A stretch of DNA of 64,000 nt from Trissonchulus latispiculum (lineage: Eukaryota; Nematoda; Enoplea; Enoplida; Ironidae): contig JASAND010028355.1 in the NCBI GenBank assembly GCA_030248195.1, positions 1 through 64,000 on the forward strand. The letters are read 5' to 3'. This document shows positions 1 to 64,000 of this stretch, piece by piece. The notes below the pieces were generated by a model. It ran no database searches and was not told where the DNA came from. It was given only the letters and a program-made list of their open reading frames with translations. The number at the start of each line of letters is the position of its first letter. Within the stretch, counting starts at the first letter, position 1. The translations under genes and the position numbers were made by a program.

Positions 1-310
1 CAAATATCTAAACAGTGGACATTTGCAAATGCTAATGAAGTAATGAGAAGCATTTTCCTGAATTCTGTAATCAGAATCACTATCGCAATTCAATATTTAC
101 GATTGTAAATGGTAAATTACATATTTCTACCACGGTCACCCTGCAGAATTTTTCCATACTATTTTGTCTGATTTCTTCTACATACTTGCAAACAAATGCA
201 AAATCAAGCCAACTTGCGAAACATCCATTGAAACTGTCTTTAAAACAGTTTTCACCTTTTGACATCAAAATTTCTTATTATCTTTCATTTCTTCATCTGT
301 TGCTGCACAG

Positions 311-427
311 GTCTTCATCGTTATATCCTGTTGTTGTGGCATCAAGGTAACAAGCGAGTTGGGGTCCAGCCTCCTTCCAGTCGCCAAAAGTTCAAGGTTG
401 CTGCTTTTCAAGAAAAACACAAATTAG
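311..427 (+). CDS. Phosphatidylethanolamine-binding protein (PEBP), penultimate exon
   Basis: PEBP-family proteins bind phospholipid head groups and often act as kinase regulators in the cytosol. The exon follows a CACAG acceptor and ends at a GTAAGT donor. It reads GLHRY, then a basic loop, then KFKVAAFQEKHKLG. This matches the conserved C-terminal GTGLHRY ... KFK.A.F...Y.L block of animal PEBPs. The entry phase needs one base from the previous exon and the exit phase is 1, which fits the exon at 1548. The loop between the two conserved blocks is shorter and more basic than usual. Upstream exons, including the ligand-binding pocket, lie before the window. The frame stays open past the donor, but that part is intron. 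Confidence 0.85.
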   Translation, partial: VFIVISCCCGIKVTSELGSSLLPVAKSSRLLLFKKNTN

Positions 428-488
428 GTAAGTTTTTTTATTTTAAATGTTTTGCTGCACAATTAAATGAAAGGAATGCGAATTACAT

Positions 489-1051
489 GAGAAGAATTAA
501 AGAGTGCACATTAAAAATTGCACTATCATTAAGAAGAAGAGTCAGTGACTAGAGGGCTCCTTTTCTTGGCATTGAGTGGTGCTCCGACGACAATACGCGA
601 TAGTTCCCCCGTTTAGAGATTCGAAGTAATCTACAGCGCATACCCCCCTCCTTTTGGTGTGGCGGGGGGTAGCTAAAAAGAGGTCCCCGTTTGGTGGGGG
701 TAGCCAACAGCCAATCAGATTGCAGAAACCCTCCCTCCGTTTGGGGGGGGGACTAACAAAGGATTACTGTAGTTACAGCTTACAGCTTTTCAAAAAGGGT
801 CCCCGTTTGTAGGGGTCGCCAACAGCCAATCAGAATGAGCCAAACGTAGCTTGCTTGAGCGACCCCTCCCAAACGGGGACCACTTTCTGCTACCCCCCCC
901 CCCCTCCAAACAGAGGGAGTATACCTGTAGACCCCACAACGGGGAAACATTCGCGTATTGTGGTCGGGGCACTGTTACTCTATGCCAAGAAGAGGAGCCC
1001 TCTAGCGGCTTACTCTTCTTCTAATATACAGAAGAAGATCATGGACTCTTG
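489..1051. mobile_element. Foldback DNA element, copy A (CCCCGTTTGG-type)
   Basis: The arms are inverted copies of each other: GAGGGCTCC...CTTGGCAT near the left end returns as ATGCCAAGAAGAGGAGCCC near the right. Inside lie repeated CCCCGTTTG motifs in both orientations. A 7-bp direct repeat, ATTACAT, flanks it at 482-488 and 1052-1058. The right end reads ACTCTTG, as in the copies at 35616 and 57269; the left end carries about 11 extra bases. It sits in the PEBP intron. No transposase is visible, so it is non-autonomous. Confidence 0.75.
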
Positions 1052-1173
1052 ATTACATTTTTCCTTGTGTAATATACATGGGCCACTTAGCATATGCACT
1101 TATAGTGAATAGAAATAGCAAAAAGCATTTCTTCGAAGCTTCACGGATTCGAAAGCTTCATGTGCAAAGTCAT

Positions 1174-1424
1174 AGAACTTTAGGGCATGATTTATACATC
1201 GTTGCAATGCTCGAGATGTGCTCTATTTAGTGGTGAAAAGCAGTTTGCTGCAGCTTGCTACTATAAATGGTTAAGCTTAAAAAACTACCAAAAATTGCAA
1301 AAATGGGAACTTTGATAGTTTGTTAAGCTTAACTTTTTATAGCAGCAAGCTACAGCAAACTGCTTTACACCATTAAATAGAGCACACAGCAACGATGTAT
1401 AAATCATGCTCTAAAGAAAGTTCT
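1174..1424. mobile_element. Palindromic MITE in PEBP intron
   Basis: The two arms of about 100 bp are near-perfect inverted repeats. AGAACTTT...CATGATTTATACATCGTTGC on the left matches GCAACGATGTATAAATCATG...AAAGTTCT on the right, with a short centre rich in A. There is no coding capacity. Confidence 0.75.
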
Positions 1425-1547
1425 GTTGATCTCTTGCAATAAGCATTTGAAGTTGACCAACATTTGTTTTGTGGGGGATAAAGTTAAAGAGATCCGTTAG
1501 CCGATTAATTCTGTAGAAATGTTACTAAAACTAAACTTTTGTTGCAG

Positions 1548-1594
1548 GAGATCCAATTGCTGGAAACTTTTACGTTGCCCAACACGAAGGCTAA
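1548..1594 (+). CDS. PEBP terminal exon
   Basis: After a TTGTTGCAG acceptor the frame reads DPIAGNFYVAQHEG and stops at TAA 1592-1594. PEBPs typically have P-[VI]-AG-x-x-[FY]-x-A just after the helix encoded by the preceding exon, so both homology and phase support the join. The protein ends earlier than most PEBPs, which add about 10 residues (DDYVP...). Confidence 0.85.
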
Positions 1595-2727
1595 TCATTT
1601 CATTTCAACTGCCAGAACAACTTTTATATTGTATTTTAGTTGTATTTAAATCAGATTCTAGTTAACATATCGCTAGGCGAATAGACAAATAGTCATAATG
1701 TAACTTCATGATATTTTATTAAAAATTGTAACTCTTCAAATCCTAAACTTGGATTTATCCGTACGTCCGTAGGGACGTGTACGTCTGTCCGTAAGAAACG
1801 GGAGCATTTTTCAAGATCTTGTTCATTCACCACTGTTCAATTCACCATTATTCCAAAGGACATACGGCCAAACTGACAAATATAAACCGATCTTTGATTC
1901 AAAACAGTATAAACACGTGTAAACAACGATAAGCCTCCCTGAGATTTCTCCTTAATGTGCAGAGCATCTTACGGAGGCTTAAAGCGCTAGAAAGAACGCT
2001 TTTCCTATTATAAACTCTTGTCACATTACAAATGTTGGTTCACTGCTCATATTGTATGCATTCCAGCATACTGTGGTTACTTACCTAGTCATTCGTAATT
2101 GCGTTGATTGAGAAGATCTTACCGGGTGAAATTAAGAAGAGAATCGGGTAAAAATTTGAGTTGGTTAGCTTTTCTGGTTAGAGCCCGCGCCGTACCGAAA
2201 TGTATGTACCTATATATTTCCTTGCTCAACGGAGTTTTACGTTTTCTAAGAATCAGAATTGCGGATTAAGGTCCAAAGACTCGTGTCCAACCACTTCGCC
2301 GTGATCGTCACGGCCCAATCACTGTGATAGTCACAAGCATTCCAAACAATAATGATATTTGAACTCCGTGTGGCAACAGCTTTCCTGTACAAATTCTTGC
2401 TTGCTTGCTTGTTTGAAGACTGAGCGATCGCTGATAGGAAAGTCCTTTCATTCTGGACGGCCGATGTGATGGCGATTGCCCCCCCTCCCGAATTTATTCT
2501 TAACAGTATATGTAGTTTATCCTTCTCTTGCTGTTGGTCCGGCTACCTACTTAAACCAACAGTAATCAATCTTTTGTTGAACACTAAATTTAGAAGTTAG
2601 ACAGGTAACCCAAATGGGCGATTTCCGGCTGAACCAATGTTCACGTCAAAACATTAGCGCATAACGTTTTATATCTCGTCATTCATTGCAGATTCCTAAC
2701 AGTTTCTTTTACTTCAGTTCATATTAA
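1595..2727. other. Intergenic, PEBP 3' flank
   Basis: No gene is recognised. Around 1920-2030 a stretch (AACGATAAGC...TCCTTAATGTGC...CTATTATAAACTCTTG) resembles 35505-35620 and looks like an old relic of another repeat copy. Confidence 0.5.
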
Positions 2728-4329
2728 TGTGATGGGTAGGCTGAGTTTTGTCGTTTTTTGTCTGTATATTTTGGGACCCTAGGGTCTGTCTTTGTACGGT
2801 AATTGTCATTCATCTGTTGAATCTTGAATCTGAGGATCGTCAAAACATGATGAGAGAGAGAGAGTTGTAATAGTGAAGGTGAAGGAAATAATTCAAAATA
2901 CAATTAACGCGAAAATATCTTCTGTTTTGTGGTTGTTGGTGTGTTTGTTCATTTGTTTGTTGGTTGCTTGTTGTCTGTTTGACGAACTAATATCTAACTA
3001 CATTTATTTTAATAATTGTATAATTGTCAATATTAATTTACTGTTGGTTAGTGTTGTGAACCCCCTCCGCTTCAGTGGTCTGTATCTGTGGAAATTTCCT
3101 GTTTGTGCCGTTTTGTGGGGTTAGTTGCTGATTAATCGGAAAATTGAGCGAAAAATATTTGTCAAACTTCTTATACCTGGGGAGTTTTTCGTCCCCAGGT
3201 AAGCCTCTTAGAAACCAATTTAGACACGATAAGAATCTTCTTCCTTTCTAATCGAAAAATTATGGCCGTTTCTCAAAAGACTTCCAACGCTCGCCGCAAA
3301 TCCTGACTGACAGTGTTCAGTCAGGACAAAAGAGCGATAAGCTGGGTGACTGACCGAAGTTTCTATTTTTCACCCAAGTCAGTCTTGGGGCAGACTCAGT
3401 ACAGTACAGTTGTGTCTTGGTTGGATTGGTCTCCGTATTTTCTCAGTCTTTTGGTAACGGTATTCTGTAAGACCCGAAGCGGGCAAGGTAGTGATTCTAG
3501 ACAGGCGATATACTATACTCTCTATATCCAAACTATTCCTTTGACAGTTAGCCCCTGCGTACTTATTCTCTGATTTGCTTTGCTGGAGCGCTATCACTAA
3601 CTATTTCTCTCGGAGTTTCATCTGGATCTTGGTAAGAGTGTTTGTCTGAAGTCTTGTTAAGTAAGCAAGTAAGGTTACCTCTTGAAAGAAGCGACAAAAT
3701 TAACGTGGGCGATTCTTTAGACAATAAACAATTTAATAGTATCAACGGTTAGCATCTCTAAATTGGAGAACTTAAAGTGGGCTTGCAAGTTGAATTAGCA
3801 TTGTCTTGATTCTGTCATCAGCTGGGCTGGAAATTTGTCGATTATTGTCAATTTATGTCCTGTCTTCGGTTCTAAACCTGTAAACCTGTGTCATTGTATG
3901 CTCCTCTATCTCTGTGAAACCGTGTAACTCATCATCCTACTTGTAAAATTGTGGTGTATTGCATAACCGTGTAAGTTAATAGAATCGAACTTTCATTCTT
4001 GTCTTTAATAGGGAATTTCTGCCAACATTTCGTAGCCATTAGATAATGAACAGAGTGCTTTCTAGTTAAGCTGTACAGATTAGGCGAACTAATTGATTAT
4101 TGTGTGACTATACATTCGGGGTGTGTTGCGGGGGGGTTGGGGGGAGTGGGTTGGGGGGGCGTGGGCGGGTGGAAAAAAAAAGGAAAAATAGGCCTGTAGT
4201 GTGATAATTGGGCTACGTTGTGGGTTGGAGGCTGAAAACCCCTGTAAAATCGAAAGAGAGTTCAAAACCAGTGCTTTGAAGTTCATAGTTTGACTAACTT
4301 AACCCCCAGCGCTAGCCTATTTTATTACA
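2728..4329 (+). repeat. 5' LTR of giant element
   Basis: It begins TGTGATGGG and ends ATTTTATTACA (TG...CA). From 2728 to 4120 it is almost identical to 20042-21435, differing by a few substitutions and small indels. From 4121 to 4329 the two LTRs are still related but clearly diverged. Two perfect hairpins occur at 3175-3200 and 3301-3326. An AATAAA lies at about 3723. Small ORFs within it appear identically in both LTRs and are not considered coding. Confidence 0.85.
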
Positions 4330-4331
4330 TG

Positions 4332-4349
4332 TGGAGCTCCCTCAGGCGA
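4332..4349 (+). promoter_or_regulatory. Candidate primer-binding site
   Basis: TGGAGCTCCCTCAGG starts two bases after the LTR end. A TGG start at this spacing is what priming from a tRNA 3' CCA end requires. I could not assign the tRNA. The remaining leader to 4819 shows no other feature. Confidence 0.5.
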
Positions 4350-4819
4350 GGAAAAATTGGGTGTTAATTCTTCAAATAGAGCTCTGCATTTGAAAACATT
4401 TCAAATCTGTCTTTAGTGTTTGAATTTTTAACTAACCCTTTTCCTCGAAAACGAAAACTCACGACCATTTCAATTTCTTTAGAGACTCCCCCTGGTTTAC
4501 AAGTCTATAATTTTATATTTTGTTTCGTCATAACTGTCTTAACTTCAATTAAATTGTTAACTAATCATCACGTACGTCGGCCTTAACTTTTATAAACTAC
4601 ATTATACGTAAGAGTAGATAAGATCGACCTGTACATCCAACACCGTTAAATTAATTGAGACGCTTGAACAGTTTCATTGATGTACAAAATTTCTGCAAAT
4701 AGAATAGCTTGGCATAAAGAGGGTAGTTTATAGTTTTTAATTCTTCTCTTGCAAGGTTAGCCGAATTCTGAACTAGAGATTGTCATTTCAGAATAATACT
4801 GTAAGTTAAGAGAGTAGTG

Positions 4820-7800
4820 ATGCCGAACGATTTAGCAGAGGTAGGGCTGTTAGCACAGCCAGGATCCAGGGTAAATTCCCCTGATCCACCCAGTATAGAG
4901 AGTCAAATTTTGGAAAAGTTGACTGACACGTTGTCAGATTTCAATTCCGCTATTAGGGCGCAGGGAGTCGCCGCAGCATACAGTTCAGTGCCCATCTACC
5001 ATGGGTTGCCCTCAGAGTCTTTCGAGGAACACCTCGAAAAGTACGTTCGATTTTGTCAAGTCATGGACTTCGATGAGGGTCAGAAAGTTCTAACTTTTTC
5101 CAGTTCGCTCGAAGGAAGAGCATTAGAGCAATTTCGTTCAGTCCCAAAAGCTAGTCGCGGAACGTGGGCCGAAATGGTCGAAGCCGCTAAGAAAGTTATG
5201 ATTCCGCCGCATACGGCGTTACATGCCTCTTCTCTCATGTTTCAAGTGAAACAGGAGAAAGGTGAGCCCGTAATGGACTACCTAATGAGGCTAAATAGAT
5301 ACGCGCGATTGAGTTTCACGGAAAAAGACGGTTTCTCGGAAAATCAGTTAGAATTACTGAAATTACGTTTATTTTTGTTTGGGTTAAGGAGTGATTTAAA
5401 AGCTCGCGTGCCTCCAGGCTGCAAAACGATGGAGCGCGCTGTTGAGAAAGCTTTACAGGCTGAGGGTGAATACCCCGGTGAGGCCTATCCGTCTTTTATC
5501 GAGCCAAATTTCAGAAGCGGCCAGGATACGCCGGCGGCCATCGCAGAGGCGGAAAAAGCTATTAGGGAACTGAAAGCAAAATTTGAAAAATTTGAATTGG
5601 ATTCTAAGCAAGGTGGGAACTCTAGCCGAAATGGAAAGGGACGCGATCTACCCCCGGGTACCACCTGTTTTAACTGCAACAGGCCCGGGCATGTTCGCAG
5701 GGAATGCCGCCAACCTGGCGGAGGGGCTTATCGAGCCAACAATCAGGGCTCAGATCGAAACTTTCAGAGACGATCAGATGGAAATAGGAATTTCAGAAAT
5801 ACCAACAACTATTCGAATCGTAGAGAGGGTAATTATGACCAAACTGGTCGCAGGGATCGCTATGAGCGAAATGATGGGAACTATCAGGGCGATCGCAGAA
5901 ACGATCAGGGCCCTAGGCGAGAACATTATGATAGGAATCAAAATTTTGATCGTAGAGATAGGGGAAGGGATTTTCCCCCAGAAATGAAAAGGGAATACGG
6001 GCCTAAGTTTGCGGTTTCATGCTCCAGAACGCAGGAGGGAAACCAGCATTATGAGGGTGGATATCGATCCGGGCGCCGCTCTAGTGGCTCAGGTTCCTCA
6101 TATAGTGACTATCAGGGTGACCAGTACACTGGTGAGCAGTATTACTCTCCCCGCCGTAGAAGGGATTCTAGATCCGACTCATCTGGACAGTACTCAGTTC
6201 GGACGACCCGTAATGTGTCAAAAAGTTGTCTGATGCATGCGAAACGCTGTTTGGCTTCGCCACATTTTCAGCACAAGGTCTTGATGTGCCGACAGCCATT
6301 GATTTGTACTTGCCGGGCACCGGAGCCGAACATGTACTATGATCGGCCCGTGATTAGGCCGCCGAGCGCTAGCTCGTTCACCTCTACTGAGGAAGAATTG
6401 TTCGTTCCAGTCCCACGCAATTCAACTCGCATGCCGAGCGCAAGAAGGGTTCGAAAAGTCCATGAACCCATTGTAGACACAAATACCGTTTCCATTCAGT
6501 GTAATCTTGAAATTTCTGGGCATTCTTGTGAGAACCAGGACGCTGGAAAAATTGGGTCTAGTCTAGGCTTACTTTCCCCTGGGGTCATGTGTTTCTTGTG
6601 GGTCCTAACCACGTTATTTCGAAATCTGAAAAAGGTCGCCCTACCCGCTGCATGGGTATTATTGGCGTTTTTGGTGTCTAAGGCCAATGCACAAACGCAG
6701 GCCGACGCCGATTCTTCCCGATTCTTAGCGGATGAGATAGCCAAAATTGGGACGTTGGTTTTACCTCGTTGGGGAGCGGTTTTGAGTCCCGCAGGGATAG
6801 GGGTTATCTCCCAAAAGACTGAGTATCTAGCCCTAATAGTTCAGCTGGCCGTACCTCCTATGTCGCCTCAGTGGAAGCCCCCGGAATGGGCCAACGAGGA
6901 AGATTGTATTGATCTTACTACTGGAAAGACTAAGACCGATCAATATTGCGTTCGTATGATAAATCAAAGTTGCCCGCAGTTTGACTACCTAGAGCATGAA
7001 ATTGATGCTATAAAGTTAGAATATCGGAAACTTTATTCCGGAGTCTTAAATACGCACTTCTATTCGAAACTGCTATCTAGTTTATGTCGTTCTACTCCTG
7101 GAGTTTGTACGTCCTATCCAGCACCCGAACAGACACACAGTCGACCAAAACGTTTTATCGAATTCTTGTTGGCTGGGGCCTTAGGTTTAGGTGGACTAGC
7201 GAATAGTCTGGCTAATACTTATCATATGGGGCAGTTGGATAATCGAGTCTCTGCAGTTGAGCATGGCTTTAACGTTCTGCGGGAGGATCAACTTAAAATT
7301 ACGGACTCTATTAAAAGAATAGTTCATGCTAATGAGCAGGTTTACGCGTTTTTACATCATACGGTCCAGGATTTAACTACGTTGATTATTAAAGCCAGAT
7401 GTTCGAATTTCTCATATATGCGACAAATTTATATGCAACTTTTGGCACACATTTTCACCTCGTCCTTGAGAGATGGATTAAATTCTGTTATGCGTGCCGG
7501 ACTACATTCGGAAATCAATCCAAATTTGATAAACTTGCAAACTTTAAAAGGAATTATTAGAACTCATCCGTCATTGCGAAATTCTTTGCTCAGGCAAGAA
7601 CCTAGTTTGATTTACCAGTTCGGAAAAGTTTATCCGATCAAAATTGACTTTAACACTCTCCGCTTTGGGTTTATGCTCGAAATTCCGGTACCTTTGGAAA
7701 AAGAAGTTCGCCCGCTTTATGCTATTCACAATGTGGGATACAACTCTCGCGAGAACGGAATTACTGCGCTAGCTCCTTTGCCAAATTACGCGCAAAGACT

Positions 7801-10800
7801 GGACACTGGTGAGGTCCGCGAAATTGATGTTTCGGAATGTAAAACTGCACCCGGACTATGGTTCTGTCCACCCAACGCTATTATAACCAGTTTGAAAGCA
7901 AAGTGTCTGCAAATTTTGATTAGTCACTCTGTTGAGCGCGTAGGCCAAGAGTTTGAGCATTGTCGCACAGCCATACAGGTTAAGGTTTTGGACAATTCTA
8001 CTATTTATCGTACAACGCCCGCTGGAGTTTTAATTAGAACAAATTATACTGAAGTTATAGTCGCACGTTCGCCTTCTTTGAATCACGTTGCTGAAGGCGA
8101 GAGGGTGGCTGTCCCAGCTACCGGCACACTCTGGTTCGAACACGGCCGCTATCTTCATTTAATTATTGGAAACACTATTTTGACTAGCACCTTGGGTGTA
8201 GCGAAAACTACCGTAACCACTTCCGAGTTAAAGGAAACTATTGTACCCGCCCCTCTGGGTCGGATCCCGTTGCATTTTACTGAACTTTCAACTGCTGAGT
8301 ATGAGAATGAGCAGGCGAAAAATTTAATCCAAAGTCAGGTTAAGAATTACGTACATTTGCCCTTAATTCCGTTAGAACTGAAACATGGGTTAGTAGTGGT
8401 GATAGTTATAGTCTTGCTCGGATGTTGTATAGTATGGTGGATCACACCATGTGGCCGAAAGTTTCGGGCTAAAATTAGGAGCCGCAAGAGCCCCTCGCCT
8501 CGACCCGAGCGACCTAGTATCTCTGCACCCGTCGAAAGCCTTAGGTTACAGGAGCCGCTTTTTAGTGACGATGAGGAGGAAGCACCCGTAGAGTTGGGAA
8601 ATTTATCTGTCAAAAGTGATCCTATGCCGTACCGACCACGGGAAAACTTAGACGTTAACTTGGCAGAACGAAACCGTAGGTCTATGGCCAATCGATGCCA
8701 CGCGACCACACACTATAAGCCTATGTCCCGGGACACGTCATACGCGTCTTCCATGTCCGACTATGGACGAGATCATCTCGATCTTAGTGCGCGACCGCCC
8801 ACAGATGACCGCCAAGAGAGTCAGCCATCTCCGCTCATAGATTTTGGGAATAGTAAGAGTAAAGAAGGTCGAATAGTACGGTTCTCGTGTCAAGCTGTTG
8901 ACAAAGAATCAGAGGGAGAACGTAGCGAATCGCCTGTTCATACACAGGCCGATGCGGCCACGAGTCCTTTTAAGCGGCACGTCAGGCCGATCAGTCCAGA
9001 ATCTGACGGATCTGGACCACACACCCGATTCGGAACTAGGAACTCGGGGAGAACTGTGAATGCACATTCTGTACTAATGGTACGTACTATACCCTTAATG
9101 ATTAGCTTACTTCTGGTAGGTAGACCGGTAGATGCGCTTTTTGACACAGGCTCATTATTATCTGTCGTATCACAAGGTTTAGTAGAGAGGTTAGGTCTGA
9201 CCCCTATACCTGTGGATACAGTGGGCTCACTTCGGACCGCCAACGGAGGGAAATGTCAAATTTTGGGGTACGTAAAAATGCCTATTCTTTTTCGTGGAGC
9301 GGAAAAACGTTTGCCTATTCACAATTGGAAATTTTTGGTCGTAGAAAAGCTCACTACTGAATGCATCTTGGGTTCTGATTTTATGGTAACATTTCCGGGT
9401 GAAATTTCCCTAGATTTAGGACAGCATACCATAACTTGGCCCTCGATCGATGGTACACGAGTAACTTTACCGTTAACGTTGCCCACAAAATCTAAGGTGC
9501 AAAGACCTTTGCAGATTGGAACATTAAAACGTGAATGTTGCACCTGCTGTTTAGAGGACGGAATTGTCTCTACACCGCCTCGCCCCCTACCTATGATTTA
9601 TGTAAATTTGAAGGGGCAACCCGTGCAAACCTTATTGGACACGGGTGCAAATTTGAGCCTAATGAATGAAAGTTTAGCGAATTATCTAAATTTGAAGATT
9701 CTGCCTATGGACAGACCATTGCGTGCGGAGGGTGTTAATGGACAAGCTTTGAAATTTCGAGGAGCTGTAAAAGTTCCAGTTGAATTCTACGATACTCCTG
9801 GAATTACGGTCGAGCATACCTTTTTAGTTCCGAAAGGTTTAGCTGAGGATTGTTTGATTGGAACAGACTTTCTGCATGAACATGGGGGTGATCTAACTTT
9901 GAGTTTTGCACAGGGAGAATTGAAATTGTTAAAACCGGAAAGACCACCCATGATTGCAAAGTTAGTTCATCACACACCCGTCACCCAAACTGCTTATAGG
10001 GTGTCAGCAATTAGGAAAGTTACCATTCCCGCTTATTCTGAAGTTACTGTACCCGCTTTGGTTGAAAGTATGGAAAAATTAAAATATGATGGATTCTTTG
10101 AGCCTTCCGAATTGAAATTTGAAAGTAATGACTCAACTTTACAAGTCATGCCTGCTATGGTCAATTTGAGACAAAGACTAATTCCTGTTTTAATGAAAAA
10201 TAAAACAGGCCACCCTCTAACTGTTTACGAAAATTCCACCTTGGGCAATGTCACGCCACGAAACGAACTTAGGAGAGGTCAAGTTATGCGCGAATATAGG
10301 ACGCTTGTTAATGAACGGGGTGAGACAGTGTGTCTCAGAAACTCAGTCAAGTCTAATCACACTAAAAACGCGAAGGGAGGCCTAAATTTTAACGTCAACG
10401 CCTGCAAAGTTAATCGCCCGTGTCAACTCAATGACCTTCCGGAGGCCATGCGTGAAATTTCTTTCGACAAGGAAAATTTGAGTGAGAATGAAATTGGACA
10501 GTTTTTGGGACTCCTGAACATAAACAAAGTTTGCTTTTCTCAGCACCCGTTTGACATCGGAAAGTGTACTATTTTTAAAGCGCATATCAATACTGGGGAG
10601 TCAAAACCAATCTATGCAACTCCTTACAGGTTACCCGTACATTTGAGACAACCACTATTAGAGGAACTTACTGAGATGTTAAAGTATGGGTTAATTAGGC
10701 CCTCAACCAGCCCTTGGAGTTCGCCCATGATTTATGTTCCCAAACCCGGTGGTAAATTGCGACTATGTGTAGATTTTAGAAAGGTCAATAAAATCAGTGA

Positions 10801-11359
10801 CCCGGACGTTTATCCTATTCCCCGCATTGATGATATCATGACATCTTTAAAGGGATCAAAATATTTTTCCACCATTGACTTAAGCAAAGGTTTCAATCAA
10901 ATTGAATTGGATGATGAGTCCAAAGCAAAAGCTAGTTTTAATACCTTTCACGGCCAGTTTGAATATAATGTTTTACCTTTTGGACCGAAATGCGCGCCTG
11001 GAAACTTTCAGCGTTGCATGGAAAGAATTTTGGGAGATTTACAATGGAAAAAGTGCATCATCTACATCGATGACATTTTGATCTTCTCCAAAACTTTTGA
11101 GGAACACTTAGAAATCATGCAGGAGGTTTTTGATCGTTTGCGCGCAGCTGACCTGAAAATGAATCCCGGAAAGTGTCATTTTTTGAAAAAGTCAGTTACT
11201 TATTTAGGCCATATAATTTCCGAACAGGGAGTCGAGCCACTAAGGAGCGAATTCAAGCCATTCATGATTTGGCTGTGCCCAAAAACATTAAGGATGTCGA
11301 AAGTTTTTTGGGTATGTGTGCCTATTATGCAAAATTTATTAAAGGTTTCGCGCACTTAG
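4820..11359 (+). CDS. Gag-Env-PR-PR-RT polyprotein of the giant element
   Basis: The open frame begins at GTG 4817, but the first ATG is 4820, so I start there (residues counted from 4817). It is 2,180 codons with no stop. The N-terminal region is a retrotransposon Gag, followed by a CCHC knuckle at C284, C287, H292, C297 and an Arg/Asn/Tyr-rich stretch. An Env-like module spans about 591-1215. Two retropepsin-like domains follow, with DTG at 1443 (ending near CILGSDF) and DTG at 1608 (ending CLIGTDF). The RT core has LCVDFRKVN, the FSTIDLSKGF box and YIDD at 2083-2086. The frame leaves homology near 11240, where the connection domain continues in another frame. Gag, RT and protease calls are strong. 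Having Env between Gag and PR in one frame is atypical for the family. Confidence 0.9.
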   Translation: MPNDLAEVGLLAQPGSRVNSPDPPSIESQILEKLTDTLSDFNSAIRAQGVAAAYSSVPIYHGLPSESFEEHLEKYVRFCQVMDFDEGQKVLTFSSSLEGRALEQFRSVPKASRGTWAEMVEAAKKVMIPPHTALHASSLMFQVKQEKGEPVMDYLMRLNRYARLSFTEKDGFSENQLELLKLRLFLFGLRSDLKARVPPGCKTMERAVEKALQAEGEYPGEAYPSFIEPNFRSGQDTPAAIAEAEKAIRELKAKFEKFELDSKQGGNSSRNGKGRDLPPGTTCFNCNRPGHVRRECRQPGGGAYRANNQGSDRNFQRRSDGNRNFRNTNNYSNRREGNYDQTGRRDRYERNDGNYQGDRRNDQGPRREHYDRNQNFDRRDRGRDFPPEMKREYGPKFAVSCSRTQEGNQHYEGGYRSGRRSSGSGSSYSDYQGDQYTGEQYYSPRRRRDSRSDSSGQYSVRTTRNVSKSCLMHAKRCLASPHFQHKVLMCRQPLICTCRAPEPNMYYDRPVIRPPSASSFTSTEEELFVPVPRNSTRMPSARRVRKVHEPIVDTNTVSIQCNLEISGHSCENQDAGKIGSSLGLLSPGVMCFLWVLTTLFRNLKKVALPAAWVLLAFLVSKANAQTQADADSSRFLADEIAKIGTLVLPRWGAVLSPAGIGVISQKTEYLALIVQLAVPPMSPQWKPPEWANEEDCIDLTTGKTKTDQYCVRMINQSCPQFDYLEHEIDAIKLEYRKLYSGVLNTHFYSKLLSSLCRSTPGVCTSYPAPEQTHSRPKRFIEFLLAGALGLGGLANSLANTYHMGQLDNRVSAVEHGFNVLREDQLKITDSIKRIVHANEQVYAFLHHTVQDLTTLIIKARCSNFSYMRQIYMQLLAHIFTSSLRDGLNSVMRAGLHSEINPNLINLQTLKGIIRTHPSLRNSLLRQEPSLIYQFGKVYPIKIDFNTLRFGFMLEIPVPLEKEVRPLYAIHNVGYNSRENGITALAPLPNYAQRLDTGEVREIDVSECKTAPGLWFCPPNAIITSLKAKCLQILISHSVERVGQEFEHCRTAIQVKVLDNSTIYRTTPAGVLIRTNYTEVIVARSPSLNHVAEGERVAVPATGTLWFEHGRYLHLIIGNTILTSTLGVAKTTVTTSELKETIVPAPLGRIPLHFTELSTAEYENEQAKNLIQSQVKNYVHLPLIPLELKHGLVVVIVIVLLGCCIVWWITPCGRKFRAKIRSRKSPSPRPERPSISAPVESLRLQEPLFSDDEEEAPVELGNLSVKSDPMPYRPRENLDVNLAERNRRSMANRCHATTHYKPMSRDTSYASSMSDYGRDHLDLSARPPTDDRQESQPSPLIDFGNSKSKEGRIVRFSCQAVDKESEGERSESPVHTQADAATSPFKRHVRPISPESDGSGPHTRFGTRNSGRTVNAHSVLMVRTIPLMISLLLVGRPVDALFDTGSLLSVVSQGLVERLGLTPIPVDTVGSLRTANGGKCQILGYVKMPILFRGAEKRLPIHNWKFLVVEKLTTECILGSDFMVTFPGEISLDLGQHTITWPSIDGTRVTLPLTLPTKSKVQRPLQIGTLKRECCTCCLEDGIVSTPPRPLPMIYVNLKGQPVQTLLDTGANLSLMNESLANYLNLKILPMDRPLRAEGVNGQALKFRGAVKVPVEFYDTPGITVEHTFLVPKGLAEDCLIGTDFLHEHGGDLTLSFAQGELKLLKPERPPMIAKLVHHTPVTQTAYRVSAIRKVTIPAYSEVTVPALVESMEKLKYDGFFEPSELKFESNDSTLQVMPAMVNLRQRLIPVLMKNKTGHPLTVYENSTLGNVTPRNELRRGQVMREYRTLVNERGETVCLRNSVKSNHTKNAKGGLNFNVNACKVNRPCQLNDLPEAMREISFDKENLSENEIGQFLGLLNINKVCFSQHPFDIGKCTIFKAHINTGESKPIYATPYRLPVHLRQPLLEELTEMLKYGLIRPSTSPWSSPMIYVPKPGGKLRLCVDFRKVNKISDPDVYPIPRIDDIMTSLKGSKYFSTIDLSKGFNQIELDDESKAKASFNTFHGQFEYNVLPFGPKCAPGNFQRCMERILGDLQWKKCIIYIDDILIFSKTFEEHLEIMQEVFDRLRAADLKMNPGKCHFLKKSVTYLGHIISEQGVEPLRSEFKPFMIWLCPKTLRMSKVFWVCVPIMQNLLKVSRT
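6587..8500 (+). other. Env-like class-I glycoprotein module inside the polyprotein
   Basis: Residues 591-625 form a hydrophobic signal-like segment ending ANA. The following region is Cys-containing, with several Asn-x-Ser/Thr sites. RPKR at 776-779 fits a furin-type cleavage site. It is followed at once by a hydrophobic Gly/Ala/Leu-rich segment (FIEFLLAGALGLGGLANS) and then a heptad-like helix (NRVSAVEHGFNVL). A membrane anchor (GLVVVIVIVLLGCCIVWW) lies at about 1191-1209, followed by a basic then acidic cytoplasmic tail. This layout is that of retroviral, errantiviral and baculovirus F-type fusion proteins. I cannot place it in one Env lineage by eye. Predicted topology puts Gag and PR-RT both on the cytosolic side, so one chain could thread the membrane coherently. 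Confidence 0.75.
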
Positions 11360-12054
11360 CCGCACCGCTTTATTCGTTAAAAAAGAAAGGGGTCCGTTTT
11401 GTTTGGAACAACACGCACCAACAGTCCTTTGATTTACTTAAGAAAAGTTTAGTAGAAGCTCCCGTGCTTGCACATCCTGATTTAGCAAAGGGATTCATCT
11501 TGCACACTGATGCATCCGATCTAGGGTTAGGAGCTGTTTTGTCTCAGGAACAGGACGATGGCAAGTACCATCCTGTAGCCTACGCAGCCAGGTCCTTAAA
11601 GAAATACGAGAGAAATTACTCTACACACGATAAGGAGTGTTTAGCTATGAAATTTGGTATTGAGCACTTTCGTCATTACTTATACGGGGGTCCACCGTTT
11701 ACACTGTTTACGGATCATTCCGCTTTGAGATGGCTAATGAAACATCCCCCTCGAAATTCTCGGTTAGCTAGATGGCAAATGACTTTTTCGGAATATGATT
11801 TTGAAATCAAACATCGGAATAACCCACAACTCCGAAACGCTGATGGACTGTCACGAAACCCACTTTTCGCAGATATCGCTAAAGGCCTACTTGGAGACGA
11901 AAAAGAGAATGATCGAAAATGCGTTCAAGTTTATCAGGAGGACGGTGAGGAGCTAGTTGCTCACATAAAATCTGTAGTTGTTCGAAATGGAGCCCAGAGG
12001 GCTCGAGACCCCAATGTCTCAGTCATTAACAAATTACGCGCTAGAAGGGTGTAA
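11240..12054 (+). CDS. RT connection and RNase H domain (frame-shifted from RT)
   Basis: RNase H degrades RNA in RNA:DNA hybrids during reverse transcription. The frame opens before 11240, but homology starts near 11240 with the gypsy RT-RH linker (AVPKNIKDVESFLG). The RNase H acidic residues are visible in HTDASDLGLGAVL, DKECLAMKFG, LFTDHSALRW and NADGLSR. It is one frame back from the RT ORF, so a single-base loss or equivalent near 11236-11255 separates them. It stops at TAA 12052-12054, while the next frame opens at 12045; a second break of the same kind links this to the integrase part. The N-terminal residues before 11240 in this frame are not homologous and should be ignored. Confidence 0.85.
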
Positions 12055-13018
12055 CTACTGTTCGATCCAAAGTTTCGAAGATCTCTCAACCCTCTAGTTC
12101 TAGTAGCTCGGACGAAGAGAAGGGTCAACCCTCGCCAGAGAAACAACCGAAACTGAAAGGTGCTGGTACGATTTCTAGTTCGGATTCCGAAGAATCGGAA
12201 CCCACGGTTAAAAGGACAGTCAGACCAAGAATCCTAGACTTGGACTACCCCAGTAAGGCATATGAGAAGTCAATAGAACCGCGATCCGAACGTCAATCTT
12301 CGGATACCAGCCGTCCTAAACGGAATGACCCGGCTACCGCCATGTTTAGCGAGGTTTTTCACCATGCCGTACGTGATAATTCTAATGTTTCTCTTAACCC
12401 TAAATCTTGGACAAAATTACAAGCCTTGCAACGCGAAGATTTACTTTTGAATGGCATTATAGATTACAAAGTTAATGGAAATTTACCTAGCAACTTTAAT
12501 CTTGCGGTCAAAATTACCTCGCTAGCTGAACAATGCGATATGCGCGATGACGTCTTAGTACACCTAGAGAAAGTGCGCGATACGACCCTTGAAGTTTTAG
12601 CTGTGCCCGAAAGTTTACGAGATGAGGCGCTTGCTGCATGTCATGATAGCCCTTACGCCGCGCACAGCGGTAGAAACAAGACTTGTTTTCGATTATCCCA
12701 GCATTTTTGGTGGCCCGGAATGTATACGGACGTTAAACGTTGGGTGGAATCTTGCCCGCGCTGTCAAAAACGAAAAGGCCCACCCAAAAATCCAAAAGCA
12801 CCTCTACAGCATGCCCCTATGGCTGTAGAACCCTTCGAGCGTGTTCATTGTGACCTAATGGATGTTAGTAAGGCCTCTAAAAGTGGTATGAAACATATTT
12901 TGAGTTTTGTAGACGCCTTTTCGAAATACGTCATTGCTATCCCCATTAAAAACAAGACCGCTTACACGGTGGCACAAAGTTTTCTCGAATTTGTCATTTT
13001 GCAGTATGGCCCCCAAAA
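12045..13018 (+). CDS. Integrase N-terminal half (zinc finger and first catalytic Asp)
   Basis: Open from 12045, with no ATG near the beginning, so it belongs to the upstream pol frame. It begins with a Ser/Glu-rich linker. An HHCC finger follows (CHDSPYAAHSG ... ESCPRCQKRK). The core starts with VHCDLMDV, whose Asp codon is at 12852-12854. Homology passes to another frame near 13015, in or next to a C-run followed by an A-run (GGCCCCCAAAA). That break again shifts by minus one. This frame continues to 13061 with unrelated residues. Confidence 0.85.
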
Positions 13019-14866
13019 TTGCTCATTTCAGACCAAGGAAAGGAATTTGTTGCATTACTGAATAAGGAAATTTGCTCGCAGGTGCAAACTCGAAAACTTG
13101 AAACTACTCGATATCATCCCGCCGCAAACGGTCAAGTTGAACGTTGGCACCGAACTCTACTTGATATGTTAGCTACGGTGACCGAAAATCATTTAGAATG
13201 GGATAATATGGTACCGTACTGTCAATTTGCTTACAATACGTCTATCAACTCCACCACGGGTGAAACCCCTCATTATCTTTTGCATGCTTGGGATCCCGTC
13301 TTGCCTAGTGCAACCAATGTAGCCATACCCACCGATCGGAAATATTCTGGGTTTGACTATGTCAGAGAAGCGACAGAAGCTCTACAGTTAGCATGGTCTC
13401 TAGCTCGTGAGAAGATAGGCGCGGCTAGGAAAGTTCAGGACGCAAATTATAATCAAAATGCAGTTGAGCCAAAATTTCAGGTTGGTGATTTGGTTATGAT
13501 CAAAGCATCTAATGTTGCAAAACGAGATCAGGTTTTCAAACTTTTGGATAAGAAAATTGGACCCTATCGTATAGAGAAAATTATTGGGTGTGTCGCAGAG
13601 GTCTATCCCGCAGGAAATCGACGCGCAAAAAGAGTCAAAGTTCAGTTTAATAATATGTATCCTTGTGTTGAACCTCGCGTAATTACGGCACCCGTTCATG
13701 ATCACGATGATGAAAATTCGGATAGAGACGAATTCCCTGCTCCTAAGGAGCGGCACTCGAAAGCTGCTAAAATACCTTTAGAGCCGGAACCTCCTAAGAC
13801 ACCACCTGTCGCGGACTCGCCCTCTGAGAATGAAGATCCACGACCATCAACTCGCAAGCAGCCTAGCAGAAAGTCCAAAGTTGCTCGTTCGGATACCAGT
13901 CCGGAAAAACCGGCTGTACAACCTCGGAAACGGGTTCCGCTCTCTCCCAAACAGAAGAGCGTTGCTCCTGCAAAAGTTGCTGTTTCCTCCCAAGATTCCG
14001 CCTCAGATTCCGATAGCATTCCCCAGTTCATGGGTGAAGAGTCGTTAACACCGGAAAAAGACCCAATCGCTTTTAATCGTCGACATTTCTTTAACCCAGT
14101 CGACGCTCGCTGGCAACGCCATATGGCATTATTGCGTGGTCTACCGATCGACCATATCTTGCCTGAAATGATGAGGCACACCCCACTCCACGAACCTTAC
14201 CAGGTCATCAATGTTATTGGAGACGGGAATTGCTACTACCGTGCTATCTCGCTAGCCATTACTGGCTCTGAAGAGCATTGGGTACATATCAAACGAGACT
14301 TACTCACGTTTCTTGAGACATACGAGCACAAACGGCGTTTTCGTACACTTTTTAACGATCTGGAGTCTGTCAAAAACAGTCTCACCAAAACCGCCGAATA
14401 TGCCACTGATGATGAACTCTTTTTGACTGCCGCCTGGCTACGTACGCCTATACAGTCATATTCAAAGTTTGGTCCCGCATGGGCTTGGCAACAATTTTTG
14501 CCAGACGCTTTGCTTGGATCAAGCCAAAGTTATGAGAGAAATTCGCTTTATCTCTACAATGAGAATAGCGATCACTTTATGGTAGTCCTATCCGTACAGA
14601 CACCAGCCGGATTCCAATGGCCTACCAAGAACTCACCTAAAATCAAGATTATGGAACTAGTTTCTAGTTCGTCTTCGAACCAATCTTCCCCTGCCGATGA
14701 TCCTAAGAAATCCGGCAGATCCTCTGCACCTAATGTAGAGAAACTTTTCTCAGAAAGCCCTTTGTTTTCTGGGCCAAGTCCCCTTTTCCAGAATCCCTTT
14801 AGGAGGTCCAAACGTGGAAATGCCTCCTCTGACCCTACTTCGGGTCGTTACTCGTCTGAACAATAG
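13019..14866 (+). CDS. Integrase core C-half, GPY/F module and OTU domain
   Basis: The ORF starts in mid-domain. ISDQGKEF carries the second catalytic Asp (codon 13031) and NGQVERWH the Glu (codon 13139), 35 residues between, the D-x35-E spacing of integrases. A GPY/F module (KIGPYRIEKIIG) follows at about residues 180-230. A long Ser/Pro/Lys-rich linker then leads to an OTU-type cysteine protease-like domain at about 388-530. The C-terminal tail is Ser-rich and ends at TAG 14864-14866. OTU enzymes usually remove ubiquitin from substrates. Here the domain could process the polyprotein or deubiquitinate host or element proteins; which is unknown. OTU domains are known in a few other retroelements. 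Confidence 0.85.
   Translation: MLISDQGKEFVALLNKEICSQVQTRKLETTRYHPAANGQVERWHRTLLDMLATVTENHLEWDNMVPYCQFAYNTSINSTTGETPHYLLHAWDPVLPSATNVAIPTDRKYSGFDYVREATEALQLAWSLAREKIGAARKVQDANYNQNAVEPKFQVGDLVMIKASNVAKRDQVFKLLDKKIGPYRIEKIIGCVAEVYPAGNRRAKRVKVQFNNMYPCVEPRVITAPVHDHDDENSDRDEFPAPKERHSKAAKIPLEPEPPKTPPVADSPSENEDPRPSTRKQPSRKSKVARSDTSPEKPAVQPRKRVPLSPKQKSVAPAKVAVSSQDSASDSDSIPQFMGEESLTPEKDPIAFNRRHFFNPVDARWQRHMALLRGLPIDHILPEMMRHTPLHEPYQVINVIGDGNCYYRAISLAITGSEEHWVHIKRDLLTFLETYEHKRRFRTLFNDLESVKNSLTKTAEYATDDELFLTAAWLRTPIQSYSKFGPAWAWQQFLPDALLGSSQSYERNSLYLYNENSDHFMVVLSVQTPAGFQWPTKNSPKIKIMELVSSSSSNQSSPADDPKKSGRSSAPNVEKLFSESPLFSGPSPLFQNPFRRSKRGNASSDPTSGRYSSEQ
14180..14610 (+). other. OTU cysteine protease domain (C-terminus of Pol)
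   Basis: The catalytic box is IGDGNCYYRAIS, with Asp three residues before the Cys (Cys codon 14231-14233, residue 405 of the frame opening at 13019). The following helix matches the OTU pattern RAxSxxxxGxxxxHxxxR. The catalytic His is in NSDHFMVVLS (codon 14573-14575, residue 519). All three expected catalytic positions are intact. Confidence 0.85.
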
Positions 14867-16056
14867 GTTTGGACGCTAAACAGTGCTGTGATTGTAAAAT
14901 AGAGTTTGTATAAAGTTGTAGAAAATAATTGCCAAATTTGTAAAGATTCGTGTAGAAAATTGGGATTTGTACACTGCACTCTAAGAATTGTATAGTTTTG
15001 ACTGTCGTAACTTTGTATTGACCAAACTTCCCTCTAGCGAATAGTGTTTTGTTTTGTGAATAAGAGGTCTCGGTAATAACATCTGCACCGATGATCTAGA
15101 ACTTGGACTTTGTTAAAGTTGCTCCATGATGGGCATTGCCTCAGTACATAACATCCGTACTGTAGGAGGAAATGTGTATTAGTTGATGCCGCTTGCTCCA
15201 TGTTGGGCACAGTACCTCGACTTCAATATCTGTCGATGGTATAGGCGTAAATTCGCAGGAGTTAGGTCTTCGGGCTAAGCCCATGTATTGCCCTCGGAAA
15301 TTCTTGTCCGAATTGGGCATCGATAACAATGTTTGTGTAGAAAATCTAGATTTGTAACTTAACTAATCTAGAACCATAAAAATGTTAGAAAATTACAGAA
15401 ATAACATAAAAATAATGAATGTACTGTATAGTGTAATGAACGTAAGTCTCATATGTAATTTGATGTAATCATTGTAAAATAGCTATCGAACATAGAATTC
15501 TATTATTGTACAGATTGCTAGAATAAAATAAAACCCCTCATAAAAAGCAATATAAAACATAGAAAATTACTAAAAAATATCAAAACCATTCTTCTTCTTT
15601 TTCTTCTTTCTTCGTTAAGTAATATTCTGATATAGTATAATTTGTAAGTGTTATAATAAATAATTTGTAGTGATTCAATAACTGAAAATATTAAGTATTG
15701 ATTGTGTCTCTAACTCGCTGACATCGTATAACTCCTAATTGATAAACCGCTGACATAGTAACCTTAGGTAGTGTAGTTTGTTAGGTTTAGCTGACTTCTT
15801 CTTTCCTGAATGTTTGATAGTGTGTATTCCATAGCTTCTTACTTGAATGTTCATAAATCTCCTCTCTTCTCTAATTGTGTGTTGCTTGAGTGAATGATAA
15901 TTGCTGCTAATTAGTGTGGATAGTTTTTACTAATAGAGCATGGTGTTGTTAGGAATGTTCTTACTACAAGTTAGCATGAAATTTAGATTTACAAATGGCT
16001 CCCAAGTTGGTTGTAACGTCAGTTGAATCGAATGCAAAGATTGAAGGTGTTGCTGA
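14867..16056 (+). other. Non-coding stretch after pol
   Basis: AT-rich with no domain recognised. A short reading frame at about 15994-16077 (MAPKLVVTS...) ends after 27 codons and could be a leader exon for the next gene; there is no proof of that. Confidence 0.4.
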
Positions 16057-16140
16057 TCCAGAGTTTCCCTGCCGCTAGATTGTCCTGAATCCTTGAGAGG
16101 TCCTCATCGTTGGAGTAGTGATTTGCCCGAAGGTCTCAGA

Positions 16141-16620
16141 ATGGAGCCTGGAATGATTGATATCTACACAGATCCCCGTAGAGCTGAGTTGTTTCGTCCT
16201 AACGTACGTGTGCAGTTAGTGTCCCAGGTGGCCCAAATTTGCACGTTCCTGTGCTTGCAGTGTTTTTGGAGAGTGGGTCTAAGTTTTTATGGAGTCCCGT
16301 TCGTGGTTTTTCCGTTGTCTGATGATGTGCGTTTGTCCCGTGACCCTCATAAGTTGCGTTTGCTTGAGCTTGTTCCCTCGTTAGGAGGTGGAATGTTTCG
16401 TTGCCCTAACATTAGGTGTCAGTGTCCCAAAGTCGTTATTCTACATGAGCATGAGGATTGGTATTATAATCACGGTGTGCAAGTGTTGCCTGCGGAGGCT
16501 AGGTTTCTGTTAAATAATATCCACCGTGTGTTTCCGTTGCATGTCCCGTGTGATGTCCTAGATTATCGTATGCGTATGCTTGGTGAGTGTCCACCATTTC
16601 ATCCTATCATCCTTAACTAA
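16141..16620 (+). CDS. Accessory protein A of the giant element
   Basis: The frame is open from 16057; the first ATG is 16141, giving about 159 residues. I do not recognise the family. It has a CLQCFW motif (Cys codons 16252 and 16261), then FYGVPF, then FRCPNIRCQC (Cys codons 16402 and 16417) and VILHE..DW. Cys spacing C-x2-C ... C-x4-C suggests a metal-binding fold. The same pattern recurs in the following ORF, so the two are related. It lies in the same strand as pol, in the place where retroviruses keep accessory genes. Upstream splicing is possible since the frame stays open before the ATG. Confidence 0.6.
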   Translation: MEPGMIDIYTDPRRAELFRPNVRVQLVSQVAQICTFLCLQCFWRVGLSFYGVPFVVFPLSDDVRLSRDPHKLRLLELVPSLGGGMFRCPNIRCQCPKVVILHEHEDWYYNHGVQVLPAEARFLLNNIHRVFPLHVPCDVLDYRMRMLGECPPFHPIILN

Positions 16621-16805
16621 GTTCCTAATTCCTTAAGTCAATAAGTACGAGTAAGATCCTTATCCCTTAGTTGACCTGATCCTTTAGTCCTTAGTTGCAA
16701 CTTTAGGTAGACATTAGAATAGAGCCAGATGTAATATTGTGTGTGCGTAGTGTGAATGTTGATAACTTTCCCAAGGTCCTCATTTTCCTTTTGTTTTGTA
16801 GAACC

Positions 16806-17569
16806 ATGTCAAGTTACGTTGCCCGTTGGTTAGCCCAGTGTGATCTGTTGAGTGAGGAGAGTGATGATGATTATCATTCGGCAGCTGCCTACCTGCCGTC
16901 GTCCTGGTCTTCTTCTTCGTCTTCTTCTTCTTCTTCTTCCTCCTCCTCTTCGCCGTCGTCCGGCATTGCGTGCTGGAATCGTTCCCCTACCATCCTGCCG
17001 AAGATCCTTCAGTTGAGATATGATCCCGGTCCCCCGGAGAGCTGTTGTCCATCGTCCGCCCAGCGAGGTCCCATGAGAGCGGAAAGCCAATTGCCGCCGG
17101 AGCTGAAGATGCTCCACCACCGTGGTCAGCGAGATGTCATCTACTGTGCGCCAGATGCCAATGACAAGTTCGTCCCCTTCCGCCCCCTCTCTGTGTTGAG
17201 TTCTGATGTGGTTGCGTGTTGCACTCTGTTGTGTGTGAACTGTTTTTGGAAGTTCAGTTTACGTTATTTTGGAGTGCCTTTCCGTTTTGTTCCTGCCCTG
17301 CACCTACTAAGTTCCAGTTTTATGATTTTCCTACTAAGTCATCTCTGTTGAGTTTAGTTCTTCCTAACCGTTCGCCTGCCTTCCGTTGTCCTAACAGGAT
17401 CTGTTTGAGTTCTTCTACTATCATTTTGCACGAGATCCCTAATTGGCGTTTGCATGGCCCGTTCACTATTCGTAACCGGCATCCCATTTTTGTTGAAACT
17501 TTGTTGGATTGTTTGCCTGGTTTGCATGACCCTCCCATTCCGGAGGATTTTCTGAATGTTGATTTTTAA
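16806..17569 (+). CDS. Accessory protein B, paralogue of A, with a frame break
   Basis: ATG 16806 lies four bases after a strong 3' splice acceptor (TTTTGTTTTGTAG, ending 16801), as expected of a spliced subgenomic mRNA. The start (MSSYVARWLAQ) leads into an acidic patch and a poly-Ser run encoded by TCT repeats at about 16908-16960. CVNCFWKFSLRYFGVPF follows (Cys codons 17232 and 17241). The frame ends at TGA 17351. Homology to protein A continues in the minus-one frame (FRCPNRIC, Cys codons 17387 and 17402; TIILHEIPNW) to a stop at 17567-17569. The break lies between about 17290 and 17320. Function unknown. Confidence 0.6.
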
Positions 17570-18825
17570 GTTCGTTTAGTTGAGGTGCAACTATCTAGAT
17601 TGTAACATCAGCCCTTCTAGACTCCCAGTTGCTTATACCTATAATACAATAAGGATAAGTTAGTAGAGTAGGAAGTTCTCACAGATAACAATTAGAATAA
17701 CATAGTCAGTTGCACCCATCAGTTTACCTTCATTTCTTTCTGTTCTTTTCCTTTACTTTCCTTTTCTTTTCTGCACTGTTTTTCTCTGTTGCCTGTATGC
17801 TTATTTTTAGTTGAGTACAGAATTCGGCAGTACTGGGTTTACCCCCACGTACGGTATGTCCGGACCCAAGACCCCCTTAGGCATACAGCGAATACTGCCC
17901 AGTTGTGTCCACAATTGCGCACGAATTTTATTTAATTTCACTCCAACCACCTCCACAGCCTTAACTTAGTTGTTTGTAGCACTTGATTTGATTACTAACG
18001 CACACTTGAATTGATAGAGAATGTTCAATGATGGCTCTAAAATACTAATTATAAAGTAGCACGTATTAAACTGATAGTAGCTGTTTCGTTAACCATGCAT
18101 GTCGTGTACTAGTTTTAGATTCTTTCTTTTCTGCACAGTTTGGTTCCAGTTCCAGCACCCTTCACCATGGATCTTGAAGCACAGCACACCTGCACTTGGA
18201 TTTGTCATGAGTTTCACCTTACTGTCGGTTTTGTTTTCTTAGTTTTGAAATGCGAATTTGAAAAGAGAGAGAGCGAGTTTCGACGTGATTTTACAGTTGA
18301 TTTTGAGGGATGATTTCCGAACACTAAATGAAAAGCTGACATTTTGATTTCAAACATCTTCGTTAAAAGGCTCATTACCGTGCTAAACAATTCCGTCCAA
18401 GAGAAAATGGGTCTAGGCTAATTTTACCCGACCTTTAGACCAACCTTACCTCGCTTTTAGGCCAATTTTATCTGCTATTAGGCTGACTTTACTAGTGGTA
18501 GAAATTACTGTTTGTGCGTATCAGAGTATTACTGACGTGATAATGATTATGGAAAATAGAATTATTAACTCCAGTCGTGTTAATTTGCTGACTAAAAGTT
18601 TTGGGAAGATAGTAAAAACCCGTATACACTTAGCGAGCTGACTGTACTATCTCCTAAGTTTCGTCCCTGAGTTTGTGAAAGCTGACACAAATTTCCCCTT
18701 GAGTGTTTTATTCTTGTGAACAAAAGCTAGATATGACCCCATAGTGGACAGAATAAGGTCCTTGAACGATTTTTTCACCGGTAGCTAGGCATTGCTGCCA
18801 GCTACCCCTGTATAACCTTACTTAT
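17570..18825 (+). other. Non-coding interior of the giant element
   Basis: No gene seen. At 18410-18500 a unit of roughly 25-30 bp (TTAGGCcAATTTTA-like) repeats about four times with drift. Around 17825-17905 a CAGTACTGGG/GGGCAG-type imperfect inverted repeat occurs. Confidence 0.4.
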
Positions 18826-18879
18826 TTGTGTGTGTTTGATTTTAGGCTGAATCTCAGCAATGGTATTTTTCTGGTTTCT

Positions 18880-18914
18880 TGGTCCAGTGGTGGTTGGTCC
18901 GATGGTTCGATTCC
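18880..18914 (+). promoter_or_regulatory. tRNA-like Pol III A and B boxes, closely spaced
   Basis: TGGTCCAGTGG (18880-18890) matches an A box, and GGTTCGATTCC (18904-18914) is a perfect B box followed by CGG. The gap is 13 bases, too short for an anticodon arm. It resembles a tRNA-Glu/Asp remnant and sits directly at the start of the minisatellite. Confidence 0.55.
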
Positions 18915-19500
18915 CGGTCAGCATCGTCAGCATCCTTCCCGTCAGACCGTATCCCGGTCGTCAGCGTCAGCGTCAGCATCGTCAGCATCCGTCCCGTCAG
19001 ACCGTATCCCGGTCGCCAGCGTCAGCGTCAGCGTCAGCATCGTCAGCATCCGTCCCGTCAGACCGTATCCCGGACGTCAGCGTCAGCGTCAGCATCGTCA
19101 GCATCCGTCCCGTCAGACCGTATCCCGGTCACCAGCGTCAGCGTCAGTGCCAGCATCGTCAGCATCCGTCCCGTCAGACCGTATCCCGGTCGCCAGCGTC
19201 AGCGTCAGCATCAGCAGCGTCAGAGTCAGCGTCAGCATCATCGTCAGCATCCTTCCCGTCAGACCGTATCCCGGTCGTCAGCGTCAGCATCAGCAGCGTC
19301 AGAGTCAGCGTCAGCGTCATCAGCATCATCCCTATCAGGCCGTATCCCGGTCGTCAGCGTCAGCGTCAGCATCAGCGTCATCGTCAGTGTCCGCATCATC
19401 AGCATCCCCGCCATCAGACCGTATCCCGGTCGTCAGCGTCAGCGTCAGCGTCAGCGTCAGTGTCAACATCGTCAGCGTCATCGCCGTCATCATCATCATC
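18905..19500 (+). repeat. GTCAGC-rich minisatellite, open in all three forward frames
   Basis: About eight units alternate a conserved segment (CCCGTCAGACCGTATCCCGG) with a variable number of GTCAGC hexamers, giving units of roughly 50-65 bp. All three forward frames are stop-free for over 600 bases, because the motif lacks stops in any frame. Unit lengths that are not multiples of three cycle each frame through the same three peptide repeats. I do not call a protein here. Confidence 0.8.
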
Positions 19501-20041
19501 ATCCTCATCAGCTTCTCCTGCCCGTGGCCCTGCCTGGCCACCCAATCTACATAAGAACTGATTGGACTATTGCCACAGTGATTGCAGAACTGTTTGGATT
19601 TCTGCCACAGATGATTCCTGGTCCCATCCTGCTCCGGCGCTGGTTACCATGATTCGGTAACCTACTCCCTATAGACAGTGGGAGTACCACAGGACTCTTT
19701 TAGCGCCACCCCGATCCAATTCTTGATCTAAAACTTTTACAGTTACGTAACATGTATGCGTACGATGTAGTGGTATTGTACTCTGCGGTTTCTTCCTTTT
19801 GCCTAAAAAGGATGGTAATTTTACTTATGCTTGCTAGATGGTTCGTTGTGGTTTTTGACGTATAGTACCCCCCGGTTTGCTCCTTTCGTCCTAAACGGTT
19901 CCTCGGATTGACTCCTTTGGCTGACTAAAACCTAATCTGGCAAACCGCGGCGTTGAGTGGTCTGGTATTGAGTTTTGTCGATTTTTGTCTGTATATTTTG
20001 TCCCCCTAGTGTAACTTTACCGGCTTTTTTATTGTGTGAAG
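19501..20041 (+). other. Region upstream of the 3' LTR with a partial LTR-like duplication
   Basis: 19966-20013 (GAGTTTTGTCGATTTTTGTC...) is a diverged copy of the LTR segment at 20054-20101. No clear polypurine tract is seen directly before 20042, which is unusual for an LTR element. Confidence 0.6.
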
Positions 20042-21669
20042 TGTGATGGGTAGGCTGAGTTTTGTCGTTTTTTGTCTGTATATTTTGGGACCCTAGGGTC
20101 TGTCTTTGTACGGTAATTGTCATTCATCTGTTGAATCTTGAATCTGAGGATCGTCAAAACATGATGAGAGAGAGAGTTGTAATAGTGAAGGTGAAGGAAA
20201 TAATTCAAAATACAATTAACGCGAAAATATCTTCTGTTTTGTGGTTGTTGGTGTGTTTGTTCATTTGTTTGTTGGTTGCTTGTTGTCTGTTTGACGAACT
20301 AATATCTAACTACATTTATTTTAATAATTGTATAATTGTCAATATTAATTTACTGTTGGTTAGTGTTGTGAACTCCCTCCGCTTCAGTGGTCTGTATCTG
20401 TGGAAATTTCCTGTTTGTGCCGTTTTGTGGGGTTAGTTGCTGATTAATCGGAAAATTGAGCGAAAAATATTTGTCAAACTTCTTACCTGGGGAGTTTTTC
20501 GTCCCCAGGTAAGCCTATTAGAAACCAATTTAGACACGATAAGAATCTTCTTCCTTTCTAATCGAAAAATTATGGCCGTTTCTCAAAAGACTTCCAACGC
20601 TCGCCGCAAATCCTGACTGACAGTGTTCAGTCAGGACAAAAGAGCGATAAGCTGGGTGACTGACCGAGTCCCAGTTTCTATTTTTCACCCAAGTCAGTCT
20701 TGGGGCAGACTCAGTACAGTACAGTTGTGTCTTGGTTGAATTGGTCTCCGTATTTTCTCAGTCTTTTGGTAACGGTATTCTGTAAGACCCGAAGCGGGCA
20801 AGGTAGTGATTCTAGACAGGCGATATACTATACTCTCTATATCCAAACTATTCCTTTGACAGTTAGCCCCTGCGTACTTATTCTCTGATTTGCTTTGCTG
20901 GAGCGCTATCACTAACTATTTCTCTCGGAGTTTCATCTGGATCTTGGTAAGAGTGTTTGTCTGAAGTCTTGTTAAGTAAGCAAGTAAGGTTACCTCTTGA
21001 AAGAAGCGACAAAATTAACGTGGGCGATTCTTTAGACAATAAACAATTTAATAGTATCAACGGTTAGCATCTCTAAATTGGAGAACTTAAAGTGGGCTTG
21101 CAAGTTGAATTAGCATTGTCTTGATTCTGTCATCAGCTGGGCTGGAAATTTGTCGATTATTGTCAATTTATGTCCTGTCTTCGGTTCTAAACCTGTAAAC
21201 CTGTGTCATTGTATGCTCCTCTATCTCTGTGAAACCGTGTAACTCATCATCCTACTTGTAAAATTGTGGTGTATTGCATAACCGTGTAAGTTAATAGAAT
21301 CGAACTTTCATTCTTGTCTTTAATAGGGAATTTCTGCCAACATTTCGTAGCCATTAGATAATGAACAGAGTGCTTTCTAGTTAAGCTGTACAGATTAGGC
21401 GAACTAATTGATTATTGTGTGACTATACATTCGGGATCTGACCCAGACGGGTTACTTCCGGGTAGAGTTGATATTAACCTGAAGAAGGGGACCCTGTGCC
21501 CGATTGAAAACAACGAGTTAAAATAGAGCGATTCTGTATTGTAATAATTTGGGCTAACTAGTGGGTTGGAGGCTTAAATCCCCTGGAAGGGTAAAAGAGC
21601 GTAAAACCAGTGCTAATAAGAAGTGCATTTTGACTAAATTAACCCTCAGCGAAAGCCTATTTTATTACA
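20042..21669 (+). repeat. 3' LTR of giant element
   Basis: Starts TGTGATGGG and ends ATTACA. It is near-identical to the 5' LTR up to 21435 and diverged from it in 21436-21669. The hairpins at 20485-20510 and 20611-20636 are conserved. Confidence 0.85.
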
Positions 21670-22057
21670 TTATAGTACGACTGAGAAATTATTACAGAGC
21701 AGGTAAAGTAAAGAATTAATGTAATGTCGAAATAGCAAAAATAGTATATCAAAACAACTGTTCTGTAAACTTATAGGAAAACGTATATTGTAGTTGCCCG
21801 TAATGACTTTTTAGAGAACGTTTTTACTTGTTTTATGTATGTGTTCAAAACTTCTTCCACTTTATCAAAGTTTCACTTTCTTGATTGAAATCGCGTTCAT
21901 TGCGACATTCACAAGCGGCAATATCACGAATTTGCTTTCTTGTTTTCTTAGTAGCCTTTCGTCTGCTATGGCGCTGAGCACAGTTTCCTGTATGTTTCCT
22001 CCTTTCATTGATGCGTTTTTGTGTTGAGCAGGCTCTTCGCCTTTTATTCCCGATCCC
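21670..22057. other. Flank with possible BEL/Pao tail
   Basis: No gene recognised. On the minus strand the region after the BEL/Pao end at 22058 has a broken reading frame that may be its C-terminal tail. Confidence 0.3.
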
Positions 22058-22430
22058 TCAGGAATACCACAGGTGGAACCCCCATGTTGGATATGGTTTT
22101 ACCGGATTCTGTTCTTGTACTGTCAGTGGGCTCAGGCATGGCCGTAACCCCATCTGCATGCGTCGCAGGCAAGCTTCTATCCTTTCCTCTAGGCCGCTGT
22201 CGCCTTGCTCTTTTTGGGAGTAAAGCTTTCCTGACTCTAGAGGATACAAAAGTTTTAGCGGTCTTTGTATTGTATTTCCAAACCCAGTTTGAACAATGGC
22301 AGATCTCGCCTTTCCGTCAAACCTGATCACCAATTCTTGTATTCTTCCTAATTTTTATTGTCTTTGTTTCTGACCATCTTCCTTGATGATATCATTCACC
22401 ATTGGGAATATGTCTACCTTACGTACGAGA
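22058..22430 (-). pseudogene. BEL/Pao pol C-terminal remnant (DUF5641-like)
   Basis: The minus strand reads KLGRIQELVIRFDGK then RSAIVQTGFG and RPLKLLYPLE. This matches the domain following BEL/Pao integrases (W.lgrV..l..g.dg..R...v....g...RPi..LyPLE). A stop interrupts the frame around 22334. It is a fragment of the same deleted element as 23050-23430. Confidence 0.75.
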
Positions 22431-22573
22431 GCGGTGATCTTCTGTAGTAATAAGTGAGGCTATAAAAATGAGTTAAAACTTGTTGAGTTCTGTTCAGTTG
22501 CTATACCTGTCATATCCGCAGTTTATCGTATGTTAGCTGCCTGTATCAGAACAACTGACGTACTGAGGCACGC

Positions 22574-23013
22574 TGCATAAAAGTGATTAGTTGATTAGTG
22601 ATTAGTGATTAGTTGATTAGTGTAGCGGTTTCCCGGTCAAAACTAGTGCTGCAGTGCACCATTTTTGGAGTTTTTGGTACCATATCGTAGTTTTGGAAGC
22701 GCTTTATCCAGATTTAACTGATGAATTTATCATCCAACTGATGAAGTATTTAAATTTAATTTATCCTCACTGACTCATTCAGTCAAAGAGAAACTTTGAA
22801 CTCAATCGTATTTTCTTTACTCTTTTCGCCGGCATCACTCCAGTTTAAGTTGTAATTTAATTTAAGCTTTTTAGTTCCTTCACAACGCTCAAAGCGCTTC
22901 CAAATGACATATAAATTGTTATCGCAGCTCATTCGTGGCTTTGATTATCCTCTAAAAACTACTACACTAATCAACTAATCACTAATCACTAATCAACTAA
23001 TCACTTTTATGCA
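22574..23013. mobile_element. MITE with 52-bp perfect TIRs and GATTAGT arrays
   Basis: TGCATAAAAGTGATTAG... at 22574-22625 is the exact reverse complement of 22962-23013. Each arm is built from repeated GATTAGT/GATTAGTT units. The centre (about 335 bp) is non-coding. It lies between two pieces of the BEL/Pao remnant. Confidence 0.9.
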
Positions 23014-23049
23014 ACGGGCCCCTGGGGCTTTAAATGGCGAATCTCGTGG

Positions 23050-23430
23050 GTCATCTCGACAACTTCAACGCGTATGTAGGCCTTCGGCCACCCTGTTCGT
23101 CAATCTTTATCTTCTCATTGATACCAAGGTCACGTTGCGCCTGGATTTTTTGTTGTATCGCTCCTGTATTTCTGGAAACTGCTGAAGACTTCTTTGAAGC
23201 GACTTAAGACGACCTATGGCCAGTTAGAAATTGTCTGGAAAATCCAGATACTTTTCTTTATACGGCCAGGTGATTTCGTATCTACCATCGATGAACTTCA
23301 CTGTTTTGTTGAAAATCTCAACATCTTCGTCGTCGTCCTTAACTTGACCGTCGTCGGAAATTCCAATCGCATCTAATCGCCAATACTTGCCCCATTGCTG
23401 ATCACGTATTGTCAGATATGATTGAAATCA
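23050..23430 (-). pseudogene. BEL/Pao pol remnant (protease-RT junction)
   Basis: Minus-strand reading gives QQWGKYWRLDAIGISDDG, then VKFIDGRYEITWPYK, then LAIGRLKSLQRSL after a stop. This is the conserved BEL/Pao junction between protease and RT (FW.l..iGI.D...f...I.f..grY.v..PWk...LP.N..la..Rl..l). The RT, RNase H and integrase that should follow are absent before the DUF5641-like part at 22058-22430, so this is an internally deleted copy. Confidence 0.75.
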
Positions 23431-23439
23431 CGTTCATCG

Positions 23440-24114
23440 CGATGACGACTATGACGGAAACTCTATTGAAGCACTCAACTTAAACTCCAACCATAACATC
23501 AACAAGCAAATTGGCATGAATGGGTTGCCCCTAATTTTTACTCTTATAAACGAGATAAGTCAATTATCCTAGGATATTACTCCTTGCCCCTATGACAAGT
23601 TTTTATATACTCAAAGAGAACTTTCGAATGATACCAATATTGTGGTTTTTCCACAACTTTGGATTTTGACCCATTTTGGCCGGTTTTGGCCATTTTTGAC
23701 CCAGTTGAGGTTCCGTAACTCACATTTCCTACATTTTGGTGCATTGTACCTACTACAACTTTTTATCTACGCAACGAGAGCTTTCGAATGATACTCACAT
23801 TGAACGGCTTCCGTTACTTTCAATTTTGACCATTTGCAGCATCACCATATCTAGTACTTTCACATGTCGCATCGGGGTGAGCCCCCATGTGTCCGGGAGC
23901 ACTTCACAGGAAGACAAAAAGAAAACCGAAAATATTTTGTCCCGATTTTGCTAAAAAGTCGTCGCATATAAGGGTATTCGCGCACGCAGAACACAAATCC
24001 AAAATTCATTTTTCGATTCAGCTTTTAGTTTGTTCAGCATAAGCTGTAGTTGTAAGTTTAATGTAAGTTTATACTGATAATAAAGTCCCGAATTGCATAG
24101 TGAAGAATAGTAAC
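23440..24114. repeat. Dispersed repeat with TTTCGAATGATA units
   Basis: A unit of about 75 bp (ACTTTTTAT.TAC.CAA.GAGAGCTTTCGAATGATA...TTTTGACC) occurs twice, near 23600 and 23760. A related unit lies at about 58845-58930. There is no coding capacity. Confidence 0.6.
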
Positions 24115-24118
24115 TTAA

Positions 24119-25366
24119 GGGGGTTGGGTCCATCATGAAGAATTTGTAGGCGACGGATTTCGCTCATTTTCACACATAAGTTAGCCACATATATGTATCG
24201 TGCATATCAAGTTTAAATTTTGAGTTGTTTCGTTCAGTTCTTCGTACTCGTAAAGTGACGAGCCATCAATTGTGTGCAATTTGAATATGAGCGAGCACAA
24301 GGATGCTGTAGCCAACTGAGGCAAAGTTTTTAAAATCAACTCTACGTTTGTAGCTTATTTTGATCTATATCTTTAAAAACTATTAAGAAAAACATTTTCG
24401 CACAGTTTCCAGCCGGATGTTCTTGATCAGAAGCTTCTCTAAAGAATTTCTCGTGGAAACAAGGCTTGTTCCTCCTGATGTAATGAAACATTTAACAGCA
24501 GTTAACTTAAAATAGAATCATTTCCGACCCATAGTTCTACGAGAAGAATTCATCGAAGCACTGAGAGCATTCGATTGGTGTATAATATGCCATATTTTGA
24601 AAAATTTTAAAAATCGCTATTTTGAAAAATTCGGGACTTGAGGGTCTCGTTTGGCACGCTGAGAAGTACTGGACGTAGCTATCAGCATAATTCATGCTGC
24701 AAATTAATAGATCCAAAAACATGAATACACAAGTTGGAATACAAAATAAGCAGTTTAGGACCATACTGTTGTCGGAATTTAGCCAAATTTTTACCGAAAT
24801 TTTAAAAATTTTGCTAAAAATGCCCATTTTTGCACCAAAAAAATCTCGAAACTGGAAAAACATACAATGAAATCATTGGTATCAATGGAACCGCCAATTC
24901 AAGTACTACGGAACCCTAGAGTTAGAATTTTTATTTAGGCCTCTGAATTAGAGAAATTTGCAATTCTTTCCGAAGACCCTACTTTCCAGCTGCAAGAAAC
25001 TTTGCATTTTGACGATTTTCGACTGTTTTCGATAAATAAAATTTTTTAAAAAGCTTAGGCCCCTAAATCAAAATTCTACTTCCAGCGCACCGCAGCTTAT
25101 GATTATAACTACATTATAAATACAAAATTATGCAGGATTTTGTACAAACTGTTCGTTGAGAGATTTTTTGGTGCAAGCATAAAATCACCGCTTTTTCTGT
25201 TTCCTATGTTTCATGTGGACCTCAACTTTCAGGTGAAATTACTCAAAAACCGTAAGAGATACGAGTTTAATATGAAAACTCGTTAAAATATCCCACTCAA
25301 AGATCATTATATGTGAAAATGAGCGAAATCGGAGGTGGTCGAAAAATTGACCAAAAATGGACCCCC
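24119..25366. mobile_element. TTAA-flanked MITE, copy 1
   Basis: The ends are GGGGGTTGGGTCC... and ...GGACCCCC, with inner TIR sequence GATTTCGCTCATTTTCACA matching TGTGAAAATGAGCGAAATC. TTAA lies on both sides (24115-24118, 25367-25370), as for piggyBac- or Kolobok-type insertion. A related copy is at 50080-51294. Confidence 0.8.
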
Positions 25367-25370
25367 TTAA

Positions 25371-28300
25371 TTGTGTTTTACAATTCGAAAAACCCCCTAT
25401 ATACATCTTCCAGCAAAAACGAAGATTAGAAAGTGTTTGGCTTACCGTGGTTCCTCCCCCTTGCAATTCAAAAAATCTTAATCTTAAATTTTTCGGAATT
25501 TAAAAATTTTTGCAGTAGTTGAACGGTGGGTCAAAGCTACCCAAACCCATCCCATCTTTTTATTGACCAAAATATAAGATCAAGAAAGCAGCCCTCAAAT
25601 ACGCTCAAAACAAAGCAAATAGGCATCGTTTTATACGTTTTAAGTCAAATGAAATCAAGGTGGCTAGAAGTTAGGTAATATCCAATAACCCACTGCAATA
25701 ATTCCAACTGATGTTGATTTTGTTATGAAAAGATATAGGTTCCTATTAGAACGTTAAAATTTCAAAGGGCAGCGACACTTACTTTTGTTAACTTTTATGG
25801 CTCTTTTTACTTAAGTTGGATTGAATCGACCCAATCATAGCTTGAATTGGATGACTAAAATATAGCCGAGACCTCCCTCCCTTAAAATAACCTAGAGTCG
25901 TCATTTAGCAACCAAGCTATGTATAAATTCTGTTAATATTCTGTGTAGATAGGTACTTTTGCTTTAAGTTAGGTTAAGCTTTTTAATACATTTGATGGCG
26001 TCCAATGTTTGACGTGAGCACTTGTTTTGTTCCTACAAAAATCGCCGTCTTCATTACTAACTTAACTGCTGCAATATTGGGAGCAGTTGTCAATTTTCTC
26101 TGTTAATTTGGACATAAAAGGCTCAGATTATGCATTTTAACTGGCTAATTTCTCATACAGAACTCAGATTCTGAGCCTTAATTTGGTTATTAAGTTAATC
26201 CCATTACGGTGCTATTAAAATATACGGGTTTTATGATCAAACATTAACGATTTCTTGTTTTCAAAGCTTGCTTTATAGGAAGGTTTTAGAATATAGAACT
26301 GTTGATTTAGTTTTTTGTAAAGAATTGTTGCTCAGGTGGCTGAATTATATATGCTCGACATTAAGCAACAATGCTTTAGCAAATCGCAATGTTCGAGCAC
26401 TGACTATTCTTTTAGCTTTTGATTAATTAATTCATTAATTCGTTTAATTATTAATTCAGTCATTGATTCAGATGCTGACTACTTTCTACATGCTGACGGC
26501 AGAAATTTATTTTAAGGCACAAATATTCTAACCCTGGATTGCACCAAATAAAAAAAGAAATGTAGTAATTCATTCTGCACTCGCGCGTTTCCAACTCCAA
26601 AATGACCTAAAACTCATTCATTAAACGGTTTCGATCGAACAGAATTTTGACTTGAACTCGATACTGTTTCCAGAAACTCTCAGGAGCTAGTGTGTTTGAA
26701 AAACATTTAAAATTAGTAAGCTTGAGGGCTCCATGACAATGAACAATGAGACAATTAACAATTAGCTGTCTTCTACACCCTGATAAGAACTTGTGGCAGT
26801 GACCCTGTCTTATTAATAGTTTATCGTAAAATTGAACATATCCGTTGAAATGTTACAATATTTTGCGTCATTAATTTCACTACTCGTAATTCTCAAGAGG
26901 CTTGTGCATAAAACTTGGAACAACTTTCGGATTCTTTTCATCCTGCTTCATAATCATAGTCAGAACACACGAACCGTTCGCATTGCAGCACAAATTGTTC
27001 ACATCATTCAGCACAAAAAGTGCTGGACTTATTTCATGGAGCATAATAAATGAGCGTCTTCAAATACAATTCGTCAATGTCACTAATTCTTCTTTCCTGC
27101 TTGGGCAGTTAGCATAGAACTGTGGATTCTTTTCATCTGTCCGTCCTGAATTCAGTGGCAATTTTTTATGTAGACGCTTTCTCCTTTTTTCCTCTGATTT
27201 AGGGCATTCAATTTTAGACCTGAACAGGACGAACAACGAGTACCCAGTCTATCTGAAATGCCTATTGTGAGGACAGGTTTTAATCAAATTTAGAAAACAA
27301 CCATGGCCTCTGAAAGGTCTGCAGACCAGAGCTCCCCTTTTCCTATCACTTTATCTCTTTCTATAATCAGCTCAGCTGTGCCAAGACCTTCTAAACTTTA
27401 CTGATGTGTTGCCGATTATTTCCTGGACCCAAGGATCCCCTCTTTTTAACAAAGGTTCAGTTGAAGATTCAATGGACGCTATGAAAAATATGCAGAAGCT
27501 TGTAAATAAAAGAATAATCATGTGTATCTATAAAATTATTGGGCATGTTCTATGTACACATTCTTTCTATACTATTTCTGCCTTATATATTATTTATCTC
27601 TGTGTGTGGTATCTTAGCTTAGTAAAAAAGCTACACAACTCGTGTAGGCTTCTTTACACACCTGTCCAGAATATCGTTTCTCTTCCAATTGTCGGCATTT
27701 CTAATTGTGGCAGCGTTCCTGGCTTATTTCAATTTTTTTTAGCATTGAGGAATCCAGAATTTTTTGTTTGCTCCTCAGTTTTATCTTTTTTCATCATTTG
27801 AAGACAAATAGTGTGCATATATGTGCATATATGTGCAATGTAAGGCATAGGTGATTGAACTTTATATATTGACTTTATTTATTTATTTATTTCATTTAAA
27901 ACATCATTTTAGTATCTTGGATTTTATGACTTAGAAAATGGTGGAAACGTGGATGGTATAATTTGATTTTATGTCTTTTCTTTCGTTATCACAAAAACTC
28001 AACGTCAAGTCATAATGCACACATATACAGGGATCAGTTAGGCTTATTTAATACAAATAAAAGTTCGTCATTAAAGCTAGCTAGGCTAGGATCTTATTAA
28101 TTCCTTAAGGTTTCCGTTAGCCTACATTTCTCGAAACTGAGTTTCTTGGTGGACCCAAATCCAAATATTGCTTTGGGAGTCTCAGATGTGTTTGAAGGCG
28201 CCAAATCAATTGATGCAATGCTGACGTCCTGGTTGTGAAAATGGAACTATTTCATATCTTTTAATATAATTAACTAACGTCTGGCAAAAAGGTTCTTTTC

Positions 28301-29460
28301 TAAAATTGCTTATATCGTACCAGCATTCTTCTGAATGTTGGACATGACAAAATAGAGATAAATAATATACTGGCGTAAGTTAGTGTTCGCATTAGGCATT
28401 AGCTTTATGCTTTCCAGAACAAAATTAATGGATCATAGGTAACTTCTGATGGTAGATTAGTTAGGGGGTAAATGATCTCACAATTCAAGTTTCTGCTTCG
28501 ATTAGTGCAGTGTCTTCAAGGCTTGACTGAAACCAATTTTCTGCTTTTAATGTCAGCATAACTGTGTTTTGTAAACACTGAAATGGGGGAGGCAGGTTTG
28601 TTCCCGGGCCAACCCGGAGAAGGCCCCGCCCGGAAATATCTTGACTGAGCCCGGCCCTTAGGGTCCCAAAAGCTCGGCCCTCTACAAGACCCTGTCAAAC
28701 CTCCGAGCCCACCGGGCTCACCGAGCCTACGGGGCCCATCGTGACCAAGTCTACTGTTTGTGTTTTATTGCCTGTCTGTTGCATTTTTACATGTAGAATG
28801 TATAGCTAAAAGTCAAAATATGAAGACTTGGTGGCGTGATAAGATAGGTAATGGCTATGAGAAAATGCTTCTTTTGTAATTTCTTTGCTTAAAAGAATTT
28901 TTATTGGTATATACTTGAATTTGTTTTGATAGCTGCTTTTTGACAAAATATAAAGCTTAAAATTAAATTAAATAGAAAGATAAAAATTATCAAAAATTCT
29001 ACTTAGTTTTTGAATTTTTACGCGATTCCAAGGACACTGCTTCACGTCCGCTCATTCAGAATGGGCAGGTGTTAGCGCAAAAACCTCTGTGTCATTAATT
29101 TTTTCGAATGGAATATTTAATCTAGAACAAACAGCGGCATTCTAGAAATTATAAAATTAAAAACCTTAAGCTAAATTTATTCTCGATATTTTTATTCTAA
29201 ACCGTCCCATTCTGGGTGAGCGGACTGGTAGCTTATGTGAGTCAAAATTCAAAAATGAAGCAGAATTATTGATGATTTTTTGTAAGAATCTGCTAACACG
29301 ATCTAATTCTTAGTAGTTTTGCATAAATTATAATGTAGTTGACGCTAGAAAATTGGTTTTTTACTTACAACAGAATCTGCTTAACCTCGGTGAGCGGACT
29401 GGGATTAGCCCGGGGTGTCCTCTCTGAGTGTTTTTGTCGGTCTGCGCCTCTTTTTTGATT
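25371..29460. other. Long AT-rich stretch without recognised genes
   Basis: Short ORFs at 26832-27117 and 27406-27801 have no recognisable domain or splice-supported extension. They could include untranslated exons of the receptor gene at 34116, but nothing shows it. Confidence 0.3.
28587..28745. repeat. GC-rich patch of CCGGGC/GAGCCC motifs
   Basis: About 160 bp of very GC-rich sequence in an AT-rich setting, with CCCGGGC, GGCCC and CCGAGCC motifs repeated. It resembles the motif-dense ends of the other TIR elements here, but no matching second end was found. Confidence 0.4.
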
Positions 29461-29464
29461 TGGC

Positions 29465-29650
29465 ACCAGTCAGTCCGGCGTCTCCCAAAATTTAACATCC
29501 GCCACTCCTTTTTGACGCTCTTCCGGGATCTAATAGAGAGCCGCCTGGACATAGATCTCCTTAGTAGTCAGGGATTGTGTTACAGTGCGCCAGCTCCAGT
29601 AATGGAGGTAGTACTTAGGTTTAACTCCCAGGCTACTCCATTACACTAAG
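29465..29650 (-). repeat. SINE-like dispersed repeat, copy 1
   Basis: Its reverse complement aligns with 43655-43806: shared GGGAGTTAAACC, then TTAGATCCCGGA.GAG, then a common end GG.GACGCCGGACTG. Read on the plus strand it holds a B-box-like GGTTTAACTCC (29618-29628) within a 46-nt stem-ended segment at 29599-29644. Confidence 0.65.
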
Positions 29651-32600
29651 GCAAAGTCTTAGTCTGAAACAGGAGAGAGCCAATGGGCGCAGTGAGCGCT
29701 CTTACCCAGAGAGAACTACCCTGGACCCTGGAGCTCTCCTGCCTGGTTGTCCAAAGAAGGACAGCCAGCTCGGCTCTATCTGTGCACAGCACAGAATTTG
29801 CACCGATTGATTCATTTTAAAGACATGTCAACTGAACTTACTTTGGTTAGCGGGCCGTGTTTTGACAAAATTTTGGCACCTGAGACAACGTGGTTGAGTA
29901 GCTACCATTAAGGCTTAAAACATCGAAATTTCATTAAAGCTCCGTATGATAAATTCGAATGTACTATTTGAAAGAGCATAAAAAAGCTTTACAACGCGAT
30001 ACGCAGATCTATTCTGTAAGCGATTTCTATCAAAAGCTACAGGCGGTTTAATATATTGCGTATGGCAAAGTAGAAACTGTAGAAGAAATTCGAAAAAGAA
30101 TTCTACAGGACTTTAAATGATGCTTTTGTCTTGGATTTGACTATTATTTTATGAAATACACTATGCAGCTTATATATCAAAAGCCTAATATATGCGTAAA
30201 ACAGAGAAATTTAGTATTGATATTTAGTTTTGATATTTTCCTATTCTCAGAGAAATTTAGTGCGAAATTTTCCAAATTAATTTTCTCATAAATGCTTCAA
30301 CCAAAGTTGCTAAAATTTTGCATGTATGTTTATTTGAGAAGCACGCAGGGGCAATTTTTAGTTTTTCTTTCAATCGTATATTCCGCTAAATATTGATTTT
30401 AAAAGTTTTGAACATGAATAAAATTCTCACAATTGCATAAATCGAAAATCTGCAAAAATCGCCCCTACCAATTTACAGCTTGGAAATACGTGAGAATTAG
30501 ACTAGTGAAACAATAAGCGGCGCATATGAATTTAAAGTTGGCATTAGAAAAATATCATAATAAGTGATAAAACAAACATTTTAGTTCAAAGAAATACTGT
30601 GTATAAAAATTGCAACAGGTTACTCAGTTCAGCGGAAAAAGCTTGTTTTTACACTGCATTAGGCCTTCCCGCATGTAGTTAACTTTGTATTTCAGCTGGA
30701 AGAAAGTCGGAGTGAAAATCCGGAAAGTTTGGTGATCGTTCCTAGGTCCCAAACAGTTGCATTTCAAGGGCTGAATGGAAATTTCATCTCTCAAAATACA
30801 TAATGTGCTTATTTTTTATTTAATTAAATTTTAGTGCTTAGTCATTTTAATTGGCACCTTTTCCATTCTTCTTTATTCCACGCAACAGATTAAATTATGA
30901 AAATTGGGGAATTAATATTCAGACATAATCATTTTGATTGTTCTTTGTTCAGTGTTCAACATTTGAATCATTACTAACACGGTTCAGGCCTAATTATGAA
31001 AAGAAAATTTAGCTTGACGACAATAGTTCACCTGCACTTCCTCATGTTAGGCAGGCACTTTGATATTAATAACCATTTTTGCACAGTAATATTATTCCCT
31101 AGAGCAATAATATAACATTAGTTTTTGTTTTGTAGTATAATGGCATTATATTTCAAAATTTTTTGTAACGCATAAACTGTTCGATTCAGGGTTGTGACGT
31201 AGGTGTAAAATTGTAGCTTTATTTTTATTAGAAAAGCGCGATGTAATATCTTTTTTCCGAAATCCATGAGGTCCTGTCTAAATGTCAATTTGTAAATCCT
31301 ACTGTCCAACTAGGAAATTTGCTGGCTGGGATAGCTGTGATTTAATTTAGAGCATAACCAGAACTGATGGCAGACTCATATTTTTCTTTCGCTGGTCTTT
31401 GCCAGATGAATTCCTCAACAGCTCCCGGGCGGCCAATTGCATAAATCAATCAGAGCTAATTTGACTTTTCGTTTCTTTAGGCTGAGTCTGAAAGCTACCT
31501 GCTTTCTGTAAATGTATGTAAAAGTTCAATTCAGGAAGCTTTCTTTTCCTTTTCAAAACAAATATCCACCGAAACAGTTCACTGCTTTTAAAACGTACTT
31601 CTGACCAGTGACTTCCTTCCTCTCACAATATTCATACAAGAAGTTAGTAGATGGAGTGGTAAAATGGTAAAATAATAATTATGCTTTCTTGTACAGCTGC
31701 TGTCGTTATCTGTGTTACTGGTTGAACAAATCCTATATTTAGAGGACTGCCATTCAATCAATTTTTTATTGTGAAACTGAATTTCCACACCTGCTTTCTT
31801 TTTTTGCACCCTGACCCTATATCTAAGATGCAATTCTAGTAGGTAAAATCCGAAACCACTTACTCCAAGCTACTAGCTATTGTATGCAACTGTGGAGTAT
31901 GAAAGTAGAAACAGGGGCAAAAAATGTCACGAATTAACCAAACACTTTACTGCGTATTTCCGGTTGAAACCCTTAATGGCATACAAATGACAAACTTTAA
32001 CAGAGCTTTGGCAACATTGAAAATTCCCAATTCATAAACTTTTGCTCTTGAAAGATCCTAATTGTCACAATTATATTTCCTCTTTCAAAGACTTGAGATA
32101 TCAGATGGCTCTTATTTTACTAGAAATGCTGCTGGTCCATTTCATTGGGTTCTTCAGCCTCCAATGTTTGGTCAGCAGGGATTTAAGGGTTTCAACTAGA
32201 AAAACTTATCGTCTAGCAGCAACGCTTTATCGTGACTTCTTGGAGCTTTTAGGATTTCTAAAACATAAGGTTTGTTAAATATATGTGAAGACCACATGTT
32301 AAAATTTAGGTGAGCGCCCATTTGTACTTGAAAATTATTGATGGGCGTTGGACACAATGCACATGAGCAAGATTTTATCTTGATTTATCTTTGATTATTT
32401 TACGATACAATGTTTAGTCACTAGTTAAATAAATCAATATGACTATTGAGTTATTCATCACGCCAATTTCATTGATGAGACAATAGTTTATCCTGACAAC
32501 AGTTTGTGACAAATTTTTCTGAAAATAATGATTAATCTCAAATGATTTGCTTTAAATAGCGTCGTAATGACATTCCTTTCTTATATTTTAGATTGTAAAT

Positions 32601-34104
32601 GAAACCAACGTCTTTGCAGTTAAACAAGAGAGCTCAATGTTAGCTGCTCTCTTTTACCGTACTAAATTCCGCCTTGCATAGGTAGAAATCATGAGAATTA
32701 GTAGGTGAAAGTTCTCGGTGAAAAGTTGAATAGGTATCTGAGCAGATGTTTAAGCAAAAGGTAAAGTTATCCATGCTTTTTGCGGAATACCGGAATAAGA
32801 AGCAGCCACTACATATTTAATCTATTGTTGGGCAGACTTGTCCGCAAAAAAGATTCCTCCTTCAGCGCTCAATTCATGTTGCGGGAATTGTAGACTCAAG
32901 TCGTCATTAATTAAGGATTATTGTTTACTGACTTTTGATTGCTGCAGAGGGTTTTCTTCATTTTGGTTTCGCCATCTTCACTTAGATTAATGCGTCCGTT
33001 AATTACAGCCTAACTTCTTTATAAATAAAAGGAAAGCAAAAGGTAGGCGGTTTGTCAGGAAGACCGTAATCATAACAAGAAAGAGTGAGATCTTTGAAAC
33101 GTTCTCGCCTCATCAAGTCCAAACTAAGAACTTAACATTTAAAGACTTAAACTTAGAAGGTAAGATAGCTTAAGTTTACTATCTGACTGAGCAAGCATTC
33201 TCAAAACAAACCTACTCAGTGCTCACAAACAGTACTTCCTGTAACCTGCCAAGTTGGGGGAGTTCTCTGGCACTTGTGCCTTTATCCCTCGTAATAGACA
33301 CTTCTAATAATCACGCTTCAAGCTTAAACTCAAATCTTTTTATAGTTTCAGAAGAGGTAAGCGCAGCATTTAGTTGTTGTAAAATAGTCTCGTTTCCAGT
33401 TACCTACAGACACAGATTACGTATATACCTGCTTATTACGTCGTCTTCAGCACAGCATTATAAGAAGGAGGGATGTTAAATAAAACAGTTTACAGGACAG
33501 TATTAAAAAGAAATAAATAGCATTTATTAAATCACAAATCAAAATAAGCACAAATTTTCAGTTTATTGATCACAAAACCACATGGAACTGGTAAGATTTT
33601 CTATTTAAAGTTCAATCAGAGAATAAGCAATTACTGGTTTAGATTATTTGGGATTTAAATTATTTAGTTCATTGCGAAGACTTTGGCCAGCGAGCGATAA
33701 TTAGGCAAGTGTTCCGGTGATAATGTGTGGGACAAAATCCTGATAATAGAGGAACTCCTTTTCACATAGTCTGTTTACGGACCTGAGTGTTCTGAGCTGA
33801 TGCTTCTCCTTCACTATGCCTCGAACTGATCCCCTTCACAAACCCTTTGTACTAAATCACTGACTAATAAAAAATTTACGCCCAATGACTCGAGCAACAA
33901 GAATGCACTTCACCTCACCAAGTGGATTCTAAGTGTAGTTTCACACCAAGAAAGATCAGATCATACAGAATCTGGTACAAGCAGTTCGCAGAACAGCTAA
34001 AATCTCATTCTATCCTTTTCTTGTCTTTAAACCGTATACAACAATAATTATTAAAAAGGAATAAAGAAATAACAAATAAGATTTTGTTTTTAGGATACAG
34101 TGTC
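29651..34104. other. AT-rich stretch without recognised genes
   Basis: Short ORFs at 31588-31833 (-), 32042-32278 (+) and 33219-33479 (+) lack recognisable motifs. A 3' splice site (TTTTGTTTTTAG) ends at 34093, so upstream untranslated exons of the receptor gene must lie somewhere before it. Confidence 0.35.
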
Positions 34105-34135
34105 ATGCATGAGCAATGAAAAATATTTCATTTGA
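34105..34135 (+). promoter_or_regulatory. Two uORFs overlapping the receptor start
   Basis: ATGs at 34105 and 34109 open four- and eight-codon frames that end beyond the main ATG at 34116. Initiation at either would bypass the main start, so translation of the receptor is probably damped. Confidence 0.45.
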
Positions 34136-34368
34136 CGATTCTCCGTTAAGGTTATTGCATCAGGATGATAACACCAATTTATGGGCCTTAGTTTTATTCA
34201 CCTTTGTGATATTTGGTGTATGTGGAAATCTTATGGTCTGCATTGCAATTTTAACGGAACGCCGCCTACAAAATGTTACTAACTATTTCCTTTGCTCACT
34301 TGCTGTTGCTGATTTTCTGGTGTCAGCACTGGTCATGCCGTTAGCCATAATGAGTGAAATTCGGAGAG
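34116..34368 (+). CDS. 5-HT2-like serotonin receptor, exon 1 (N-terminus, TM1-TM2)
   Basis: This exon starts a class A GPCR of 487 residues whose coding exons are 34116-34368, 37941-38354 and 38744-39540, with matching phases 1 and 1. It encodes a short N-terminus, TM1 with the GN of helix 1 (FGVCGNLMVC), then ERRLQNVTNYFLCSLAVADF and LVMPLAIM of TM2. LQN.TNYFL.SLA.AD is characteristic of 5-HT2 receptors. These are plasma-membrane receptors for serotonin that usually couple to Gq. Dopamine D2-like is the main alternative, but the later exons favour 5-HT2. The donor is GAGAG/GTAACT. Confidence 0.9.
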
Positions 34369-34409
34369 GTAACTAATTGTTGTCAAGATAATTGATGTGA
34401 TACACTAAT

Positions 34410-35249
34410 TCGATCGCAATATAAACAAGTTGGCCCCAAAAGGGACAATATTCCTTCGTAGACCTGTTCGAATTTCAGCAGGAAATGTTAAGAATTTGTT
34501 TGTAACACAAGTTTTATTCCTGCTGGAGCAGGAATGTATAAAACGGAAACTATGATGTTTAGTGCATAGTGAGTCGTTTCTCCATTTAGAAGCCCTATCT
34601 TCAACACAGGGCTAGCTTAGGTCATTTTTTGCATTCATATTATGCAAATTAGGTTTGTGTCCTATTTAAGGTGCTGGTATCGCTTTGTGTAAATTTGACC
34701 TTACAGGCTCCAATTCGTTATAGAAGCGGGTGAAACTTTCCAGATATGTCGTTTTAGTGCTCATTAACATTCTGGACCAGTCCCGCTGGTCGTAGCGTTT
34801 CGAAAAATCACCACAACAGCACAGCACTGCACAAAAGGATACCAGGACCTTTAGCAGCGCAAGTGACAGCCTCTACGCAGTCTTCGACTGTCAGAAATCT
34901 AAATGGTTGCAGATTTTTGAGCACCAGTGTAGCTTGAGAGCTACACTTGGGTGCTAGGGTTAGGTGATATAAGGCACTAACTTGTGCCGAATATGACAAG
35001 TTCAGCCACGGCAAGTATAGACCTGCCTGCTCTCTCTCTGTTCTTTACGGAGATCAGCGAGAAAGAATATAGTGATAGGAAATCAAAAGAAGTAACAGCC
35101 AAGTGAAATAGTAACATAAACCTGAAGCTTCTAACTTATGCTTCAAGCAACAAAGACAATTGTTGTAATTGAATAAATAACAGGTCTAGAAAGGAATACT
35201 GCCCCTTTTGGGGCCAACATGTTCTAATTGTTTATATTTCATGCAATCA
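34410..35249. mobile_element. TIR element with GGCCCCAAAAGGG ends, receptor intron 1
   Basis: The ends ATATAAACAA...GTTGGCCCCAAAAGGG...CAATATTCCTT and the reverse complement at 35190-35249 form imperfect TIRs of about 70 bp. The core (AAGGTGCTGGTATC.CTTTGTGTAAAT at about 34669) matches, reversed, the core of the element at 46219-47615. Confidence 0.7.
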
Positions 35250-35615
35250 AAAATACCCAGTGAGACAATTAAAATGATTACATTTTCAGAATTCACTTGC
35301 AGATAGTTAGTACCTACTTAACTATTAAGGTACTTGTACTGCTAAGTAGTCAAACACGTTTCAGTTCAGCTGCATATAAGCACACGCTTAACAACTCTAG
35401 GCGGGACCCCTCTGAGATCTGGGGGGTCCCCTTACACACGTAGATTTAACATAAGGTACGCGATTAGCGCGTTAGATGCGTTTTAGTTCAAACGCATATA
35501 AAGATACGCTTAACAATGATAAGCGGTACCACCCCGAAATTTCGGCCTTAATGTGCCGACCATCTCAAAAGCTTATTCTAATAGGAAGAGCCGAGTGTCT
35601 CACTCTTCCTATTAT

Positions 35616-36253
35616 CAAGAGTGCATAATTGCACTATATATAAGAAGAAGAGTAAGCCACTAGAGGGCTCCTCTTCTTGGCATTGCGTAACGGTGCTCCG
35701 ACCACAATACGCGAATGTTCCCCCGTTTGGTGTGGGAGGGGTAGCCAAAAGAGGTCCCCGTTTGGTGGGGGGTAGCCAACAGCCAATCAGATTGCGGAGA
35801 CCCCTTCCCCGTTTGGTGGGGGGGGGGGTATAGCAGAGGATTACGGTAGTTTTTGTTCTATTTGAAAAAGGGTCCCTGTTTGGTGGGGGGGTATGCAAAA
35901 GGGATCCCCGTTTGGTGGGGGGGGGGGGATGCGAAAAGGGTCCCCGTTTGGTGGAGGGGTAGGCGCATGGGGTCCCCGTTTGGGGGGGGGGTCGCCAACA
36001 GCCAATCAGATTCAGCCAATGTCAGCCTGACCCCCCCAAACGGGGGCCCCCTTCTGCCTACCCCCCCACCAAACGGGGACCCCTTTTGCTTACCCCCCTC
36101 TACCCCCCCCGCCACCAAACGGGGAGAGGGTATGCTTGTCGACCCCCCCCACCAAACGGGGGAACATTCGCGTATTCTGGTCGGAGCACCGTTACGCAAT
36201 GCCAAGAAGAGAAGCCATCTAGTGGCTTACTCTCCTTCTAATATGCACTCTTG
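35616..36253. mobile_element. Foldback DNA element, copy B (CCCCGTTTGG-type)
   Basis: Ends are CAAGAGTGCATA and TATGCACTCTTG with arms of about 150 bp inverted. A 7-bp duplication CTATTAT lies at 35609-35615 and 36254-36260. The interior is packed with CCCCGTTTGGTGGGG motifs in both orientations. Its arms match copy A at 489-1051. Confidence 0.85.
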
Positions 36254-36334
36254 CTATTATAAATTCTTGATGAAACCGTTTAGATTGCTGACAGTTGACA
36301 ACTCTGAGAAGCCTTCAAATTCCGTCGTTTAGTT

Positions 36335-36490
36335 AGCTGCTAACCTAATTTGCATAAATTAACAACCCCAAAAAGTGCCCTATATTAGCTCTGTGTTGAA
36401 GATAGGGCCTCGTCGTGGTAAAATAGAGAAAACACACTTTATTTTATACATTCCTGCTTGAGCAAGAATAAAAGGTACGAATGTGGCAGG
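36335..36490. repeat. Inverted partner of 34500-34660
   Basis: The reverse complement of this segment matches 34500-34660: AGCAGGAATGTATAAAA, then CCCTATCTTCAACACAG, then TATGCAAATTAGG. The pair brackets two other elements in the receptor intron. The rest of the intron to 37940 shows no gene. Confidence 0.65.
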
Positions 36491-37940
36491 AAATTTAGCC
36501 CGCTCATGCAATCCGGAACGGCAAGTAACACATTGCACAAATCCTTTCAAATTAAAATTGCTGCTAAATTTGGAATACAGTACCTAATCTTCTACGTTTG
36601 CACGCATACACGTCAACCTCGAGGGGGGGATGCGTAGAAATTTTTGATAGAACTTACACCATAAGCATAAATCACGATAAAACACGATCATGAGCATATT
36701 TTGTCATAAAATTAACCTTACATATATTTGGGCAGCGCACATGCACCAGCCGATATAAATTGGAAAGCAAAATCAAACGGGTACGACATAATTTTGTAGG
36801 TTGGCTGTTGTTTGAAGAATAAACAAAATTGACAATCTGTTGGTTTGGCTTGTGGCTCGTTTATTGTGTGAAGTTTGACTCTACTAAACTTAGTAAAATG
36901 TCATTGCCTGACTTTTGATCCCTAGGATAAGACTAAACTACAGGTGAACAACTGTGGTGTGTGATGCTGGAGAACTGTTCGGTCCTGACCAACTGAAAGA
37001 TGACGAACTGATTACAGCGGTCTATTATAATTTCTACAAAAACTTGACAACAAAATTAATGCAAAGCATTAGTTCCAACCAGAATTATAAGTTTGACAAA
37101 AATATTGAACCAATACAAAAACGCCCGGCAAAAACCGGCAGAGCGACAAAGGCAAACTTGACTGCACACCCAAAACAACTCAGCCCCAAACTCGAACCCG
37201 AAGCTTGCGACCCAACCACTTACACCAGAACTTATACCCACACTACTCTAACCAATTCAATAATGGAGAACTACACCCATTAGCTACCCAGACCTACGAA
37301 TTTAGATAGAAGTAAGGTTAAATCATTGAACGTTTGTCAAATGAAATGTTAATTTCACTTAGGCTTAACAGCTCGAGTATAATTTATATCTTTCCTGTCG
37401 GTGCTAACTTCACATAATACCCCCTCTTTTGGCCCCGGGCGGCCTCGGACGGGTCCACACCGTTAGACAACGTGATAAAAAGGTGTTACACACAGGTACC
37501 TTAGGTACTAGTAAAGGTAAAACTTTTGTAAAAATTACGTAAAAATAAAATGAAACGATAAATGGTGAACATACACCATACCACGGTTGAACACACAATT
37601 TTTAACATGCTAACCGGCCGACGGTAAAACTACTCGTAACTAAATCGAGATATTTTTGACAAACTACTGCAAAACTTACTTACCTACTTCGAAACAACCT
37701 ACGTAAAATTTTCAAATTCCCGCCCGAGTACACCCAGGTACCAAAAGAGTAGAGAGCACCGACAGGAAACAATAGCAAAACAAAAACAACAACCCCTTAT
37801 TGGAAATAATACAACTATTGCAAATATGGAAATATATGACAAAAACTATTATTGTTACTGTTACTATTACTGTTATCGATTGGTCCAAAGCTTTTGCACT
37901 AAACAGCAACGCTATGTTTGGTTTTGTTACAACTGTTTAG

Positions 37941-38354
37941 GTATTTGGACCTATGGAATCGATTTCTGTATAGCTTACACGAGCTTAGATGTATATTTAT
38001 GCAGTGCTTCTATTGTTCACATGGCCGTCATATCCCTTGATCGATATCTGGGCATCAGTCAGCCGTTTCGATCAAGAACCAAAACTAAAAGCGGAGTTAC
38101 TCTCAGAATTTTGGCTGTCTGGTGCATTGCGGCCATTATTGCCTGTCCCATAACTATCTTGGCGGTTTATGATAAGCGAAATGTGATGCGTTTTCAGATG
38201 TGCCAAATTTGGAACAATTATTTTCAATTATATGGCACGATGGTAACTTTCGTTATCCCTTGCGCTATTATGATAGCCACTTATGTACGCACTGTCTACT
38301 TGCTCAGTCATCAAGCCGCCTTGTGCACCACAAAGAATGGCAATAATTCAAGTT
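37941..38354 (+). CDS. 5-HT2-like serotonin receptor, exon 2 (TM3-TM5)
   Basis: Acceptor AACTGTTTAG, donor GTAAGT. TM3 reads SLDVYLCSASIVHMAVISLDRY, with the amine-binding Asp in SLDV and the DRY motif for G-protein coupling. SLDV...SASI.H is much closer to 5-HT2 (SLDVLFSTASIMH) than to dopamine receptors. RSRTKTK after it parallels the SRTK of 5-HT2. TM4 follows with AVWCIAA. The second extracellular loop Cys (MCQIW) and TM5 (FVIPCAIMI) are present. Entry and exit phases match the flanking exons. Confidence 0.9.
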
Positions 38355-38743
38355 GTAAGTTCCCATAGAAATTTATGACCTAACGTTAAAAATTTTTCTT
38401 TCCTTGATTGATGAAACCATAAAGATTGACGACCAGTTTCAATTGAACACAAAAAGTATTCCCTGTTCTGGCGACGGATTGGAATGGAAGCAGATGGCTA
38501 TTGTTTATACTTTCCTTTAAAAAGACTGATAAATGTGTAGTGAAAGATAAATATTTACCTATGCGGTAACAAGAAATAGAAGCAACGATAAAGGAGTATA
38601 ACAAATACGAGTAAAGCAGAAAGCATAAATTCAGTTTTTCATTCTCCGTAGGATATCCAACTAATTTATTCAGTTATACTTCACCGTGCACAATACAACT
38701 TAATTATAAAAAGTTTCAAATCTCTTATTATATGCTATTTTAG

Positions 38744-39540
38744 ACGGTTCTGCGGGTTTACGAAGAAGTGTTAATCGAAAAATGTTAAGTTCTACCTGTT
38801 CCAAGACCAGCCTTTATTCGACCTACAGTTCCCCTGGCAACAGTTTAACTCCATCACCGAGACCAGTCAGAGTATGTCGAAAAATTGGCAGCAGTCTCCG
38901 AAGCACGTCTAAACCAAAACTATGTAACGCCATGAGAACTGAGAGTCAGTCATTTCATGTAGCTGCTAATTCCTCTTTTGGAAACGTCAGTGACACTGAC
39001 GACGACGTCGGTTCCCCTTGGTATCGACCTCCTGACCTTGCCGCCGGTCGAAGTGGAAGATTGCCCGAAGGAGGAAAACGCTTGACTCTAATTCGTGCAG
39101 CCACCATATTCCAATTTGGTAAGAGAACATCGGCAGAACAGCTGGTGGCTACGGAACAGAAAGCATCAAAGGTTTTAGGCATTGTATTTTTCTGTTTCAT
39201 ATTTTGCTGGGCCCCATTTTTCCTAACAAATTTCACTCTAGCAATTTGTGGCATCACTTGCGCTCGAGAAGTCCCAACCTTCATATTTACTTTATTCTTA
39301 TGGCTTGGTTACATTTCCTCTACGGTTAACCCAATTATCTACACTATTTTCAATCAAACGTTTCGTCAAACGTTCATCCGATTACTATTTTGTCATCGAA
39401 AACGTCAATTTGGTAGGCATGCCCAGGCTTCATTTATGTCCACCATTCAGAAATCTAGTCAGGTTATGTCAGAACTGCAGCATACGTTATTTGTGCTTGA
39501 TGCCGAAGCGTCACGACAGCGTACTTCAACGTATTCTTAG
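38744..39540 (+). CDS. 5-HT2-like serotonin receptor, exon 3 (loop 3, TM6-TM7, tail)
   Basis: Acceptor TGCTATTTTAG, stop TAG 39538-39540. The third intracellular loop of about 130 residues is Ser/Thr-rich with RXXS-type sites. TM6 reads EQKASKVLGIVFFCFIFCW, nearly the 5-HT2 consensus, with the CWAP motif. TM7 has VNPIIYTIF (NPxxY). The tail is about 60 residues. All class A landmark residues are intact, so the gene looks functional. Confidence 0.92.
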
Positions 39541-39905
39541 CATATACGGGAATGGACAAGAACTCAAGTTTCCGTCAAAGTACCCGAGTACGACTGAAGG
39601 GTGGTTTGAATTATCATCTTCAAGTCAATTTGTTTTGTCTAATTTTTGCTACCAGATCAGAGAACGCTGGATCAATGAACTGATTCCTGCATGTTGTAAC
39701 TGCATTCATGTGTCTGCCAATATATAACTAATATTAATGTTATAAAAACTAGTATTAATAAATAAGTCATACATTTGTTCTGTCCTCACTTAGAAATAAG
39801 ACAGCTCTTAACGCAACTAACGGTATATCATACGATACCAGCAAAAACTAAGCAGTAGTTCAAAACTAGATTTAAGATACATTTTATAGGGCTTCATATT
39901 CGTCA

Positions 39906-40870
39906 TTTCTTTTCCTCCCTTGGACAGTCAGCGGGCCGAACAAAAGCATCCCGGTCACGACCCGGAATAAATTGCATAGGCTGTCGCCGTTGACGACATG
40001 AACGACGCAGCGGCTGCTGAACCCCCTAAAGGAGGATTGAATGGTTCCGGAGGCGGTTTGACAACAGCCGGAACCCCAGCAACAGGACGGGAAGGCACGG
40101 TTAGCCACGACCGCGTTAGTTCAGATTGTGAAGGGTCCTTTTTGGAAGAGTCAAGCCCAAGGATCTGATCCACGTGACGGCGCCAGATTAGATCTTCTGC
40201 TTTCACTCGATAGCTGACAGGCCCAGTACGTTGCAAAATAGAACCCTGTCGTGACCACCTAGGCTTGTTCCCCCTCTAATCTTTTACCCAGACCCTTTTA
40301 CCCGGTTCAAACAGTCTAGCATTTGCCAAAGGACCCGTTCTTTTTTCAGGACGTTTCGAGGAGGGCAAACCAAAAAATAATCGGGTACGAAGGTTCCAGT
40401 TGAACAACGCTTGGCAGGAGAGTCAATGGACTGTGAAAATGGAGTTGAGCGGTACCCAAGAAGGAAATTGGTCAGCGTCCTGCTTAGATTCCCACACTTG
40501 AGTTTGCTGAAAGTTCTTTTAAATGTTTGGACAAAACGTTCTGCGGTCCCATTGCTTCTAGGGTGGTAAGGAGGGGAGAATATTTGTCGGATGCTACAAG
40601 ACTGCCTGTATTCTGTGAAGACATGGGAATGGAATGGAGGACCGTTGTCGGTCACAATTTCTTCGGGAAGACCGAACCGAGCAAAAATAGGGTATAGTGC
40701 CGCGACGGTCGCTTCAGCCGATGCCGACCGCATAGGCACCACATCTGGCCATTTGGTATGGCTGTCAACGAAAATCAGCCATTTTGTTCCATAAAAGGGG
40801 CCTGCGAAATCCAGGTGAATACGACTCCAGGCTTACCCGGGTCATTCCAAGGAATGGCTGGAGCAGTAGA
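39906..40870 (-). pseudogene. Gypsy integrase, core and C-terminus
   Basis: The core triad is visible: HLDFAGPF, then EEIVTDNGPPF, then SNGTAERFVQTFK. The C-terminal tail RTGPVSYRVKAEDLIWRRHV is intact. The N-terminal zinc finger is missing. The frame is interrupted several times (stops or shifts near 40280 and 40800). It is fused almost directly to the RT remnant. Confidence 0.85.
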
Positions 40871-40919
40871 CGGGTTGGATCTTTCCGTAGACGAATTCCA
40901 TAATCTCGAAGACGCTGAA

Positions 40920-41450
40920 AAATTTGTCACAAGTTGTCCAGGTGGTTTTCCAGATCTTTGCCGGTGACTACAGTATCATCGAGGTAGCAGGCTACGTCAG
41001 GCAGCCCTTCCAATATCTGTACGTTGGTAGATAGCAGGTGCTGAGCTAACTCCAAATGGTAGTCGTTTATATCTGTAGAGTCCCCGATGGGTGTTCACAA
41101 CAATCATCTTCTGCGAATCTTCGGTTAGTTTCATTTGAAGATAGGCATCACGCAAATCTAGATTAGAAAATACTTTTCCTCCTCTAAGCTTAGCAAATAT
41201 TTCTTCAGAGCGAGGAAGTGGGTATTGATCAACCAAAAGCTGGAGATTTACTGTCAACCTAAGGTCCCCACAGATACGGACTTCACCTGACGGTTTCAGG
41301 ACCGGCACAATGGGAGCCGCCCATTCAGAAGTGTTAATTTTTCAATTACGCCCAATTTCTCTAATCGATCCAGATCTTGATCAATTTTGTCTTTTAAGGC
41401 GAATGGGACAGGTCGGGCTCGATGAAATTTCGGAACGGAGCCATCTTTCA
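40920..41450 (-). pseudogene. Gypsy reverse transcriptase remnant
   Basis: Shows VRICGDLRLTVN, VFSNLDLRDAYLQ, YRYKRLPFG and, further on, YLDDTVVTGKDLENH. RNase H is absent. Frameshifts and stops occur, for example after LENHLDNL. RT motifs run straight into integrase, marking a deletion of more than 1 kb. Confidence 0.85.
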
Positions 41451-41599
41451 GTTTTGATCAGCCTTAATATCTTTAATTTTTCCTGATTTTTCTTCAAAAA
41501 GGTCCTTGTAGTCTTCTAACATTTTTGACAAACGTCTGTTTTCTGCATTGACTTTGTAGCCTCTGCCGGTCTTTTAGAGGGCAGACCAGTTTAATCTGA

Positions 41600-42764
41600 A
41601 CTTTTGAAGCTAATTTTTACCAAGTAATGAGGGACCATTACCTGATACGACTAGCAAAGGAACCTTATCTTGTTGATTGTTAATCTGAACTTGGGCTTCG
41701 AGCGGACCAAGTATCTTAACTTTTTGATTGGTATATGTGCGAAGACTGCATTTTGCGGGTTCCAGTTTTGGCTTTTTGAGAACCTGCCTCCAGGTTTTTT
41801 CACTGACTAACGACCAGTCTGCGCCCGTGTCTACATACATTTCAAGTTGTTTACTATCAACAGTAACATTTTGCTGAAAGTTCCCCAAAGAACTCCCGGA
41901 TAGCGCCCGGACGAACAGAAGGTCGCCATCTGAGTCTTCTGAGCAGCTACCTGATTCCACAAGATTAGCCCGATACGTTTTCTGAGTGGATTCTTTCTTT
42001 CTTCTTTCGGCACGCTTTTTCAATGTGCCCGTTGATACCGCAGAATCTGCAGGTTCAATTCTTTGCATTGCAAACGGAGGGCGTGTGTCCACGGCCATTG
42101 CATCGATAACACTGGGGCACACTGGAATCCTTTCTTGGCGTGAAATTTTTCCGGGGTCCAATGGCCTTTGACTGACCTTTATGCTGTCGCTGTATGACAG
42201 AAACAGTACCTGTTGTGTTAGAAAGAGACGACGATCCCTGTTCAGCAGAGTGAAGAGCTTCAGCCAATTCAAGTGCGCCTTGAAGTGTCAAATCTCGCTC
42301 TGCCAAAAGTCTTTGCTGAATTAGTTTGTTCGACAAACCACATACGAATTCATCTCTGAGGGCTCTTTCTAAAAATTGCTCGAAGATGAATTTTTCAGCC
42401 AACTTGCGAAGCTCTGCCAAGTAGGTTGAGAGAGATTTATCTGCTCTTTGGTTCCGTTGATGAAATCTGTACGTCTCAGCAATAATGAGGGGTTGGGGCC
42501 TGAAGTGTCTGGTTAAAGTGTCAATAATTTCTGGTTAACTTAAATCACACTGTTTGATGGGAACCAGTAAACTGCAAAGGAGTTGATACGTGTTCTACAG
42601 AACCCATGCAGCTAATCAGAATCATTTTCTTTTTCTGATCATCTATATCGTTCGCAGCAAAATATGCCGAACATCGCTCGACATAGCTGTCCCACTCTTC
42701 TGATTCTGTATCAAATGCCTCAAGTTTCCCAACCGCAGGCATTGTTGTAGTCCAGTGAGCCAAA
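41600..42764 (-). pseudogene. Gypsy Gag and protease
   Basis: Gag begins close to the 5' LTR (MPAVGKLEAFDTESEEWDSY). A CCHC knuckle CYRCNGRGHTPSVC follows, then a protease with MYVDTGADWSLVS. It is split over at least three frames, so it is decayed. Confidence 0.85.
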
Positions 42765-43259
42765 TGTTCTGTCCTCACTTAGAGATAAGGCAGCTCTTAA
42801 CGCAACTAACGGTATATCATACGATACCAGCAAAAACTAAAGCAGTAGTTCAAAACTAGATTTAAGATGCATTCTTATAAGGCTTCATATTCGTCAACAT
42901 TTTACTCAAATGCTCATGTACACAGCAAACACCAGCTATCATAAGCAAGCTGATTCAAATTAATTATAGTTCAATATATACTTGAACTGATATTTGAATA
43001 AAATATGGATGAATAACAGCCGTTATATTGTGCAGTCATTTGCAAATTTAATTTCAGCTCACTAAGTATATATGTCTATCTGGAGTGCAGTTTATGTGAT
43101 GGCAGTTTTCGGCTAATTGATTAGGTGACTGAGTGGCGAGAACTAATCAGTGTTTAGTTTTCAATCTGCTCCGCCGCAAGTGCTAATGTTATTTGCTTTC
43201 AAGCGCACAAGACTATTAGAAAACAGTTGTGTTCTCAAATACGCAAAATGAACAAGTAT

Positions 43260-43574
43260 TCATTCAAATCCACTAGTTTTCAAAGATTCAGAAGACAGCT
43301 GATAGTCAAACTCTTCTAATTCTGTAATATGAACATTCTCTGGAAACTGTTCAGGAAATATTTGATAGTCGGACTCGTGCTCGCTAACATCCATTTTATG
43401 GTCTTCTGCCAAATCATCAAAAAGAGTACAGCCTAGCTGTTCTCCAAGAAATATAAAAAAGAAGGCTAAGAGCTCAAGGACGCCTAGCGATGAAATTCCA
43501 AACCATATCGTTGATGCTCCTGCTAGGTCTGATAGCAAGTGAAGCAGAGGATACAATTCACCCTCGACCATTAC
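43260..43574 (-). CDS. DEG/ENaC last exon (TM2 and tail)
   Basis: After a TATTTCAG acceptor the frame reads into LLSDLAGASTIWFGISSL and LELLAFFFIFLGEQL. LL.D.aG...iw.GiS...ilEl is the TM2 signature of the family, and G-x-S is the pore filter. The tail is acidic. Stop TGA at 43260-43262. Confidence 0.9.
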   Translation of the reverse strand, partial: VMVEGELYPLLHLLSDLAGASTIWFGISSLGVLELLAFFFIFLGEQLGCTLFDDLAEDHKMDVSEHESDYQIFPEQFPENVHITELEEFDYQLSSESLKTSGFE

Positions 43575-46500
43575 CTGAAATAGTGTTCAACTATTCTCTT
43601 AACTACATCTTAATACAAATTTCTTGTTTATCCAGAGTATATCGATGATTCGATACTTATGTAATGGAGAAGCCCGGGAGTTAAACCACGGTGCTACCAC
43701 CACTACAAAGGACTGGCGCGATGTGCGATGTAACACTCTTTTAGATCCCGGACGAGCCTCGCCAATTGTGGGGGATATGAATCTTTGGGGGACGCCGGAC
43801 TGCTAGAAGGTATTACGCAATCCAAATTGATATAAGTAAATTCCCGTGCTCAGTCTTTTACACAACAGTAATGAAACAATTTACATGAAGCTTTAACTTT
43901 ACGGTGATTAAGAGAAAATAAATGTTTACAAATTTTAGCCTAATTTCAAACCATAAAGATAGCGCTTCACTAAAAATACACATTTTCGCATCCGAAAATA
44001 CTTAGTAAATACCAGCCACTTCAGGAGAAAACTAATTAACGATTTAAGGGGTTTAAAAGCAATTTTGGGAAATTTTAAGGAAAAATCACGAAACAGGTCA
44101 ATAAAGCAAAACTGACGGGGAGGTAAGCGGTTACCGCTACTACCTACACTACACTTAAAGTCCTTTTGGTGATTCAAAGGTAGTGTCTCATTTGCGCGCA
44201 CGAATACAAGATTTAATTTAGATCAATCCCGTTTGCGCGCACAAGTGTTAAATATGATTAGTCTGACTCTATGTTAAAGAGTGCCGTTTGCGCGCAGTTC
44301 CTGTTTGCGCGCACGTCCCACTGGAGCGCAATTCTAATTTGGGTTTTATTGAATTTAGAGTACAAGATACCAGGGATGGAAACTGGGTCATGGGTCATTG
44401 GGTCATGGGTCGTTTGGGTCGCCATTTTTGCTTGGGTCACTGGGTCTTGGGTCACTGATTTTGTGAAGCCGTTGGGTCAGTATGGGTCTGGGTCAGTCTT
44501 CCTGTGGGTCACTTTGGGTCTGGGTCAGCAAATTTTAGTGGGTCATTTTGGGTTTGGGTCACAGGGTTTTGCTAAGTCTTTAAAGTAAGCTTCCGGTTTC
44601 AATTTTTGTGGTGGAAATTAGCCAATTTTAAAATAAAACCCAGTGTTTTAAAAAAATTTTGCGCCTTCGGCGCGATCACTAACAATTTTTTTTTAAATTT
44701 AGCACTCGCTTCCCAGAAATCAGTAGTTAAGTGTGACTTGCCTTGCCATGCCATTCTATTTCAGTGGGTTCAAATGGTAAAAGCCACGTACCAAGGTGGA
44801 CGTATTTCTATCGATTTTAAAATTTACAATTCATAACAAGATAAGCTTTGAAATCTTGATAGGACCCTTAGCTTTTACCAGTGAACTTGAATGATCAACT
44901 TTATATGCTACAAACTTTCCACCGGCATAGGTGTTTTGTAAAAAAACAAACTGTCGACCTAGTTTCACAAAAAGGGGAATGTACTTGTTCTTGCCTCTTT
45001 TCAAAAATTATGAAATTTACTGTGTTTTCAAATTACTGCAGAAAAGGCCAATCACGTTTAGGTAAAGTCAGTCTGGGTAACGTTATTTTATTGGGTCATT
45101 TGGGTTTGGGTTACAAAAATTCTTGGGTCAGTTGGGTCTGGGTCACGAAAACGTTTGGGTCATTTGGGTCTGGGTCACCAAATTTTAAAAAATTTATGGG
45201 TCGCTTTGGGTCTGGGTCAAATTTGCGTTTGGGTCGAGTGGGTCATGGGTCAAAAAAAGTGACCCAGTTTCCATCCCTGCAAGATACGTCTTTCCCCGAA
45301 GAACCTTGTTTCCCCGATTTACCATTTTCATTTTCATAGCTAGAAACTGACTATCAATATGAATGTACATTGAACTCTCCAGTACTGCGCGCAAACAAAA
45401 CTGCCGTAAGGTCAAAAGAATAGTAGAGGTCAAATTGGTTTACGCGCAAACGGGACTTGCGGGCAAATGGAACACATTGAAGCCTTGTAAAATGCGTGCA
45501 ATTGAAAGTGACTACGCGCAAATGAGACGTGCGCGCAAATGGGAGTGAATCGATTCAAAAACTGGTCTGCAGGTAATGAGAGTTAAACAAATAATGCGAA
45601 ATAGCAAATGAAACATACTTCATAGTTTGTGTGGCGATATTTGATGCGCAGCACAACACTGTCTCGTAGAAATAAAGCATGACATCTAAAATATAGTAAT
45701 ATCTGCTTTCCCTACAGCTTAAAGACAACGTAATGGGCTGGCCGTTTTAAGTGGAAAGGACAATCCTTAACGAATCTGAGTAACAAATTAGATTACGACC
45801 AAATAAGGCGATTACATACTCACTCCTTTGATTGACATCTGGAGTTGTGTGACATGATCCAATCTGCATGCGTTGTTACTGTAGAAAACACAGTGTCTTT
45901 GCAAGCATCTTTGCAGTTACAAAGTTCATCGACATTAGAATCAGCTCGCAAGTTTTGATTGCATGTATAGCTTGCAACACTTGCACAAGCTGGTAAAATA
46001 GTTCCGTTCCGGGACTTAACTCCTGGTATTCTATCAGCACAACCACAAATCTTCACGGCAAAGTGGTGTAAACATATTTGTTCGCAGGATACAGCTTCAT
46101 ACCGCTGCGGTAATTCAATATCATATTCATCTGGATAAGACGTCGTGCAGCTTCCTGCAAAATCAAGAAAAAGTAATCACAATGACGTGTAGAAGCGGAT
46201 CACAGCTTCATGATCAGCACAGTCGGCTAATGGGACGAAATCTCCGATCCCATCCCATCCCACCAGATTTTCAAATTCACCGTCCCATCCCATCCCATTT
46301 GTCCGAACTTGCTCTCACAAATCCCACATAATCCCACTTGCAGTATTTGACACTACAATCGCTGTAGCATTGAAATTTTAATATTGGCATAGGGTCTTTA
46401 GGTGGTGGCATCCTTTTGTGAGGGGAATTTATAAGTTTATAATCAGTAAATACGAAAAAAGCAAAATTTGCCAAAAACCGGCAATTTTTGTTGACATACC

Positions 46501-49500
46501 AACTAAATATAGAACCATCAAACATTGGCTATCGATTTCTCAAAACTATAGAATTTCATTTTGTGCCATGATATGAAGGCCATGTGGATCGAGGGAAACT
46601 TTATGGACTTGATCACCAGGTCTTAATACTCCAGAAAATCCGCCAAATGTGCGATGATACAAAATTTTGCAACTTCGCATTGAGTATTCTCGCAGCTGGT
46701 GAAGTTCAAGTCAAGACAAGTCCCTCCGCAATACTGCGAATTTTCATTCTGCCAAAGCTTACGCGAATGCATGGGGTAGTTTTTAGAAATTGATGTTTAA
46801 AACAAAATAGGCGCAGTTTTGTCAAATGGGTGTTTCGGCCAAATCACTAGCTTACAGCAACGAACTCCAGCTAATAGGCATTAATAAAATGTGCAATTAG
46901 ATTGTATAAATTGAGTGGCTGAATCGATTGAGTATGAAAATTCTCCGTTAAGATTTGACAGTAATTTTGACAAAACTGATTTCCTCAAAAATGGCTATTT
47001 TTGACCTCGAAAATTATCTTTGGCTTAAGGAGACCCAGTTGACTGGCGAACATTTGTTTAATTGGCTGCAGAAAGCTCGTACTCGCTCATATTCAAATTG
47101 CACACAGTTGATGGCTCGAACTTAAGGAGAACTGAACGAAACAACTCAAATTTTAATTTGAAATGCAGGTCATAATGTGGTTAGTTTGAGAACGAACGTT
47201 TCATAGCGCACTGAGAGAATAGTGGCAAAAACCAAAGATTTATATCTTTTCACCAAAAACTGCTGGATTGGTCCCAGAATGCTAAAACTTGAAAGTTCCA
47301 TATTTGAAAAGTTTCATCAACTTTCATCATAAATATTGGAGCCTGTAAGATAACATTTACACAAAGTGATACCAGCACCTTAAACAGCTCCATGCTTTGC
47401 TTTGCTGGTAGTCATCAAAACGCCAATCATGAAATTGAAACGACATGTTTATGCGAAATTTACCAAAATATTGCACTTTTTCAAAATTCGGAAACTGTGC
47501 TTGAAGGCATTGCAAGGCAAAATGATCCCACAAAATCCCACTGATCCCACATGGGATGAGTTTTCAATCCCATCCCATCCCATCCCATGGGATCCCATCC
47601 CAGATGCCAACACTGTGATCAGGTATATTTAGCCTAAAACTTTTAATTTTACAGTCTCGCATAAAAATGAACAAATTTGTAGTGACATATGAAATGTGGT
47701 ACCATTCATTCTTTTAATTTCTTCGGGCACTACCAATAGTAAGCTATGTATGCCTGTAGGAAGATTAATGCCATAGACTTCTGGTATTGGATAAGTTTCT
47801 TCTAAATGAACTTGAACTCTAATGCCAGAAGAAACTGTTGTAAACAAATATTCCGACTGATTGCTGGTAATGTGTAAATCCAAAACCTTCTGATGAGTAA
47901 ATATGAGATCTAAATACAAATCTGCCTTCAAGCGTCAGCTAAAACAATACGGACCTCTGTCGTGCATTACGAAGAAAAGAAACTTTATATAAAAATAAGA
48001 GAAAAGTGCAAACTATTGCGATTCAATCTTGTAACCAAAACCTTTAGTAACCTTAGAATTTAACTACAATTTCAAGCCTGATTGCAATTATTGTTAGTGC
48101 TCAAATAAATGTGACTGAGTTAAATCGCTTTTATGCCAGTTTTCCAAGATGTGGTAGCAGAGCTTTTATGCTGCACTGCCTACTCTGCATGAACATTTTT
48201 GTAGTAACTCTCAGTTAGTTCATCCTGCCATGCCTAATCCTGGGCGAAGATTGATCAACTTCGCCCAGGATTAGGCCCATTATCATCCAAGGTTGGAGAA
48301 AGCCAGAGAAAAGAGTCACTCCTACTTGACAACACCCTACCTAAACAGGTCCTTAATAGTCTAGGGGAACAAAACTGTGAAAGGGTATGGACTGTCGCAT
48401 CCATGCGAGAACACCTGAAAAAACTTTTGCAAGCTAGGGAAACCGCAGACAGACAGACAAAAGCAACAAATTCATACAAACCTAGAGATAACTATCACCA
48501 CTATAACAGTGTTAAAAGAACCAATAAATCCACCGTAGAAGCTCTAACGTTCATGAGAAAAGAACAGAACTCAAAGGGAAAAACTGTGCCTACTGCAAAG
48601 CTAATCACTAAAGTGATGAATGTTGAAAATACCCAACAATATTAGCCGTAAGGTTCTATTTCTTTAAAGATTAAAATAGTCGGATTAAAAGGATTAAAAA
48701 TCAGCCGGATTAAAATTTTAATGTCTATTTCTTTAATGCAGGATTAAACGGATTAAAAGGATTAAAATTAACTCGTTTAATCCGACCATTTTTAATCCGC
48801 GGATTAAACCAGTTGGGTTACCATTAATCCCAAAAAAACAAATTAAAGGTTGTTAATGCAGGCGGAGGATTAAACGGATTAAAATTAATCTTTTAAGAAA
48901 CAGCGATTAAGCAGGTTGGATTAAAATTAACTCGTGGGTTTGGAATCCGAAGGTGAATAAAGAAACGGATTAGATAAAATTTTAATCCTAGGTGCATTAA
49001 GGTGGGCTTTTGTGCAGTGCTTTAACGGTGATTTTTTTAATCGCTATAACTTACGTAATCTTGGGAGTTGGAAAGAGTTACCGTTTAATCCTTCGTATCT
49101 GGACATTCACATGGGCTTACAAAACTGGCAAAATTAGTAAAAAACTAAAGAAATTTTCTGACATGCTGACATCTAACAGGATGAATATAGACAAAACATT
49201 TTTGAACATCGATTTCTCAAAACTTGAAAATGGCAACTATATGAAGGACATATATGCCGAGGCCATTAAACGGATTAAAATTAATCTTTTTAGCCCAAAC
49301 CAAGAAAAACGTCCCTCCGCAGAAGCGAATTTCAACTCCGCCAAACACCCGGAACCGGCGGGTTAAGAAATCGAGTCGAAACAAAATAATTGCAGTTTTG
49401 CCAAAATGGTTTTTTGGCCATATCTCAAGCTTAAAACATTAACTTCCGGCTAATAGGCATTCATGAAATGCGCATTCGGACGCTGTATCGAATGACTATA

Positions 49501-52500
49501 ATAGCCAATTTTGAATCCTTAAGATGTGGCAGTAATTTTGAAAAAACTGATTTCGTTGAAAATGACCATTTTTTGACCCTAAACACAGTTTTTTGCTTAT
49601 ACTGACTTAACCACTGGAGATAGCTCAAAGGCTGTAAAAGCAAAAATGTTCATTTTCGTGTCCTCTTTCCAGCCATAACAACCAATCTCGTGTCTGGTCT
49701 ACCTACTGGAAGCCTAAGGCTAAAAACCAAAACTTTCCTATCTTTTGGCCTAAAAGTACGGGACTGGTCCCACAATGTTAAAGAGCACGGAAATAGGTTA
49801 TTTCGCAAGTTTTAGCTATTTACGTAAAGGATTAAAGCCGTATGTGTCAAAAATACCCGAAAGGAAACCAGCACCTTAAAGAAATAGGATTAAATTTAAT
49901 CCGTTTAACTCGTTTAACTCGTTGGGTTAAATTTTAATCCGTTTAATCCGAGGTGCTATTTCTTTAATGCGCATTAATTTTAATCTAACCCGTTTAATCT
50001 TTAAAGAAGTAAGGCCTAAGACAATAACGAAGAGAATCAAATTTGAGGAAGATCAATATCAGGTTCAGTGGCCATTTAAGGGGGGGTCGCTTTGGGTTAA
50101 AATCGATAGTCACGGATTTCGCTCATTTTCACACACAAAATAGGTACATATGTTCTCAAAAACAAGACAAAACATTAGAGTTCGAAACCAAACAGTGACA
50201 GAGATATTCAGCTATAAAGTTGGAAAACTTGAAAATCACTGAGATTTGCCCTCCAAGGTCATTTTGCGACAGAACGATAACGAAATTTGGGTCAACTAAT
50301 ATGGCAAATTAATTCTGTGGGTTGGCTAATATTTTAATGCTAAAACGACTCCGTAATATCCAGCCAGTCGTTCACAGTACATTCTTCAATTGTGAACTGA
50401 GCCTTTTTCAGCTAACTGTGCCCTCAAACTTTAACTTGCTCTAACTTTCAGATACTACATTTCGGACACATTGTTCTATTAGAAAAGTTGTTCAGCTCAT
50501 CAGTAGCTATCGAATGATACCCAATTTGTCTATATTTTGGAAATTTCAAAAATTGACTTTTGTGACCTATCAGAGATCAAAGGAGCCGACAAGTCAGAAA
50601 ACTTCTTCCTTGAAGCATTTGCCTTTACCATAATGTCAGACAGGCATTGAGAGTTTTATGTGCCAATTTTGGTGACTTTCGAGTGGGTAACGAGGGAAAA
50701 ATTATTAAAAAAACGTAAAAATTGTGCAAAATGCTGATTTTTGGAAAAAATTAGCACATTTTGTGGCACGTTTTTTGAGAGCACTACAAACGGTAGAAAT
50801 TTGCAACTACTGTCAAAAGAATTCTGTGTATGCGTAGAGTGCAACTATCTATAAGCGATTTCTGTAGCTTTAGCCAATCGTGCAGGAGAGGCGAAAATGT
50901 TTTGCTGGTCCTGTTTTTCGTGGTGCTAAAAGCACCAATTTTACGAAATTTTGTCTTTGAAAAATCGCCAAAAATCCGACACTCAACCGAATTGTACCAC
51001 AAGGGTTATTTGCACTCTCTAATATGTCCTTAACATGTACAGCTAGGTTGTAGCGCTGTACCTTGCATACAGCGTAAAATTTTTCTGCCACAAACTTTTT
51101 AACCTAACTTTTTCATTTTCCTATGTTTAACACAGGTCGAGGTCACCTTTGAAGGGCTCTACAGCACAATAGAAGCAATATTACGCAAAACGCTGTTGTC
51201 TTGTTTTGAGGACCCATTGGGACTACAAAATATGTGAAAATGAGCAAAATCGGAGATGGTCGAAAAATCGACCAAAAAGCGATCCCCCTCCTCCTTAATA
51301 GGAATGAAAGTAGTCCTCCAGAAAACTATGAGCTAGCTATGGGCCGTCTCAGATCATTATTGAGAAAACTGAACATGGTAGCAGAGCAATGGACTCTATC
51401 TCATTATTTCATTTCGTGAAGGTTAGAGGGCCTCGGACGATGCAAGAAGAATACAAACAAGAAGAAGTAGTTTATTAGCTTCCACTCTTGAAGAAGCAGA
51501 CTTCGCGGTTCTACAACAGTCCTACAGTCCTACAACCTGAAGCAGTATTATTTTGCTGAAATAATGGAGACTTGGTTCGTTGAACCAGAGCCAGATGTGA
51601 AGTGGATAACGCCAAACAAAGTAAAGAAGTTTTTGCTCAATTGTACTTCCCTGTCAAAAGAAGCAGTAAAGAAAGATACTTCAAACCAGAAACTAAAGTG
51701 AGATTGGCTCTCTAGAGAGTGGGATGCGAGCTCAAAGATGGTGCCAGAATGTCATTTCTGGCGCTAGCAGCATGGCGGATCCACAAAAGAAACTAGAAAA
51801 ATTGTAGATAATAGAGAACATTGAAAAATGAACAATTATTTTTCCGCTGCCGACGGAGTGTCGCGATTGGCGATAAGTTTATAGCAGAAAAAAGAGATTT
51901 AATACACTACTATGAGTGGTTACGAAACTACGATGTAAAGTTTGTGTTATTAAAGCTACTTTTATTCTGCACAATTCTGCACAGATATGTGCCTCATAGG
52001 AACAATGTAACAACGAAGTTGAACATATTACGTAAAGCATCTGGTGATATATAATATATCACATATACTAAGGTTTAACATACTGCAGTACATTTACATA
52101 GATTAGTAATATAGACTACTTCGGTCCTCCGCATGCCAAAACAACATCCAATCCCAGAAAGATGTGGACATGTTTGCTGATGCTGACATGCATGGTAACC
52201 AGAGCCATTCACTTGGAACTCATGGGTTCAACGACTACAGAAGATTTTTTTAGGTCTGAGAAAATTTCTAGTGAGACGTGGTCTACCAAAGCTCATAGTG
52301 CCGGACAATGCTGCTCATTTAAAGCTTGCTGAAAAGGCAGTTGCAGAAGTATGGAAATCTATTGTGCGGGGCAGAGATATTGAAAACTTTACGGAAAACA
52401 CAGGGATTAAGTGGAAATTCATAACAGAGTATTCTCCCTGGAGCGGTGGCTTCTATGAAAGGATGATAGGACACGTGAAGACAGCTCTAAGAAAAACACT

Positions 52501-55500
52501 TGGTAAATCTTCTTTGAATTAGCAACAGCTGTGGACAGTACTAACCGAAGTAGAAGCGGTAGTGAACTCTAGACCATTGGCCAATCACGGGAATGAACTG
52601 ACGTGCGAAAGTGTGCTCACCCCTGCACATTTTCTCAGTTTGAATCCTCGAATTGGTTTTCTTCAGATTGATGTGGAGAATTTGAATGATCCAGACTTCC
52701 AGATTCGACAAATGCGAAAGAAAGGTTAATTGTAATGGAAAGAGAATTGGAAAAGGGGTCAACATCATAAATTAACACGGGGTCCGATTCTGGGGGGGTC
52801 TACCCCGACCTCGGCGAGGGGTCACCCCTGAAAAATCCGAAATTTTATAGGGGTCTGCCCCGAAATTAGCAAACATTGCGAAATTTTAACGTTTTGACCA
52901 AAAATTAGTAAAACATGACAATACTTAGCGATTTTTAATCACGTTTTTCAAAAATCGCTAAAAATTTGCTAAAAAGGTTACCAATTTTGAGTGAAAATCG
53001 CAGAGGGGTCTGCCCTTTTTTGCTTTCTGGCCGAGAGGGTCTGCCTTTTTTCCTTTTCGCTGAGGGGGTCTACCCGTTTTTTGTAGGTCTGTGGGGTCTG
53101 CACCCCCCCATTCCTCCCCCACGTTATCCTATAGTCAACATAGGCTGAACTCTTTCTGGATTATATGGAGATCAGAATACCTTTATTGCCTCAGAGAAAG
53201 ATCAAATAACAACTTATCTCAACCACGAACGACAGTCAAGCAATATCCAAAAGTGGGAGATATTGTGATCGCAAACGACATGGGACCAAGAACTAAATGG
53301 AAATTAGCAAAAATTGTTGAACCAATAATCAGTCTTGATGGGCAATATCGAGCTGCAAAATTACGGCTGTCGTCAAAGAGGGTGATTCAGCGACCCATCA
53401 ATTTGCTTTATCCTTTGGAAGTAGAAGGAGAAAGTTTCAAGGATTAAGAAGTTATCGAGCAGGCTCCTCCAGAAAGCCCGGTGCAACAAACTCCACAGCA
53501 ACGTTCGTGAAGCAGAATCAGACTTGGCACAGTCGTTGACGACATTTCTAGTCAGATGGATACATTTCAGAAGGACAGCGAACAACAACTACAACTACAA
53601 CAGAGAATAAATGAGAAGAGATTGGTAATAACGACGAAAACCGCAACCGCATTGTCAGGAAAGGCCAATCTCCCAAGAACCAACTTGCACTGCCCCGTCC
53701 TCATCTCCAATCCTTCTTCGAGACACGATTCCTTTACAAACTAGCTGCTCATCCATTGGCAGCACAAACGACAATGGGATACAAAGATCCGAAACTCCCA
53801 TCGGTAGTAAAACCGCACGTGTCATTCCATTATCATCCCCTTCCACTTGTAGTAAAACCACAGGTGTCATTCCATCATCATCACCTTCTCTGCCACTGGA
53901 AAGAACAGGAAAGGCTCTGCCAAAACGCAAGGCAGCAATGAAGAGCGAATTGAAGACAAGCGACATTCTAAACTTTGAAGAAAGCACAAACTGACGCTCC
54001 GCGGAATGTCCTGCATTACGAAGAAAAGAAACATTATATAAAAATAAGAGAAAAGTGCAAACTATTGCGATTTAGTCCTGTAACCAAAACCCTTAGGAAC
54101 TTTAGAATTTAACTACAATTTCAAGCCTGATTGCAATTGTTGTCAGTGTTCAAGTAAATGTGACTGAGTTAAGTCGCTTTTATGCCAGTTTTCCAAGATA
54201 ACCTCATGCGACTGTAAAAAGGTTGCTTGTAGCTGCTTCTATTGTGCGCTGTCCAATTTACTGACTATGCTGCTACTTTGGATGTTGTTACATAATATCA
54301 ATACTGTTGTGGAATCGTTCTTGTTTCATTTTAGTTACTAATTTAGGGCCTGCTAATGCTTTCTGATTAGTGATAGCAAATAGCAATATGCATGACAAGA
54401 AATAATAAATAATAATAAATATACCTTTTTCACTGTGGTTAATGAACCTGTCGGGGTTATACAAGGTGTAACAGAATCCATACTGTCTATTTCTCAAAAT
54501 ACTAAAGTCCTTTGCTGAAAAACAAGCCGTTTTTACAACAGATTATTTGTAAGTATACGTGTGCTGGGGGTTGGGCTAGGATAATTTGAGCTGATACCTC
54601 ATCTTTGATCACAAAATTTGGACAATTCTGGTTTTACAGCCACCTCAGACTGCCGGTTTAGTCTTCTGTGGTGGTCAAAGTCCGCCTCCTTCAGATGACT
54701 GTATAAGTCTGTAAGATATTATAGTTCTGTTCGAACGTATAGTTTATATTATTATAGTTTCAATCATTTGTACTAAGATTTCAATTAGAAAATCAGATGG
54801 GCATGGATACAAAAATTATGTAGACAACCTTTCTTTGTATGAAAACTATAAACTTTAGATAGAGCTTTCCACTTCAGGAAACTAACATCACCAATAGAAC
54901 TGTACAGAGAGCACCAATGATATAGATGTTATGTGCTCTTCTCTCCTGGCTCCGTGGTGTAGTGGTTGCAGTGCGGGAGGTCCGTGGTTGCGGAGCCAAA
55001 TGTTTACAGAACTAACAAAATGAACTGAACATACATTAATATGAAACCATAGCCTACCATCAAAAATTAGCTAATTTTAGCTGAAGACAAACTTTATAAA
55101 TTAAGTTGTATTGTGTATTTCACAGTCACCGTCAGTTTAGAAAGCCATTATTCACAGAAGTTTGGGTAAAAAGTTAACCTGAACAAGGAATTCCGCAGAA
55201 TGAACAGGACATAATGAACTGTTCACGAAGGTTCGCTTCGTCCTCTTTCGTCAATGTTACGTTAGCCATCATTCTGTTAACTGTTTCCTTTCCTGCACTT
55301 ATAATTGATGACTCATCCTTTACCCTACTAGTTATGGCCTCAGTCATTTTGGATAAAGTCTGAAAAAGACGAACGTAAAGGAGTTCACAGCCACAAGCCA
55401 TGTAGTTTTGGCAATAGCTAAAATATGTAGCAATTTACTATCTCAGCGCCAATCAACCTACACACAAAATTTCAGGGAAGCAACGAGCACAATATTTACC

Positions 55501-58500
55501 GCTTCCTCTACTGGACTTAAATTATTGATATCAAAGTCAACGTTGAGATTTTTCGCAATATCGTCGTCTGGTATAACGAATCCTTCCGAAGGCTCTTCGC
55601 TTTCAACTGCAAAAGTTATCACCAGATGGGTAGTAGAAGTGACAGTAGTAGTGATGTCGGTTGTAGTAGTTGTTGTTGTAGCAGAAGTTGTCGTAGTAGT
55701 AGTTGTGGCAGTTGTACTAACAGGTCTTGTGGTTGTAATTGTCACAGCCGTGGTACTTGTGGTGGTACTTGTAGTGGAAGTGGTGGTGGTGGTAGTGGTA
55801 GTAGTAGTAGTAGTTGCAGTAGTGGTTGTGATAGTAGTGGTGGTTGTTGTTGGCACCTGGCTTGTAGACATTGTTAGTACACACTCCGTTCCAGTAAGTA
55901 CCACTTTTACGGAAGCTGTGGGAGTTATTCCGGCAAATTGGATTGTCCTCGTGCAGTATGTTAAAACTGCTGTAAGTGTAGTTGTGTCAACCACAGTCTG
56001 TTTAAATGTTGCCGCAGACAGTGTGGTAAGTGGTCCTTTTGCTTTGGTTTCTGAGGCTGTGGTCGCAGTTACTGCGTAGACTGGCTTTCTTTCAGAAGTT
56101 CTCCTTATTGATGGAATGGTGGAGCTGATTGTATACTTTTTTCGCAGTAGGCCACTTGTGATGTTCATAAATATTTCTGAAATAAATGGCAGAACAACAA
56201 TGTCGAGCAAAATTCAAGCTAAGGCTAAAATCTCATACCTGTTTCCTACTCTAACTGCAAACTTTTCTAATTGGTTTGGTATACTGCACGCACAACTAAA
56301 ACTACAAAGTACATAGAAGACTAAATCCAACACAAACTTAAATCAAAATATCAAAATAAATAGAAATCTGAATCATATCAAATGTCCCCTAGAGAAAGCT
56401 TTAAAATAGTGTGACTCCTTCTAACTCCAAAAATTTTGAAAGCGTTTTGAGGAACGTTGCACACAATTACACGGCCACCTTAACAGATGTGTTTTTGCGC
56501 AAATCCATTTGAACCTTTTAGTTGCTCCGACTGCTACTTTCTAGCTTGCTAAAGAGATTACTTAACAAAATTGAGATAAGTAGTCCAAATTGAGCGTTCG
56601 TACCATTCGTTGCTTTTGTTGTGAGAAGTACAGCTGACCATGAAGTAACAATTAATTTAGTATGTGCCAAAGACATCAATGGAAACTGATTTGTCTGATG
56701 CTTAATTACTGTTTGCATGTTTGCATAAGAAATCGTGGCACTGCTACAGGTTACATTAACTTTTGAAACACATTCCGTTAATAGAGGTATGACCGTTGTA
56801 GCGGTTGACGTTGGCGCTGTTGCAGTTATTTTTGCCGTCGTCGTTAGTATTATTGTTGTTCTGTGCGTCTGGATAGGTCCATGAGTTAATTCTGAAATGG
56901 TCAGACCCGGAGTGGACTCTGCAGTACTGCTGAAAGCATATAAGCAGACATACAAATATAAATTATAATTGCAATACATAATTAACTAATTTTCGAATGC
57001 AATGTATGGTGGGAGTGATAACGTTAATCCCAATGTCAATGTACCGCAATCTAGAATTATAACGACATTCGAACGAGAATGAAAACGAATGTACTCAACT
57101 GTACAAAGCTTCAGAAACAGAAATAATGCAATATCCTGTTGTCTGTTGTTATAACTCATTATTTGCAAAAAGAAAGGATTATTTGCATATTACTTCTAAA
57201 CCTAATCTGCCTATCATCTATTCTCACTATTATCAGTGTCACTCTTATAATCTCGCACTTGGTAGCATCAAGAGTACATAATAACTAAGAGTGTGACAAG
57301 CGTCCCACTCTTAGTTATTAGGCTGCAGACATCATCTGCACAATAACGGCCTACCCCCCCCACAACTGAGTACCTGGTGACCCCCCCCACAACTGAGTAC
57401 CAGGTACACAATTGTGTACGAGCACTCGCTTGTATGTTTACATGTTGAAGCCAAAAACAGGTCCAAAAACATTCTGTCGGCAGCTGGCCACTTTTTAGCT
57501 TCAACATGTAAACATACAAGCGAGTGCTCGTACACAATTGTGTACCTGGTACTCAGTTGTGGGGGGGGGGTCACCAGGTACTCAGTTGTGGGGGGGGTAG
57601 GCCGTTATTGTGCAGATGATGTTTTCTGCTTGATAACTAAGAGTGTGACGCTTGTCACACTCTTAGTTATTATGTACTCTTGGTAGCATATATATCTCTT
57701 TCTGCAGTTGTTTAATATAGTTATTTTGAAACAAATGCAAAAGTAATAACTTTCTATGTCGTTCAATTTCTGTTTTCACTGATTCGGTTAAGGATACAGG
57801 CAATTTATTACTGCACAGCCAAACCAATTTTTGATTGCAGTCTAGATAGGCAATGCGATAAATAGCATCCTGTATTCCGGGGCAGTATGATAAGACACAC
57901 ATGGCTAAGCACATGCTACTCTCGGTGGTAATTGCCTTTGCATCCGTAATCGCGTTTTTGCAACGCAATGAATTTTTCGGGCACACGCCTTTGCCAATCC
58001 ATACCCAAGGCCACTGCAATTCATTTGCTAAATGTGAAAATTGAAGTGTCAAGGCATCTATCAAGTAATTTTTTCTGCCAATTAATATTTAAAAATTACA
58101 TAGTTGCTTGTTGCCTACTACATAAATACTTGCTTATTGCCTACTACATAAATACTGACAAAAGATTCTTTTATATATTGCGTAGCCGCTGACATGATGG
58201 CAAACAGTTTAACAGCACGACATTAAAACTAGAAAGTTCGCTTCATCATATGTGAAATTTTGGAAGTTCACCCTGCCTTCGACAGTGTATTCATTGCTTC
58301 CAATAATTGTACACGTACCAGATGCCCTTGCTGCTAATGACTTTTCCAAAAAAGCACCAAATTTCTTGGCATCTTCATCCGATGAAAATGTAGCTAGTTG
58401 AGCGTTATTTTCTTGGCACCTTTTTACTGAGTTTTCATATGGCAGTAAACCGGAAGACTGCCAACTGTTAATACAGAGTGACCCAATCTGCTGCCCGTGG

Positions 58501-58509
58501 TTACTACAT
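43260..58509 (-). CDS. DEG/ENaC-family channel gene with mucin-like and C-type-lectin-like ectodomain
   Basis: DEG/ENaC proteins are trimeric sodium channels with two membrane segments and a large Cys-rich ectodomain. Exons in transcription order: about 58509-58220 and 58075-57690 (lectin-like), then 56929-56604, 56176-55462, 55417-55179, 54514-54425, 47909-47703, 46154-45824, 45685-45619, 43574-43260. From 56929 onward every junction has consensus GT/AG sites and compatible phases. The core shows CSFCGIPC, YGFCYTL, GIRVQVH, CEQICLHHFAVKICGC, CNCKDACKD and a TM2 with the GIS selectivity-filter motif. TM1 and the cytoplasmic N-terminus are missing and presumably lie beyond 64000. Nematode EGAS channels carry added ectodomain modules of another kind (EGF). 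The lectin exons are joined less securely, because splice phases at 57690 are unclear. Confidence 0.8.
43655..43806 (+). repeat. SINE-like dispersed repeat, copy 2
   Basis: Aligns with the reverse complement of 29465-29650 over most of its length. The minus strand carries the B-box-like GGTTTAACTCC. Confidence 0.65.
44179..45551. mobile_element. TIR element with TTTGCGCGCA motifs
   Basis: TCTCATTTGCGCGCACG near the left matches GTGCGCGCAAATGGGAG near the right. TTTGCGCGCA repeats several times in each subterminal region. An 8-bp repeat GATTCAAA flanks it (44171-44178, 45552-45559), as expected of hAT-like insertion. The hAT-type element at 44371-45279 is nested in it. Confidence 0.65.
44371..45279. 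mobile_element. Non-autonomous hAT-type element with TGGGTC arrays
   Basis: TIRs are CAGGGATGGAAACTGGGTCA and its inverse, with an exact 8-bp duplication CAAGATAC (44363-44370, 45280-45287). Both subterminal regions are filled with TGGGTC/TTTGGGTCTGGGTCA repeats. No transposase. Confidence 0.92.
45619..45685 (-). CDS. DEG/ENaC small exon
   Basis: A 67-nt exon between TATATTTTAG and GTATGT reads RDSVVLRIKYRHTNYE. It matches the strand that precedes TM2 in the family (L.V.Y....Y). Its phases (2 in, 0 out) fit both neighbours exactly. Confidence 0.8.
45824..46154 (-). CDS. DEG/ENaC Cys-rich exon
   Basis: Reads YEAVSCEQICLHHFAVKICG, then a P-containing stretch, then ELCNCKDACKDTVFS and HADW. 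This is the conserved C...C....I..CgC ... C.C...C....ys.....dW thumb region. Acceptor TTTTGCAG, donor GTGAGT. Confidence 0.9.
46219..47615. mobile_element. hAT-like element with GGGATGGGAT arrays
   Basis: The right end, read inward, is CAGTGTTGGCATCTGGGATG; the left end is CAGTCGGCTAATGGGACG. TGATCAGC (46211-46218) and TGATCAGG (47616-47623) form an 8-bp duplication with one mismatch. CCCATCCCAT repeats cluster at both ends. Its core matches 34669-34810 (inverted) and 49310-49870 (direct). Confidence 0.8.
47703..47909 (-). CDS. DEG/ENaC palm/finger exon
   Basis: Acceptor TTTGTATTTAG, donor GTACCA, phase 1 at both ends. Reads SEYLFTTVSSGIRVQVHLEE then GINLPTGIHSLL, matching the family's G..V.IH....P...e.g..v.pG.....l. 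The upstream intron is occupied by a BEL/Pao element whose LTR begins 48 bp from this exon. Confidence 0.88.
48240..48647 (+). pseudogene. BEL/Pao Gag C-terminus
   Basis: Reads CERVWTVASMREHLKKLLQA, then a basic stretch. In a second frame a knuckle CAYCKANH..SDEC appears with stops inside it. BEL Gag ends with this W....lr..L...i..RE ... C..C...H....C layout. Confidence 0.8.
48654..50008. mobile_element. TIR element with GGATTAAA arrays, nested in BEL
   Basis: Ends TTCTATTTCTTTAAAGATTAAA and the inverse TTTAATCTTTAAAGAA. GGATTAAA/TTTAATCC is repeated many times near both ends. GTAAGG is repeated on either side (48648-48653, 50009-50014). The core at 49310-49870 matches that of 46219-47615. 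Confidence 0.8.
50080..51294. mobile_element. TTAA-flanked MITE, copy 2, nested in BEL pol
   Basis: Ends GGGGGGGTCGC and GCGATCCCCC, with inner TIRs GATTTCGCTCATTTTCACA and TGTGAAAATGAGCAAAATC. TTAA at 50076-50079 and 51295-51298. Its ends match copy 1 (24119-25366). It splits the BEL frame exactly at TTAA. Confidence 0.88.
51295..52778 (+). pseudogene. BEL/Pao pol remnant (RT start to integrase)
   Basis: PPENYELAMGRLRSLLRKL at 51320-51380 is the RT beginning. Most of RT and RNase H is missing or unreadable. RRGLPKLIVPDNAAHLKLAE at about 52272 carries a catalytic Asp of integrase, and WSGGFYERMIGHVKTALRK the catalytic Glu. The sequence continues in broken frame to 52778. Confidence 0.82.
52779..53135. 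mobile_element. Small TIR element with GGGGTCTGCCCC motifs, nested in BEL
   Basis: The left end ACGGGGTCCGATTCTGGGGG resembles the inverse of the right end (CCCCCATTCCTCCCCCACGT). GGGGTCTRCCC repeats at both ends. It interrupts BEL pol between integrase and its C-terminal domain. Boundaries are approximate. Confidence 0.6.
53136..53447 (+). pseudogene. BEL/Pao DUF5641-like C-terminus
   Basis: Reads LNSFWIIWRSEYLYCLRERS, then VGDIVIANDM, KWKLAKIVEPI and RPINLLYPLEV. This is the standard domain after BEL integrases. The stretch to 54006 holds no further domain. Confidence 0.85.
54425..54514 (-). CDS. DEG/ENaC small exon with CYT motif
   Basis: A 90-nt exon between TTGTTTTTCAG and GTATAT, phase 1 on both sides. 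It reads RQYGFCYTLYNP, matching the family's yG.CytfN motif that follows the CsF.g..C segment of the preceding exon. Confidence 0.85.
54948..54997 (+). ncRNA. tRNA-like 50-mer without anticodon arm
   Basis: GGCTCCG and CGGAGCC form a perfect 7-bp acceptor-like stem. TGGTGTAGTGG after the first strand is a good A box. The B-box region (GGTCCGTGGTTG) is degenerate. There is no room for an anticodon arm, so this is a tRNA relic or SINE head, not a canonical tRNA. Confidence 0.5.
55179..55417 (-). CDS. DEG/ENaC exon with CSFCGIPC
   Basis: Acceptor TATTTTAG, donor GTTAAC. A helical stretch ends in EQFIMSCSFCGIPCS. This matches e.fi..CsF.G..C, the first Cys block of DEG/ENaC ectodomains. The upstream phase (one base to complete a codon) fits the mucin-like exon. 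Confidence 0.88.
55462..56176 (-). CDS. Thr-rich mucin-like exon of the channel gene
   Basis: Acceptor CATTTATTTCAG, donor GT/GTAGGT. The first half is a Ser/Thr-rich domain with a Cys pair (TYCTRTIQFAG ... TGTECVLT). About 80 residues of nearly pure Thr with Ser, Val and Ala follow, as in O-glycosylated stalks. It ends with an acidic segment (ESEEPSEGFVIPDDD). The opposite strand is also open over the repeat but shows only Val/Ser runs. Exit phase 2 fits the CSFCGIPC exon. Confidence 0.8.
56604..56929 (-). CDS. Second Thr-rich exon of the channel gene
   Basis: Acceptor TATGCTTTCAG, donor G/GTACGA. Thr-rich with a Cys pair (LLTECVSKVNVTC) and a shape like the first half of the next exon, so the two may be duplicated modules. 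Exit phase 1 matches the next exon. Reading past the donor gives a short hydrophobic tail and a stop, an alternative end that might be GPI-like. Confidence 0.7.
57269..57682. mobile_element. Foldback DNA element, copy C
   Basis: Ends CAAGAGTACATA and TATGTACTCTTG, with arms of about 200 bp inverted almost perfectly. The 7-bp duplication is GTAGCAT (57262-57268, 57683-57689). The arms carry CCACAACTGAGTACC repeats. It sits at the 3' edge of a lectin-like exon. Confidence 0.92.
57690..58075 (-). CDS. Lectin-like exon, second
   Basis: Acceptor AATTGGCAG at 58076 (or TTTAG at 58029). Shows WPWVWIGKGVCPK and a later CNQKLVWLCSNK, resembling the W.G ... C....w.C.. end of C-type lectin domains. The donor is unclear, because the foldback element begins at the exon edge and the candidate donors do not give the phase needed by 56929. 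Confidence 0.5.
58220..58509 (-). CDS. C-type-lectin-like exon, first
   Basis: Reads GSLCINSWQSSG, then SVKRCQENNAQLATFSSDED, then a helix and IIGSNEYTVEG. C...a...C....a.L.t..s.......f is the N-terminal half of a C-type lectin domain. No calcium-binding EPN/QPD motif is seen, so sugar binding is not implied. Exact borders are uncertain. Confidence 0.6.
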
Positions 58510-58639
58510 CTGATTTGACGGATGTGGCGGTCCTCTATCTTTGATCGCTTTTGTTTATATTGCAATTTGTGCGGCAACAAACCTATAATAAACTACTAAA
58601 GTCAATCAGTCTAAACAAGCGTTTTCGCCCCGCCCGTCA

Positions 58640-59390
58640 TTTTACCCTTTATAGAATGACTTCATTTTCAATGAAAGCCTGTTTACAACTTTCTCCCGGC
58701 ACACGAAGAGCTTTTATATTCATTCATACCAGTATTCAGCTGATCCTATAACTCTACTTTTGACCAATTTTGACCGTTTATGGTCATTTTGGCTAAACTC
58801 CATCACTCATTGTCCCTTTGCATTCCATTTTGCCGCTTTGGTCCAATTATAACTTTTGTTCTACTCAAGGAGAGCTTTCGAATGATATTCATGCTAGCAA
58901 GTTTCCGTCACTTTCAGTTATGACCCATCTTGGCATCTCCCTGTTGGTAACTGTAATTTTGCATAGAACTATGCAAATTAGTGTAGCGGGTGCGTACTTC
59001 TAGCTGTTCCCTAGGTCCTCAGAGCTCACACTTGGAGCATGGCTTTACTTTATGGCAACAAATTCAACAGCTGAAGGAACAACGCAGAAACATTCCAACA
59101 TTAACAATAATTCAATGTTCAGCTGCAAGATGTTTTGGCGTCAAGATCTTGGTGCAACATTTAAAATTATTACAAGACATAACATCTCCAAGATAAAAAG
59201 TACCAAATCTTACGTAGGTTAAACTTTAAAGGTTGTAGCTACAGTATACCCTTAATAGATATTTTGGTCTAACTTTTGGTTACACCCAGTAAAACCAAAA
59301 ACCCAATAACAATACAAAACCAAAAAACCAAAAACAAAACATTGGAACAGTAACTGAAGTCCAAAACCAAATACACAAATTTTGGTGCTT
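58640..59390. other. Intronic or intergenic repeat-rich stretch
   Basis: It holds another copy of the TTTCGAATGATA unit at about 58845-58930 and an AAAACCAAAA-rich low-complexity patch at 59280-59390. No exon is recognised. Confidence 0.5.
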
Positions 59391-59696
59391 AAACTGTCAG
59401 TTTTGCTGAGGAGGGCGAAGTTTTAGATTTTCTTGAGCTTCCGCACCAAGAAAACCACCACTAACGGACAGCCAAAATTCACCCGAAGGAAATCGGACAG
59501 CCGAGATTGCCAGGAAAGCGGATCCCGGAGGCAGAGATACAGGTCCAGTAAAGCGCAATGCCATCAAAGTTGCAATATCCAACGGCAGTCGCATCGGAGG
59601 AACGGATGGCGTCGGCGGATGACCCACTGAGCGGAAACCTGGTGGCGGAGGTCCATCGACTCGTGAAGTCGAATAGGCCGGTGTAGGTAAAGGGCC

Positions 59697-60575
59697 TTAG
59701 GTCGAGAACACCAAAGTAGTATTGGCAACTGTCGTGACCGATGTTGATCCCATGGTAGTCGAATCTCCCAGCACCACCGGTTCGGCAACGACCATAGCTG
59801 ACGTCACAGTAAGTGGCTCATCTTGTAGAGGTGTCTGCGGTCTCTCCGATGGCATCAGTTCAACTCCTGCAGCCTCGGACGAAGGCGGAGTAGATGTAAC
59901 CACCGACTTGGATTCGGAATCCATAGATTCTTCCTGCTCCTTTCCTACAGCGACGACTCGAGGCATGTCGTCATCATCGGTTAGATCTGCTAGAGCATTC
60001 TCGGAACCATTGGCGACTTCGCCCACTGGCAACGATAACAGTGGGATCGGAACCGTGTCTTCTTGCTGATATGGGGTGACGGACACGAATCTTTTGCAGC
60101 TGGCTAAGTCCGGTATAAACACAGTCCACAGATCAAACAATGACAAAGTGCCCCGCACAGTGAGATGAAGGCGATCTGGAGAGTAAAGAGTCCAGCGAAC
60201 GCCACCAGTATGAGTAGCGCTGAATGGATTCCGAGTGGGAACCAATTCACCAGCCATCACATGACAGCCGTCGTCCAAAATCTTTGTGCGCACATAGTCT
60301 TGGAACTCTTGCGCAGCATCTGCAATGGTTTCCGCCTGCGGAAGAGGCAAAGATAAATAAATCTGGATGCAAGGACTGGTATTCTTGGAGAGTGCCTTCT
60401 GGGGCTTCTGAAAGGTCTTATCAAAATCTTGCCGAGTATCATTGAGAAGGTGGTTAACCTCTACATGGAGAACCAGGTAATGACACTGACTAAGCTTATA
60501 TGAATCCAGAATGTCAACCACAGCAATCTTTTTGGGTGTCTTCACTTCATCACCATGTCTGCATTGCTTATTCAA
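59697..60575 (-). CDS. Unrecognised 292-residue ORF downstream of gag
   Basis: I do not recognise this protein. The N-terminal 190 residues look globular (for example SLFDLWTVFIPDL), and the C-terminal 100 are acidic then Ser/Thr/Pro/Val-rich. It follows a decayed Gag in the same strand, eight bases after its frame ends, so it may be a structural or accessory protein of that retroelement. No protease, RT or integrase motif is present between them or after. A further short Pro-rich frame lies at 59397-59627. Confidence 0.4.
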   Translation of the reverse strand: MNKQCRHGDEVKTPKKIAVVDILDSYKLSQCHYLVLHVEVNHLLNDTRQDFDKTFQKPQKALSKNTSPCIQIYLSLPLPQAETIADAAQEFQDYVRTKILDDGCHVMAGELVPTRNPFSATHTGGVRWTLYSPDRLHLTVRGTLSLFDLWTVFIPDLASCKRFVSVTPYQQEDTVPIPLLSLPVGEVANGSENALADLTDDDDMPRVVAVGKEQEESMDSESKSVVTSTPPSSEAAGVELMPSERPQTPLQDEPLTVTSAMVVAEPVVLGDSTTMGSTSVTTVANTTLVFST

Positions 60576-60582
60576 ATTACAG

Positions 60583-62245
60583 TTATTGGCCTTTAAAGGA
60601 AAGCAACAGAGACATTAACTGTAGTGATATCAAAAGATATAACCTCCTGGGACTAGGTATCGGAGAAACAATTGCAGATTGACCTTCTAAGCCAAAAATA
60701 TAATCTTGGAGGTTACAAAATTTCTTTGATTCATTTAAAAAAAAACAAGTATTTGCAGTTTTAAGTCTTGAAACTTTGTAGTGTCGCTTCTGCTTAAGCT
60801 TTCTCAAGGCCTGATTAATCTTGCAACCGGGTTTAGAATTTTTAACCTCAGAGCCGGCATTTAAGAACTCGGTATTCTCGACAGGCTTAAACGTGTCTTG
60901 GAGTGTTGGAGTCTTGGTGATGATTTGCTGAGCTTGTTGAACGGTTACCAAATCAATGGAATTAACGAATTTTTGTCCAGCATAAACATAAGCAGTTAAA
61001 GTTTGCAGTTGTTCTTTTACGAGTTCTAGCTCTTGACGCTCTGCATGAGCTTCTGCTGAAATGTTATTAATAGCTACAGAGTCGTCAATTCGAACTCGAG
61101 GCGTAAATGTTTGGGGCGGAGTGTTAGACCTGCTACGCCAATTAGCATCGCTATCTGCTAAGCTACACCTGTCCTGACAAGACGAGCGAATATGACCGTA
61201 CCTTCCACAATGATCACAAGTAGGTGAACCATCAGGAGTCCAACGGGAACGGTTCTGACGATTTTGGAACCTTTCTTGCCGGCTACGGTTAAAAAATCTT
61301 GGAGAACGTCCATAATCAAAATTAGCATAAGTTCGGCGGCTATTGTATCGCATGAATCCGTCAAGCCGTCTTTCCAGACGATCAAGTTTGTCATTCTCTA
61401 GATCTGTTTGTCTATCAATTGAAGCAACATCCTTATCGGTACGTGCTCCTCTTTGCTTATTCTGTTTCTTATCTAGCTCTGTGAGCACAGACGAAAACAA
61501 ATCGCAGAGGGGAACGACTTTGGATCTATCCGAGCTGTTAACAGAATCTTGAGACTGCGTTGCAGAATGAATTTGAGTTGAGCCTCATTTGTATGAGCAA
61601 AAGTTAGTGCTTTATCTAAGGTTCTTGGAGCTTTATTAAGCACTGACTTCTGCAGTTTCGCAGGGAGACCAGCTACAAATGCATCAAGAGTAAGTTGTTC
61701 TTGTGCATTCGCATCTATATCTGCATAGGCTTGTCTACCTAATTTCTTAATTTCCTGAGCAAATTTTGCCAAAGTTTCTGATTCTCGCTTTTTGCGACTT
61801 CTTAGCTCAAGCACGCTGAATCGCTTGTGCTCCGGTGGAATCAACTGTTTTCAACGTGTCAACTAAATTTGCATAAGTTTGTTTTGTATCCGATGACAAC
61901 AAGTTGTATTATAGAGTGCCGTGTCCCGTAAAAACGTAGGCAGTCTTTTGAGCTTCCTTTCCTGGTTCCACCCGTACCCAGTAGTAACTGGTTCAAAAAT
62001 TTCGTACCATTCAAGAAAATGTTCGGAAGGTGAACAGTAAAACTTTCCTATTTCGGCTAACGGACCCGTCAATTCAAAATCGGAAGTTAGGTTATTCACA
62101 TCCGCGAGTAAAGTCTTGACTCAGTATTACTAAATTCATGTGTCACATAATCTGAGGTTTCCTTAGCATTAGTTTCAAGAGCTTGTACAGTTCTGGTTAA
62201 CTGCCTGAAGTCTCTTGGAGTCCCTTCTTCTTTATCAGACATTAA
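60583..62245 (-). pseudogene. Decayed retrotransposon Gag
   Basis: Pieces in several frames: a start near 62240 (MSDKEEGTPRDF), then FYCSPSEHFLEWYEIFEPV at about 62030, then FSVLELRSRKKRESETLAKF and AFVAGLPAKLQKSVL at 61600-61820, and a knuckle CDHCGRYGHIRSSC at about 61200. Just upstream (minus strand) TGGTGCCGAAACAG looks like a primer-binding site, so an LTR should end near 62300. Confidence 0.75.
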
Positions 62246-62467
62246 CAAATGACGCTAAAAACACTACCAAAAACGTCTGTTTCGGCACCAAATGAAGAAG
62301 AAGAAGTTTACTCAAGAATGGAAAAAAATAAGCAGAAAAGAAACGGAATGCATAATAAGTACAGAAACTAAATAACATATATGCGTATATAGCAGTTAGT
62401 GTAGCATAAATGACAAAAAGAAACAAACAAACTAAATAAATTCGAGTCTTGAGACGGACGAGGAGGA

Positions 62468-64000
62468 TCAATCGTGATCACCTAACCCTCGCCCCCTGAG
62501 AAAACTTGTTAAATCTAAATTGGCCAGACGATCATTAAATACACTGAGACTTTTTGCTTCGACTACGTTTTTTGGTAGAGTATTCCAAGCTCTTATAATC
62601 CTATGAAAGAACAAATTTTGCAAGAAAGTTCTGCCTGTATTAGGAGGCAGCATTAAGCGTAGACTGTGGCTCCGTGTAGGTGCTGGCGGTGCGAAACAAA
62701 ATAAGTCGTCAAAATTTAAATCCACCTTTTTGTGGATAATCTTATATAACAAATTTAGGTCAAAGATAATTCTTCGATGTTCTAACGACTGAACACCTAG
62801 ATCGCGTAACCTCGACATGTAAGGCAGATTTCTTAAACACGGAATACGCTTTGTAAATTTTCTTTGAACATTTTCAATTAGGTCGATGTCTTTCAGTAAA
62901 TAAGGTGACCAGATTTCCGTGCCACATTCGACGATGGGTCTAACGTAAGTTGTAAACATCTTTAAAAGAAAAGATTTCGTTCTGGTTTTAAACGCTCGAA
63001 AAATGAGAGACTGTACAGCCATTGCCTTGCGATAAACTTTTGTACAGTGCTCACTAAATTTAAAGTTGCCACTAATACTAAAACCAAGGTCATTAAACGA
63101 AGTTTCCACGGGAAGTGCTTCGTTATTTATAGTATAAACCGGGGGAACTGAGTGGTTTCCAAAAACACAAACAGAACACTTTTTAATGGCAAGATTTAGT
63201 TGCCATTTAGAAGACCACTCGTACACCCGGGTCAAATCATCTTGCAAATCAAGACTAAAGGGAGATTTTCTGTCGACTCCTACGTACAGTTTCACGTCGT
63301 CAGCGTATATGAGAATTTTGCTATACTTGATGCATTTAACCAGATCATTGATAAAGATAAGAAAGAGAACAGGACCTAGTACTGTACCTTGTGGTACCCC
63401 GCTAGTGACATTTGCCCGATCCGATCTACAGTTACCGATTTGAACAAACTGAGTTCTATTAACTAGAAACGCTTCTATCCATTTGAGGAGTTTTCCTTTA
63501 ATGCCGTATTTTTCGATTTTATAAATCAGTTTCTGGTGAGATACTGTATCAAACGCCTTTGCAAAATCTAAAAAACAACAGTGGACAGCTTTTCCGCCTG
63601 AAACTATTTCTGCCCAGTCCTTTAAAGATTTCATAACATTTGTAACTGTAGACCGCTTTTTTAGAAAGCCATGCTGCTGAGGGCAAAAAAGTTTATTCAA
63701 TTGAAAAAACTCCAAGAGAACATCTCGTACAATGCTTTCCATAATTTTACAACATACAACGGTTAAACTTACAGGTCTATAATTTACTGGCTTAGAAACA
63801 TCGCCCTTACGTTTATAAATAGGGGAAATTTTACCTACTAACCAATTTTTTGGCAATTCGCCTGACTGAAAACTTCTCTCAAAGATGTATGCTAAAGGTT
63901 TTGAAATAGAATGTTTAACGCGTTTTAGAAAATACCCGGAAAAACCATCTGGGCCACATGACAACTTGTTAGGTAGTTTGTTTAGATGACTCAAAATCAA
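62468..64000 (-). CDS. Non-LTR retrotransposon RT (CR1/Jockey type), 3' part
   Basis: The frame is intact for 510 residues and continues beyond the window. It shows CGPDGFSGYFLK, NYRPVSLTVVCCK, FLDFAKAFDTVSHQKL, TSGVPQGTVLGPVLFLIFIN and ILIYADDVKLY, the standard non-LTR RT motifs with catalytic YADD. The C-terminal thumb and tail (RHSLR-like SHSLRLMLP, FFHRIIRAWNTLP) are those of CR1/Jockey elements. It ends GRGLGDHD with a stop at 62468. The 3' end abuts a CTT repeat and the decayed gag. An endonuclease would lie upstream, outside the window. Confidence 0.93.
   Translation of the reverse strand: MILSHLNKLPNKLSCGPDGFSGYFLKRVKHSISKPLAYIFERSFQSGELPKNWLVGKISPIYKRKGDVSKPVNYRPVSLTVVCCKIMESIVRDVLLEFFQLNKLFCPQQHGFLKKRSTVTNVMKSLKDWAEIVSGGKAVHCCFLDFAKAFDTVSHQKLIYKIEKYGIKGKLLKWIEAFLVNRTQFVQIGNCRSDRANVTSGVPQGTVLGPVLFLIFINDLVKCIKYSKILIYADDVKLYVGVDRKSPFSLDLQDDLTRVYEWSSKWQLNLAIKKCSVCVFGNHSVPPVYTINNEALPVETSFNDLGFSISGNFKFSEHCTKVYRKAMAVQSLIFRAFKTRTKSFLLKMFTTYVRPIVECGTEIWSPYLLKDIDLIENVQRKFTKRIPCLRNLPYMSRLRDLGVQSLEHRRIIFDLNLLYKIIHKKVDLNFDDLFCFAPPAPTRSHSLRLMLPPNTGRTFLQNLFFHRIIRAWNTLPKNVVEAKSLSVFNDRLANLDLTSFLRGRGLGDHD

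Follow-up and report, generated by a model that had tools for sequence, protein, structure and literature searches.

In errantiviruses, env lies after pol. The stretch of DNA analysed here, i.e., 64,000 nucleotides of contig JASAND010028355.1 of the nematode Trissonchulus latispiculum (hereafter the window), raises the question whether an LTR element can carry its envelope glycoprotein in the middle of the Gag-Pol frame, between Gag and the protease, and, if so, how this Env would be produced.

Organization of the element

The frame 4817-11359 of the window is open for 2180 codons, while the other five frames across the same interval contain 85-169 stops apiece. The first-pass annotation, made from the letters, had read this frame as uninterrupted from a CCHC Gag through an Env-like part and two proteases to the reverse transcriptase (RT); the frame scan, the Pfam matches and the motifs all agree with this order. 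Its extent must be amended: the 2,180 codons are indeed open, but the stop at 11359 is specific to this copy, since it shifts frame near the RT/RNase H boundary, and in relatives one frame extends over about 3,350 aa. The features of the element are the following.

2728..4120, + strand: 5' LTR (from alignment to the 3' LTR; exact ends approximate)
4820..5716, + strand: Gag, with Retrotrans_gag at 5096-5314 (residues 94-166; PF03732, E 4.5e-7) and a CCHC zinc knuckle at 5663-5713 (residues 283-299; PF00098, E 2e-5)
5717..6550, + strand: linker 1, R/G/S-rich, in frame with Gag and Env, open in the window
6551..6691, + strand: putative internal Env signal sequence (residues 579-625), with basic residues, a hydrophobic stretch and A-x-A before Q
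6692..7153, + strand: Env N-terminal (surface) subunit, ending in a furin-type site RPKR (7142-7153; residues 776-779)
7154..8386, + strand: Env fusion subunit, beginning with a fusion-peptide-like segment that is followed by an F-like domain with conserved cysteines
8387..8464, + strand: Env transmembrane anchor (residues 1191-1209, 19 residues with hydropathy 3.0) and short basic stub
8465..9061, + strand: linker 2, from the Env tail to the protease, polar, in frame, stop-free in the window
9062..9466, + strand: first aspartic protease-like domain, borders approximate (two stretches of PF13975 and PF13650, P0003; DTG at residue 1443)
9590..9895, + strand: second aspartic protease domain (PF13975, E 1.1e-21; RVP, E 8.8e-7; DTG at residue 1608)
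10736..11218, + strand: reverse transcriptase (RVT_1, E 3.1e-38; YIDD at residue 2083)
11479..11796, + strand: RNase H, in another frame in the window copy (PF17917, E 3e-39, in ORF 11173-12054)
12603..13016, + strand: integrase zinc-binding domain and start of the catalytic core, the frame changing again in the window copy (PF17921, E 3e-24; rve, E 2.6e-5)
14219..14491, + strand: OTU-like cysteine protease domain, end of the polyprotein (PF02338, 24.9 bits for a cut-off of 23.3)
16057-16620 and 16707-17569, + strand: two related accessory ORFs (mutual E 5e-13), the latter in two frames in the window copy
20042..21435, + strand: 3' LTR (from alignment to the 5' LTR)

Linker 1 contains a conserved Cys-rich island at residues about 451-500. 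Hydrophobic peaks are found at residues 579, 607, 780 and 1191, and also at 1416, within the first protease. Besides the site at 776-779, R-x-[KR]-R motifs occur at residues 446 and 1285, both outside Env. The best solved matches of the RT are 4ol8_A (RT/RNase H, E 5.5e-43), which we take to be the RT/RNase H of Ty3, and the Ty3 Gag-Pol 7q5b_A (E 3.5e-42). The element is thus flanked by long terminal repeats, as Metaviridae are, and shows a Ty3-type RT and the order protease-RT-RNase H-integrase, as judged from matches and not from an RT tree. The rve match is under the Pfam cut-off in the window copy and over it in three other copies (L029-L031). OTU domains behind gypsy-type integrases are described for the Ginger1 DNA transposons (PMC2836005).

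Over 1389 aligned bases, the two LTRs show 3 mismatches and 9 gap columns; the insertion is therefore young. A target-site duplication of 4-6 bases was not found at the window element, the LTR ends being uncertain. A G-rich stretch follows its 5' LTR. Three other copies contain relatives of the accessory ORFs at the corresponding place. From the end of OTU to the 3' LTR, only two of the frames of at least 60 aa exceed a hydropathy of 2.2, both in a CGTCAG repeat array. RNA families gave no match at the gathering score. Elsewhere in the window, GPCR exons are found at 37.8-39.5 kb, as fits nuclear DNA of an invertebrate, and a COX1-like match at another place in the genome makes sense when read with the invertebrate mitochondrial code.

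Properties and affinity of the Env segment

The Env-like part comprises 626 residues (591-1216), localized between the CCHC Gag and the two tandem aspartic proteases. A Gly/Ala/Leu-rich hydrophobic stretch directly follows RPKR. The A-x-A/Q motif with its hydrophobic signal peak is present in all 27 aligned copies (see below), as is R-x-K-R-F, which is also found in P0004, a relative described hereafter; the anchor is present in 26 of the 27, i.e., in those whose open piece extends that far. Basic residues precede the hydrophobic part of the signal and follow the anchor, thus on the sides expected to be cytosolic. The signal peptide, RPKR site, fusion-peptide-like segment and membrane anchor proposed by the first-pass annotation are thus recovered by hydropathy and motifs, and the signal, cleavage and anchor features are kept in the aligned copies. 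Together, signal, furin site with fusion peptide and C-terminal anchor make up the layout of class I (paramyxovirus F-type) glycoproteins.

Pfam contains no family matching Env 591-1216, and none up to E 10 for P0002; no NCBIfam family and no meaningful PHROG was obtained for Env either. P0004, from the protein collection, aligns to 94% of Env at 40% identity and has a furin site, fusion-peptide-like stretch and anchor as well; nine Env cysteines are conserved down to this level of identity. It is the only Env relative among the about 8000 candidates scored per protein search. P0004 lies on a contig of 6591 bases. A search with the protease part gave no match. No Env relative was found in viral contigs or prokaryotic genome contigs (two peptide patterns each), nor in phage records.

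The window Env by itself has no PDB match up to E 1, and P0004 by itself retrieves unrelated chains only (E 0.38 and above). A profile of the two Env has a single match below E 10, the fusion glycoprotein F0 (entry 8v5a, E 0.075); in a sub-threshold piece of it, the cleavage sites line up and lie at a similar distance from the F-like domain. With seven Env, F0 comes first (E 0.0082), the next being an unrelated chain (E 1.8). With ten Env, F0 (8v5a_A) is the only match, a weak one (E 0.0061 over 142 positions); this PDB match is also the only link by sequence profile, which does not place Env in the curated F family. From these matches and motifs, it is likely, but unproven, that Env is a class I, paramyxovirus-F-like fusion glycoprotein.

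Copies in the genome

In the genome of the window (734 Mb), the Env search scored 70 matches out of 1141 candidates, 82-100% identical. A single open frame of 3341-3396 aa runs through Env in 17 of these 70 matches, and only 6 have a stop within the Env match. It must be noted that 15 others of the 70 scored matches lie in frames of 1110-1450 aa, i.e., the length of Gag plus Env plus part of linker 2. The RT search, with 150 matches scored of 4999 candidates, gave 34 stop-free matches in frames of 3341 aa or more, and 17 of these 34 are the same as the long-frame Env set. Among the 17 others, the three copies that were read represent further subfamilies, and in each of them Env (78-81% identical) has open frame on both sides. 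In L029, L030 and L031, which belong to three subfamilies, the downstream piece holds RT, RNase H, integrase and OTU without a change of frame; the OTU scores are 27.5, 27 and 23.0 bits, respectively, the last just under the cut-off of 23.3.

Env is in frame with upstream Gag sequence in 27 of the 28 copies read, and in 21 of the 28 no stop occurs between Gag and the end of the piece, which lies beyond Env and both protease motifs. Two copies (L004 and L028) have a stop or break inside Env. Five (L002, L005, L006, L007 and L027) have a stop 15-124 codons behind Env (641-750 codons from its start). That a common stop follows Env was considered and rejected: the five stops sit at five different places, and the lesions examined in subfamily A are unlike each other, so that these stops probably reflect decay. 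The alignments used here comprise 27 copies from residue 1 to about 1750. L028, whose Env was matched, was left out because its frame is broken; L004 was kept in the alignment and dropped from the splice-site scan (26 copies). The reference row of the alignments is the same copy as L001.

A fusion of separate frames by assembly or decay is also rejected, since subfamilies 78-100% identical in Env share the frame, and 39-68% of the fourfold sites, depending on the segment, already differ between the window copy and L009. The first-pass annotation had called for a search of the same genome for copies with the same order, and these exist. It had also pointed to a stop or splice dividing Gag, Env and Pol in other copies as the observation that would count against it; the outcome is mostly in its favour, with no common stop, no shared splice signal and scattered stops in five of 28 copies.

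The window copy is a damaged member, broken after the RT, of a family whose polyprotein is Gag-Env-PR-PR-RT-RH-IN-OTU, because relatives carry the unbroken frame through OTU. As a whole, it is reasonably probable that the window element is a recently inserted member of an abundant LTR family of Ty3/gypsy type (Metaviridae) with an Env, probably class I and paramyxovirus-F-like, in mid-frame of a single Gag-Env-protease-protease-RT-RNase H-integrase-OTU chain.

Protein constraint on Env and linkers

Given the base composition, the probability of being stop-free by chance is about 2e-7 for linker 1 (residues 301-590) and about 2e-4 for linker 2 (1217-1410). These low values, together with the protein constraint between copies, rule out linkers that are open by chance. 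Between the window copy and L009, the Env protein is 96-97% identical, and fourfold sites differ at 29/63 and, in the fusion subunit, at 113/166 positions of the two Env subunits. Eleven pairs were computed for dN/dS; L009-L012 is the only one comparable in all segments at a useful distance, most pairs being saturated in some segments, so that the ratios rest on few pairs. For L009-L012, the lowest dN/dS, 0.01, is that of the Gag core and of each Env subunit; linker 2 has 0.04, the proteases 0.04-0.07, linker 1 0.13 and the signal 0.22. The signal is the segment whose sequence changes fastest. Env and both linkers are thus under purifying selection, and the linkers are translated in this frame and constrained.

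That Env could be the most conserved part of the whole element was not retained: the comparison holds only within residues 1-1750, where the ectodomain is best in 4 of the 6 tabulated pairs, and in the closest pairs (window-L003 and L009-L012) the Gag core equals or exceeds the Env ectodomain in conservation. In the 82% subfamily, the RT is about 96% identical.

Expression of Env

On the simplest reading, which we infer from the layout of the sequence, a single chain carries an internal signal and a stop-transfer anchor. The full-length RNA would be translated as one chain, with Gag made in the cytosol. The internal signal of Env would then open translocation, signal peptidase cutting after A-x-A, and Gag would be left tethered to the membrane by the signal until cut. 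The Env ectodomain would enter the ER lumen, furin cleavage occurring there. The anchor would stop transfer, so that the proteases, RT and integrase would emerge in the cytosol as the Env tail, from which the Pol parts would free themselves by proteolysis (presumably by the own proteases of the element). With such a chain, Gag, Env and Pol would all reach the same patch of membrane, and in equal numbers.

Alternatively, Env could be made separately, either from a spliced subgenomic RNA joining the leader or Gag start to a site upstream of the signal, as in errantiviruses, or by initiation at a Met in the signal; the full-length RNA would then yield mainly Gag and Pol, and the shared frame would be incidental. 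There is a precedent in Drosophila env-F, described as translated from spliced RNA with an upstream exon before or within gag (PMC12992720). In the window, GTAAGT is found at 4801, just before the Gag start, and, by eye, Met 591 is the first ATG after the AG at 6499, 88 bases upstream of it. GTAAG directly precedes the Gag ATG in three of 13 other leaders (L009, L010 and L021); these three leaders and the 15/70 frames of Gag-Env length count slightly for a separate Env and against the single chain. However, none of the 13 other leaders displayed has the donor motif where the window has it, and of the AG dinucleotides within residues 430-640 only two, at 517 and 519, are common to all 26 copies, i.e., about chance level by a rough estimate from sequence identities. 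The donor- and acceptor-like sites of the window were thus rejected as a general env splice, and no splice site shared by all copies was found in the leaders and the 26-copy scan; a splice of the window type is possible in single subfamilies. As to initiation, a start near the signal is possible because at least one Met falls within residues 591-604 in 26 of the 27 aligned copies. The places differ by subfamily, no Met column at the Env start is common to all 27, and L021 has no Met between residues 580 and 626 within a frame of 3355 aa. Moreover, no common stop follows Env, so that in most copies a separate RNA would be read on into the protease and give Env-Pol instead of Env, and linker 1 is constrained as protein in the shared frame. 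A separately made Env is on balance rather doubtful.

Two further readings carry less weight. Env could be spliced out of the genomic RNA as an in-frame retained intron, Gag-Pol coming from spliced and Gag-Env or Env-Pol from unspliced RNA. Single-frame elements need a way to alter the Gag:Pol ratio, and copia does so by splicing. Against this, the GT dinucleotides that all copies have in common in linkers 1 and 2 are not retained within a GTRAG motif when the three displayed copies are compared, and any given GTRAG site recurs in at most 8 of 20 copies, which makes an intron of this kind very unlikely. Lastly, the 626-residue segment could be another secreted or membrane protein captured by the element, not a viral Env, a reading that the lack of a Pfam, NCBIfam or meaningful PHROG match, with a PDB match at E 0.006 only, would allow. 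It is hard to reconcile with the combination of a signal, a furin site immediately followed by the Gly/Ala/Leu-rich stretch and a single C-terminal anchor, with the nine cysteines conserved to 40% identity, and with a sole PDB match that is a class I viral fusion protein whose cleavage site falls in register in the sub-threshold piece; such a capture is considered extremely improbable.

It is slightly more likely than not that the family represents an enveloped retroelement lineage that assembles from one membrane-threaded Gag-Env-Pol chain, in which the Env signal would anchor Gag and the Env tail would carry the replication enzymes, coupling envelopment, budding and enzyme packaging in a way unlike any retrovirus or errantivirus.

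Comparison with known systems

To our knowledge, all known enveloped retroelements keep env after pol, either expressed from a separate RNA or placed at the end of a polyprotein. In flaviviruses and alphaviruses, the structural polyproteins combine a cytosolic capsid, an internal signal, a lumenal glycoprotein and further products in one chain. The proposed chain would resemble these capsid-glycoprotein polyproteins rather than any retrovirus, in topology only, since these viruses are unrelated and have no reverse transcription.

Among retroelements, Atlas virus and related hookworm elements (Belpaoviridae) are reported to have Gag, Pol and Env in one stop-free and intron-free frame of 2828 aa (PMC9094657), so that sharing a single frame between Env, Gag and Pol is common to Atlas virus and the window element. 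In Atlas virus, Env comes last, after Pol, and is a class II phlebovirus-like Gn-Gc, and the RT is of Bel/Pao type (PMC9094657). The window element shows none of these three characters: its Env precedes the protease and looks F-like, its class being judged by the weak F0 match only, and its RT is Ty3-like. TelKA of bdelloid rotifers is a retrovirus-like LTR element whose Env, about 600 aa long, is of class I and paramyxovirus-F-like, with a furin site, fusion peptide and anchor; this Env is described as ORF3, downstream of pol, and matches pfam00523 (PMC5408684), whereas that of the window element lies inside the polyprotein and has no Pfam match. Drosophila errantiviruses (gypsy, ZAM) are likewise Metaviridae with a furin-cleaved Env, a fusion peptide and an anchor (PMC12992720); they differ from the window element, whose Env is not downstream of pol and lies between Gag and the protease. 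Cer1 of C. elegans, a Ty3/gypsy element, has one large polyprotein (2272 aa) and is described as having no recognisable envelope, an extra ORF (CERV) following pol (PMC10309623).

An env between gag and pol in one frame of an LTR element was not found in the open-access literature among the matches listed. An Env in a polyprotein and an F-like Env are each known; as far as searched, the position of Env in the middle of Gag-Pol is new.

Significance

With Env in mid-chain, Gag and Pol necessarily come to lie at the two ends of a protein that spans the membrane. If the element is indeed expressed in this way, it would offer a route of retroelement envelopment that needs neither a matrix domain nor a separate packaging of Pol. 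The many full-length frames and the strong purifying selection on Env suggest that the envelope is functional now or was so until recently. Since it may still be in use, the question can be tested in the living animal.

Divergence of Env and of its flanking segments

The window copy of the element and another copy from the same genome (L003) were compared at fourfold sites. Env (residues 627-1190 of the window copy polyprotein) differs at 16/70 and 55/175 sites, i.e., more than the linkers on either side of it (8/117 and 8/92) and the second protease (5/60). It looks as if Env was exchanged between lineages through recombination. The Gag core and the first protease differ at 14/90 and 12/71 fourfold sites, respectively. 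For two further copies (L009 vs. L012), dS is strongly uneven across segments.

Polyprotein domains and linker 1

6167-6316 (residues 451-500): Cys-rich island of linker 1 (Gag-Env), upstream of the Env signal
9062-9895: two aspartic protease domains in tandem, both with DTG
14219-14491: OTU-like cysteine protease, C-terminus of the polyprotein

The Cys-rich island is 72-96% identical in three comparisons while the surrounding linker 1 is variable. Ginger1 transposases likewise carry a C-terminal OTU-like domain; in this LTR element, however, the domain follows an integrase of Ty3 type.

Repeats and other retroelement sequences

18862-19505: tandem repeat array (55/61-base and CGTCAG-type), shortly 5' of the 3' LTR
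35638-36244 and 57269-57682: inverted repeats (arms of 102 and 123 bases, respectively)
40789-42272, minus strand: remnants of a further gypsy-type element (RT pieces and protease)
62468-64000, minus strand: additional reverse transcriptase ORF (RVT_1), at the window end

Several frames are open in the tandem array. The inverted repeats are possibly remnants of small DNA transposons. The RT pieces of the gypsy-type remnants are 24-40% identical.

Accessory ORFs

16057-16620 and 16707-17569: pair of accessory ORFs, downstream of the OTU domain and 5' of the 3' LTR

These ORFs are mutually related (E 5e-13), and a Pfam search with 16093-16620 and 16737-17351 gave no match. Relatives are found in the equivalent region of three other copies (L032, L033 and L034), L032 containing three of them; the best match of the first ORF is 53-96% identical across these copies. 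The two ORFs and their relatives are an accessory protein family of the element.
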